A stretch of DNA of 41,540 bases, from IMG/VR virus record IMGVR_UViG_3300025128_000103, positions 1 through 41,540 of that record, one strand, 5' to 3'. The position numbers were made by a program, and so were the translations under genes. This DNA is from a virus. The notes beneath the pieces were generated by a model. The model made no database searches. It saw only the letters and a list, made by a program, of their open reading frames with translations, and had not been told where the DNA came from. Below are positions 1-41,540 of this stretch, piece after piece; within the stretch, counting starts at the first letter, position 1; each line of letters opens with the position of its first letter.

Positions 1-217
1 GTACATTTAATGAGTAAAGATTTCGCTATAGCATATGATGAAGCTGTTTGTTTAAAAGATGGAGAATATGAAATTCAAATGTCAACTCATATGGATGCTG
101 GTGGAGGTGGGGCACATTATAATAAACTAAGACATAATGGTAATACTGTAAGAGAATCTTATTATGAAAATTCTGGTAATGGTTTTGTTACTGCTTTCAT
201 GTGTATTGCTCTAAAAA
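1..217. repeat. Terminal overlap, left copy
   Basis: Bases 1-217 recur at 41324-41540 with one substitution (C at 127, T at 41450), which swaps CTA for TTA and keeps Leu. The repeat lies within a coding region and stops exactly at the window end, as expected of a circular or circularly permuted contig rather than of a defined terminal repeat. Confidence 0.95.
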
Positions 218-294
218 GAGGTGATACAGTAGGTCGTAGAGGCTCAGTATCAACTAATTCAACTAGTACATATCAAATTAAAAGGGTAGGATAA
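1..294 (+). CDS. C-terminal part of tail fibre/spike protein (gene split by linearisation)
   Basis: Open in frame from base 1, this is the last 97 codons of the gene that begins at 38867. Codon 820 of that gene falls at 41324, which is the same sequence as base 1, so the frame runs across the junction without a break. An ATG at 10 could make this look like a free-standing 94-residue gene, but it has no ribosome-binding site and the identical sequence at 41333 lies inside the long frame. The segment is rich in Gly, Asn, Ser and Tyr, with a Gly run near codons 34-37, as is common in exposed receptor-binding tips. It ends TAATG, its stop sharing a base with the next start at 294. Confidence 0.9.
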   Translation, partial: VHLMSKDFAIAYDEAVCLKDGEYEIQMSTHMDAGGGGAHYNKLRHNGNTVRESYYENSGNGFVTAFMCIALKRGDTVGRRGSVSTNSTSTYQIKRVG

Positions 295-854
295 TGCATG
301 TAGCACATAAATCAAATATATTGCTTAATATAGCAGACACAGAATGGAATTGTAGAAGAAAGTCTAAAGGTATGACCAAACCCGAATATTGGGCTTGGAT
401 AGAAACTATAACTTCTGGTGATCCTCCAAAGGTAACTTATCCTTCTGAGGATTTCACAATTATAAAAATTCAAGATGAGAATGTTTCTATGAGATTGTCT
501 GAGCTGGATTCTTATGTTGGTGATGGAGTTTATAATATTAAAGTCTATGCTACCAAAAGAAATGCAGAAGAGATTCTTGATCCAGATGGTAAAAGTTTTT
601 CTCCAAAACAATATGCAAATTCTCATTTAGTTGGTGATGATACTGCTAAAAATAAAAGGATTTTAGATGATAAGTGGGAGAATATTAGACGATATAGAAA
701 TGAAGATTTAGCTTCTTCAGATTGGACAATTCTGGATGATAGTCCTTTGGAAAATGCTAAGAAAATTGAGTGGCAAAACTATCGTCAGAAACTAAGGGAT
801 GTCCCTAAAGATAATGACGATCCAGATAATATTGATTGGCCTGTAAAACCATGA
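294..854 (+). CDS. Tail fibre assembly chaperone-like protein (Phage_tail_APC type)
   Basis: 186 residues. The last third carries the pattern of phage tail assembly chaperones: a YRNEDL-like segment, then SDWTILDDSP, then an aromatic/basic helix with YRQKLRDVP, then acidic residues and a terminal WP-x-KP. These proteins usually help fold or trim the tail fibre encoded next door, which fits its place directly behind the fibre gene (TAATG overlap). The N-terminal two thirds are not recognised; they contain Trp-rich stretches (PEYWAW) and a possible small beta domain. The stop overlaps the next start as ATGA at 851, so translation is probably coupled into the lysis cassette. Family assignment rests on the C-terminal motif only. 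Confidence 0.7.
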   Translation: MHVAHKSNILLNIADTEWNCRRKSKGMTKPEYWAWIETITSGDPPKVTYPSEDFTIIKIQDENVSMRLSELDSYVGDGVYNIKVYATKRNAEEILDPDGKSFSPKQYANSHLVGDDTAKNKRILDDKWENIRRYRNEDLASSDWTILDDSPLENAKKIEWQNYRQKLRDVPKDNDDPDNIDWPVKP

Positions 855-1240
855 AATATATTTTTCCATTAATTTTTTGTATATCATTATATACGCATAC
901 GTTAGCTGATAGTGTTGCTAAAGCTGAACCGCCTCACGTTGAGTATCATTATGTCCAAAAGCCACCACCTCCACCTCCAAAAAGTAATTTGGATCAGGCA
1001 CTTGATGAAGGTATTCAAATTTTGTTGGATCAAGGTTTGGCAGGAGTAATAATCATTGTTCTTTTGGGCTGGACTTGGAAAGAATCAAAAGCTAATCGTT
1101 CTATTCAGAAAGAGAATTTTGAAAAATTTGTTGAAATTAGTCAGGAGTGTAGTTCGCACATGGCTTCAGTATCAGCGAGACTTGATAACATAGAACGTGA
1201 AATTGAGGCTCAAAAGCAAATCCAATTGATGAAAGGATGA
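851..1240 (+). CDS. Putative lysis-associated membrane protein with signal peptide, one TM segment and coiled coil
   Basis: 129 residues from the ATG at 851, which overlaps the upstream stop (ATGA); a frame-open ATG at 836 is less likely. The N-terminus looks like a signal peptide (KYIFPLIFCISLYTHTLA, then D-S). It is followed by a proline run (PPPPPP, about residues 40-45), a hydrophobic segment (GLAGVIIIVLLGWTW, about 64-78) and a long charged helix likely to form a coiled coil. This architecture and its place just before a lipoprotein and an M15 endolysin suggest a holin-class or inner-membrane spanin-like role. No family is recognised, and the signal-plus-TM topology is unusual for a simple holin. 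The stop overlaps the next gene by ATGA at 1237. Confidence 0.6.
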   Translation: MKYIFPLIFCISLYTHTLADSVAKAEPPHVEYHYVQKPPPPPPKSNLDQALDEGIQILLDQGLAGVIIIVLLGWTWKESKANRSIQKENFEKFVEISQECSSHMASVSARLDNIEREIEAQKQIQLMKG

Positions 1241-1419
1241 GTTATGAAAGAAATATCATTATTATGGCGTTGGCGATTGCAATGGTGGTGGCATCTTGTT
1301 TGTCAACAAATGGCAAGAAACAAAAAATTGGCTATTGGGTGGACACAAGAAAAAGTAAAGTTGCAATCTGGCAATGTATAAATAAAGATTTTTTAAACAT
1401 CGAATGTAAGGAGAAATGA
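1237..1419 (+). CDS. Small predicted lipoprotein (possible outer-membrane spanin)
   Basis: 60 residues. A hydrophobic N-terminal stretch (IIIMALAIAMVV) ends in a lipobox-like V-A-S-C, after which the mature part would be about 40 polar, basic residues. Short lipoproteins following a membrane protein with a periplasmic coiled coil are typical of the o-spanin partner in Gram-negative lysis. The gene overlaps its neighbours by ATGA at both ends (1237-1240 and 1416-1419), so it sits in a tightly coupled cassette. There is no sequence-level match to a known spanin, and the role is inferred from size, lipobox and position. Confidence 0.55.
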   Translation: MSYERNIIIMALAIAMVVASCLSTNGKKQKIGYWVDTRKSKVAIWQCINKDFLNIECKEK

Positions 1420-1619
1420 TGCCAATAGCGTTATTAGGTTCAGTAGTATCAGGAGTGGTGAAGACCATGTGCGTAAGTCTAATTTCAGAGAAGTTGCTTT
1501 TGATCGTTGTGCAGAAACTGCTTGCCAGATTGGTAGCCAGCTCGAAAAATACCTTAGACGATGATTTATATGCAGCGTTCTGTAAACAGCTTGAAGCAGA
1601 TCAAGCTAAAAGTAAATAG
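1416..1619 (+). CDS. Small hydrophobic protein, possible holin
   Basis: 67 residues. Two moderately hydrophobic helices cover most of the protein (ALLGSVVSGVVK and KLLLIVVQKLLARLV), followed by a polar, acidic tail (about residues 43-67). It lies directly before the M15 endolysin, the usual place for a holin. The start is ATGATG, the first ATG overlapping the upstream stop, so either Met could be used. The helices are rather amphipathic for a classical holin, so a membrane-associated lysis accessory protein is an equally fair reading. Confidence 0.5.
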   Translation: MMPIALLGSVVSGVVKTMCVSLISEKLLLIVVQKLLARLVASSKNTLDDDLYAAFCKQLEADQAKSK

Positions 1620-1685
1620 TACCAAAAAGGTTCTATTTTACTTTCTCGTAGAAAATTTGGAAAGATTCTAATTGGAGGAATAATT

Positions 1686-2075
1686 ATGTGGAGTTTTAAG
1701 AACCCTATAAAAAGTTTTACATTCGATGAAATGGCTTGTCGAAACTGTCCACATTGCGGAGGACTTTCTGACATGGACGAAAACTTTATGATGAAGTTGC
1801 AACAGCTAAGAGATTTTTGCAACTTTTCTCTTCCTGTCAATTCAGGTTTTCGCTGTGAGCGAAAAAATAAAGATTGTGGGGGATATTTAACTTCTGCCCA
1901 TTTGACAGGCGAAGCAGCCGATCTGAGGGTGGATAGGGAGAAGGCAAGGATAGTAATTCAGGCAGCAATTGATATGGGGTTCTCAGTCGGAATTGACCAG
2001 AAAGGGACTTCCAGATTTGTTCACGTTGATTCTAAAATTCGTTCTTCTGGCCCTGCTCTATGGTCATACGCTTGA
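1686..2075 (+). CDS. Endolysin, peptidase M15 (D-Ala-D-Ala carboxypeptidase-like)
   Basis: 129 residues. The fold signature of M15 zinc peptidases is visible: SAHLTGEAAD (His72 and Asp79) and FVHVDSK (His113) supply the three expected zinc ligands, with the conserved NSGFR segment upstream (52-56). Enzymes of this family cut peptide bonds in peptidoglycan cross-links, here to release progeny. The length equals a bare catalytic domain: no signal peptide and no cell-wall-binding domain, as is common in phages of Gram-negative hosts. An extra N-terminal CRNCPHC cluster (18-24) may bind another metal. A clear ribosome-binding site (GGAGG at 1674-1678) sits seven bases before the ATG, after a 66-base gap. 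Confidence 0.88.
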   Translation: MWSFKNPIKSFTFDEMACRNCPHCGGLSDMDENFMMKLQQLRDFCNFSLPVNSGFRCERKNKDCGGYLTSAHLTGEAADLRVDREKARIVIQAAIDMGFSVGIDQKGTSRFVHVDSKIRSSGPALWSYA

Positions 2076-2416
2076 TATGGAAATTATTCTTGAACTTGAA
2101 AATAGCGATCTTGTTATTGAGTTTGAACCTGATTTCGTGCGTGAAAACTTCTCAGACAGAACAGACGTTCTCTGGAAATTTCACAACGGCACACATTCGG
2201 GAGTATTGGCAGATATGTTCGATTGCTTACAGGAGGATACAGACACCAGAACAAATTTATTACCCACTCTGCGATTGTGCCGTTGACACGATGAGACAAA
2301 AATTTGATAACAGTACAAAAGTTGAAACTATGAAAAAAGCGCAGTCAGATGAACTAGCAACATTAATTAGACTTAATTGTAACGAATACAGGATTAGTGG
2401 CAGAAGAACTAAATAA
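2060..2416 (+). CDS. Predicted lipoprotein of the lysis cassette, function unknown
   Basis: 118 residues. The N-terminus is basic then hydrophobic (IAILLLSLNLISC), with L-I-S-C forming a good lipobox, so the mature protein would be lipid-anchored in the cell envelope. The mature part has three further cysteines in the middle (ICS, LCDC) and is largely helical and charged. The gene begins 16 bases before the endolysin stop and ends 20 bases inside the terminase gene, so it is embedded in the same transcript. A second spanin-type lipoprotein, or a superinfection-exclusion lipoprotein, are both possible. The start could also be the TTG at 2072, which would shorten the positive N-region. Confidence 0.6.
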   Translation: MVIRLIWKLFLNLKIAILLLSLNLISCVKTSQTEQTFSGNFTTAHIREYWQICSIAYRRIQTPEQIYYPLCDCAVDTMRQKFDNSTKVETMKKAQSDELATLIRLNCNEYRISGRRTK

Positions 2417-3974
2417 GTTAGAAGAAATTGAAAGGCAGATCGCTGCTGCAAAAAGGCAGAAACTGGCTCTTGAATGTAAGGATGATTTTCTCAAGTTTGT
2501 TAAATTTACAATGCCGAAAGTGAATGCGCCAAACGATATTGAACAGTCAATATTTGAAGATGCAAGGCATCATAGAGTAATTGCAAAAGCATTAGAACAG
2601 GTAGCAAAGGGGAAGATCAAAAGACTGATAGTAACTTTGCCTCCAAGACATGGGAAGTCTGAGATGATAAGCAGACGATTTATTCCGTGGATAATGGGAA
2701 AAGACCCATATAAAAGTTTAATTTTCGCAACGTACAATGAAGATTTTGCACAAGACTTTGGAGCAGACTGCCGATCAATTTTGGAGTCTCCCCAATATAA
2801 ACAAGTTTTCCCCGGCTTCACTTTCCGCCAAGGTGGTGCTTCAAAGAGTAGGATACAAACTGATAATGGCGGGATGTCAGTTTTTGTTGGCCGTGGGGGA
2901 AGTATTACGGGCAGGGGCGGCGATGTTTTACTTGTTGACGATCCTATTAAAGATTCCGTGGAGGCTTCTTCTCCAACGCTTAGAGAAAATTTATGGTCTT
3001 GGTTCACACAAGTATTTATGACACGACTAATGACTGAGAAATCAAAGGTTGTAATTGTTACTACACGCTGGCATGAAGATGATTTAGTTGGCAGATTAAC
3101 TGATCCTTCCAATCCGCATTTTACTCAAGAAGAGTGTAGCAAATGGAAGATCATCAATTTGCCAGCGTTTGCTGGAGACAATGATCCATTAAAACGAACC
3201 GAAGGTGAAGTTTTATGGCCTGAAAGATTTAACAAAGAATTCTTAGAGGCACAAAGAAATTTAGACCCAAGGGGGTTTTCTGCATTATACCAGCAGAAAC
3301 CCTCCCCGGAAGATGGGGATTTATTTCAGAGGGAAAACATACAGTATTATGAGAAAAAAGATTTACCAAAGAACTTAAAAATTTATGCTGCTTCTGATCA
3401 CGCTGTTGGTATTGATAAGTCAAGACACGATCTAACTTGTTTGTTAATTGTTGGAGTAGATGAAGAAGATGATATTTATTTATTAGACTGTTGGTGGGCA
3501 AGGCAACCCACAGATATGGTAGTTAAGGCAATGTTAGGTTTTATGAAAAAATGGCAGCCATTAATCTGGTGGGCAGAAAAAGGGCATATTACGAAGTCAA
3601 TTGCACCTTTTCTCAGGAAAAGAATGTTTGAAACTGCTACACATTGTAGGATTGAAGAGGTTACACCAGTAGCAAATAAAGTACAGCGAAGCCAGAGTAT
3701 GATTGGGCGTATGGCAATGAAGAAAGTCTTCTTTCCTAAAACAAGTGCATGGGGCGGTAAGGCAGTAGATGAGTTGTTAAAGTTTCCTAATTCCCGGCAT
3801 GACGATTTTGTAGATACTTTAAGTTGGATTGGAATGGGATTGGGTGAGTTAAGATCACCTAATGGGACAAGACAAAGGAATAACTTCCCTCAAGTTGGAA
3901 CAATGGCTTGGATAAAATGGGATGCAAAACTAAGACAAAAGGAATTAACCCTTTCACAAACATCAGGTTGGTAG
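2397..3974 (+). CDS. terL: Terminase large subunit (packaging ATPase/nuclease)
   Basis: 525 residues, starting at a GTG at 2397. The ATPase domain shows Walker A as PRHGKS (83-88), Walker B as VLLVDD (177-182) and a coupling-type TTRWHEDD motif (222-229). The C-terminal RNase H-like nuclease shows its acidic residues at D334 (AASDHAVG), E394 (WAEKG) and the HDDFVD segment (468-473). This enzyme pumps DNA into the prohead and cuts the concatemer. It is followed after three bases by the portal gene, the standard order. The putative small subunit is not adjacent: it lies at 34012, about 9.2 kb upstream round the circle, with the tail-fibre and lysis genes in between. Confidence 0.96.
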   Translation: MAEELNKLEEIERQIAAAKRQKLALECKDDFLKFVKFTMPKVNAPNDIEQSIFEDARHHRVIAKALEQVAKGKIKRLIVTLPPRHGKSEMISRRFIPWIMGKDPYKSLIFATYNEDFAQDFGADCRSILESPQYKQVFPGFTFRQGGASKSRIQTDNGGMSVFVGRGGSITGRGGDVLLVDDPIKDSVEASSPTLRENLWSWFTQVFMTRLMTEKSKVVIVTTRWHEDDLVGRLTDPSNPHFTQEECSKWKIINLPAFAGDNDPLKRTEGEVLWPERFNKEFLEAQRNLDPRGFSALYQQKPSPEDGDLFQRENIQYYEKKDLPKNLKIYAASDHAVGIDKSRHDLTCLLIVGVDEEDDIYLLDCWWARQPTDMVVKAMLGFMKKWQPLIWWAEKGHITKSIAPFLRKRMFETATHCRIEEVTPVANKVQRSQSMIGRMAMKKVFFPKTSAWGGKAVDELLKFPNSRHDDFVDTLSWIGMGLGELRSPNGTRQRNNFPQVGTMAWIKWDAKLRQKELTLSQTSGW

Positions 3975-3977
3975 TAA

Positions 3978-6077
3978 ATGGAATTAGAAATTGAACAGGT
4001 AACAGTACAGGCTGTTGAAGTCGAAGAAGAAGAAAAAGAAGTCCCTGAAAGACGGAAGGCTTTAGTTTCTCAGCTTATTGGTAAAGTCAAATCTGCAAAG
4101 CAATATCACAAAAAAGCATTTGACCAGATGAAAGAAGACATGGAAGCTGTCTTTAAAGGGTATTCAGATAAAGGTTGGAACAAAGAAAATTATATTGCAA
4201 ATATTTTGCATAGACACGTTCACCAAAGAACTGCTGCGCTTTACGCAAAAAACCCAAAACCTGTTGCTTCCCGAAGAAAAAGATTAGATTACAAATTCTG
4301 GGATGGTGATGAAGATACGTTAGCTGAAGCATATAAGGCAACCCAAATGGCAGCTATGAATCAGATGCCACCAAACCCACAGGATGCTCAAATCATACAG
4401 GATTATGAGTCGGTTCAACAAAGTAGAAAAATGCTTGACAAAGTTGCAGAAAGTCTGGAGTTACTTTTTTCATATTACATGGATGAACAACAACCAACTT
4501 TCAAAAGCCAGATGAAAGCATTAGTACGAAGGGTTATTACAACTTCAGTCGGGTTTGTAAAAGTCGGGTATCAGCGTGAAGTTGATAGATTACCAGAAGT
4601 CTCTGCAAAAATGTCTGATGTGCAAGCGCAAATTGACCATTTAAGAAGGTTGACTCAGGAAGCAAAAAAGGGGGATATTGCAGATGATGATGCACAAATG
4701 GAAGAGTTGCTTCTCAGCTTGGAATCACTTCAGAATGAGCCATTAGTGATAATTCAGGAAGGATTAGTATTTGATTTTCCAGAATGTGATTCAATAATTG
4801 TTGACCCAATGTGTAGACAATTGCGAGGTTTTGTTGGAGCAACTTGGATTGCACATGAATTATTTTTAAGTCCTGAAGAAGTTAAGGAAATTTATGATGT
4901 AGACATTGAACAAGATTATCTTGCATACGATATCAAAGGTAAGGAAATGTCCTCAAGATCAAATTACAAATATAGAACTGAGTATTTTGAGGGACAAAAT
5001 GCAGATAACATGAGAGATGGTCTAGCTTTAGTCTGGGAAATTTACGACAAAAACTCTGGACTTAAATATGTAGTTTGTGACGGATATGAAAATTTCTTGG
5101 AAGAGCCAGATGCGCCACCTGTAAAGTTGGAAACTTTCTGGCCTTTCTTTTCCTTAACATTTAATGAAATTGAGCATAAGGATCATCTTTACCCTCCTAG
5201 TGATGTAAAACTTCTGCTTCCAATGCAACATGAATACAATCGGGCAAGGCAAGGACTTAGAGAACATCGAAGAGCGAATAGACCTAAGTACGCTGCACCA
5301 GCCGGGATGCTTGAGGATGATGATAAAAATCTGTTGCGTGATCCTCCAGCTAATGCAGTCTTGGAATTACAGGCATTAACGGCAGGGCAAAAGGTGGATG
5401 ATGTACTGCAACCAATACGGCAGATAGGGATTGATCCTAACCTATACGAAGTGAGAACTATATTTGATGATGTCCAACTTGTAGTAGGTCAACAGGAAGC
5501 TAATTTTGGTCAGGTGTCGAAAGGAACGGCTACCGAAACTAGCATCGCTGAATCTTCAAGAATGTCTGCTATTGGGGCAAACATAGATGATCTAGACAGT
5601 TTTATGTCTGAGATTACCAGAGCAGCTGGACAAGTATTGCTCTTAGAGATGAGCAAAGAAGAAGTAATAAAAATTGTAGGTGCAGGTGCAGTTTGGCCTG
5701 AGTTTTTAAGAGAAGATATTTTAAATGAAATTTATTTAGAAATAGAAGCTGGATCAACAGGGAAACCAAACAAAGCAGCTGAACTACAAAATATTGAACG
5801 TATCATTCCATTCCTCATCCAGATTCCGGGTATTGATCCGAAGTTCCTTGCAAAAGAATTGCTTAAACGCTTGGATGACAAAATGAATGTATCAGAAGCA
5901 CTGGCAGAAAAAATACCTTCCATAGTAGCACAAAACATGGCGCAAGGCGGGAGGGCGAATGTTGAGAGAGGAAAGGGAAGTCCTGAATCTCAAGGAAGAC
6001 AGGGGGGTAATAATGCCCCTAACCCAAGTCAAGGCAGACCGCCTGAATTGGGTAATCAACAACAAACATTAAACTAG
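3978..6077 (+). CDS. Portal protein (large, P22-like or podovirus type)
   Basis: 699 residues, three bases after the terminase. The size, a charged N-terminus, the stem/wing-like middle (ECDSIIVDPMCRQLRGF, then YKYRTEYFEG) and a long C-terminal helical and polar tail fit the large portal proteins of P22-like and related short-tailed phages. The last 60 residues are low complexity, rich in Gly, Asn, Gln and Pro. The portal dodecamer is the channel through which the terminase packages and later the genome exits. Placement between terL and scaffold/capsid supports the call more than any single motif. A P22-type portal would go with headful packaging, which agrees with the circularly permuted look of the contig. 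Confidence 0.88.
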   Translation: MELEIEQVTVQAVEVEEEEKEVPERRKALVSQLIGKVKSAKQYHKKAFDQMKEDMEAVFKGYSDKGWNKENYIANILHRHVHQRTAALYAKNPKPVASRRKRLDYKFWDGDEDTLAEAYKATQMAAMNQMPPNPQDAQIIQDYESVQQSRKMLDKVAESLELLFSYYMDEQQPTFKSQMKALVRRVITTSVGFVKVGYQREVDRLPEVSAKMSDVQAQIDHLRRLTQEAKKGDIADDDAQMEELLLSLESLQNEPLVIIQEGLVFDFPECDSIIVDPMCRQLRGFVGATWIAHELFLSPEEVKEIYDVDIEQDYLAYDIKGKEMSSRSNYKYRTEYFEGQNADNMRDGLALVWEIYDKNSGLKYVVCDGYENFLEEPDAPPVKLETFWPFFSLTFNEIEHKDHLYPPSDVKLLLPMQHEYNRARQGLREHRRANRPKYAAPAGMLEDDDKNLLRDPPANAVLELQALTAGQKVDDVLQPIRQIGIDPNLYEVRTIFDDVQLVVGQQEANFGQVSKGTATETSIAESSRMSAIGANIDDLDSFMSEITRAAGQVLLLEMSKEEVIKIVGAGAVWPEFLREDILNEIYLEIEAGSTGKPNKAAELQNIERIIPFLIQIPGIDPKFLAKELLKRLDDKMNVSEALAEKIPSIVAQNMAQGGRANVERGKGSPESQGRQGGNNAPNPSQGRPPELGNQQQTLN

Positions 6078-6084
6078 ACGTATT

Positions 6085-7071
6085 ATGGAAAACGCTGAAG
6101 AACAAATAACTGAGGATTCGTCATCCGAAGTTACTGAAGCACAAAATGTTGACGAACCAGAGGCATCATCGTCAGATGCTGTAGAAACTGAAGAAAGTCT
6201 GCTATCGGTAGTGCAAGATGCATTACCAGAAGAAGAGCAGGTCGAAGAGGTTTCACAAGAAGAAGCGGAAGAAGAGGGTATAGAGGTTCAATCTGAGAAA
6301 CCATCGGAAGTGCAAGCTGAAGATGAATCTGAGGATTATTCCAACGTGCCTTTTAATAAACATCCTCGTTTTCAGAAACTCATTACCGAAAAAAATGAGT
6401 TAAAAGAACTTTCAAAAAAGTATCAAAATGATTCTGAACAGTACAAAAAAATTACTGACTTTATTCAAGCAAATAACCTTTCTGCGAAAGATGCAGTTGA
6501 AGGTTTTAAAATAATGTCTGCGCTGCGTAATAACCCAGAAGAGGGTTATAAAATGCTACAATTTCATTTGAATAATGTAGGCAATTTAACTGGTAAGAAT
6601 CTACCAAAAGATATTCAGGAGAAAGTCGATGACGGTTTTCTAGATGAGGATGCAGCTAAAGAACTATCTCAAGCAAGGGCGAGTTTACATCGTGAACGAG
6701 CAATGCGCCAACAAACTCAACAGAGATTTACAAACGCATCTCAATCTGCAAATGAAACACAAATGGCAGATGCAGTTAAGTCTTGGGGGGAACAAACTTT
6801 AGCAAATGACCCGGATTTTTCTCTCAAACAGGATGAATTTAACGATAGAATTTCAGCGATTGTTGCTGAACATGGAACACCTAAATCTCCAGAAGAAGTT
6901 GTCGAAATAGCAAATTCAGCTTATGCAACAATTAATGAGAGATTTAAGTCGAGACAACCCAGCAAACAGCCAATGAAATCGTCAACAAAAGGAAAACTAG
7001 GTGGAGTACCAATTGCAGAGCCTACTAATATGAGAGACATAGTTTCTCAAGCCTTGCAAATGGAAACGTAA
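6085..7071 (+). CDS. Capsid scaffolding protein
   Basis: 328 residues. The first 85 are extremely acidic (runs of Glu, Asp and Ser), the middle is a long charged helix (NELKELSKKYQNDSEQYKK, about 103-121), and the C-terminus is basic (about 290-328). This acidic-helical-basic make-up and the position between portal and major capsid are the usual signs of a scaffold, which guides prohead assembly and leaves or is degraded before packaging. No protease gene is present next to it, so exit of intact scaffold, as in P22 and T7, is more likely than proteolysis. The start has a poor ribosome-binding site and may be coupled to portal translation. Confidence 0.8.
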   Translation: MENAEEQITEDSSSEVTEAQNVDEPEASSSDAVETEESLLSVVQDALPEEEQVEEVSQEEAEEEGIEVQSEKPSEVQAEDESEDYSNVPFNKHPRFQKLITEKNELKELSKKYQNDSEQYKKITDFIQANNLSAKDAVEGFKIMSALRNNPEEGYKMLQFHLNNVGNLTGKNLPKDIQEKVDDGFLDEDAAKELSQARASLHRERAMRQQTQQRFTNASQSANETQMADAVKSWGEQTLANDPDFSLKQDEFNDRISAIVAEHGTPKSPEEVVEIANSAYATINERFKSRQPSKQPMKSSTKGKLGGVPIAEPTNMRDIVSQALQMET

Positions 7072-7095
7072 CTCCACTATATATAAGGAGTTATT

Positions 7096-8151
7096 ATGGC
7101 AGCACTTACAACTGCTCAACTAGCTAACGTGGCGAATGCAGCGTTAGACTATTATGTCGATAAGGGGAAGGTTTTCAGCCAGACCCTACAAGACAAACCA
7201 TTGCTGGCAGCAATGGATAAAAACAGTAAAACAATGCCGGGTGGAAAAGGAAATGTTTCGCTCGCAATCAAGGGAGTCTATACTTCTGGAGTTACCGGGT
7301 ATGTAGCGACTGATACAGTCACCTACGCCAACCCTGCGAACATCCAGAGGGTAAATTTTCCGTGGAAGGAACATCACACAGGTGTTAGTGTGACCCTGAC
7401 TGAATTGAAACATGATGGAATTTCCGTTTCTGATTCAACAACTGGTGAGTCAACATCCAATATGTCTGGGCGTGAGCAACACGCACTAGCTAATTTGTTA
7501 GATGACAAATTGGAAGACATGGCAGAAGGTTATGCTCGTGGGATGAACAGTCTTCTTTATGGTGATGGAACTGGTGATTCAAAAGCATTGGCTGGGATTC
7601 AATCCATTATTGTTCAAGACCCATCTGCAACAGGTACTACAGTTGGTGGTCTTTCTACTGTGTCAAATACTTGGTGGAGAAATCGTTCTAATGTTTCCAT
7701 TGCGACTACTGCAACTGGATCAGAATTGACTGACCTAATACATACAGAAATTCGTCAGCTACGCAGATATGGTGGAAAACCATCTATTGCAGTATGCGGA
7801 AGTGCTTTTCTGGATCGTCTAGCAAGTCAATTACGAGCGAAAGGTAACTACACTCAAACTGGTTTCTCTGGAAAACAGGATTTTTCAATGGGTGAGTTGT
7901 TCTATCAAGGGATTAAGTTTCAGTACGATCCTGAACTTGATGACATTAACCTAACTGGAAAAGATGGTAACAAACGCTGTTACATCATTGATCCTAGCAA
8001 ACTCATTCTTCATTATATGGATGGTGAGAAAATGGCAAGGCACTCTCCAGCCAGACCACACGATAGCTATGTTATCTATCGTGCGATCACAACTACGGCT
8101 GTGTTGTGTGCTTCACAATTAAACTGTCATGGCGTTTACGAAATTCAGTAG
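7096..8151 (+). CDS. Major capsid protein (HK97 fold expected)
   Basis: 351 residues behind an excellent ribosome-binding site (AAGGAG, 7086-7091). It follows the scaffold and is followed by a strong hairpin, the classic place of the most abundant virion protein. Recognisable stretches include a helix-rich N-arm (TAQLANVANAALDYYVDKG), a Gly/Ser/Thr-rich E-loop-like region (about 50-85) and a DKLEDMAEGYARGMNSLLYGD spine-like helix. The C-terminus has an RPHDSYVIYRAITTTAVL segment suggesting a P-domain strand. The HK97 fold is inferred from gene order and family knowledge, since I cannot model it here. Confidence 0.88.
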   Translation: MAALTTAQLANVANAALDYYVDKGKVFSQTLQDKPLLAAMDKNSKTMPGGKGNVSLAIKGVYTSGVTGYVATDTVTYANPANIQRVNFPWKEHHTGVSVTLTELKHDGISVSDSTTGESTSNMSGREQHALANLLDDKLEDMAEGYARGMNSLLYGDGTGDSKALAGIQSIIVQDPSATGTTVGGLSTVSNTWWRNRSNVSIATTATGSELTDLIHTEIRQLRRYGGKPSIAVCGSAFLDRLASQLRAKGNYTQTGFSGKQDFSMGELFYQGIKFQYDPELDDINLTGKDGNKRCYIIDPSKLILHYMDGEKMARHSPARPHDSYVIYRAITTTAVLCASQLNCHGVYEIQ

Positions 8152-8166
8152 ACTCTGACATAAATT

Positions 8167-8187
8167 AGCAGTCCCTCCGGGGACTGC
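8167..8187 (+). terminator. Hairpin after the capsid gene
   Basis: AGCAGTCCC (8167-8175) pairs perfectly with GGGACTGCT (8179-8187) across a three-base loop. No good T-run follows, so this may be a partial terminator or an mRNA 3'-end stabiliser that raises capsid output relative to downstream genes, like the terminator behind gene 10 of T7. Confidence 0.7.
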
Positions 8188-8211
8188 TTCACTCTAACAA
8201 AAAAAACTGAT

Positions 8212-8547
8212 ATGAATAATGTTTATCGTTGTAATGTGGCTCTGAATGGTGACTTAGGCCAAGTGGTTGTTAAGCAGGGTGTGACAGTCCCTGAAATAGC
8301 AATCCTAAGATTTATTCATCTACCGACTTCAATCACAAATATTTGTTTGATTGGAAAAGAAAAATATGATTCGGAGAGCGAAAGATATAGATTGGGGAAA
8401 ACATACTCAGATGAAAGAGTTGTTGAAATATTTGGGCAATTTGGTGAACTTCCAATGAATATTAAAGATTTAAAAATAAACCCTAATTTAATGGAAGAAG
8501 GCGCAAAACCAATTGGTAAATTTGAAAAAAAATCTGAAGAGGATTAA
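8212..8547 (+). CDS. Small structural-region protein of unknown function
   Basis: 111 residues, between the capsid hairpin and the adaptor gene, whose start overlaps its stop by one base (TAATG at 8545-8549). The protein looks like a mixed alpha/beta domain with no signal or membrane segment and a basic, Lys/Glu-rich tail. In many short-tailed phages this slot holds a head-completion or minor capsid protein. I do not recognise a family. The start has no clear ribosome-binding site, being preceded by an A-run. Confidence 0.55.
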   Translation: MNNVYRCNVALNGDLGQVVVKQGVTVPEIAILRFIHLPTSITNICLIGKEKYDSESERYRLGKTYSDERVVEIFGQFGELPMNIKDLKINPNLMEEGAKPIGKFEKKSEED

Positions 8548-9260
8548 TGGCTAGAAATACTACTCTCCAAGTATTGTTAGATGATCTAAGGGCAGAAGCA
8601 GGACACTCAATTGCTTCTAACTTTGGTCAAGCTACAGAAACTATGCTGCTTAAAATGTTAAATCGGGTACAGAGAAGACTCTGGGAAGATTTTGCATGGC
8701 CTTTTTTGCGTATCAAATCTGACATCGAAATGGCAGCCGGGCAGCGGTATTACGATATTCCTACAAATCTAACTCTTGAGAGAATAGAGTCTGCTCATTT
8801 CGGATGGGGCAACCATTGGGATAAGGTGGGGTTTGGTATAACAGCAGGTCATTATAATCAATATGATTCTGATAATGATGTTCGGTCTTGGCCTATCATG
8901 CAATATGATGCTTATGGGACAGTCGCAGGTCAGATTGAAGTCTGGCCTGTACCTTCAAACAATGGATCACTTTCAACAGGGGATGGGGTTTTAAGATTGC
9001 GAGGAATTAAAAATTTAAACCCATTAGGTGCTAAAACAGACACGGCAGATTTGGATGACCAGTTAATTGTGCTTTTCGCTGCCAGCGAATTATTAGCAAG
9101 ACAAAAGTCTCCAGATGCACAACTTAAAATGCAACAAGCACAGGCACATTATAATAGAATTAAAGGAAGACTTTCAAAAACATCTCCAATCGTATTTGGA
9201 GCAATAGAACCAGAAGGATATCAACCCAGAGGGCCAGTATTAATTGCGAGGACATCATAA
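8547..9260 (+). CDS. Head-tail adaptor protein (podovirus gp11-like)
   Basis: 237 residues. A helical N-terminus with TETMLLKMLNRVQRRLWEDF and WPFLRIKSDIEMAAGQRYYDIP, a central beta region and a C-terminal helical pair (LFAASELLARQKSP, then QAQAHYNRIKGRLSK) match the usual shape of the gp11-type adaptor of T7-like phages and of related adaptors in marine podoviruses. It would form the ring between portal and nozzle. It is immediately followed by the nozzle-like gene (start one base after its stop), the standard pairing. The call rests on pattern and order; T7 gp11 itself is shorter (about 196 residues). Confidence 0.72.
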   Translation: MARNTTLQVLLDDLRAEAGHSIASNFGQATETMLLKMLNRVQRRLWEDFAWPFLRIKSDIEMAAGQRYYDIPTNLTLERIESAHFGWGNHWDKVGFGITAGHYNQYDSDNDVRSWPIMQYDAYGTVAGQIEVWPVPSNNGSLSTGDGVLRLRGIKNLNPLGAKTDTADLDDQLIVLFAASELLARQKSPDAQLKMQQAQAHYNRIKGRLSKTSPIVFGAIEPEGYQPRGPVLIARTS

Positions 9261-11378
9261 ATGCCATATATTTTAGTCGAAGATTTTAGAGCCGGGTTAG
9301 ATACTAGAAGAACAGAAATTACTTCTGTTCCGGGGTCAGCAAGAACGCTAACAAATTGTCATATTTCAAGAGGTGGTGAAATTGAAAAAAGGAAAGCATT
9401 CGTGACATACGCTACTTTGCCAGCAGGGACACACGGACTTGCAACAACTTCATCTGGACAGGTTTTTGTTTTTGGTTCAGCAGCAACTCCAGATATGAGT
9501 GCTGTACCTGAGAATGTAAACTATATAAGATTTCAGCCACCTTCAGCAGTTTCTAGTACAACTATGACAGAAGTGCTTGGAGTTGATTTTTTTAATGGTG
9601 AACCTTATGTTTCAACTCAATTTTCGGATGGAAGGATTTATCATTATTGGAATAATTATACTGATTCTGGGGCTGATCCTACAAATAGAGTAACAGATTG
9701 GTTTGAGATAAGAGCAAGAAGTTCTTTTTCGATAACTGGAGGGTCTGCTGGGGGAACAGCAGCAACCGCTACATTTACAGTTACTGGTGGAACATTTAAC
9801 CCAAACAATTTACTAAGGTGGCTCAGAATAAATAATCGGGATATTATTTCAGGGACTGTTGCACATACAGGGAATAATACAACTACTGCAACTGCTGTAG
9901 CAAATGCAATTAATGCTTATACATCCGTACCAAACTATACTGCATCTGCATCAGGAGCAGCGGTTACAATAACCGCAGCTACAGTAGGTACAGGATCAAA
10001 TGGATATGTAACAACTAAAAGTGTTGAAGGAGATTTTACTGCAACTACAGCAAATATGTCTGGTGGTGTTGATAATGCGGTTACAAATATTACTGTGGAT
10101 GGAGTATCCATTATTGATAATGTCGTTCTCTGGGAAACATCTCATACATATACAGCACAGAAGGTTGCAGAGGAAATAAATGATTCGCTTAGTTCTCCAG
10201 AATGGGAAGCCACATCTGTTGGAGCAAAAGTAAATATAATAGCGAAAGAAGCTTTCCCTGCAAATCCATGGGGTAATGGACTAGCTGTTCTTGTTACCCG
10301 ATCAGGGGATGTAACTTGTGATGGGAGTTTATCTGGTAATGTTTACACACAGTCTGTAACAGCCGGAGGCGCACAACAAACTACCTCTAGTCATAAACCC
10401 GGAGGTTTTGTAAGATCATTCAATGCCCAAATGCACTCTGTGTCAGACTCTCTCTGGCATACAAGCAAAATTAATGAACCTAACGAGTGGATTGAATCTG
10501 CTGGGACAGTCACAAACTATGAAGATTTATCGAACCATGATAAAGGTTCTTCAGAATTAATAGGAATTGCACCTTACTTTGAAAACGTAGCAATTTTTGC
10601 AGAGGATTCAGTACAAATCTGGAATGCTGATGTTGACCCCACAAAACGTAGTTTGATTCAGGTCATTGGTAATACAGGGGCATTATCAGCAAAAACAATC
10701 CATGAAATTGGAGACTCAGATGTTTACTATTTATCACGATCTGGAATACGTTCAGTAAAAGCTAGAGACTCTTCAAATGCTGCATTTGCTTCTGATTTAG
10801 GAAATGCAATTGATGATTTAGTAGTCGCAGATATTTCATCTGATGATAATGCTAGAAATGCGTGTGCGATTCTTGATCCGAGGGATGGGAGATATCTTTG
10901 TGCGATTGGTAATAAAGTTTATGTCTACAGTTATTTCCCAAGTTCCAAAGTTTCGGCATGGTCAACTTATGAACCGGGATTTACAATTTCAGATTGGGCA
11001 TTTGATGGAAAACAAGTTCTTTGCAGATCGGGGGATACAATTTATTCGCTGGGCGGTGAGAATAATTCAACATATGATAGTTGTGCGGTAACAATCCAGC
11101 TACCATTCTTAGATGCTGGGAAAGCTGCACATAATAAAATGTGGACAGGGTTAGATGCAACATTAGAGAACGACTGGGATTTTTATATAGGTACTGATCC
11201 TACAGATATTTCAAAAAATGAACAAGTTGCAACAATTGGAAAATCAACATACTCTCTTGGCAGAGTCGGACTATCATCAACTTCAACACATCTAGCGTTG
11301 AAGATAACAAACTCTAGGGCTGGGGCAGCTAAGATTGGCAATGTCGCAGTACACTACGAAATTAATGAATCAGGGTAA
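9261..11378 (+). CDS. Tail nozzle/stabilisation protein (podovirus gp12-like) with inserted repeat domains
   Basis: 705 residues. The start (DFRAGLDTRR, then SARTLTNCHISRGGEIEKRKAF) is characteristic of tail nozzle proteins of marine short-tailed phages. The second half has beta-propeller-like repeats with bulky aromatic turns (about 380-640), as in T7 gp12. Between about residues 150 and 380 lie two tandem beta-rich, Thr/Ala-rich modules of about 100 residues each, sharing an amphipathic helix followed by a Y/W-x-A-[ST]-S-x-G-A-x-V-x-I pattern. These look like an inserted, duplicated decoration or Ig-like domain. The protein forms the distal DNA channel beneath the adaptor. Confidence 0.74.
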   Translation: MPYILVEDFRAGLDTRRTEITSVPGSARTLTNCHISRGGEIEKRKAFVTYATLPAGTHGLATTSSGQVFVFGSAATPDMSAVPENVNYIRFQPPSAVSSTTMTEVLGVDFFNGEPYVSTQFSDGRIYHYWNNYTDSGADPTNRVTDWFEIRARSSFSITGGSAGGTAATATFTVTGGTFNPNNLLRWLRINNRDIISGTVAHTGNNTTTATAVANAINAYTSVPNYTASASGAAVTITAATVGTGSNGYVTTKSVEGDFTATTANMSGGVDNAVTNITVDGVSIIDNVVLWETSHTYTAQKVAEEINDSLSSPEWEATSVGAKVNIIAKEAFPANPWGNGLAVLVTRSGDVTCDGSLSGNVYTQSVTAGGAQQTTSSHKPGGFVRSFNAQMHSVSDSLWHTSKINEPNEWIESAGTVTNYEDLSNHDKGSSELIGIAPYFENVAIFAEDSVQIWNADVDPTKRSLIQVIGNTGALSAKTIHEIGDSDVYYLSRSGIRSVKARDSSNAAFASDLGNAIDDLVVADISSDDNARNACAILDPRDGRYLCAIGNKVYVYSYFPSSKVSAWSTYEPGFTISDWAFDGKQVLCRSGDTIYSLGGENNSTYDSCAVTIQLPFLDAGKAAHNKMWTGLDATLENDWDFYIGTDPTDISKNEQVATIGKSTYSLGRVGLSSTSTHLALKITNSRAGAAKIGNVAVHYEINESG

Positions 11379-11380
11379 AT

Positions 11381-11989
11381 ATGGCATATAATCCATTTAA
11401 ACAGAATTGGGATAGTTTAAATCCATTAAAAAGGCCACAGGCAGATACATCTGAAGCAGAAGCAGCGGCTGCGGAACAGGCAGAAATTGAACGCAAACAA
11501 AGAGAGGCAGAGGCTGCAATTAATGCTGTTTTTGATAAATTTGGTGAAGAAGATTATCAAAGAGTTTCTGATGCTAGAACTTCTTTTGAAGATATTGAAC
11601 TTCAGGATCAGTATAAAGATGCTCTTCAGCAACTAGAATTTGCCCTTGCTAGAGGTGGCAGAAGAGGAGCAACTAATATTAGAGCAAGAGCAGATGCTGC
11701 GAAAGATTGGAAAAAGCAAAAAATGCTTTCAGAGAGAAGAGGCAATGAAGATGTAGAAAAATATAAAAACCAGATTGCAGAAGCAAGGCAAAATATGCAC
11801 AATCTAAATATATCTAATGCTGACCCAGCTATGTTGGCAGATACAGCTGCTAGGAATGCTTCAATGATTTCTGCCCCTGCAACTTATGCCCCCCTAGTGG
11901 ATGTCTTTAAATCTATCACAGAAGGGTTTGCAACTCAGCAAGAAATTGATGATAGAAAACGATTAATGAACCAATATGGAGTAAGATAA
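11381..11989 (+). CDS. Virion-region protein, helical, function unknown
   Basis: 202 residues, two bases after the nozzle gene and overlapping the next start by one base (TAATG). It is strongly helical and charged: an Ala/Glu-rich stretch (about 24-45), an Arg/Gly-rich patch (ARGGRRGATNIRARADAAK) and a coiled-coil-like region (KNQIAEARQNMHNLN). The position between nozzle and internal virion proteins suggests a minor virion or ejection protein. No family is recognised. Confidence 0.6.
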   Translation: MAYNPFKQNWDSLNPLKRPQADTSEAEAAAAEQAEIERKQREAEAAINAVFDKFGEEDYQRVSDARTSFEDIELQDQYKDALQQLEFALARGGRRGATNIRARADAAKDWKKQKMLSERRGNEDVEKYKNQIAEARQNMHNLNISNADPAMLADTAARNASMISAPATYAPLVDVFKSITEGFATQQEIDDRKRLMNQYGVR

Positions 11990-13377
11990 TGCCTGAAAAA
12001 TTTCCAGAAAAACTACCGCCAAAAGGAGAGGGAAGAGTAGATAACAAACATCGTGTGGCTCTTTTAACAGAACCTGAGATTGGGGCATTGAATTTTCTCA
12101 AAAACATGGACAGGGCAATGGGATATAAATCAGGTTTTAGTCCTATGATGCAGAACCTAGCTGCTCAGAATACTCGGCCGTTAGAATATGTAGAATACCG
12201 AGGTGAAAGGATTCCTTCTCTGAATGATTTTAGTGAAGGAGGCTATGGCGGTGGTGGCGATAGAGGTAGTGATGCTGGAGAACGTGAAGCAAGGGATCAA
12301 ACATCTAGTGGGGGAGATAGAACATGGGCAAATACGCAGAGGATTCTCGCTGAAACACAACGAAAGAAAATGGAAGAACGTGATAATTGGTTGAATGAAC
12401 AAATAAGGAAACAAAATGAAAGGCGTGAACAAAGAAGACAACAATTAGGTCAAAGAGGATATCGAGACTCAGAACATGAAGCTGATGAAGAACAGGATAG
12501 ACTTTCGGAGTTAGGTTATGGAGGGCGTGGTAGTGACCCCGGTAGTTATGGTGGAGGACAACAAAGGGGTGGAAGAGGAGAAGGGGAACAAAATTATGGG
12601 CCGGGTGGAGAACCTTATGTCCCTGATTATGAAGATGATGGTGATGGCGATAATCCTTATGGATTAAGAAAAGAATATCAAGCACATGATGGTTCAATGC
12701 ACTGGTCACAAGAAAGTGCAGATGCTGAAAATGCCCTTTTATTAGATGAATTAAGAGCATCTAAAGAACGAGAATTATATGATTATGGAGGGACAGCATC
12801 TGAGGCAGCTTATACTGATCTTGGAAGTGATTTCGAAACATATTTAGATGACACATTAGCTGGTCAGCGACAGACGGCTTATGATCAAGTACTTGCTGGG
12901 TTATATGAAGACCAAAAACAATCAGGGGTTTGGGATCAGGATACTTATGATACTGCACTTGCAGGAGTTGATGCTGAAGTTTTAGCGGATACAGGTAGAT
13001 TAGACGAGTATGGGGAACAACTTAAAACTAGCGCAAAGGGAGATTATGATGCTTGGTTGGAAGATCAGATGTCTGATATAAGTGGGCAAGGATACCAAGA
13101 TTTGAAAGATTGGAATTGGAGTGATTTAGATTTATCTTCCCATACGGATAATCAGGAATATCAAGATTTTAACTTTTTAGATGAATTTAAAAAACTTGAT
13201 CCAGAAGGGAATGTAGTTGGAACTGATACAGGGGCAGGTACAGGAGAAGAAGTAGATAGTGCAGGAGTTGAGGCAACCCCAGCTTCAAGAACTGCTATTA
13301 AGAAAAAGAAAAAGTACACTCCCATCTCCAGTAGTGCTTCACTAACTGGTGGGGGTTCATCATCTAATATAAGTTAA
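11989..13377 (+). CDS. Gly/Asp/Glu-rich low-complexity virion-region protein
   Basis: 462 residues. After about 80 ordinary residues the protein becomes low complexity: Gly-rich stretches (GGYGGGGDRG), an Arg/Glu/Gln helix (RKQNERREQRRQQLGQRG), Gly/Tyr/Asp stretches, then an acidic Asp/Tyr-rich half with repeated YD and LAG elements (about 275-360) and a Lys run near the end. This composition suggests an intrinsically disordered protein, perhaps packed inside the capsid and ejected. Nothing identifies a catalytic domain. It lies in the internal-protein block and shares its operon. Confidence 0.55.
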   Translation: MPEKFPEKLPPKGEGRVDNKHRVALLTEPEIGALNFLKNMDRAMGYKSGFSPMMQNLAAQNTRPLEYVEYRGERIPSLNDFSEGGYGGGGDRGSDAGEREARDQTSSGGDRTWANTQRILAETQRKKMEERDNWLNEQIRKQNERREQRRQQLGQRGYRDSEHEADEEQDRLSELGYGGRGSDPGSYGGGQQRGGRGEGEQNYGPGGEPYVPDYEDDGDGDNPYGLRKEYQAHDGSMHWSQESADAENALLLDELRASKERELYDYGGTASEAAYTDLGSDFETYLDDTLAGQRQTAYDQVLAGLYEDQKQSGVWDQDTYDTALAGVDAEVLADTGRLDEYGEQLKTSAKGDYDAWLEDQMSDISGQGYQDLKDWNWSDLDLSSHTDNQEYQDFNFLDEFKKLDPEGNVVGTDTGAGTGEEVDSAGVEATPASRTAIKKKKKYTPISSSASLTGGGSSSNIS

Positions 13378-13386
13378 GGAGAAAAT

Positions 13387-13941
13387 ATGCCTTGGATTAT
13401 GTTTGCAGCAGCACTTGCTTCTGCTTTGGGAATAAATAGAAAGAATCAAAAATTTCAGGATGTTCAGCAAAAACAAAAAAGATTTTCGGACAATGAACGT
13501 GCAAAAAGAAAACTAGAATATGCTAAGTCTACAGATGCACTCAACGAAGCATTAGCGAAAGTAGATAAAGATTCTGGAAGTTTTGTTGCGCCAAATGCTG
13601 TTTATACCCCAGATGAATTTGTAGTCCCAATTACCTCAAATGTGGTTGTGTCTGAAGCAGATAAAGCAGCAGATGACACAGCAAATTATCAGCTTTCTCA
13701 ATTCGGAGATGCACTCGCAGAAATGGATAACGCATCAGGATTACTCGCTAGTATTGCTCCAGCGATAATGCAAGCACAAACAGCCGGGGCATATGGTCAG
13801 GGGAGAACGAGGGCTAATCAGGCGTTACTCGATTTTCAATTGAGAAATCTTAAAGATCAGTCTTACGATCAAATGGGTGATATTCTTTCACAGGCAGGTA
13901 GTCTTGGGATGAATTATGGGTTAAATAAAAATATTTCATAA
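13387..13941 (+). CDS. Putative internal virion protein (gp14-like)
   Basis: 184 residues with a good ribosome-binding site (AAGGAG, nine bases upstream). The N-terminus is a hydrophobic helix (WIMFAAALASALG), followed by a long charged helix (about 17-55) and an Ala/Gln-rich C-terminal half. Small proteins with a membrane-seeking N-terminus followed by helices, placed ahead of the larger internal proteins, match the gp14-type ejection proteins of short-tailed phages, which form the outer-membrane part of the ejection conduit. The similarity is architectural, not a recognised sequence match. Confidence 0.6.
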   Translation: MPWIMFAAALASALGINRKNQKFQDVQQKQKRFSDNERAKRKLEYAKSTDALNEALAKVDKDSGSFVAPNAVYTPDEFVVPITSNVVVSEADKAADDTANYQLSQFGDALAEMDNASGLLASIAPAIMQAQTAGAYGQGRTRANQALLDFQLRNLKDQSYDQMGDILSQAGSLGMNYGLNKNIS

Positions 13942-13951
13942 AAAGGGAATT

Positions 13952-15553
13952 ATGTCAAAATGGTCAGAAAATTATAAATACAAAAACCCAGACATTAAAG
14001 ATATAGCTGATAATGTTTCTCGTATAATGGGTATTGATTCTGGAGCAGCCGGGAGGCGATCCAGAACTATGAGTGATATTCTGACAGGGGCTAAAACTGA
14101 AGGGCAACAGTTAAAAAATATAGGATTAAATAACAAAAATCTAGCATTTATTCAGGGAATTGATGACCCGGCTCTTCAAAAAATGTATGGGAAGTTTTTA
14201 GGTACTATCTTATCAAATCCGAGTAGTGCAAATGCTTTAGCTTTAGCTTTAAAAACAGGTAAAATTACTCCTGAAGCAGTTAGGGAACAGGAATTTAAAA
14301 CACAGCAGGAAAGGCAAGCTGTCGAGAAGAATAATCTTATCTCTAGTACAGCTTCCAAACTTGTTGAAGGTGGTGTCCCTGCATATTCAAAACAAGTGGG
14401 TAGACCTGATGAAAATATTTCTATCCAGAAACAGGGGTATTCGCCAGATCAGATGGAAGGATTGGCACGAATTTATCGCACACTTACTGGTGGTACTGTT
14501 GGAAAGGACTATGACTTTTCGGGACAAGAAGGTAAAAGGTTAACTGATGCAAAAGTAGATGTTTATACATCCCAAGGCAGAATGTATAAAGCTAGGGAAG
14601 AAGGTTATAGGAATGTAAATGCTGCTGATGTAAGATTATTAGATAAAAAAACGGCGGAAGTCTTAGACAGAATGGAACTGAAGGGCAAGCTGAATAAAGA
14701 ACAAATAGCGTCCATTAAGGAAAAAGTCTTAATCGAATGGAATAAAGGGTTCACTAAAGGTCAAACAGAAAAGAAGAAGCGGGAATTACTGGATGAACAA
14801 ATAAAGACACAAGTTCAGAAAACACAAAAAGAACAAGAAAATGTTAGGGGAGCAAAAGCAAAGGCAAGTCAACAAGAAAAAATCCTAGAATATGTTGAAC
14901 CAAAAGAAAAGCAAAAACTGAAAAACCTTGAAGCAATGCACAAAAAATTAGTTGCCCAAGAAAAGACTCAGACTTCACAAGATGCCGTGAATAGAATAAG
15001 AAGGATGAAACTTTCTGTTGAGAAGGATATCACTAGAATTTTAGGTACTGCCAGAAAAAATTTACTTGAAGAACAGACATACGAAGTAGGATCAAGAATA
15101 TATGAAAGAGTGAACCGTGGAGGAAAAGGCACAAAGACTTCTACTGCATCTACTACTGACCCTGACCTAGTTCAGTTAGGCGAGGATGGAGAGATAACAT
15201 TGCCCAGTGAAAAAAAGGAAGAAACCTCATCCTCACTCGGAATAATTGATACACTCCTAAAGAAACTTGGGCTAGGCGGAGGTGGCTCACAAACTGCCAC
15301 CACTACTAATATAGGATCAATGGGGGAGGATGTTCCAACTGCGGGATATGCTAATACAAAAAATGCAAATAGACCCCCAGCAAATATTCAGGCAGAAGCA
15401 CAAGATATTATTTCTTCTCTACAAGGGCAGAATGTCCGTAACTGGAACCCAGATCAAATTGCTGAAGCTGTGAGAAGAATTATAGAGGGGTCTAAAGGGA
15501 GAGTAGATGAAAATATGGCCAGAGGTATATTACAATCCGCAATGGGGAGATAA
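13952..15553 (+). CDS. Putative internal virion/ejection protein
   Basis: 533 residues, largely alpha-helical and charged. A Lys/Gln/Glu-rich central coiled-coil region (about 265-375) is followed by a Ser/Thr/Gly-rich linker (about 395-470) and a small C-terminal helical domain (about 475-533). It lies between the gp14-like protein and the giant protein and starts ten bases after the former, matching the three-gene internal-core arrangement of podoviruses. No lytic transglycosylase motif is seen. Function is inferred from gene order. Confidence 0.6.
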   Translation: MSKWSENYKYKNPDIKDIADNVSRIMGIDSGAAGRRSRTMSDILTGAKTEGQQLKNIGLNNKNLAFIQGIDDPALQKMYGKFLGTILSNPSSANALALALKTGKITPEAVREQEFKTQQERQAVEKNNLISSTASKLVEGGVPAYSKQVGRPDENISIQKQGYSPDQMEGLARIYRTLTGGTVGKDYDFSGQEGKRLTDAKVDVYTSQGRMYKAREEGYRNVNAADVRLLDKKTAEVLDRMELKGKLNKEQIASIKEKVLIEWNKGFTKGQTEKKKRELLDEQIKTQVQKTQKEQENVRGAKAKASQQEKILEYVEPKEKQKLKNLEAMHKKLVAQEKTQTSQDAVNRIRRMKLSVEKDITRILGTARKNLLEEQTYEVGSRIYERVNRGGKGTKTSTASTTDPDLVQLGEDGEITLPSEKKEETSSSLGIIDTLLKKLGLGGGGSQTATTTNIGSMGEDVPTAGYANTKNANRPPANIQAEAQDIISSLQGQNVRNWNPDQIAEAVRRIIEGSKGRVDENMARGILQSAMGR

Positions 15554-15560
15554 AAATTAA

Positions 15561-18500
15561 ATGAAATATGATTTTTCTGGCATCGATGAGATGCAACCCG
15601 CAGAGTCAACTTCACCATATGATTTTTCTGGGATTGATGATATGGTTGATTCTTCACTTCCACCTGCACCCGTCCCCGCTACACCTGAAGAATTTCAAAG
15701 ACTATCTCCACATCCTCCAGTAACTCCAGAAGTAATTAGGGACTTTATCCCTGCTGTTCAGGCAGGGGAAAATACATACCAACTAAATAAGGCAATTGGT
15801 GAATTGGGTAGGCATCAATATATTGAAGAAAATCCTTGGGAAGCAGGACTTGAAACTTTATTTACTGTCCTTTCTGGTGGATTACCTGAACAGACAAAAA
15901 CACCTGAAGAATTAGCTGCATTAAAGCAAGAGGTTGCAGATAGAAGTAGGGTTCAGGAATCTCAGCGAGTAATGGGGACTAAAGACTACGAAGGAATTCA
16001 GGATATTCCAAGTTTCTTAGCTGGGAATATCGGGGCATCTTTACCCGCAATGGGTAGGTCAATAGCATCGTTAGGGACGATGACCCCGGCCATTATGAGA
16101 GATGAGATTAACGCTAACCTAGCGGAGATGGAAAATTTGTCTAGCAAAGAACGCATGGCATTAGCGAAAGGTGGCGGTCTTTTCGCAGCTGCTCTAGAAA
16201 ATATCGGCCTTGGGTTTATGATTAAAGGTATTCCACCAAGCGTATTCGCTAAAATGGGTTTTAAGAAAGCAGCTGATTTAATTGAATCAAATATTGCTGC
16301 AAAAGTCCTTTCAAAAGGGGGGGTTGCATCTATAACTGAAGGAGTTACAGAAGGTGGCCAAGATGCAACAGGAATCGCAGCTGAATTAATAGCAGGAAAA
16401 GAATTTCAGGAAGGAGAAATTGCAGAAAGAATAAAGGAAGCAATTATAATAGGGTCAACAACTGGTGCAGCCTTGTCCTCTGGTGGAACGGCAATTGTAG
16501 AAGTCCCGAAAGCAGTTGCAAAGAAAGTTACAAAAAAAATAACGCCAGAGCAAACGGAGATTGTAGAACCTAAGTTTGATAAGACTACTGATCGCAGGAA
16601 AAAATTAACTATAGAGGAACCAGAGTTAGATGTTAAAGAAGATGACGGAACATTTATTGATGATAAAGGACAGAAATGGCAGAAGATAGAAGTTGATGAG
16701 AACTTAGAACTTAAAGAGGATATTGTACCAGAGCCTACGGAAGCAGAAGCTGCGGAAGTCTTTGAGGATAAACCGCCTAAGAAAAAACTTTTAAAAAAGA
16801 AAGGGGGTGATCAAAAGTCTGATGCAGAAACTGTAGAGACAACGTATGTCCCGGCTGAATCTGCCCCCGAAACGGTGTCCACACCACCTGAAGGGGAAGT
16901 CTCTCCAGCGGTTCAGCCGGATGTTAAGGTAGAGGATGAAGATGTAATAGTACTTGGTAACAAGTTTAGAACTATAGAAGATGATGGGACCGATACAAAT
17001 ACTGATTTAAGTAATGCATTAGATAAAATAAATAATCTAGGCAAACGTAATCCTTTAAATGAAAAAGAAATTATTATCGGAGATACAGCAGTAGAAGTTA
17101 ATGTGAATACACTTGAAGATAATGCACTTGAAGTAAAAAGTATAAGAAGTTGGGAAAAAGGGAAGGGTAATGCAACTAAGACATTAAAAAAGATTTTAGA
17201 TATAGCAAAGGAAGAGAAGATTAATTTAGTTGGAACAGCAAAAGCTGTCGGTGAGGATGGGGCAACAACTCCTCAATTAGAAAAATGGTATAAAAAATTA
17301 GGGTACGAAGACCATATAAAAGGACAGATTATTTTTAGGGGGGATAAGGAACAACCCACCACCACAGAAGTGGAAGTCGAGCCAGCAGTTTCCCCGAAAC
17401 CTAAAACTAACGTAGTAAAGAAAGAAGACTTCACGCAGACGTTGTTGGCTCGAAAGCAAGAGAAGGAGTTTGATAAATTGGCGGAGGGGATTGAGCCGGA
17501 TGATGATGTCGGTATCAGGATAACCGATGAGGATAGAGCAATACAGGAAGAAGAAGAATTAATGGCCGCCAAGTACAAGGGGGGTGAAATGCAATTCACT
17601 CCAATGCCAGACCCAAAGACTTCAACTTTAGAAGAACGAAAAGCTTGGAGAGTGACTGCTAAAAAAGAAATGAAGGAGTTAAAGGAACGAGAAGAGTCTT
17701 TTAAAAATAGAACCATAGAAGAGGTGAAACAGGAAGTTGAATCAAGTATAGGTAGAAAGACACTAAAAAAACTAACAAAGAATGGGGCAGTTACTATCCT
17801 TCAAAGTGAGTCAGACTTCTTAAAGGAGGAAGGTGTTAGTCCTGCAAATGCAGGGCAGAATATAACAGCTGCGTTTGTTCCTAAAACGGGTAAAGTTTAT
17901 ATAATTGCTGATAATTCCCCAAGGGGTACGGGGGGTGGATCAATTCTCCACGAAGTTGGGGAACACGCTGCCCTTGAACAGATGGTAGGTGAGAAACAAT
18001 ATAAAGATATATCGAAGAGTTTTGATAAACTCCTAGAGGATGGGGATGAGATAGCAAAATTAGCAAACTCATTAGTCCCTGAAGCTACCCCAAAAGATAA
18101 GGTAAAGTCTGAACAGATAGCATACTTAATTCAGAGCGTTGAAAATAAGAAAGTAAAGGGGGAAGAGGTTAGCAGTAAAACTCGCAATTTAGTTTCACGC
18201 ATATATAACCTTATCCGCAAATGGTTCCAGAATCTTCCTGCATATAGAAAATTTGCAAGCCGCTCCGCCTTCAGTAAATTAGAATCAGGGGAATTCCTTT
18301 CCCCTGAGAATATAACATCTCTTGCACGGGTCGCTGTTGATTTTCATGCGGAGGGTAAAACTAAAAAGCCAGCCAAAACTGGGAAGTCAAGACTATTTAC
18401 TGACCTTGTCCAGCAGTATGTAGACGGTAAAATTACACATGAAGAACTTATTAAAAAACAAAATGAAAGATCACCTATAAAACCATTTGAATCTGTGCCT

Positions 18501-21500
18501 GTCTTGCTTAAACCAAAACAGGTAGAAGAATTAATTAGGTCACAACATTCTCAGCGGGGTGTAGACCGTGGGATTGTTGGTGTAAATAAACCATTGCCGG
18601 AAGAAGGTGATTCTATTGCTACCCGAATTGATATTAAAACCTTTATTAATAAAGGGGAGTATGTTGTAACTCTCCACAGCAAACCAAAAGGTGGGGAAGT
18701 CTTAGGTTATAGTTCTGCCATTTGGATGGTATCTCCAAAAGATGGTGGTAAGGTAGAATTCTACACAGACCCAAAACGATCTGTCGAAATAGCATTAGAT
18801 GAAAAAAATAAATCCACTTTTGCAAGGGTATGGGGGGAAGCTAAAGGGAAGACACAAGATGAAGCACACGCACAAGCCGAAGCAATAATGAATGGGACAG
18901 ACCCGGATGCAGACCAATGGCAACAGGTACACATGAACCCGGAACGTGCATCTTATTTCTACGACATGGACGGTACACCTGTTGTTGAAGCAGATGAAGT
19001 GATCCAAGTAGGAGGATTAGTTTACGCTAAGAATATAGTAAACAGTACGGTAGATGACCCAAGATTTACCGCTGATTTGGGGGAGAGGGGGACAGTCCAA
19101 TTCTCCAAGACTGAAGCAGAGCCGGAACCAGAGATAGGTCAGTCTAAGTTTGTGGATGTGAATGAAGCTATTAAAGAAGCACACGGCAAGAAACCTAAGA
19201 AAAAGGATTCGATCTGGACCAAGACTAAGGAAGCAGCTGCTACAATAAAGGAACAGATGACCCGTTCCCATAAACTTCTTGATCCAAAGAAGTTTGGTTT
19301 GACTACGGATTATCTCAGGTTGATGCAGGAGACAGGATCATATGCTAAACATAAGGCATACACCGATGTTTATTCTGTTGTCGGGGAGATGAATGACAAA
19401 GAGCAGATGGTGCTTTCGATGAACCTGATCCTCCCTGATATGCTGAAGGATATAGAATCTGGGTTGCTTGATCCGAAAGAGGGGTTGCCTTTTAATTACG
19501 AGAGTGTTGAACAGGTTAAGGAAGACCTAGAAAACTTCCAAAGACAGGCGAAGGAAATTAGCGAGGATGCATCTACAGACATAGATATTAATAAGTCTAT
19601 TGAAAAACGCCAAGACTTTATGAAGGAGTTGCGTGATGAGTTAGTCGATGAAGGTCTACTGCGTGAGGAAGTTGCGAAGGATGATAGATATTTTCACCAT
19701 CAGGTGCTTGAGTATCTGAATATGGAGGATGCTGGCTATACCTCATCCGTGGAAAAACCCGGTATTAGGCAGACTAAAAAGGGTTGGCAGAAGGCAAGAA
19801 CTGGATCAACAAAAGACTACAATACTAAGTATCTAGATGCAGAATTTGAGGTGCTATCTCAGGCCCGTCAGCAGCTGGAAGCTAAAAGATTATTAGATAA
19901 GATTAAGGCAGCAAATGATAAAGGGAAAGAAGCAAGAAAACTCCAAAAGGAATTTAATACTTTTTTAAAGAGCGAGAATAAAAAGGAACTAACTCTTGAA
20001 CAAACATTAAAAGAGTCTGAGGATTTTGACGGGTATGTAGTCTGGGAACCAAATCCCAAAGGGACTTGGTTTCAGACATACTCAGTCGCAGACAAAGTAG
20101 CACAGCAAGTTTTAGAAGACGGTGGTGCGGAGGTTACTGAGGTACAGAAAATTCTAGCTAAAGGTGCAAAAGAAAAATGGGTTATCCCGGCGGAATTAGC
20201 GGAGACTCTTAACAAGCCAGTTAAAAATGAGAATGAAGCCTTCCCAACAAGGTGGGCGAGAAAGGGTATCCGAGGATGGAAAATCTGGACACTTCTAAAT
20301 CCATTCAGAGTATTGAGATATAACCTGAATAATATGTCAGGTGACTTGGATATAGCAGTTGCATATGCTCCCGGTATTTTGAAAGAATTTAAAAAAGCGG
20401 CAGTAGACTTACATAAAGAAAAGAAAAATCCATCAGGTGATACAGCTGCGGAATTAAACGAAGCACGAAAGAAGGGGATTATCGATAGTGGTTTTGTCAT
20501 CACAGAAGTAGATGACTTCAGTAAGATGTACGAGGGACTGTTCGATCCTAAACCCTCTAACTCTCTTGAAAAATTAACATACAAGGGGAAGAAAATTCCA
20601 CAGGCGTTTAGGGAACTAACAACATACCGGGAGAACATTATGCGCCTAGCAGCTTGGCGGTATTTTAAAAAGAAGATTAAGGACAACCCGGATAAGAAAA
20701 TATACGCAGCATCTAAACAGACTGAGATTGACCAGATCACTGACCCGGAACAGAAGGCAGCCAAACTTGCCCGTGAATTGATCGGGGATTATGGGAATAT
20801 CTCTCATGCTGGACAGGCAATCCGCACACACTTGATGCCTTTTTACTCTTGGATGGAAATTAATGCCCCACGCTATATCCGCCTGATGCGGAATGCGAAG
20901 GCGGAGGGTACAGATGTTAAAGCGCAGCTGGCAAAGGTTGCTGCAAAACAGGTAGCTTGGAAAGGGACTGCACTAGCTGCAAGGATGGCAGCGATGTCAA
21001 CTCTAGTTTCTGCATGGAATCACATGATGTTTCCAGAAGAAGAAGAAAAACTGTCAGAGTTTGAACGTGAGCAGCTGCATATTATTCTTGGGACATGGGA
21101 TGGAGAAGTAAAGACTTTGAGATTTCAAGGTGCATTCAGCGATTTTTTATCGTGGCTTAGTTTACATGATGCACCAACTGATATTGCAAAGATGTGGAAG
21201 GGTGAGAAGAGTGTTACTGACCAGATCGTAGAGATGGCGAAGGCTCCTGCGTTAAAGGTAGTGGCAGGGGTAAGTCCATTATTTAAACTCCCCGCTGAAC
21301 TTGTATCTGGTGAATCTTACTGGCCGGACTTTATGAATCCCCGTCCGATACGAGATAGGTTTGAACATATCGCAAACGCCTTCAGTCTTGGCACGGTATA
21401 CAAACATCTGGCGGGTAAACCAAACAAAGGTTTTGGTGAGTGGAGCAAACTTTTAATCTCCTCTACTGACCCCGGGGAATCTGCTTACTATAAGAATTGG

Positions 21501-21854
21501 GAGAAGGTCCGCAAGTGGAGGGATAAATTAGGTAAGGATGATGTCGGAGGCTTTACACCAACGACAAAATCAAACGCCCTCTACTATTACAAACAGGCGA
21601 TGAAGTATCAGGACATAGATGCGGCGTGGAAATATTATCGGAAGTATATCAACCTGTCAGGGGGAGTTACGAAAGACGGGAAGATACCAAAGAAGACTTT
21701 GAAGAATATTAACCGTAGTATTAAACGTGCTAATCCTAAGTCGAGAATTCCCAGCGGAACATGGAATGCTTTCGTAAAAACTTTAACTCCGGCGGAGAAG
21801 AAAACTTGGAACGAGGGTATTAAATGGTATAACCAGACGTACAAGAAAAGATAA
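15561..21854 (+). CDS. Giant polyvalent virion protein with GNAT-like and LPD-type domains
   Basis: 2,097 residues, one uninterrupted frame. The N-terminus repeats the motif YDFSGID (about 3-9 and 20-26). A GNAT acetyltransferase-like module is visible around 497-597, with GKGNATKTLKKI as a motif-A-like loop and LEKWYKKLGYED as the typical last helix. Around 797-802 the sequence HEVGEH resembles a zincin helix, but the second His is one residue too far for canonical HExxH. Near 1125-1160 a NPERASYFYDMDG, then VIQVGGLVYAKN segment recalls domains of phage polyvalent proteins. From about 1580 the helical region with NPFRVLRYNLNNMSGD and GDYGNISHAGQAIR resembles a large-polyvalent-protein-associated domain (LPD38-like, from memory). 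Such proteins are thought to be ejected with the DNA to act on host defences. It ends the late operon. Confidence 0.72.
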   Translation: MKYDFSGIDEMQPAESTSPYDFSGIDDMVDSSLPPAPVPATPEEFQRLSPHPPVTPEVIRDFIPAVQAGENTYQLNKAIGELGRHQYIEENPWEAGLETLFTVLSGGLPEQTKTPEELAALKQEVADRSRVQESQRVMGTKDYEGIQDIPSFLAGNIGASLPAMGRSIASLGTMTPAIMRDEINANLAEMENLSSKERMALAKGGGLFAAALENIGLGFMIKGIPPSVFAKMGFKKAADLIESNIAAKVLSKGGVASITEGVTEGGQDATGIAAELIAGKEFQEGEIAERIKEAIIIGSTTGAALSSGGTAIVEVPKAVAKKVTKKITPEQTEIVEPKFDKTTDRRKKLTIEEPELDVKEDDGTFIDDKGQKWQKIEVDENLELKEDIVPEPTEAEAAEVFEDKPPKKKLLKKKGGDQKSDAETVETTYVPAESAPETVSTPPEGEVSPAVQPDVKVEDEDVIVLGNKFRTIEDDGTDTNTDLSNALDKINNLGKRNPLNEKEIIIGDTAVEVNVNTLEDNALEVKSIRSWEKGKGNATKTLKKILDIAKEEKINLVGTAKAVGEDGATTPQLEKWYKKLGYEDHIKGQIIFRGDKEQPTTTEVEVEPAVSPKPKTNVVKKEDFTQTLLARKQEKEFDKLAEGIEPDDDVGIRITDEDRAIQEEEELMAAKYKGGEMQFTPMPDPKTSTLEERKAWRVTAKKEMKELKEREESFKNRTIEEVKQEVESSIGRKTLKKLTKNGAVTILQSESDFLKEEGVSPANAGQNITAAFVPKTGKVYIIADNSPRGTGGGSILHEVGEHAALEQMVGEKQYKDISKSFDKLLEDGDEIAKLANSLVPEATPKDKVKSEQIAYLIQSVENKKVKGEEVSSKTRNLVSRIYNLIRKWFQNLPAYRKFASRSAFSKLESGEFLSPENITSLARVAVDFHAEGKTKKPAKTGKSRLFTDLVQQYVDGKITHEELIKKQNERSPIKPFESVPVLLKPKQVEELIRSQHSQRGVDRGIVGVNKPLPEEGDSIATRIDIKTFINKGEYVVTLHSKPKGGEVLGYSSAIWMVSPKDGGKVEFYTDPKRSVEIALDEKNKSTFARVWGEAKGKTQDEAHAQAEAIMNGTDPDADQWQQVHMNPERASYFYDMDGTPVVEADEVIQVGGLVYAKNIVNSTVDDPRFTADLGERGTVQFSKTEAEPEPEIGQSKFVDVNEAIKEAHGKKPKKKDSIWTKTKEAAATIKEQMTRSHKLLDPKKFGLTTDYLRLMQETGSYAKHKAYTDVYSVVGEMNDKEQMVLSMNLILPDMLKDIESGLLDPKEGLPFNYESVEQVKEDLENFQRQAKEISEDASTDIDINKSIEKRQDFMKELRDELVDEGLLREEVAKDDRYFHHQVLEYLNMEDAGYTSSVEKPGIRQTKKGWQKARTGSTKDYNTKYLDAEFEVLSQARQQLEAKRLLDKIKAANDKGKEARKLQKEFNTFLKSENKKELTLEQTLKESEDFDGYVVWEPNPKGTWFQTYSVADKVAQQVLEDGGAEVTEVQKILAKGAKEKWVIPAELAETLNKPVKNENEAFPTRWARKGIRGWKIWTLLNPFRVLRYNLNNMSGDLDIAVAYAPGILKEFKKAAVDLHKEKKNPSGDTAAELNEARKKGIIDSGFVITEVDDFSKMYEGLFDPKPSNSLEKLTYKGKKIPQAFRELTTYRENIMRLAAWRYFKKKIKDNPDKKIYAASKQTEIDQITDPEQKAAKLARELIGDYGNISHAGQAIRTHLMPFYSWMEINAPRYIRLMRNAKAEGTDVKAQLAKVAAKQVAWKGTALAARMAAMSTLVSAWNHMMFPEEEEKLSEFEREQLHIILGTWDGEVKTLRFQGAFSDFLSWLSLHDAPTDIAKMWKGEKSVTDQIVEMAKAPALKVVAGVSPLFKLPAELVSGESYWPDFMNPRPIRDRFEHIANAFSLGTVYKHLAGKPNKGFGEWSKLLISSTDPGESAYYKNWEKVRKWRDKLGKDDVGGFTPTTKSNALYYYKQAMKYQDIDAAWKYYRKYINLSGGVTKDGKIPKKTLKNINRSIKRANPKSRIPSGTWNAFVKTLTPAEKKTWNEGIKWYNQTYKKR

Positions 21855-21913
21855 TTCCCCAAACAATTAAGACCCCCTTTTTTATATCCCCAAATAAAAA
21901 GATTGACATATTA

Positions 21914-22006
21914 TAGTTTACTAGCATTTAGACATAATAGTTTACTAGCATTTAGACATAATAGTTTACTAGCATTTAGACATAATAGTTTACTAGCATT
22001 TAGACA
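21914..22006. repeat. Four tandem 24-bp direct repeats (iteron-like)
   Basis: The unit begins TAGTTTACTAGC and ends TAGACATAA. Copies lie at 21914-21937, 21938-21961 and 21962-21985, identical to one another, and at 21986-22006, where the first 21 bases match. There are no spacers between them. They lie about 100 bases upstream of a small HTH protein, so binding sites for that protein or a replication initiator are the likeliest roles. Confidence 0.93.
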
Positions 22007-22022
22007 ATAAAAGAAAAAAGTA

Positions 22023-22052
22023 TTGACATTTATTATCTTTTAAACTGATAAT
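22023..22052 (+). promoter_or_regulatory. Sigma70-like promoter for the replication operon
   Basis: A perfect TTGACA at 22023-22028 and GATAAT at 22047-22052 (one mismatch to TATAAT) are separated by 18 bases. Transcription would start near 22059, about 50 bases before the HTH gene start. The 24-bp repeats end 17 bases upstream, well placed to influence polymerase binding. Confidence 0.65.
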
Positions 22053-22108
22053 AGATTATCAAATTTATTTGACACAAATATTTTAAATTAAATATAGGAG
22101 TGTAGAAG

Positions 22109-22300
22109 ATGAAGGTTAAAGAATTAATGAGGTTGTCTGGGATCACTCTACAGGATGTCGCTGATAGGACAGGTCAGACAACCTCAACTGTCTGCCGTGC
22201 CTTAAACGATGAACTGACAGATCAAGTTAAATCTGCTGCGAGAGAATTGGTTGCTGAACGGCAAGAGGCAATAAAATCCGAACTAAAAGGGGATTACTGA
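22109..22300 (+). CDS. Small helix-turn-helix DNA-binding protein
   Basis: 63 residues. Residues 13-33 (TLQDVADRTG then TTSTVCRALND) match the helix-turn-helix headpiece of LacI/Cro-type regulators, including the conserved Ala-x-x-x-Gly and the Val-x-x-x-Leu recognition helix. The remaining C-terminal helix is charged and could dimerise. There is no ligand-binding domain, so it is probably a Cro-like autoregulator. It is the first gene of the rightward replication operon, with a good AGGAG ribosome-binding site, and sits behind a repeat array that it may bind. Confidence 0.75.
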   Translation: MKVKELMRLSGITLQDVADRTGQTTSTVCRALNDELTDQVKSAARELVAERQEAIKSELKGDY

Positions 22301-22301
22301 T

Positions 22302-22916
22302 ATGCCCACAAGAATGGTAAATGGATGTACCATCAAAATTAAAAAGTATTGCAAATGTGGGAACGAGTTGAAGGGCCTTCGCTCAAGATATTGCTCTGAC
22401 TTATGTTATTCAAATCTAAGGAAGGAGAGACAGAAAAAAAAATACAAGAGAAATCATAAACCCCTACCCAATCGAATTTGTATCTGGTGCAAAAATAAAT
22501 TCACGCCCAGAACATCCAATCAGAAGTGTTGTTCGACTCATTGCAGAAGAGAACACACGAATTTTCAGTGGTCAAAGAAAAAAAAACATATAAAGAAAAA
22601 AAATTACAGGGTTTTGCTAGGACAATTTGGTGGCACTAGGTCACCTACTTCTATCATAGAAAAAACTTCTGAAATAAAATCAATTAAAAAATCTCTTCAC
22701 GCAGAAGAGATAAAAGAGTATTTAAAGTCTGGGGGTAAGGTAACAAAACTAACTCCACAAGCAGATGGGCGAGTACCGGGCGTTAATATGCCGTTGAACC
22801 TACGAAATATTCAAAATCACAATTCATGGGCGATTGATACGGCGATGGGGCATGGTTACGAACTTGATCTTATGGATGAGATTTATACAACACAGGAGGT
22901 GTTGGATGAACCGTAA
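22302..22916 (+). CDS. Two-zinc-ribbon protein of unknown function
   Basis: 204 residues. Two cysteine clusters are seen: C17-x-C19 with C31-x3-C35, and C60-x2-C63 with C76/C77 and C81. The second cluster (CIWCKNKFTPR, then NQKCCSTHC) closely resembles the N-terminal zinc ribbon of the HNH protein at 26241. Very basic linkers (KERQKKKYKRNHK, KKKKHIKKKNY) suggest nucleic-acid binding. The C-terminal half (about 100-204) is not recognised. It starts two bases after the HTH gene and its end overlaps the start of the RusA-like gene by 11 bases. It may be a recombination accessory or a decayed HNH relative. Confidence 0.65.
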   Translation: MPTRMVNGCTIKIKKYCKCGNELKGLRSRYCSDLCYSNLRKERQKKKYKRNHKPLPNRICIWCKNKFTPRTSNQKCCSTHCRREHTNFQWSKKKKHIKKKNYRVLLGQFGGTRSPTSIIEKTSEIKSIKKSLHAEEIKEYLKSGGKVTKLTPQADGRVPGVNMPLNLRNIQNHNSWAIDTAMGHGYELDLMDEIYTTQEVLDEP

Positions 22917-23292
22917 CCCTGCCCTTTTCGTTTGCGATCTAGCTGTAGTACCGAAACCAAGAATGACGGTTCGCGATAGATGGGCTAAGAGAAAATGCTG
23001 TGTTCGCTACTGGGAATTTTCAGACAAGCTGAAGGCAGCAGCTGCCGAAGCAGAGTTTGAACTTGGAGATGAAGTGCATATGGAATTTCACATTGAGATG
23101 CCAAAGTCTTGGAGCAAGAAAAAGAAAAAAGAAATGTTAGGCCGCCAACACAAGTCTAAGCCTGACTTAGATAACTGCATAAAATCGTGTTCGGATATTT
23201 TAAAACCAGAAGACAAGACTATCTGCGAGATAGTCGCTAAAAAATTCTGGTCCGAAACGCCAATGATAAAGCTGGGGAACAAATGGAGTTAG
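22906..23292 (+). CDS. rusA: RusA-family Holliday junction resolvase
   Basis: 128 residues. The family signature KPDLDN (85-90), followed by D97 and D103, supplies the acidic residues that RusA uses to bind magnesium and cut four-way junctions. Length (about 120-140) and position in a recombination operon fit. I chose the ATG at 22906 because a strong GGAGGT at 22895-22900 precedes it by five bases; the same frame is open back to 22834, but those residues have no support. The enzyme would resolve branched replication intermediates before packaging. The stop overlaps the next gene by ten bases. Confidence 0.85.
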   Translation: MNRNPALFVCDLAVVPKPRMTVRDRWAKRKCCVRYWEFSDKLKAAAAEAEFELGDEVHMEFHIEMPKSWSKKKKKEMLGRQHKSKPDLDNCIKSCSDILKPEDKTICEIVAKKFWSETPMIKLGNKWS

Positions 23293-23474
23293 TAGATATG
23301 TTAATCACAGGACACCATCGGCTTACTGCCGATGAACATCACGCCGCTGTAAAGGCACGGCGTAACCGAATCGCCAAAGGCAAGGAAGCCTTGAGGATCA
23401 GGCAGAGTATGGCTGCCTCACTTGGGCGACACTTAAATCAAACTCAAATGGAGAGGGGTACTGTATGGGAGTAA
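23283..23474 (+). CDS. Small protein of unknown function
   Basis: 63 residues, overlapping the resolvase stop by ten bases and the following small gene by ten bases, so it is embedded in the coupled operon. The protein is basic and helical, with a His-rich segment (GHHRLTADEHHAA, about 10-22) and an Arg/Lys-rich helix. A start at the ATG at 23298 is also possible. No family is recognised; a small nucleic-acid-binding role would suit its charge. Confidence 0.5.
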   Translation: MELVDMLITGHHRLTADEHHAAVKARRNRIAKGKEALRIRQSMAASLGRHLNQTQMERGTVWE

Positions 23475-23611
23475 CAATCGAACAAGCTAAAGAAGATCGC
23501 AGAAATTTTGAATTGCTTGCAAGTATAAAACAAGCACGGGAAAAGCGCAACAAGACTGCACGGCGGGCCTTCTTCTCTTACCTCAAGCAATTATTCGGGA
23601 GAGACAAATGA
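23465..23611 (+). CDS. Short basic protein of unknown function
   Basis: 48 residues. It begins at an ATG at 23465 within the end of the preceding gene and its stop overlaps the exonuclease start as ATGA (23608-23611). The protein is one long basic helix (EKRNKTARRAFFSYLKQLFG in its C-terminal half). The perfect fit of both overlaps within an operon built from such overlaps is the main support. No function can be assigned. Confidence 0.5.
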   Translation: MGVTIEQAKEDRRNFELLASIKQAREKRNKTARRAFFSYLKQLFGRDK

Positions 23612-24525
23612 TAAAACCAGAACAAGATCAAAGTCTGCGACAGTCGGGGATGACCGGGTCTGATGCGGGTATATGTATGGGTGTTAATCCTCACGAGAAT
23701 GCGACCACCCGTGTAAAAGTAAAACGTGGCGAACTGCCAGCGGAAGACATCAAAAGTAAAGAGTCAGTGCTTTGGGGTGTTGCCCACGAAAAAACTGTGG
23801 CCCAGCAGTTCGCTAAACGTATGGGGTTAAAAATCCAGATGCTTAATCGGACATTCCGCTCAAAGGAATGGCCGATTGCACATGGTCATTTGGATGCAAA
23901 GATTGTCGGTAAGCCTTGGCTCTTGGAAGTAAAAACTACCAGCGAGTTTAACGCAAAAGCTTGGGGCCGGGAGTTTACTGATGAGATTCCTCCAAGTTAT
24001 TACTACCAGATACTGCACTACCTTTATGTCTCAGGTTACGAGAAAGCATTCTGTGCGGTCCTGATAGGTGGGAACCGAATGCGTATCTACGAGATACCCC
24101 GGAATGAAACCCGGATTAGGGAGTTAATTAGAGCAGAGAAGAAGTTCTGGTACGACTATGTAGAAGGTGGTCAGACACCGCCGCCGCAGAGCAGTGATGA
24201 GGCTTTACTTCAGTACCCCGAAGCTACGGAAGATTCTGTCCTAGTTACGACTCCCTTTTTAACGCAACTCCACGCTGCGCTGAAGCAATACGATGAGGAT
24301 ATTAAGGCAATGAAGGTGACACGGGAAAAGGTGGCGACTGAAATGATGTCACACATGACGACACATACACAACTGGTTGATGCGACTGGGGAGAACCTTA
24401 TAACTTGGCGGAATCATACTCGCAAGACAACGGATAAGAAAGGAATGGAAGCTGCGCTGGCAAAGTATGAGGATATTTCGCAGTACGAAAAGGAGTCGCA
24501 CTCACGCACCTTCAGAGTTATTTAA
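23608..24525 (+). CDS. YqaJ-like exonuclease (PD-(D/E)XK, lambda-exo superfamily)
   Basis: 305 residues. The N-terminal SGMTGSDAG is the usual start of YqaJ-type viral recombinases. WGVAHE (56-61, Glu61), HLDAKI (Asp96) and LLEVKTT (Glu107, Lys109) form the PD-(D/E)XK catalytic set. Such enzymes degrade one strand from DNA ends to give 3' tails for annealing. The partner is probably the Sak4-like protein at 25014 together with the DUF669/SSB-like protein at 25798. The gene is tied by ATGA to the short gene before it and by a one-base overlap to the nuclease-like gene after it. The C-terminal 100 residues are helical. Confidence 0.88.
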   Translation: MIKPEQDQSLRQSGMTGSDAGICMGVNPHENATTRVKVKRGELPAEDIKSKESVLWGVAHEKTVAQQFAKRMGLKIQMLNRTFRSKEWPIAHGHLDAKIVGKPWLLEVKTTSEFNAKAWGREFTDEIPPSYYYQILHYLYVSGYEKAFCAVLIGGNRMRIYEIPRNETRIRELIRAEKKFWYDYVEGGQTPPPQSSDEALLQYPEATEDSVLVTTPFLTQLHAALKQYDEDIKAMKVTREKVATEMMSHMTTHTQLVDATGENLITWRNHTRKTTDKKGMEAALAKYEDISQYEKESHSRTFRVI

Positions 24526-25001
24526 TGCACGAAATTATTCTTAACGAAAACGAACAGCGGCTGGCAAAGTTCTTAGCCACGGCAAGGAGTGTAACCAGCC
24601 GGGAGAATAATGTGAAGGACTTGAGAGTAGGGAATGATTCATCAGAAGACATTGACTTAGAAGGAATGGCAGCTGAGATAGCGTACTGTAAGTTGATGAA
24701 CATTTATGTAGACATGGTAACAGACCCCCCTGAGATGCCGTCATTTGATTGTATCTCACGCCTTGGCGTAAGGGTGGATGTTAAGTCTACGAAGTATAGG
24801 AATGGACACCTGATCGCCACCTTGCGTAAGGTTAAAAAACCACCAGACAAATATGTCTTGGTGGTTGGCGAATTTCCCAGCTACTCCATTGTAGGGGAAG
24901 TATGGGCGGAAGACCTTCTTCTCGAAGGTAACTTAAAAGACTTTGGATACGGTAATTGTTATGCCGTAACTCAGTCTGAACTTGAACCTATAAATAAATA
25001 A
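24525..25001 (+). CDS. Second PD-(D/E)XK nuclease-like protein
   Basis: 158 residues. The pattern DLEGMAAEIAYCK (Glu51), PSFDC (Asp75) and VRVDVKST (Asp85, Lys87) gives the alpha-helix Glu, the Asp and the D-x-K of the PD-(D/E)XK core in correct order and spacing. This is a different, smaller protein from the YqaJ-like one immediately before it (the start shares a base with its stop). Related small proteins in phages are annotated as hypothetical or VRR-like nucleases. Its substrate cannot be read from sequence; branched or damaged DNA are candidates. Confidence 0.65.
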   Translation: MHEIILNENEQRLAKFLATARSVTSRENNVKDLRVGNDSSEDIDLEGMAAEIAYCKLMNIYVDMVTDPPEMPSFDCISRLGVRVDVKSTKYRNGHLIATLRKVKKPPDKYVLVVGEFPSYSIVGEVWAEDLLLEGNLKDFGYGNCYAVTQSELEPINK

Positions 25002-25013
25002 AGGAGAGCAAGA

Positions 25014-25796
25014 ATGGAATTTTCTATAGTAAATGGAAAGAAAGTAAAACCGATACGCATCTGCATCTATGGTTCTGATGGTTGTGGTAAATCCACTTGG
25101 GCAAAGCACGGGTTGTTCTTTGACTTAGAGGGTGGACTAGATGAGATTGATTGTAAGTCGATCAATCTTGTCGATGCTTCCTTTAGCGATGTAATGGATG
25201 CAGGACGGTACACGTTTAAGAACTACAAGGAACTGGGTGTGGATACTTTAGTCATAGATAGTATCGATTGGCTGGAACGCAAGATATTCAACGCCGCTTG
25301 TAAAGATAATGGTTGGTCTACAATTGAGCAGCCCGGATACGGTAAGGGTTATGTCGTGGTCCTAAAATATTGGACCGAGTTTTTAAACATGATGGATAAA
25401 CTCCGAGAACTTGGATTGAACATAGTCTTAATCAGTCACTCTCAGGTTATTCGATTTGAAGACCCAATGGTAGATAACAGCTTTGACCGTCACGATTTAA
25501 AACTTAATCGGCACAGTCGTTCATTGATTCGCGAGTGGGTTGATGTTTTGGGGTATGTGGCGAGTGAGGTGCTAACCAGTAAAACTGGTGACAAGTTTGG
25601 AACGCCAGAGTACAAGGCAATCACAACTAACCGTAGGTTAATCCATTTCGGAGAGCAACCTACGTTTATAGCAAAGTCTCGTATGACTTTGCCTGAAAGT
25701 CTGCCCTTGGATTGGGATGCTTTCACAGCTGCTGTCGCATCAGCGAGGGCAGAGGGCAATAATGCCCAAAAGAAACAGGTAAAAACAGGTAAATGA
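25014..25796 (+). CDS. Sak4-like RecA-fold ATPase (phage recombinase/annealing factor)
   Basis: 260 residues with a good ribosome-binding site (AAAGGAG). Walker A is GSDGCGKST (20-28), Walker B TLVIDSID (78-85), and SHSQ (141-144) is a motif typical of the AAA_24/Sak4 nucleotide-binding family. Sak4-type proteins are short RecA-like ATPases that promote annealing with help from an SSB-like partner, here the next gene. The C-terminal 40 residues are basic and probably flexible. It completes an exonuclease, annealase and SSB set. Confidence 0.83.
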   Translation: MEFSIVNGKKVKPIRICIYGSDGCGKSTWAKHGLFFDLEGGLDEIDCKSINLVDASFSDVMDAGRYTFKNYKELGVDTLVIDSIDWLERKIFNAACKDNGWSTIEQPGYGKGYVVVLKYWTEFLNMMDKLRELGLNIVLISHSQVIRFEDPMVDNSFDRHDLKLNRHSRSLIREWVDVLGYVASEVLTSKTGDKFGTPEYKAITTNRRLIHFGEQPTFIAKSRMTLPESLPLDWDAFTAAVASARAEGNNAQKKQVKTGK

Positions 25797-25797
25797 T

Positions 25798-26241
25798 ATG
25801 GAACTAATGTTCGATAGTAGTACAGTTGCTGCTCCAGCAGGGGACAGCTTTGAACCAATTCCGCCGGGGAACTGGCCGGTTATCGTAGACTCCTCTGAAT
25901 TCCGTGATACAAAAGCGGGAGATGGACGATATCTACATTTAGAATTATCGATTGTTGATGGACCTTATAAGGGCCGTAAGATTTTTGATAATCTCAACCT
26001 AGAAAACAAGAACCCAACAGCTGTTGATATTGCACAACGCCAATTGGCTAGTCTTGTTAGAGCGTGTGGGAAGGTGAAGATTACAGACTCCGCTGAACTG
26101 CACAACACCCCTGTGCAAGCAACGCTGACGATACGCAAAGGGTCAAACGGGTATGAAGATAGTAACGATGTTAAATCGTATTCTGTTTTACCTAACTCTG
26201 CCCTGAAATCAGGTACACCAAAAGATGATATTCCATTCTAG
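25798..26241 (+). CDS. DUF669 family, SSB-like protein
   Basis: 147 residues, one base after the Sak4-like gene. The beta-rich core (GNWPVIVDSSEF, YLHLELSIVDGPYKGRKIFDNLNL) matches DUF669 proteins, which are found beside Sak4 and similar recombinases. The C-terminus is DDIPF, the acidic-hydrophobic tip used by bacterial SSB to recruit partners. Inference: it binds single-stranded DNA and assists the annealase. The stop overlaps the next gene's GTG start by one base. Confidence 0.8.
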   Translation: MELMFDSSTVAAPAGDSFEPIPPGNWPVIVDSSEFRDTKAGDGRYLHLELSIVDGPYKGRKIFDNLNLENKNPTAVDIAQRQLASLVRACGKVKITDSAELHNTPVQATLTIRKGSNGYEDSNDVKSYSVLPNSALKSGTPKDDIPF

Positions 26242-26645
26242 TGCCTGAAGTTAAAAAGAAAACGTGCCTTATCTGTAAACAGGAATATATACCTCGACAA
26301 GTTTCAACTCAGAAGTATTGTGGACTATCCTGTAAACGGAAGGCACGTTCAATTAAGTTAATCGCAGAAGGTATTCCCCGTAAAGGTGGATACAGCAGAA
26401 GCGTATATATCAGGACTTGGATGAAGGCACGGAATGAAAAACCACCCTTCACCGCCCCATGTACCTACTGTTCAAAAGAGTTATCTGTAGACGATGACTT
26501 CACATTGGATCATACGGTTCCGAGGGGACAATTAAGTTACGAACAAATTAAATCAGAGGAGTTTCTAGTCTTGGCTTGTCGGCAATGTAATCAAGCCAAA
26601 GGGAAAATGTCTGTTGATGAATTTACTGGCAAACAAAAAAAATAA
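26241..26645 (+). CDS. HNH endonuclease with N-terminal zinc ribbon
   Basis: 134 residues from a GTG start whose first base is the last base of the upstream stop. An N-terminal ribbon (C9, C12, C27, C31) is followed by an HNH core: CTYC (74-77), LDH (89-91), then CRQCNQAKG (113-121), giving the Asp-His, Asn and Lys positions of the family. The ribbon resembles that of the zinc protein at 22302. In phages, HNH enzymes serve as nicking or packaging nucleases or as homing endonucleases. Here the gene is stably fixed in an operon, which argues for a housekeeping role, though that is inference. Confidence 0.82.
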   Translation: MPEVKKKTCLICKQEYIPRQVSTQKYCGLSCKRKARSIKLIAEGIPRKGGYSRSVYIRTWMKARNEKPPFTAPCTYCSKELSVDDDFTLDHTVPRGQLSYEQIKSEEFLVLACRQCNQAKGKMSVDEFTGKQKK

Positions 26646-26661
26646 TTATCTATGGAGAGAT

Positions 26662-28809
26662 ATGAAAATAAGTTACTTTCATGGGGTGTCGCATAAGACC
26701 CCCGTATTTGTGGACATAGGGGAAGTGTTCGCAGAAATAAAAGATGGCAAACACAAGTCAATCATTCAGTCGTGCCGGAAGGCATTAGAATCAGGGGACA
26801 AGGACAAATACAATCTACTAAAGAAATCACTACCCTGCTACACCATCAGTTGCCGGACTGAGAATCGCAAAATCGAAACGCTTCAAGAGTATTCGGGACT
26901 GATGCAAGGTGATCTGGATGATAAAGATTTAGATGGTTCAGAGGATGTTGAAACTTTGCGTGACAAGTTATTCAAAGACCCGCACGTTGCAGCTGCTTTC
27001 ATTAGTCCATCCGGGCGTGGGGTTAAACTCTGGATCAGGGTAATCCCTGATGCTACCAAGCATAAGGATTCATTCTATGCAGCTGAGAAACATTTCAAAA
27101 CAAAATACAATCTCACACTGGACAAAAGCTGCAAGGATGTGGCGAGACTCTTCTTCCAAAGCTATGACCCCGATGCTAAGATAAAGCGCAACTCTATTCC
27201 TATTCCATTACTGACTGAAGAGCCGGACCTATTCGATGTTAAGTCAGAAGAGACTTACAGGTTAGAAGACTATGAACGTGCAGCTGAAGCGTTAAAGCTA
27301 ATCCCGGCGGAAGACTATCAAGTCTGGGCCGAATGTGCAATGGCCTTGAAGGATGGACTAGGGGAAGAAGGCTTTAAACTATTTGCCAGTTGGTCCAAGC
27401 AAAGTTCAAAGTGTAAGCCTAATGAATTGAGATACAAGTGGGATTCATTTGATAAGGATTGGAAGGGTGAGCGGATAACATTCCAGACTCTCTTCTTCCA
27501 TGCCAAAGACCCTTGCACTCACAAAGTTTTAGACAAACCACCAGTTCTGATTCAACGGAACCCGGACCCGGAGACTCTCCACTCCGGGTACTTTACCCCT
27601 CCGGGTTTCGTTGGTCAGTTTGCAGACTTCCAGACTGCACACTCAAGATTCAAGCAACCAATCATTTCACTCGCAGCTTCACTCTGTTTTACTGGTGCGA
27701 TGATCGGAAGGAAATACAGGACAGAAGAGAATACTAGATCGAACCTCTTCATCTCTCTGCTTAGTCCCACTGGATCAGGGAAACAATTTCCCCGGGACGT
27801 TATTAAAAAGTTTGATCAAGAACATGACTTGCGAATGTTCGGTTCAGAAAAAGTCACAAGCCGAGCCGCTATCGAAAGATTAATAACTTGGCGGCCCAGC
27901 TGCCTCTTCCTGATCGATGAGTTTGGGATGTACCTCAAACAACTGATGGCCACGACAACAGGATACCAAGCAGATATAATCTCAACCTTGATGGAAGTCT
28001 TCACTTCATCCACCGGGTACTACTATCCCCTAGACCGTGCCGCTCAAGAGGATGAGCGATTCTCTATTGACCAGCCTTGCCTTAGTGTATTAGGTTCCTC
28101 AACTCCAGATACTTTTTGGGAAGGATTGAATTCAGGCAAGATAAGGGACGGTTCGATGAACCGTTTCCTGATATTCCAGACTCCAGACAAACGCCCGGAG
28201 CGACACCGCCCGCCGATACTAAATAAATTTCCAAAGAGTTTAATAGATCAAGCCTTAACCTTTAGAGATACTCCCATCTCAACCAAGCACGGCAACGTGG
28301 TCCCGGTTCAAGGACACCCGGAGCCTATCATTCTCAACTACTCTGATGAAGCATTCATTTGCTTTGAGAATCTTGAAGATGAATGTACCAAGATGATTGA
28401 TGCCCGGACAGTCACAAGTTCAATGTGGGTACGGGTGACTGAGTATGCTAAGAAGATCGCCCTTATCATCGCAGTCGGTGATGAGAAAAGTTCTATCGAA
28501 CTAGAACACGCACAGTATGGATGTGAGTTGGTGCGGTTCCTAACAGATCAAGCAATCGTAAGTATCAATCAGAATTTATCAGACAATCAGAATGAAAGAT
28601 TGAGTAAGAAAGTCGAGCGGATAATTCGTGATGCAGGGAAAGGCGGCATTACTTCTACTGTCCTGACTCAGCGGACACGCTACCTTAATAACTCCCGTCA
28701 CAGGAAGGAGATACTGTCTGACTTACAGGACAGTGGTCTAGTAGTCTGTGTTAAGTCGGCTGTTGAAAATACTCACAAGCCAGTTGAAAGGTGGCACTAC
28801 GTTGGATGA
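26662..28809 (+). CDS. Primase-helicase (VirE_N/BT4734-like primase, PriCT-like region, P-loop DUF3987-like helicase)
   Basis: 715 residues from the ATG at 26662, behind GGAGAG at 26654-26659; the frame is open from 26614 but that overlaps the HNH gene. An archaeo-eukaryotic-type primase domain fills about 1-190, with the acidic MQGDLDD (81-87) and SGRGVKLW (117-124). A helical PriCT-2-like region follows (about 205-270). The C-terminal half is a P-loop ATPase: SPTGSGK (368-374), LIDEFG (about 417-422) and a GSSTPDTFW sensor-like segment. It would prime and unwind DNA for replication. No DNA polymerase gene is present, so it probably hands over to host polymerase. The stop overlaps the next start as ATGA. 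Confidence 0.83.
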   Translation: MKISYFHGVSHKTPVFVDIGEVFAEIKDGKHKSIIQSCRKALESGDKDKYNLLKKSLPCYTISCRTENRKIETLQEYSGLMQGDLDDKDLDGSEDVETLRDKLFKDPHVAAAFISPSGRGVKLWIRVIPDATKHKDSFYAAEKHFKTKYNLTLDKSCKDVARLFFQSYDPDAKIKRNSIPIPLLTEEPDLFDVKSEETYRLEDYERAAEALKLIPAEDYQVWAECAMALKDGLGEEGFKLFASWSKQSSKCKPNELRYKWDSFDKDWKGERITFQTLFFHAKDPCTHKVLDKPPVLIQRNPDPETLHSGYFTPPGFVGQFADFQTAHSRFKQPIISLAASLCFTGAMIGRKYRTEENTRSNLFISLLSPTGSGKQFPRDVIKKFDQEHDLRMFGSEKVTSRAAIERLITWRPSCLFLIDEFGMYLKQLMATTTGYQADIISTLMEVFTSSTGYYYPLDRAAQEDERFSIDQPCLSVLGSSTPDTFWEGLNSGKIRDGSMNRFLIFQTPDKRPERHRPPILNKFPKSLIDQALTFRDTPISTKHGNVVPVQGHPEPIILNYSDEAFICFENLEDECTKMIDARTVTSSMWVRVTEYAKKIALIIAVGDEKSSIELEHAQYGCELVRFLTDQAIVSINQNLSDNQNERLSKKVERIIRDAGKGGITSTVLTQRTRYLNNSRHRKEILSDLQDSGLVVCVKSAVENTHKPVERWHYVG

Positions 28810-29531
28810 TCCACTACCACGGAACCCCACTCTCAGGAGCAACTGAACAGCAAGTAATCTTTTACCGGGGAAGACACGCACTGATGTCTTGGCCTAGTTA
28901 TTCCCCTATCCATATACCAATCACAGAATGTTGCCGCAGTTTCTGTATAGACAATGGAGCATTTACTTTCTGGAAGTCAGGGCAAGATGTTAACTGGCAG
29001 GAATTCTACTCATTCGTTTCTGAATGGGTGAACCATCCCCGCTTCGACTTCTATCTAATCCCAGATGTAATTGGCGGGACTGTTAAAGAGAATGACATTC
29101 TATTAGATAAGGCTTTACCCGGGGGTGTACCGGTGTTTCATGTTGGCGAACCACTTGCCCGGATTGACTCTTTCGCTGACCGGGGTTACAAGCGGATCGC
29201 AATCGGGACTACTAAGGGGTACGAACTAAAGTCTCTGCTCTTCTGGAATGAGATGCGAAAAATATTTAACCATATATGTATTGACGGTGTACCTCGCATG
29301 AAGGTCCACGGTCTACGAATGTTAGACCCGGAGATTGTGGGAGCGTTCCCCTTCTCATCAGGGGATAGTACAACTGCAACTAGAAAAGCTACATTCAATT
29401 CCGAATGGGAGGGTTATCCGTATGCGCCAATAAGTAAAGCTGCAAGGGCAACGCTAGTCGCAGATAAAATAGAACAAGGGCAGTCCCCTTCATTCTACAA
29501 ATCTAAACCCATTCAACTGGAGTTAATATGA
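28806..29531 (+). CDS. tRNA-guanine transglycosylase-superfamily protein, DpdA-like (7-deazaguanine insertion)
   Basis: 241 residues from the ATG at 28806, which overlaps the primase stop (ATGA). Core motifs of the TGT barrel are present in order: CIDNGAF (47-53) for the DSGGF loop with nucleophile-site Asp49; IPDVIGG (85-91); AIGTTKG (132-138) for the IGG loop; and MKVHGL then SGDSTTATR (185-193) for the FDCVxPTR segment, with Asp187 as second Asp. The C-terminal zinc-binding CxCxxC of tRNA enzymes is absent and the protein is far shorter than bacterial Tgt (about 370). That fits phage DpdA-type enzymes, which exchange guanine in DNA for preQ0 or related bases. The next gene looks like a precursor transporter. 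Confidence 0.75.
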   Translation: MIHYHGTPLSGATEQQVIFYRGRHALMSWPSYSPIHIPITECCRSFCIDNGAFTFWKSGQDVNWQEFYSFVSEWVNHPRFDFYLIPDVIGGTVKENDILLDKALPGGVPVFHVGEPLARIDSFADRGYKRIAIGTTKGYELKSLLFWNEMRKIFNHICIDGVPRMKVHGLRMLDPEIVGAFPFSSGDSTTATRKATFNSEWEGYPYAPISKAARATLVADKIEQGQSPSFYKSKPIQLELI

Positions 29532-30013
29532 TAGCAATCGGAATTTATTTAGCCGCAATAACTGCGGCCAATCTTACCCTACTTTGGTTTGGTCCCGCCG
29601 CATCAATCTTTAATGCATTTATTCTAATTGGCCTTGACCTAACCCTTCGGGATAAGTTACATGATCAATGGGAGGGCCGACACTTGTGGCTAAAGATGTT
29701 TGTTCTAATCTGCGGAGGTTCTGTAATTACAATTGCACTGAATTTGGATGCGCTGCCAATCGCATTGGCAAGCGCAGCTGCTTTCCTTTTAGCTGGACTT
29801 GGTGATGCCTTTGTCTATTCAAAATTAATGGATGAAGAATTCATTGTGCGTAGTAACGGGTCCAATATGGTGGGGGCCGCTATTGATTCAGTCGTTTTCC
29901 CTACGCTTGCTTTCGGAATCTTCATGCCTGAAATAATTCTGGCACAATTTGCTGCAAAAGTTTGTGGTGGTGGTTTGTGGAGTTTCTTATTAAAAGGAAG
30001 GTACAAACACTAG
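29528..30013 (+). CDS. VUT/YhhQ-like queuosine-precursor transporter
   Basis: 161 residues with about five hydrophobic segments (near 2-22, 27-40, 54-72, 76-97, 119-156). The NAFILIGLDLTLRDKLH stretch (29-45) and the SNMVGAAIDSVVF stretch (112-124) are the hallmarks of VUT (DUF165) membrane proteins, to which the bacterial preQ0/preQ1 importer YhhQ belongs. It is shorter than YhhQ (about 220). The start overlaps the TGT-like stop as ATGA (29528-29531). The pair therefore suggests salvage of a 7-deazaguanine precursor for base exchange. It is the last gene of the rightward operon. Confidence 0.78.
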   Translation: MIAIGIYLAAITAANLTLLWFGPAASIFNAFILIGLDLTLRDKLHDQWEGRHLWLKMFVLICGGSVITIALNLDALPIALASAAAFLLAGLGDAFVYSKLMDEEFIVRSNGSNMVGAAIDSVVFPTLAFGIFMPEIILAQFAAKVCGGGLWSFLLKGRYKH

Positions 30014-30020
30014 GGGCCAT

Positions 30021-30042
30021 CCCCTTCCTTCGCAGGAAGGGG
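30021..30042. terminator. Hairpin between convergent operons
   Basis: CCCCTTCCT (30021-30029) pairs perfectly with AGGAAGGGG (30034-30042) around a TCGC loop. It lies between the last rightward gene (stop 30013) and the last leftward gene (stop 30062), so it can end transcription from both sides. The T-run on either strand is weak. Confidence 0.8.
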
Positions 30043-30061
30043 TGGTTTGGACATCCATTTT

Positions 30062-30211
30062 TCAGGATTTTGTCCTCAAATCAGCTTCGACTAACTCATT
30101 CACATAAGTTACAGCTGCTTTAAATAATCCTGTGTCCTTTCGATGCTGATCCAATTTCTGCTGCATCTTTTTAGCAAGTACGGGATTGATTCTTATTAGT
30201 TTAGTTTTCAT
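30062..30211 (-). CDS. Small ribbon-helix-helix-like protein
   Basis: 49 residues. A short strand-like start (TKLIRINPVL) followed by two helices separated by DTG (about residues 12-28 and 30-46) resembles the ribbon-helix-helix fold of Arc/CopG-type repressors. Its start lies 11 bases inside the preceding gene's end, typical of operon coupling. It is the last gene of the leftward block. Fold assignment is tentative because the protein is so short. Confidence 0.5.
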   Translation of the reverse strand: MKTKLIRINPVLAKKMQQKLDQHRKDTGLFKAAVTYVNELVEADLRTKS

Positions 30212-30506
30212 TTTCTTTCTCTCTTTCTCTGGTGATATACCTACCGTAGTGTTTCATCTCAAGAAAATCGACTAACCTACTCAGCATATAATCATTAGAA
30301 AATTGTTTTTGTTCTCCAACTGGCCAAGACTTATCAAGTTTAGTCCTAACCTTTTCGTACCTGTACCTATAAGAATAAGTACCAATTTTTTGGGCAAGCC
30401 AATGTAGCAGGAACTTATCCAAGACAACCTCACGTTTATTCATACGGAACTTACCCCGGCCCTGACTCATTGCTGCTGTTTTCTTAACTGCTTCTATCCA
30501 AGTCAT
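30201..30506 (-). CDS. Leftward-operon protein of unknown function
   Basis: 101 residues. A very good ribosome-binding site (AGGAGG, four bases before the ATG) precedes it, and its start overlaps the upstream stop as ATGA (30503-30506). The protein is basic, with aromatic and Tyr/Arg alternation in the middle (TYSYRYRYEKVRTK) and a charged tail (REREKENEN). No signal or membrane segment is present. I do not recognise a family; nucleic-acid or protein binding is plausible from the charge. Confidence 0.6.
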   Translation of the reverse strand: MTWIEAVKKTAAMSQGRGKFRMNKREVVLDKFLLHWLAQKIGTYSYRYRYEKVRTKLDKSWPVGEQKQFSNDYMLSRLVDFLEMKHYGRYITREREKENEN

Positions 30507-30676
30507 ACGTCCTCCTTGTTTAAGATTGAATTAATTTCATCGGTTAAGTTATCCAAATCTTCATCCCTGTCAGACTCTGCTACTGACCCAAGTTCCAATT
30601 GGTTCAATAACTCTGTGTAATCCGATAAGTGATTCTCGCAGCGTTGAAGTAAAGTAATTAGTTTTTTGTTTGACAT
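30503..30676 (-). CDS. Small acidic helical protein of unknown function
   Basis: 57 residues from the ATG at 30676. A frame-open ATG at 30688 gives four more residues, but GGAGA at 30685-30681 then sits inside the gene and at ideal spacing for the internal start, so I chose the latter. The protein is mainly two helices, the second half very acidic (ESDRDEDLDNLTDE). Small acidic early phage proteins often mimic DNA or bind host enzymes, but nothing specific can be said. Confidence 0.55.
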   Translation of the reverse strand: MSNKKLITLLQRCENHLSDYTELLNQLELGSVAESDRDEDLDNLTDEINSILNKEDV

Positions 30677-30705
30677 ATTATTCTCCATTAATTATTATCA
30701 TAAGT

Positions 30706-30730
30706 CCAACTTGTACCGAGTTGGGTTTTT
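30706..30730 (+). terminator. Rightward hairpin with T-run inside the leftward block
   Basis: CCAACT (30706-30711) pairs with AGTTGG (30719-30724) over a seven-base loop, followed by GTTTTT on the plus strand. It would stop rightward read-through into the antisense of the leftward genes. The stem is only 6 bp. Confidence 0.4.
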
Positions 30731-30733
30731 CAA

Positions 30734-30770
30734 CCCCGGCGGGTCATGCTTGCGGTACGATCTGCCGGGG
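30734..30770 (-). terminator. GC-rich hairpin after the DUF2786-like gene
   Basis: CCCCGGC (30734-30740) pairs with GCCGGGG (30764-30770) with a 23-base loop, just past the stop of the leftward gene ending at 30778. On the minus strand it is followed by TTGAAAAA, so termination would be weak; it may only attenuate. Confidence 0.4.
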
Positions 30771-30777
30771 ACACTTT

Positions 30778-31572
30778 CTACATTCCGATTGACTTCTGAC
30801 TGCCTCCCGAAACCTGCTTGTTCAGTGAGATTGAATTCCCCGCAGATTTTCCCAATCCCCGGCCCATTGAACCACCCGCACTTGAACCACGGTGTGATCC
30901 AAATTTAATATCGGACCTGTACACCTCCAGTTCTTTGGATGCAACCTTGTATGCATCCTGAACCACAAGTGCATTGACCTGTAAGTCTTCAGACTTAATG
31001 CCCTCCGCCTTACGCCTTGCAGTCTCTTCACGGATACGATCTGCAATCGTTTCCGCCGCACCTTTTTTAAAGGCATTGCGGAAGGGCAGCCAATCTTTGC
31101 GTTCAAAGTCTTCGACTAGATAGACTTCATCCCCGTCTATTATTACACCGTCCTTTTTTGCTTCCTTGATTTTCTCTTCAAGGATACGCTCCACCGCACC
31201 TATCAGGTACTGTAGAATCTCCTTACAGACTACGGTGCGGGAAGGTTTCCCAACAAAGACAATATTCCTTTTCATTCTCGATGTTTTAGACCCTCTATGG
31301 CTAGTCTGAAACCAGTGATCACACATATTAGAATCGGCTAATGCCCCTGCAATTATCCCTGTCCAGAACACATCCTGCTTTTCAGATACAAACATATCCC
31401 GCTCTATTTTCTCTTCATCTCCTGCCTCGCAGATTAACTGGTCCGCTTGCAGTCCGTATGCTAACATTAACTCTGAGGCTTTTGCTGCTGCACTAGCAGC
31501 CTCTGCCTCAAAGCTACTGTTGGATAATGCCAACAGTTTTTTGATCTTGAGTAAAACCTTTTCATTCTCCAT
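30778..31572 (-). CDS. DUF2786-like protein
   Basis: 264 residues from the ATG at 31572, preceded by GGAGGTAC; the frame also opens at 31587, but that lies upstream of the ribosome-binding site. Residues about 8-37 (KIKKLLALSNSS, then EAASAAAKASELMLAYGL) match the DUF2786 helix pair found in many phage and some cellular proteins. The central part (about 60-200) is mixed alpha/beta with charged helices, and the last 40 residues are Gly/Ser-rich and probably disordered. Function of the family is unknown. Its start overlaps the end of the upstream gene. Confidence 0.75.
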   Translation of the reverse strand: MENEKVLLKIKKLLALSNSSFEAEAASAAAKASELMLAYGLQADQLICEAGDEEKIERDMFVSEKQDVFWTGIIAGALADSNMCDHWFQTSHRGSKTSRMKRNIVFVGKPSRTVVCKEILQYLIGAVERILEEKIKEAKKDGVIIDGDEVYLVEDFERKDWLPFRNAFKKGAAETIADRIREETARRKAEGIKSEDLQVNALVVQDAYKVASKELEVYRSDIKFGSHRGSSAGGSMGRGLGKSAGNSISLNKQVSGGSQKSIGM

Positions 31573-31819
31573 ATGTACCTCCATCAAATGAACCCATTAA
31601 TAATTCATACCCGGACCCAGTAAAGATAGTGACTTGCACTTCATCTGAATCCTTATAACCCTTGATTTGCAAATGACCAATCCCGTCATCATTTCCTTTG
31701 AAGTTATGAATAACTTGATATTCAATCTCTCCGTTAAAATCAAAGGGATTTTCTCCTAGATATTCCATCTCATCCTCGAACCCTGCTTTCAGTAGTTCTT
31801 TTTTTATTGCTAAAGACAT
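31562..31819 (-). CDS. Small beta-rich protein of unknown function
   Basis: 85 residues with GGAGAG as ribosome-binding site. After a short N-terminal helix it reads like an antiparallel beta sheet (EIEYQVIHNFKG, IGHLQIKGYK, EVQVTIFTGSGYELLMG), acidic overall. The last residues (GGTY) encode the GGAGGTAC used as the next gene's ribosome-binding site, so the two genes overlap by 11 bases. No family is recognised; small soluble early proteins of this sort are often host-interaction proteins. Confidence 0.55.
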   Translation of the reverse strand: MSLAIKKELLKAGFEDEMEYLGENPFDFNGEIEYQVIHNFKGNDDGIGHLQIKGYKDSDEVQVTIFTGSGYELLMGSFDGGTYGE

Positions 31820-31872
31820 AGCACTCTCCGTTTAGGTTTACTTATTGATGCTGTAAATCAACATCCGCCCGG

Positions 31873-31891
31873 CCCCTGCGACACTCAGGGG
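31873..31891 (-). other. Short hairpin between leftward genes
   Basis: CCCCTG (31873-31878) pairs with CAGGGG (31886-31891) over a seven-base loop, in the 86-base gap after the gene ending at 31906. No T-run follows on either strand, so a processing or stabilising role is as likely as termination. Confidence 0.4.
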
Positions 31892-31905
31892 ACAGAAAGA
31901 ATTGA

Positions 31906-32172
31906 TTAGTCATTCCAGACGGACAGACCGCCGGGAGATTCCCATTCGTAATCTAGTTTGTATTTTTTTAAAATATCTAGAATTATAGGGCTAATATATG
32001 GGTCATTAAACTGTGCGGGCGGTTCTGCAAATTCCGCATAATAATCCGCCCAATATCCGCTCTCGTTACTCTCTGCGCTGATCAAAAAACTTTCTGCGTT
32101 GTCGTGGTTCTTAGAGACAGGCGCATTTATTTTTTTAAGTTGATTGAATGCCGCTTGCATTTTTTTGTTCAT
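31906..32172 (-). CDS. Leftward-operon protein of unknown function
   Basis: 88 residues, starting one base after the stop of the small membrane-protein gene, with GAGGG as a modest ribosome-binding site. The N-terminus is a basic helix (MNKKMQAAFNQLKK); the middle is acidic and aromatic (SGYWADYYAEFAEPP, about 38-52) and the C-terminus ends in a Trp-containing acidic tail. No signal or membrane segment. Unrecognised. Confidence 0.55.
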   Translation of the reverse strand: MNKKMQAAFNQLKKINAPVSKNHDNAESFLISAESNESGYWADYYAEFAEPPAQFNDPYISPIILDILKKYKLDYEWESPGGLSVWND

Positions 32173-32173
32173 G

Positions 32174-32332
32174 TTATCCCTCGTTTAAATTGTTAAAATC
32201 AAATTCCGCCCGGAGGCTTTCAATTTCCCGCCGGAGCAGGACTTGGTCCAATTTGTAGCAACCATAATGCAGCAACAAGGTTGCTATGATTGACATTGCC
32301 GCTGCTGCTATTATAAAAATTAAATATTCCAT
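32174..32332 (-). CDS. Small single-pass membrane protein
   Basis: 52 residues. Residues 3-22 (YLIFIIAAAAMSIIATLLL) form one clear N-terminal transmembrane segment, followed by a charged helix (VLLRREIESLRAEF, 31-44) able to form a coiled coil. The start is preceded by GGACGGTAC two bases before the ATG, the motif shared with neighbouring genes. Small early membrane proteins in phages often act in superinfection exclusion or membrane remodelling; nothing in the sequence decides this. Confidence 0.6.
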   Translation of the reverse strand: MEYLIFIIAAAAMSIIATLLLHYGCYKLDQVLLRREIESLRAEFDFNNLNEG

Positions 32333-32346
32333 ATGTACCGTCCTGT

Positions 32347-32541
32347 CTAGTTAAAGAGTTGATCCAAAACATCTGTGGATTTAAAATTTACTTCGATGCC
32401 TAAGTCTTTAATGATGAAGTTTAAGACTTCAAGCGTTAAGGTCTTTTTCCCTAACAAACTTGCGAACTTCTTACCTAGTTCATTAGTGGGATAATATCTT
32501 GCGGTCCCGTATTCTATTTTCTCTTTTATTACAATCTCCAT
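32347..32541 (-). CDS. Leftward-operon protein of unknown function
   Basis: 64 residues. It starts at 32541 behind GGACGGTAC with two bases between motif and ATG. The sequence looks like a compact alpha/beta domain: a strand (EIVIKEKIEYGTARYY), a Lys-rich turn and helix, then LTLEVLNFIIKDLGIEVNF. No family is recognised. It is separated by ten bases from the gene upstream, so one transcript is likely. Confidence 0.55.
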   Translation of the reverse strand: MEIVIKEKIEYGTARYYPTNELGKKFASLLGKKTLTLEVLNFIIKDLGIEVNFKSTDVLDQLFN

Positions 32542-32551
32542 GCGTACCGTC

Positions 32552-32833
32552 CTAATCCTTTAGAGTGTAAACTTTGTTAACTTTATCTACATTAATAAAG
32601 TCTTCCTTTTTCAAAACTTCAACTACGCCCGTTTCAATTGCTACTGTGTAGCTGATCTTGCGGAATGGGATATGCTCCCCGTCCTGCAATCTTTCTAATG
32701 TCTTGTTAACCATGTTCTGCGTTATCTTAACCGTCTTGCCTGTTGCTACTCTTAGCAGCAACCATCCTGCACCTTTGCCTTTTCGCTTTGACAGGATGTA
32801 TTTTTTGCCTTGGTTCATTGATTCTACTTTCAT
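32552..32833 (-). CDS. Leftward-operon protein of unknown function
   Basis: 93 residues from the ATG at 32833, chosen because ACGGTAC lies just before it as in three sister genes; the open frame from 32860 has no such signal and would start within a hairpin. The protein is basic at the N-terminus (KRKGKGAGW) and then beta-rich (WLLLRVATGKTVKITQN, YTVAIETGVVEVL), suggesting an OB- or SH3-like small barrel. Nucleic-acid binding is a guess from charge. Confidence 0.55.
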   Translation of the reverse strand: MKVESMNQGKKYILSKRKGKGAGWLLLRVATGKTVKITQNMVNKTLERLQDGEHIPFRKISYTVAIETGVVEVLKKEDFINVDKVNKVYTLKD

Positions 32834-32851
32834 GCGTACCGTTTTGTCTGT

Positions 32852-32871
32852 GGCCCGCATTGAAGCGGGCC
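32852..32871 (-). terminator. Strong hairpin after the Gp88-like gene
   Basis: GGCCCGC (32852-32858) pairs perfectly with GCGGGCC (32865-32871) over a six-base loop, 17 bases past the stop at 32888. No T-run follows on the minus strand, so partial termination or mRNA protection is likely, giving the first leftward gene a higher dose than those after it. Confidence 0.55.
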
Positions 32872-32887
32872 GGGTTAGTGTGTTAAA

Positions 32888-33592
32888 TCAGTCAACAACA
32901 AATCCGCTTGTATCTTTTTTTGCTGGGCCTTTTGCGGTCAATCCTACAATCACGCCGGCCCCGTCAAGGAAGCGCAAATCGTGTTTGTCACCGTCAATTA
33001 CTTTATATTTTGTTGATGGTGAACATTGCAAAAATGTTTTGGGTATCGCATTGCGAAAAACCACAGCAACATTCCCCATGTTGTTTAATACTTTGCGAGC
33101 ATCTGCCGGGGTGCAATCTTCATTGTAGGAAAAAGTCAAATGATAATTGGCGGGTAAGTCTTTAAACCTGTTAGGGTTTTTTGTGTAATCGTAAAACTGG
33201 ACTTGCGGGAATCTTTCAAGGATAGTCTGTCCCTCAAACTTTATTTTTTCCCAGCGCAGATCACTGGTCCCGTTTAAACGTACTGCGGGGAGTTTGCCTT
33301 GTTTTTCACAATCACGAATCAGTTTTTCAATGTCTTTGATTAATTCTTTAAAGAATGCGCTGCGGTCATTTAAAAAGAGTAAGGACTTACGCAGTCTACC
33401 CTTTTGTACATTACTCATGCGGCCCCGTCCTGCTAAATTTAAACACGCTTTCAAACATCCAAGGGTTGCGTATGGACAGAAGTTTTTTCCTGATAGTTTA
33501 CCCGGGGACAAATACAGGATGCCTGTTAAGTATTGGCCGAGGTTGTCGGACTTAATTGTTTTTGGATTGGTCCCTCTTGCTAGTATTGCCAT
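32888..33592 (-). CDS. Gp88-like phage protein with conserved cysteine cluster
   Basis: 234 residues from the ATG at 33592, behind AAAGGTAC; the frame is open to 33697 but the likely promoter lies inside that extension. The N-terminal GTNPKTIKSDNLGQYLTGILYLSP and the cluster C39-x6-C46-x3-C50 followed by LNLAGRGR are the hallmarks of the phage family often named gene product 88, whose function is unknown to me. The three close cysteines could hold a metal or iron-sulfur cluster. It is the first gene of the leftward block and so probably expressed early and strongly. A conserved LNGTSDLRWEK segment follows mid-protein. Confidence 0.72.
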   Translation of the reverse strand: MAILARGTNPKTIKSDNLGQYLTGILYLSPGKLSGKNFCPYATLGCLKACLNLAGRGRMSNVQKGRLRKSLLFLNDRSAFFKELIKDIEKLIRDCEKQGKLPAVRLNGTSDLRWEKIKFEGQTILERFPQVQFYDYTKNPNRFKDLPANYHLTFSYNEDCTPADARKVLNNMGNVAVVFRNAIPKTFLQCSPSTKYKVIDGDKHDLRFLDGAGVIVGLTAKGPAKKDTSGFVVD

Positions 33593-33617
33593 TTTGTACC
33601 TTTTATTTGAGTTTTTC

Positions 33618-33662
33618 AAAACCGGGTTGCGGCCCGGACATTCAAGCTGATTTGCTGAATGT
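33618..33662 (-). promoter_or_regulatory. Structured 5' leader with attenuator-like hairpin
   Basis: Read leftward, ACATTCAGC pairs with GCTTGAATGT (33662-33638, one bulge), then CCGGG pairs with CCCGG (33637-33622) and is followed by TTTT (33621-33618). Two adjacent hairpins, the second followed by a short T-run, precede the Gp88-like start, suggesting attenuation or a protected 5' end. Confidence 0.45.
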
Positions 33663-33668
33663 GCTACA

Positions 33669-33697
33669 ATAGTAAGGGATATTTTATCAATTGTCAA
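33669..33697 (-). promoter_or_regulatory. Leftward sigma70-like promoter
   Basis: On the minus strand TTGACA (33697-33692) and TACTAT (33674-33669, four of six) are 17 bases apart. Transcription would begin near 33662, about 70 bases upstream of the Gp88-like ATG. Confidence 0.65.
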
Positions 33698-33715
33698 ACT
33701 TTATTTTACTTTTTG

Positions 33716-33745
33716 TTGACAATCTTATCAATTAGGTAGTTAAAT
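33716..33745 (+). promoter_or_regulatory. Possible second rightward promoter
   Basis: TTGACA (33716-33721) and TTAAAT (33740-33745, four of six) are separated by 18 bases. The -10 overlaps the first TAAATTGTA copy, so a protein bound there would block it. Weaker than the promoter at 33928. Confidence 0.35.
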
Positions 33746-33923
33746 TGTATTAAAATACTTTAAATTGTAGGTATAAAAATACAATTTATCAGAGGAGAAA
33801 AAGGTAAGGATTACAGTGTATTATAATATAATATTATATATATTTTTATAAATTGTATAAATTACAGTACCCCCCCATTTCCCCGGAAAAAAACAGTACC
33901 CCCCGTACATTTTATACAATTTA
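33741..33923. repeat. Five copies of TAAATTGTA in both orientations
   Basis: Direct copies at 33741-33749, 33761-33769 and 33849-33857; inverted copies (TACAATTTA) at 33780-33788 and 33915-33923. The second and the first inverted copy form one palindromic pair with a ten-base spacer. The third and last belong to a perfect 14-bp inverted repeat (33848-33861 and 33911-33924). They look like operator or iteron sites. Confidence 0.85.
33864..33904. repeat. Direct repeat ACAGTACCCCCC inside the inverted repeat
   Basis: The 12-mer occurs at 33864-33875 (with one extra C at 33876) and 33893-33904. Both copies sit in the loop of the 14-bp inverted repeat. On the minus strand they read GGGGGGTACTGT and thus contain the same GGTAC core as the leftward start sites. 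Confidence 0.8.
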
Positions 33924-33927
33924 TCTC

Positions 33928-33956
33928 TTGAAACAGAAAAAGTTATGTTATATTAT
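33928..33956 (+). promoter_or_regulatory. Rightward sigma70-like promoter
   Basis: TTGAAA (33928-33933) and TATTAT (33951-33956), each one mismatch from consensus, are 17 bases apart. Transcription would start near 33963 and read the putative small terminase and tail genes. The right arm of the 14-bp inverted repeat ends four bases before the -35, a good operator position. Confidence 0.65.
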
Positions 33957-33984
33957 GGATTTATACGGATTGTAAAAATACACT

Positions 33985-34004
33985 TTATCAACATTTTATC
34001 AACA
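33985..34004 (+). promoter_or_regulatory. Two DnaA-box-like sites, TTATCAACA
   Basis: Identical 9-mers at 33985-33993 and 33996-34004, 11 bases apart, so on the same helix face. They differ from the strong DnaA box TTATCCACA at one base. They lie in the leader of the next gene, which has no visible ribosome-binding site. Confidence 0.5.
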
Positions 34005-34011
34005 CTTTATA

Positions 34012-34488
34012 ATGCTACCAGCAAGCAAAAAATTATCAGATCAGGCCGCAGCATTCGTTGAAGCGATAGTCAATGGGAAAAACCAGACTCAGGCCGCTAA
34101 AATTGCGGGATATGCACACCCGGCGCAGTCTGGATATACTTTGATGAAATCACCCGGAATTGTTGCGAAAATCCAGCAAGAGCGGCAAAAATTATTTCAC
34201 ACGGATTTATGCAGCGTTGCGACAACTACCTTGCGGTCCATTTTGGAGGATAAAGAAGCAAGCAGCAGCAGCCGAATCGCAGCAGTACGAACGGTTTACG
34301 AGGTTTGCAATATGATCGGCAAGCATAGCACAAAAGATAATGACAGCAAGGCCCTGCATGAAATGTCACCGGATCAACTCGCCGGATTAATCAACACTTT
34401 AGAGTCAACAAAATCCGCAATGGCTAAACAAATTGATAAAATCCCTACTAAAAATGAGCCAATTATTGATGGTAAAGTATTGAATTAA
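34012..34488 (+). CDS. terS: Putative terminase small subunit
   Basis: 158 residues. The N-terminal helix-turn-helix (about residues 9-57: SDQAAAFVEAIVNGKNQTQAAKIAGYA, then GYTLMKSPGIVAKIQ) is the usual DNA-recognition domain of phage small terminases of the Terminase_2 type, followed by a helical oligomerisation region (about 60-140) and a short tail. It would recognise the packaging site and load the large subunit. It is far from terL (about 9.2 kb round the circle) and stands next to the control region, so a regulatory HTH protein is the main alternative. There is no ribosome-binding site in front of the ATG. Confidence 0.68.
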   Translation: MLPASKKLSDQAAAFVEAIVNGKNQTQAAKIAGYAHPAQSGYTLMKSPGIVAKIQQERQKLFHTDLCSVATTTLRSILEDKEASSSSRIAAVRTVYEVCNMIGKHSTKDNDSKALHEMSPDQLAGLINTLESTKSAMAKQIDKIPTKNEPIIDGKVLN

Positions 34489-34734
34489 TTAAGTAAATTT
34501 TGATAAATTTATATGTACCAGTTGTTTCTTTATCGTACATATAAAATTGTAAGTCATTGATATTATTAGGATGGACCCCACCCCCTGCCATCACCCGCCG
34601 ACTCTGCCCGCATATACATTAGGCCCTCATAAAAATTTGCCGTAAAACAAACTTACCCAAATACAAAAAGGTCTATTAACAGAAGTCGATTTGTATTAAA
34701 ATTAATTTTAAACTGTTAACTACGAAGGATTTCT
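34489..34734. other. Intergenic gap with an 11-bp inverted repeat
   Basis: No gene is seen in these 246 bases. TTTATATGTAC (34508-34518) and its exact complement (34535-34545) form an 11-bp inverted repeat with a 16-base loop. A C-rich patch (about 34571-34600) and an AT-rich stretch before the GAAGGA ribosome-binding site of the next gene follow. The repeat has no T-run and may be an operator; the gap is also a candidate packaging site because it lies beside the putative terS. Confidence 0.5.
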
Positions 34735-36177
34735 ATGGCACAACCCCGGCAATACAATCAAACTAACACGTTTAATGATTGGACAACCACCAATCCCTCA
34801 GACCCTCATATCGGGTCAAAGTTCGACACAGAATTCACAGAATTAAAACAGAATACAGATGATTTAAACACGAACATTTCTCTTTTACAGAGAGATGACG
34901 GCAAGTTAAAGAACGAATCAGTCCATAAAGATTCATTTGACCAAGATGCTTTAGCCTTAATTGGAGCATCAGGAAATGGATTTAATGTTAAGGGAGATTG
35001 GGCAGCCTCCACAGCGTATGTAGCTGGTGATATAGTTAACAACAATGATTCAACTTACCTTACAGCAACATCCTCTTTCACATCAGAAGCGAGTTTTTCT
35101 GCCGATTCAGCCAATTGGACATTAATAGCAAACGCAGCCATTTCGACTACAGGAGCATCGGTTAATACAGCTTCAGGAGATGGCAGTAACAAAGTTTTTG
35201 CAACTGGATACAAATATTCTGATGTAACAGACATTCAGGTTTTTATTTCTGGAGTTTTAGTTGCAACGAATCTCTACACGATTTCCAATTCCGGGGGAGC
35301 AAATAACATCACGTTCACAACTGCCCCGGCTTCAGGGACTAACAATGTAATTATCTGGGGTGATGCAGTTGTATCTCAAGCAGCTTCCGCAGCTACTTTA
35401 GGATACAAGGACACAGCGAACAATCATAAGACAACTGCTTCACGCTGGGCGAGTTTACAAAATGCTACAGTTGTAGATGCAGAAACATCCGCTGATTCTA
35501 GTGAATATTCTGCTAAAGAGTATGCAATTGGGACTACAGTAGCAGTAGGATCAGCAAAAGATTGGGCAGTACAGGCAGAGGATTCCGCAGTAACAGGTTC
35601 TAGTTATTCATCTTTGCACCATGCAGCAAAGGCATCGGCTTCCGCTACTGCTTCAGCCTCATCAGCTACAGCATCCGCAAGTTCAGCCACGGCAGCAGCC
35701 AGTTCTGCTACATCAGCAGCATCATCAGCTACCGCAGCAGCTACTTCAGAGACTAATGCAGCAGCTAGTTACGATCAATTTGATGACAGGTATTTAGGGT
35801 CAAAATCTTCTGATCCTACTCAGGACAATGATGGAGCAACTTTACTTGACGGAGCATTGTATTTTAATACAACTAACAATGTGTTAATGGTCTATGATTT
35901 AGGTAATACTACTTGGAGAAGAACAACTCCAACTACAACAGATCAAGGGCATATTAATACTGTTTCAGGAAGTATAGCAGATGTTAATAGGTATGCGGTT
36001 GAGTATAAAATTGCTGCATCTGCCCCCGGTTCTCCAAGTGAAGGACATATGTGGAGTGACACAACCAACAATCTTTTTAAAGTTTATAATGGAACTTCAT
36101 GGGCAACTGTAACAGAAGGTCAGACTGAGGCAGAAGTAAATGGTACGGCAATCAGCATGGCTATTGCGCTTGGGTGA
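34735..36177 (+). CDS. Tail fibre / tail-attachment protein with Ser-Ala repeat stalk
   Basis: 480 residues. The N-terminus (NTFNDWTTTNPSDPHIGSKF, then a helix ELKQNTDDLNTNISLLQRD) is typical of fibre proteins that dock to a short tail. A small beta module with GDWAASTAYVAGDIV (about 86-100) resembles a carbohydrate-binding CBM5/12-like fold. From about 300 to 345 a Ser/Ala repeat (units like SSATAAA) should form a trimeric stalk. The C-terminal part has two similar beta repeats (GALYFNTTNNVLMVYD and GHMWSDTTNNLFKVYN). It begins the tail-fibre block and probably anchors the later fibre proteins. Confidence 0.75.
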   Translation: MAQPRQYNQTNTFNDWTTTNPSDPHIGSKFDTEFTELKQNTDDLNTNISLLQRDDGKLKNESVHKDSFDQDALALIGASGNGFNVKGDWAASTAYVAGDIVNNNDSTYLTATSSFTSEASFSADSANWTLIANAAISTTGASVNTASGDGSNKVFATGYKYSDVTDIQVFISGVLVATNLYTISNSGGANNITFTTAPASGTNNVIIWGDAVVSQAASAATLGYKDTANNHKTTASRWASLQNATVVDAETSADSSEYSAKEYAIGTTVAVGSAKDWAVQAEDSAVTGSSYSSLHHAAKASASATASASSATASASSATAAASSATSAASSATAAATSETNAAASYDQFDDRYLGSKSSDPTQDNDGATLLDGALYFNTTNNVLMVYDLGNTTWRRTTPTTTDQGHINTVSGSIADVNRYAVEYKIAASAPGSPSEGHMWSDTTNNLFKVYNGTSWATVTEGQTEAEVNGTAISMAIALG

Positions 36178-36201
36178 TTTAACAAATTTAAAGGATAAAA
36201 T

Positions 36202-36552
36202 ATGGCAAATGCTTTTAAGAATGTAACAATTCAAGGAACTTTAGCAGCAGACACAGATCATGCAGTAGGTTCTGCTGTTGCGAGTGCTTCAATTACCCAA
36301 ACTATAATAGGGATGACAGTCGCTAATGTAAGTTCTCAAGTAATAAATATTTCAGTTAAAATGTTTCTTAGTTCAACAGAAACTTATATTGTCAAAGATG
36401 CCCCCATACCAGTGGGCGGTTCTTTGGTGGTCGTGGGAGGGGATCAAAAAGTCGTACTTTGGCATAATAGTTCTAGTGGTAATCAAATAAAAATACGATC
36501 AAATGTAGCAGATTCGATCAATGTTGTAATGTCTTATCTAGAGAGTTCATAA
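36202..36552 (+). CDS. Small beta-sandwich tail protein
   Basis: 116 residues, with AAAGGA as ribosome-binding site. Almost entirely beta strands with Gly/Ser turns (IIGMTVANVSSQVINISVKMF, cut as IIGMTVANVSS and INISVKMF), then KDAPIPVGGSLVVV. It shares the order of strands and a KD-x4-G turn with the protein at 37675, so the two are probably paralogues. The setting within a run of small fibre genes suggests a decoration, collar or fibre-joint component. No known family is recognised. Confidence 0.6.
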   Translation: MANAFKNVTIQGTLAADTDHAVGSAVASASITQTIIGMTVANVSSQVINISVKMFLSSTETYIVKDAPIPVGGSLVVVGGDQKVVLWHNSSSGNQIKIRSNVADSINVVMSYLESS

Positions 36553-36553
36553 T

Positions 36554-37222
36554 ATGGCATATTTAGGAAGGAAAGGTGCTGAAGCCCCACTAACATCAGG
36601 AGATATACCAGACGGAAGTATTTCAGCAGTAAAGGTGGCAAGTGATGTTGCAACTCAAGCTGAGATAGATTTAAAAGCTAATATAGCTAGTCCTACCTTT
36701 ACAGGTACTATAGGAGGTGGAACATTAGGTAGTGCAGTTGTTTTCGATGATGCCCATAAAGATATTGATGTAGATGTTGACTCATGGGATTTATTAATAG
36801 GGGCAGTTGTAAATTATACGAGTGAAACAATCATTGATTATGATTGGACACATAAATTAGGTAGTAATTGTACTGAAAGTGCAGGAGTTGTTACGGTTGC
36901 AAAAGCAGGATGGTACTTTGTAACTACAGTTGCTGGTCAAAAAGCACAAGAAACTCAACGATTAGAACTATATTTTCAAATATCTGATCCAGCAGGTTCA
37001 GCCGCAAATACAAGTTATGTAAAACAACCCGGCAGAATCTTAATTATTGATCCAAATGCAGGTGAAAGTTATGGAGTTAGTGCAATGTCATGGTTGGTTT
37101 ATTTGAGAGCAACAGATAAGTGTTGTATGAATGGTACTGGTCATTTATATGGTAACACAACTTCAACTGCTACAGAACAAAATGCAACAAATAGATTTCT
37201 AGGGTTTAGAATAGGAGCATAA
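36554..37222 (+). CDS. Tail fibre protein with C1q/TNF-like C-terminal domain
   Basis: 222 residues, one base after the previous gene. The N-terminal part (MAYLGRKGAEAPLTSGDIPDG, shortened: YLGRKG then TSGDIPDGSI) is common at the base of phage fibre proteins; a short helix and SPTFTGTIGGG linker follow. From about 85 the sequence has the jelly-roll pattern of C1q-like fibre heads (SAGVVTVAKAGWYFVTTVAG, then RLELYFQI). Such trimeric heads bind cell-surface sugars or proteins. The assignment to a C1q-like fold is by pattern only. Confidence 0.65.
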   Translation: MAYLGRKGAEAPLTSGDIPDGSISAVKVASDVATQAEIDLKANIASPTFTGTIGGGTLGSAVVFDDAHKDIDVDVDSWDLLIGAVVNYTSETIIDYDWTHKLGSNCTESAGVVTVAKAGWYFVTTVAGQKAQETQRLELYFQISDPAGSAANTSYVKQPGRILIIDPNAGESYGVSAMSWLVYLRATDKCCMNGTGHLYGNTTSTATEQNATNRFLGFRIGA

Positions 37223-37244
37223 TGGAAGAAACAAAAGGATAAAC

Positions 37245-37673
37245 ATGAGTTACTTAGGACAAGCACCGGGTCAAGGAGAAGCTGAAAGGTTTACTTTTAC
37301 AGCATCAGGAGGAGAAACTTCTGTTACCCATGCCACAGATGGATTAGCCATTAATTATTCAGTAGGACAAGTAGATGTTTACCTAAATGGAATCAAGTTA
37401 GTTTCTGGATCAGATTTTACTGCCACAAATGGTTCAACTATATCAGGATTAGCTGCATTAGCTGCTAGTGATGTAGTAGACATTGTTGCACTTTCTCAGT
37501 TCAGTCCTGCTGATACTGTACCTGCTTCTGGAGGAACTTTTTCTGGTAATGTTACTCATACAGGTTCAATTACAGCTAATGGCGGTTTTGAAACATCAAC
37601 AACAACTAAGGTGAAACAAAAAGGAGCATTTATGCAAAGTTCAACACATCAAGCAATGGTATTAGGAGGATAG
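37245..37673 (+). CDS. Short tail fibre protein
   Basis: 142 residues, with AAGGA as ribosome-binding site. It begins SYLGQAPGQGE, like the neighbouring fibre gene, followed by a beta domain with QVDVYLNGIKLVSGSDFT, a widespread module in marine phage fibres, and a SGNVTHTGSI linker. The C-terminus is short, so the protein probably serves as an adaptor for other fibre parts rather than carrying its own head. Confidence 0.65.
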   Translation: MSYLGQAPGQGEAERFTFTASGGETSVTHATDGLAINYSVGQVDVYLNGIKLVSGSDFTATNGSTISGLAALAASDVVDIVALSQFSPADTVPASGGTFSGNVTHTGSITANGGFETSTTTKVKQKGAFMQSSTHQAMVLGG

Positions 37674-37674
37674 T

Positions 37675-38049
37675 ATGGCTATACCAAGTGGATCAGGAAC
37701 AGAGGTTCTTAAATATTCAAGCCGTGTGGGTACTGCGGCATCGACTAATAATTTTATTCTTATAAATGGTGTTGCAAATCACATTTATACTATTCTATCA
37801 ATTATAATTACAGAAATTGATGGGGCTACTGATGCTGTTTTTCAACTAACATTAAATAGTGCAGGAAGTGGTAATACTACTGCGGATACATATCTTTACA
37901 AAGATTTAGCTGTAGGTGCAAAAGGAGTTTTTGTGTGGAATGATAAATTCGTCTTTAGTGGTGATCTTGAGCTTTGCATAAGAGAAACAGGAGGTAGTTC
38001 AGGAAATTTTGACGTTCATTGTTCATACATAGACCAAGATTGGAGTTAA
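37675..38049 (+). CDS. Small beta-sandwich tail protein (paralogue of the 36202 gene)
   Basis: 124 residues, one base after the preceding gene. The strand pattern (YTILSIIITEIDGATDAVFQL, cut as YTILSIIITEI and AVFQLTL), the YLYKDLAVGAKGVFV turn and the final SYIDQDWS parallel the protein at 36202. It has two late cysteines (LCIRE, HCSY). Likely a structural partner in the fibre complex; no catalytic features. Confidence 0.58.
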   Translation: MAIPSGSGTEVLKYSSRVGTAASTNNFILINGVANHIYTILSIIITEIDGATDAVFQLTLNSAGSGNTTADTYLYKDLAVGAKGVFVWNDKFVFSGDLELCIRETGGSSGNFDVHCSYIDQDWS

Positions 38050-38050
38050 T

Positions 38051-38497
38051 ATGTCAGGATTAATTGGAAGAACAGGAAGTAAGTCAGGAATTATTGGTGC
38101 AAAAGAAGGATCAAGAATTAAATTTGGCAGAACGCATTATGCTGGAAATTCAAGTGGAACTGTAACAAAAACAGGTCTTGGTTTTAAACCCAGCAAACTT
38201 TTATGTTTTATGACAACGGCTGATGGAAGAGGTGTCACATCAATCGGGTTTGCAAGCAATGAAGGTGTTGGGAATGATGATGGTAATGTTGCTTTAGGAA
38301 CAATAGCATTTGCTGATGACTATTATTATACAACTACATCTGTAGCAAGTGGTTTTGGATCAGCTTCGGGGAATGACACAAATCACCAAAATACTAATTT
38401 TACTTCATTTGATGCAGATGGGTTTACTCTTACTAGGGCAGTAAATGGTTCACCGGGGGATTATCCTACACATCTTACATGGATAGCATTTGAATAA
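38051..38497 (+). CDS. Tail-fibre-region structural protein
   Basis: 148 residues, one base after its neighbour. A Gly/Ser/Ile N-terminal stretch (SGLIGRTGSKSGIIG) precedes a beta domain with GLGFKPSKLLCFMTTADGRG and a final YPTHLTWIAFE. The pattern 'flat beta strand, Phe-x-Pro, then hydrophobic strand' is widespread in phage proteins that follow fibres, and a lectin-like head is possible. Not identified at family level. Confidence 0.58.
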   Translation: MSGLIGRTGSKSGIIGAKEGSRIKFGRTHYAGNSSGTVTKTGLGFKPSKLLCFMTTADGRGVTSIGFASNEGVGNDDGNVALGTIAFADDYYYTTTSVASGFGSASGNDTNHQNTNFTSFDADGFTLTRAVNGSPGDYPTHLTWIAFE

Positions 38498-38515
38498 AAT
38501 ATTAAAGGATAAAAC

Positions 38516-38863
38516 ATGTCAAAAGAAAGAGAAATAAAAGACGCATCAAATATTGAACACATTTTTTTTATAGATGCAGTTATAAAATTGGCAAAAGATA
38601 AATATTTAGTAGTTGAAAAAGATGGAAAAGTTAAATGGAAAGATGGCGCAACTGGTTTACCAACAGATGAAGAAATTAAAACTGAAAAAGAACGTCTGGT
38701 GGAAGAATATAAAAAAAATAAATACCAACGTGATAGGCAATATCCACAATTAGGTGAACAGCTAGACCTACTTTTTCACGATATGACTTCTGGCAAGTTT
38801 GATAAAACAGGAGATTGGTACAAAGCAATAGCAAAAGTTAAATCAGATAATCCAAAGGAATAA
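38516..38863 (+). CDS. XkdW-like tail assembly or fibre-region protein
   Basis: 115 residues. The C-terminal part with KYQRDRQYPQLGEQLDLLFHDM and TGDWYKAIAKVKSDNPKE (each shown separately, about 68-115) is a familiar block in marine phage proteins located beside fibres and sometimes called XkdW-like. The N-terminal half is basic and acidic by turns. It precedes the large fibre gene by three bases. Like the chaperone at 294, it likely aids fibre assembly; the two flank the big fibre gene on either side. Confidence 0.65.
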   Translation: MSKEREIKDASNIEHIFFIDAVIKLAKDKYLVVEKDGKVKWKDGATGLPTDEEIKTEKERLVEEYKKNKYQRDRQYPQLGEQLDLLFHDMTSGKFDKTGDWYKAIAKVKSDNPKE

Positions 38864-38866
38864 AAC

Positions 38867-41540
38867 ATGACAAAAGCAAGAGATATAGCTAATCTTATGT
38901 CCACTTTAGGTGGAACAGATTTAGATACTGATGCTGGCGAGGTAGTTCCTCATATTAAACTTGATGTACTCTATCCTGCTGTTGCAGGGAAACTTTTAGA
39001 TGGCTCAACATCACACTCTGGAGATTATGGAACAGAACAGTCTGACGGAAGGAAATATTATTATACGGATATTCAAGGTAGTAAACCCATAAAAGACCCT
39101 CGCATTGGTGCTTACTTTGGAAGCCAAAGACATATGTTTAAGTCATTACAACTACTTGAACAAGAGACTGCAACGCAAGGTTCAAATGTTTATTCGATTG
39201 ATGGTCGTGAATGGATAAGAGCCTATACAACATCTGCAAAAAACTTTGTTATGGAGAATGGGAGTCATGGTGAAGTCCTTTTGGGAACTGATGATTGTGC
39301 AGGAGTAACATTAGAAATTGTGGGATTTTTTAATAATTTTAATATGATTTCTAGAACTGCCACAAATCAATGTGATGATATTGGTGTTACAGTAAATGGA
39401 GGAACAGAACGAGATTCAGCCGATACAGGTAAACTTTTTGGGGATGCATCAGTAGTATCACCACTTGGAAGTAGATATGTTTCCTCAGGATCAGTTATAA
39501 ATCATGGAGATTCAAATTTAACAACTGATTTAGGTACTACACCAAAAATAAATACACTAAAAATAACAGCAAAAACTGGCTCGTCTGAATATGTTTATAC
39601 ATATGGAATTGAACTAATAGCCCAAGACACCACTTCAACTGCTAATAAATCCAAGATACAGATTCCTGCACAAACAGTAATTAGTTATGGTAAGAAACAT
39701 TCTATCTCAGCAACAGCACAGCATTATGATCCTTTTAATGGATTCACATCCGGTAACTTAGCCGCAGTACAAGCACTAATAGATACAGATACATCATTAG
39801 GTATAGCTAACTGGTTACACTCAAGTACATACTACAGGCCCTACAATGGTGGTAGGGTTGTCAAGTGGGTTGATTCATCTGGAACAATAAAAACTTCTGT
39901 AAACATGATGCCTCCGAATGCTAGGTCAATAGGAAACTCAGCATCACTTACTAATGCCACTGCAAAGGCAAATGCATCTATTGCGAATAATACTTTCTAT
40001 CCAACAATGGAAGCTGGAGCAATAGACCACTCACAAGCCGAAGTCGCACAGGCATTCCATTGGAGAGAATTCGGAAATGGTGCGGCCAATACAGGAGGAG
40101 GAGGTAATTATGCAGATGCAAGTATGCTTACTGGAACTGCCGATGATATTGCCTATGTAATGGATGACGGACTTACAGGCTTATCCGCTAAAAATTGGAG
40201 AGGTAGTTCAACTCACAAGGCACTCATGGGGCCTACTTCTGGCACGAACAATTCAGTATACATAACATTTATTGGTACAGGAATTTCATGGAAAGCAAAG
40301 TCTGTAACACATGGTGGTGTTGATGAATATAGATGGTTTGTTGATGGAATCGAGGTTAAGGTATATGATGGGTCTGGAACAACATCAGAATTTGAAACGC
40401 CAGCACAAAATCTCCCATATGGTACTCATATTGTAGAAGTACGGGCTGTTGCGGCATCAGATACAGCAGATCAAGCTATTAAAGAATTAACCTTTTACCA
40501 ACCTAAGATGCCACCTATACCAGAGTCTGCTTGTATAGTATCGGACTTCATGCTCATGTCTGATTTTGTTAGTATTCCAAATAATACAGCAATAGATCAA
40601 ACTAAAATATCAAAAGGAGTTAGGAGAATTAGTGGTTCAAGAGATGTACATTATAATGGCTCTGCATTTGTTTATACTTCTGCTCCTCATTTAGCAACTG
40701 AAACTAATGCTCATGGGTTTAGAATTTATTCTGATTCAAATAATAAATCAGTTACACTACCTTATTTTGGCAATAGTATAGTTTGTAATGCTGGAGTTTC
40801 TACTAATAGATCAACAGCAAACCAATTTAAAATTAATGGGACATTGGTTACTACATCATCTTCTGGTACGAATCATAGTGGCACTCAAGTTCTAAGTTCA
40901 TGGACAACTGGAGCAGGTAGTTTTGCAACAGATAATGATGGATCGTTTACAATGGATCATGCTTCTACTGACCAAAACGGATTTGCAAGTGTTTCTGGCA
41001 TTATTACTGGTCTAAATACAGTAAATATTAGCGATACCACTACTGATTATTTAATGTTTAACGGGTTCGATATAGCAACACCAATCAGAACCAGTTATTC
41101 CTATCAATTTTTTGAAGGCCAATTTACAAAGGATCTAATTGGAGGCGACAGGAATATGGAACAGACTAACCTTGTAGTTTCTCCTTCTGGTAAAACATGG
41201 GATGAAGTCACAAGAGATACGAGTTATCTTGGAAATATGCGTTTCTTATCGAACCAAAGTACCGCAATTAACTCAACAACTCAAGAATCAATAGGAGATG
41301 AATTTAGAGGGAGACTTGATAACGTACATTTAATGAGTAAAGATTTCGCTATAGCATATGATGAAGCTGTTTGTTTAAAAGATGGAGAATATGAAATTCA
41401 AATGTCAACTCATATGGATGCTGGTGGAGGTGGGGCACATTATAATAAATTAAGACATAATGGTAATACTGTAAGAGAATCTTATTATGAAAATTCTGGT
41501 AATGGTTTTGTTACTGCTTTCATGTGTATTGCTCTAAAAA
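38867..41540 (+). CDS. Large tail fibre/spike protein, 5' part (continues at base 1)
   Basis: Open from the ATG at 38867 to the window end; joined through the 217-base overlap to 1-294 it encodes 916 residues. The N-terminus (TKARDIANLMSTLGG) is a widespread phage-fibre start. The rest is beta-rich, Thr/Asn/Gly-rich, with a SGNH-like possibility not supported by a clear GDS motif. An Ig-like module appears around 460-545 (VYITFIGTGISWKAKSVT, then HIVEVRAVAAS). The C-terminal third has regular strand-turn repeats. As the largest fibre, beside assembly factors, it is the best candidate for the receptor-binding protein. Confidence 0.85.
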   Translation, partial: MTKARDIANLMSTLGGTDLDTDAGEVVPHIKLDVLYPAVAGKLLDGSTSHSGDYGTEQSDGRKYYYTDIQGSKPIKDPRIGAYFGSQRHMFKSLQLLEQETATQGSNVYSIDGREWIRAYTTSAKNFVMENGSHGEVLLGTDDCAGVTLEIVGFFNNFNMISRTATNQCDDIGVTVNGGTERDSADTGKLFGDASVVSPLGSRYVSSGSVINHGDSNLTTDLGTTPKINTLKITAKTGSSEYVYTYGIELIAQDTTSTANKSKIQIPAQTVISYGKKHSISATAQHYDPFNGFTSGNLAAVQALIDTDTSLGIANWLHSSTYYRPYNGGRVVKWVDSSGTIKTSVNMMPPNARSIGNSASLTNATAKANASIANNTFYPTMEAGAIDHSQAEVAQAFHWREFGNGAANTGGGGNYADASMLTGTADDIAYVMDDGLTGLSAKNWRGSSTHKALMGPTSGTNNSVYITFIGTGISWKAKSVTHGGVDEYRWFVDGIEVKVYDGSGTTSEFETPAQNLPYGTHIVEVRAVAASDTADQAIKELTFYQPKMPPIPESACIVSDFMLMSDFVSIPNNTAIDQTKISKGVRRISGSRDVHYNGSAFVYTSAPHLATETNAHGFRIYSDSNNKSVTLPYFGNSIVCNAGVSTNRSTANQFKINGTLVTTSSSGTNHSGTQVLSSWTTGAGSFATDNDGSFTMDHASTDQNGFASVSGIITGLNTVNISDTTTDYLMFNGFDIATPIRTSYSYQFFEGQFTKDLIGGDRNMEQTNLVVSPSGKTWDEVTRDTSYLGNMRFLSNQSTAINSTTQESIGDEFRGRLDNVHLMSKDFAIAYDEAVCLKDGEYEIQMSTHMDAGGGGAHYNKLRHNGNTVRESYYENSGNGFVTAFMCIALK
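41324..41540. repeat. Terminal overlap, right copy
   Basis: Same 217 bases as 1-217, one substitution (T at 41450 versus C at 127, silent). See the left copy; it proves that the fibre gene continues across the junction. Confidence 0.95.

Follow-up and report, generated by a model that had tools for sequence, protein, structure and literature searches.

The window, a linear viral record of 41.5 kb (IMG/VR record IMGVR_UViG_3300025128_000103, 41,540 nucleotides), contains three consecutive plus-strand genes with overlapping reading frames. The first, which lies outside the pair considered here, encodes a primase/helicase (26614..28809; the ORF runs from TTG 26614, with ATG 26662 the likelier start) comprising BT4734-like_N, PriCT_2 and DUF3987 domains and matching the DNA primase family phrog_3022 (E 4e-79). 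Its stop codon (28807-28809) is overlapped as ATGA by the start (ATG 28806) of a gene for a 241 aa protein (28806..29531). The stop codon of this gene (29529-29531) is overlapped in turn, again as ATGA, by the start (ATG 29528) of a gene for a 161 aa protein (29528..30013). Both overlaps had been described in an earlier note on this DNA, which read the two proteins as a TGT/DpdA-like enzyme and a VUT/YhhQ-like importer, and the coordinates were exact. No nucleotide relatives of the window were found among phages.

The 241 aa protein was assigned to the phage family phrog_887 ('queuine tRNA-ribosyltransferase', E 4e-53). In a local HMM search it matched Salmonella 7-11 DpdA (6e-57), SW9 (2e-73) and Rinkes DpdA (6e-13). 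Rinkes DpdA, which is encoded within a folE-dpdA-queC-queD-queE operon, served as a bridge by tblastn to CAjan (4e-11), SfI (2e-4) and 7-11 (6e-4). Comparison by hhalign with an alignment containing CAjan DpdA gave a match over 164 columns (99.3%, E 2.4e-20). A Pfam scan returned no match for the enzyme, including to the DpdA model PF23859 and the TGT model PF01702. CAjan, 7-11 and Rinkes DpdA likewise lacked a match to PF23859; this model therefore covers another branch, and its silence does not exclude membership of the phage DpdA group. A direct link to tRNA TGT was sought by phmmer, by profile search against the PDB and by hhalign. The first two gave nothing and the third a local match at DxGxF, so that none of the three yielded a significant sequence-level match to tRNA TGT or to solved structures, and family membership thus rests on the DpdA group and on viral structures. 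These comparisons support the earlier assignment of the protein to the TGT/DpdA family, joined to the genetically tested CAjan group, as a compact singleton DpdA-type enzyme and predicted DNA-guanine transglycosylase.

Three residues were invariant in 38-row and 46-row alignments and matched residues of CAjan DpdA in the hhalign alignment. Asp49 (codon 28950..28952, plus strand; DNGAF) aligned with Asp89 of E. coli TGT (DSGGF) and, in CAjan DpdA, with the aspartate of the LDSGAF motif. His168 (codon 29307..29309, plus strand; KVHGLRM) paired with the His of the long DpdA proteins (KLHAFG). Asp187 (codon 29364..29366, plus strand; SSGDSTT), the predicted nucleophile, aligned with CAjan CDSSS. 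Structure prediction, proposed in the earlier note as a check, was made with AlphaFold and gave a confident TIM barrel (pLDDT 89) with both aspartates at strand ends, Asp49 on strand 3 and Asp187 on strand 8; this geometry was read from strand positions in the model. Significant viral fold matches were mostly queuine tRNA-ribosyltransferases or uncharacterised, and those with a name were for the most part queuine tRNA-ribosyltransferases. Foldseek matches in the PDB were mostly generic TIM barrels, with tryptophan synthase alpha ranked above archaeosine TGT.

Since tRNA is the best-known target of the TGT superfamily, and the database name of the family follows suit, the enzyme could act on host tRNA or another RNA, with import of preQ1 or preQ0 raising tRNA modification and tuning translation during infection. 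Such boosting was suggested by Hutinet et al. for phages with synthesis genes and without DpdA (PMC6884629). However, the only cysteines of the enzyme are at positions 42, 43, 47 and 158, and the CxCxxC zinc motif of tRNA enzymes is missing, as had been claimed. In the profile comparison the enzyme grouped strongly with the DpdA proteins that act on DNA and without significance with TGT, and all 12 of the bacteria searched that carry a relative of the enzyme already own a full TGT. An RNA target is accordingly improbable.

The 161 aa protein exceeded the curated Pfam cut-off for Vut_1 (PF02592, COG1738; 51.4 bits against 27.2, E 2e-13), was assigned to phrog_4899 and was 28% identical to E. 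coli YhhQ when aligned with it. AlphaFold returned six helices (pLDDT 90), in keeping with the six transmembrane helices of the YhhQ/QPTR family; a fold search of the PDB with this model gave no match. The earlier placement of this protein in the VUT/YhhQ group is thus borne out. E. coli YhhQ is cited as a preQ0/preQ1 transporter in PMC11130926, and on the strength of family membership the window protein is a predicted importer of preQ0, preQ1 or a related 7-deazaguanine. It may alternatively bring in another base (queuine, a 7-amido- or 7-carboxy-deazaguanine, or another purine) which the enzyme would insert to give a different DNA modification. Substrates do vary in this family, a Chlamydia member taking queuine (PMC11130926), and the phage transporters of the pair are small proteins (153-170 aa in most cases, compared with 221 aa) that show only 28% identity to YhhQ. 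Furthermore, the modified nucleoside in the DNA of DpdA-only phages is dADG, accompanied by little dPreQ0 or none (PMC6884629, PMC8306585). The dADG may, however, form from preQ0 after insertion, and no direct sign of an alternative substrate emerged; we regard a different base as unlikely.

Profile searches of the 41.5-kb record did not find FolE, QueD (PTPS), QueC or QueF, and Pfam scans of about 36 window ORFs revealed no further 7-deazaguanine pathway gene. The right end of the record runs into an open ORF of 891 aa, so the earlier statement that there is no biosynthetic gene holds for the 41.5-kb record only. Nine named phages with the pair likewise lacked QueD and QueC, in a search in which the controls CAjan and Vid5 both scored. 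The window gave no Rfam match to a preQ1 riboswitch and contained no tRNA genes.

Viral loci were collected using the transporter alone, and the pairing rate was drawn from this less biased set only, because mixing enzyme-selected and transporter-selected loci overstates it. A TGT/DpdA-like neighbour was present at 102 of 108 such loci; since the loci are related to one another, these counts are not independent trials. The neighbour was phrog_887, beside or near the transporter, in 96 cases and another TGT-like gene in the other 6, namely Pfam DpdA or phrog_15826 (function unknown). Both gene orders occurred. Among the 80 best enzyme loci the transporter adjoined the enzyme gene at 29, overlapping it every time. 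The pair was present at all nine named-phage loci inspected (PEAT2, AB3P2, Tunavirus LHE71 and Lg3, Opt-719, Phc, RCIP0319, Flyfo Tbat1_6 and ECO111 5-P). Of these, LHE71 and Lg3 infect laboratory strains of E. coli. The coupling of the two genes is therefore much stronger than the window alone shows, and the two-gene version, which the earlier note had treated as singular, recurs in dozens of phage lineages. On an enzyme tree built by a quick method, gain or loss of the partnership was forced at least six times, with 11 events by parsimony. For bacterial copies, full QueC was missing from two of three host genomes with the transporter and none of nine without it (12 genomes, small numbers). 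Widening the search to 398 genomes of one order returned a single carrier, which was already known.

Roughly half of the enzyme lineages left after dereplication have no transporter, and the many enzyme loci without it might point to two accessory genes that share a permissive site without being connected, or to a functionless relic. The pairing count, the occurrence of both orders, the overlapping frames, the repeated gain and loss and the exchange of partners among three TGT-like families fit chance poorly, and hitch-hiking is very improbable.

The family membership, invariant residues, fold model, overlapping frames and recurrent pairing without QueD and QueC are best accommodated by a salvage-type cassette for DNA base modification made up of the two genes, and we consider such a cassette probable. 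From these observations we infer the substrate, the direction of transport, DNA as the target and the benefit. The compact YhhQ-family protein would sit in the host inner membrane and import a 7-deazaguanine, with preQ0 or preQ1 as the likeliest base. The enzyme would cleave guanine from the DNA of the phage by way of a covalent intermediate between Asp187 and the sugar, with Asp49 as general acid/base, and insert the imported base in its place. As the phage makes no precursor, the importer would add to or replace the supply from the host. Host supply or uptake of the base has already been proposed for DpdA-only phages (PMC6884629, PMC8306585).

The benefit would probably be evasion of some DNA-recognising defence, with occupancy of the modified base low or motif-limited rather than genome-wide. 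The 'anti-restriction device' of the earlier note is the weakest part of this reading, because little modified base is present in the DpdA-only phage MED16, whose DNA shows no visible protection. In the closest phages with experimental data, which have DpdA only, dADG makes up 0.02-0.13% of G (7-11 and MED16) or is absent (Orion), and most of the enzymes tried on MED16 DNA cut it (PMC6884629, PMC8306585). Such amounts, too small for obvious protection (PMC8306585), would also suit a pair that alters the host 7-deazaguanine pool for some other end, DNA modification being incidental. It might, for example, interfere with QueC-like defence, given that QueC-family proteins are described in PMC13279940 as working in type IV CBASS and qatABCD. 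The invariant catalytic Asp and His nevertheless argue for a working base-exchange enzyme, no link to QueC-like defences was seen, and there is little chance that this is the role of the pair.

We propose more tentatively that a compact YhhQ gene is the hallmark of an interchangeable import-and-insert cassette for DNA modification, which phages have put together repeatedly with enzymes of three or more TGT-like families; phrog_15826 would then be a new kind of base-exchanging enzyme, and the modified base would be drawn from the environment, with neither phage nor host synthesising it. If so, phage DNA chemistry could depend on nutrients from neighbouring microbes. A compact Vut_1 gene beside a TIM-barrel gene could serve as a marker for new base-exchange enzymes, phrog_15826 first. 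The pair also points to a way in which phages with DpdA alone, for which modification has been called hard to predict, might obtain their base.

DpdA-only phages, phage YhhQ and uptake of the base had already been proposed (PMC6266253, PMC6884629); no description of the recurrent enzyme-transporter pair was found in the literature, and this pair is the addition made here. A 2019 survey reported that phage YhhQ was correlated with no group (PMC6884629), and the pair supplies a gene correlation of the kind absent from that survey. Of the named phages, PEAT2 carries the same pair, also after a primase. The primase coupling emphasised in the earlier note is accordingly seen again in PEAT2, but not in the other named pair phages inspected. 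Gene order in the nine is transporter-enzyme except in AB3P2, and the pair is mostly annotated 'hypothetical'.

The DpdA-only phages, which form the 'third group' in Hutinet et al. 2019 (PMC6884629; Mycobacterium Orion and Salmonella 7-11) and also include Pantoea MED16 (PMC8306585), resemble the window in encoding a homologue of DpdA but no genes for preQ0 synthesis. 7-11 and SW9 belong to the sequence family of the window enzyme but, unlike the window, have no adjoining transporter. In Vid5, EC151 and PSTCR4/7 a Vut_1/YhhQ transporter adjoins 7-deazaguanine genes, as in the window (PMC6266253, PMC8310023). That of Vid5 and PSTCR4/7 is a long protein of the E. coli type, 53-55% identical to YhhQ, and is encoded among synthesis genes such as queE, whereas the window transporter is compact and partnered solely with an inserting enzyme. 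Bacterial and archaeal TGT have the TIM barrel, the DxGxF motif and the two catalytic aspartates in common with the window enzyme, which lacks the zinc site, falls approximately 130 residues short of the length of E. coli TGT and shows no significant direct profile match. DpdA of the CAjan/9g/Rosebush type is homologous to the window enzyme, with the catalytic residues aligned, but is approximately 300 aa long with a C-terminal extension and is accompanied by full synthesis genes. In Rosebush and CAjan dPreQ0 replaces 28-32% of G, and CAjan dpdA is essential for modification of CAjan DNA, which is lost on its deletion (PMC6884629).

The enzyme gene runs from an ATG at 28806 to the stop at 29531 (+ strand, 241 aa; a GTG in frame with the ORF lies at 28791) and the transporter gene from an ATG at 29528 to the stop at 30013 (+ strand, 161 aa). 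These positions and both ATGA overlaps, earlier noted from sequence, were confirmed on the coordinates. The gene upstream of the enzyme was identified as a primase/helicase by Pfam and PHROGs searches. The window, which is the IMG/VR record in its entirety, also encodes a terminase, SU10-like capsid and adaptor proteins, a RecE-like nuclease and RusA. No nucleotide-level phage relative was found for its first 25 kb. For a 2097-aa ORF (15561-21854), the only matches were short partial ones, to a pair of Roseobacter phages and an uncultured phage. The terminase small and large subunit genes (34012-34488 and 2397-3974) lie approximately 30 kb apart, and minus-strand genes, including GP88 and DUF2786/DUF7168 proteins, are located between them (30201-33697). 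The linear record may have been rotated, or part of the genome may be missing.

The enzyme had no Pfam match and was placed in phrog_887 ('queuine tRNA-ribosyltransferase') by a PHROGs search (E 4e-53). Relatives were found in 183 phage records (each less than 60% identical), at least 583 IMG/VR stretches and 31 bacterial genome loci, mainly Pseudomonadota plus two Acidobacteriota. Alignments of 38 and 46 relatives shared the following invariant residues: D49, G51, A52, F53, P86, D87, H112, H168, R171 and D187. A local HMM was built from the relatives and used to score phage DpdA proteins: Salmonella 7-11 DpdA (E 6e-57); SW9 (E 2e-73); a DMCA protein adjoining a QueD gene (E 1e-46); and Rinkes DpdA, from a folE-dpdA-queC-queD-queE operon (E 6e-13). 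The TGT/DpdA membership proposed in the earlier note was upheld by profile-profile comparison: the enzyme joined an alignment including CAjan DpdA (99.3%, E 2.4e-20, 164 columns), with D49, H168 and D187 aligned to the corresponding D, H and D of CAjan DpdA. Production of dPreQ0 in CAjan DNA requires dpdA (PMC6884629). Direct comparison with tRNA TGT was non-significant and still picked out the DNGAF/DSGGF motif. No CxCxxC motif was present in the enzyme, in agreement with the reported lack of the tRNA enzyme's zinc site.

The AlphaFold model of the enzyme (pLDDT 89, pTM 0.86) was an eight-stranded barrel, with D49 ending strand 3 and D187 ending strand 8. Generic TIM barrels topped the PDB search; archaeosine TGT came tenth (E 7e-3, TM 0.52). 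Among viral models, 31 matches passed E 1e-3; those functionally named were mostly queuine tRNA-ribosyltransferases, and the list included a Vibrio nt-1 protein. The transporter model (six helices, pLDDT 90) had no PDB match. Its VUT/YhhQ-like assignment held, with a score above the Pfam Vut_1 cut-off and 28% identity to E. coli YhhQ.

In phage PKM.Lu.22.1 the protein at L143:2995-3759 carries the label 'putative Co/Zn/Cd efflux system membrane fusion protein', but the local HMM shows it to be related to DpdA (E 2e-62). OR850331 (hits H2/H75, 'Staphylococcus phage SA 1298 Kay', 1.7 kb) scored equally to Salmonella phage DpdA genes, and the YhhQ gene in the short 'phage' contigs H59 and H60 was 89.6% identical to E. 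coli YhhQ, as in Salmonella chromosomes of the same list. OR850331, H59 and H60 look mislabelled or contaminated. Separately, a ParB-like gene lay just upstream of or near DpdA in AH07 (L144), Rinkes (L141), Nicole72 (L150) and Sonali (hit H130); it is a second recurrent DpdA neighbour, worth testing.

Among the 80 loci closest to the window enzyme, 29 carried a compact transporter directly beside it, always overlapping, mainly by 4 or approximately 22 bases. A less biased set of 108 loci was fetched by transporter alone. In 87 a phrog_887-type enzyme adjoined the transporter, and in 9 more it was close by. Half of the remaining 12 had another TGT-like neighbour, and in 3 of the 6 then left a contig end lay near the transporter. 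With both sets pooled at 90% transporter identity, 70 of 73 transporter clusters had a TGT-like partner. A tree of 71 enzymes gave 11 changes of partnership, of which well-supported branches force at least 6, and the two gene orders lay scattered across it. A named-phage search with the window transporter returned 14 records, and the pair was present in all nine distinct loci inspected: PEAT2, AB3P2, Opt-719, Flyfo Tbat1_6, ECO111 5-P, LHE71, Phc, RCIP0319 and Lg3.

One alternative neighbour (L179) matched Pfam DpdA PF23859 (E 3e-37). Five others, replacing the usual enzyme next to the transporter (L205:629-1279, L215:2345-3016, L245:2162-2959, L172 and L248), matched a local phrog_15826 model; three were confirmed in PHROGs itself. 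No function is assigned to phrog_15826. This family is a probable third TGT-like partner, because it has DNGxF and PDVVG motifs in common with the enzyme family and aligns to it (94.7%, E 6e-8). On these sequence grounds it is likely a new TGT-like family, and no link to TGT-like enzymes was found in the openly readable literature.

Profile searches of the window record gave no QueD, QueC, FolE or QueF, bearing out the noted absence of folE, queD and queC. Of 12 bacterial genomes carrying an enzyme relative, three (Devosia, Ideonella, Rhizobium) had the transporter beside it. A full-length QueC match was missing in two of these three and in none of the other nine, a small sample in which the two are related; this fits salvage by need. 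Both genomes without full QueC, G010 (Devosia) and G012 (Rhizobium), encode another Vut_1 protein at a separate site, the pattern that hosts relying on salvage alone should show.

TGT/DpdA chemistry is base exchange via an aspartate-sugar intermediate. In the simplest reading, the YhhQ-type protein would import preQ0 or preQ1 and the enzyme would insert the imported base into phage DNA. An anti-restriction role is plausible and is the weakest step of this reading. Phage preQ0/preQ1 transport and salvage were introduced with Vid5 in 2018 (PMC6266253). Hutinet 2019 recorded 76 phages with DpdA alone, which were suggested to draw on the host's supply or on uptake, and reported YhhQ to show no correlation with any phage group (PMC6884629). 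The recurrent compact-YhhQ/DpdA pair was not found in the openly readable literature; the pair in the window offers a testable generalisation.

Of the DpdA-only phages that have been measured, 7-11 and MED16 contain traces of dADG (0.02% and 0.13% of G) and Orion, whose host lacks the pathway, contains none; most enzymes tested cut MED16 DNA (PMC6884629, PMC8306585). Unlike these measured phages, pair phages own an importer; the key prediction is therefore higher or condition-dependent modification levels. QueD and QueC were absent from all nine named pair phages, with CAjan and Vid5 scoring as positive controls. The YhhQ genes of Vid5 and PSTCR4/7, unlike the compact pair transporters, are E. 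coli-like and adjoin synthesis genes. Phage transporters therefore occur in two arrangements: long with synthesis genes, and compact with the inserting enzyme alone.
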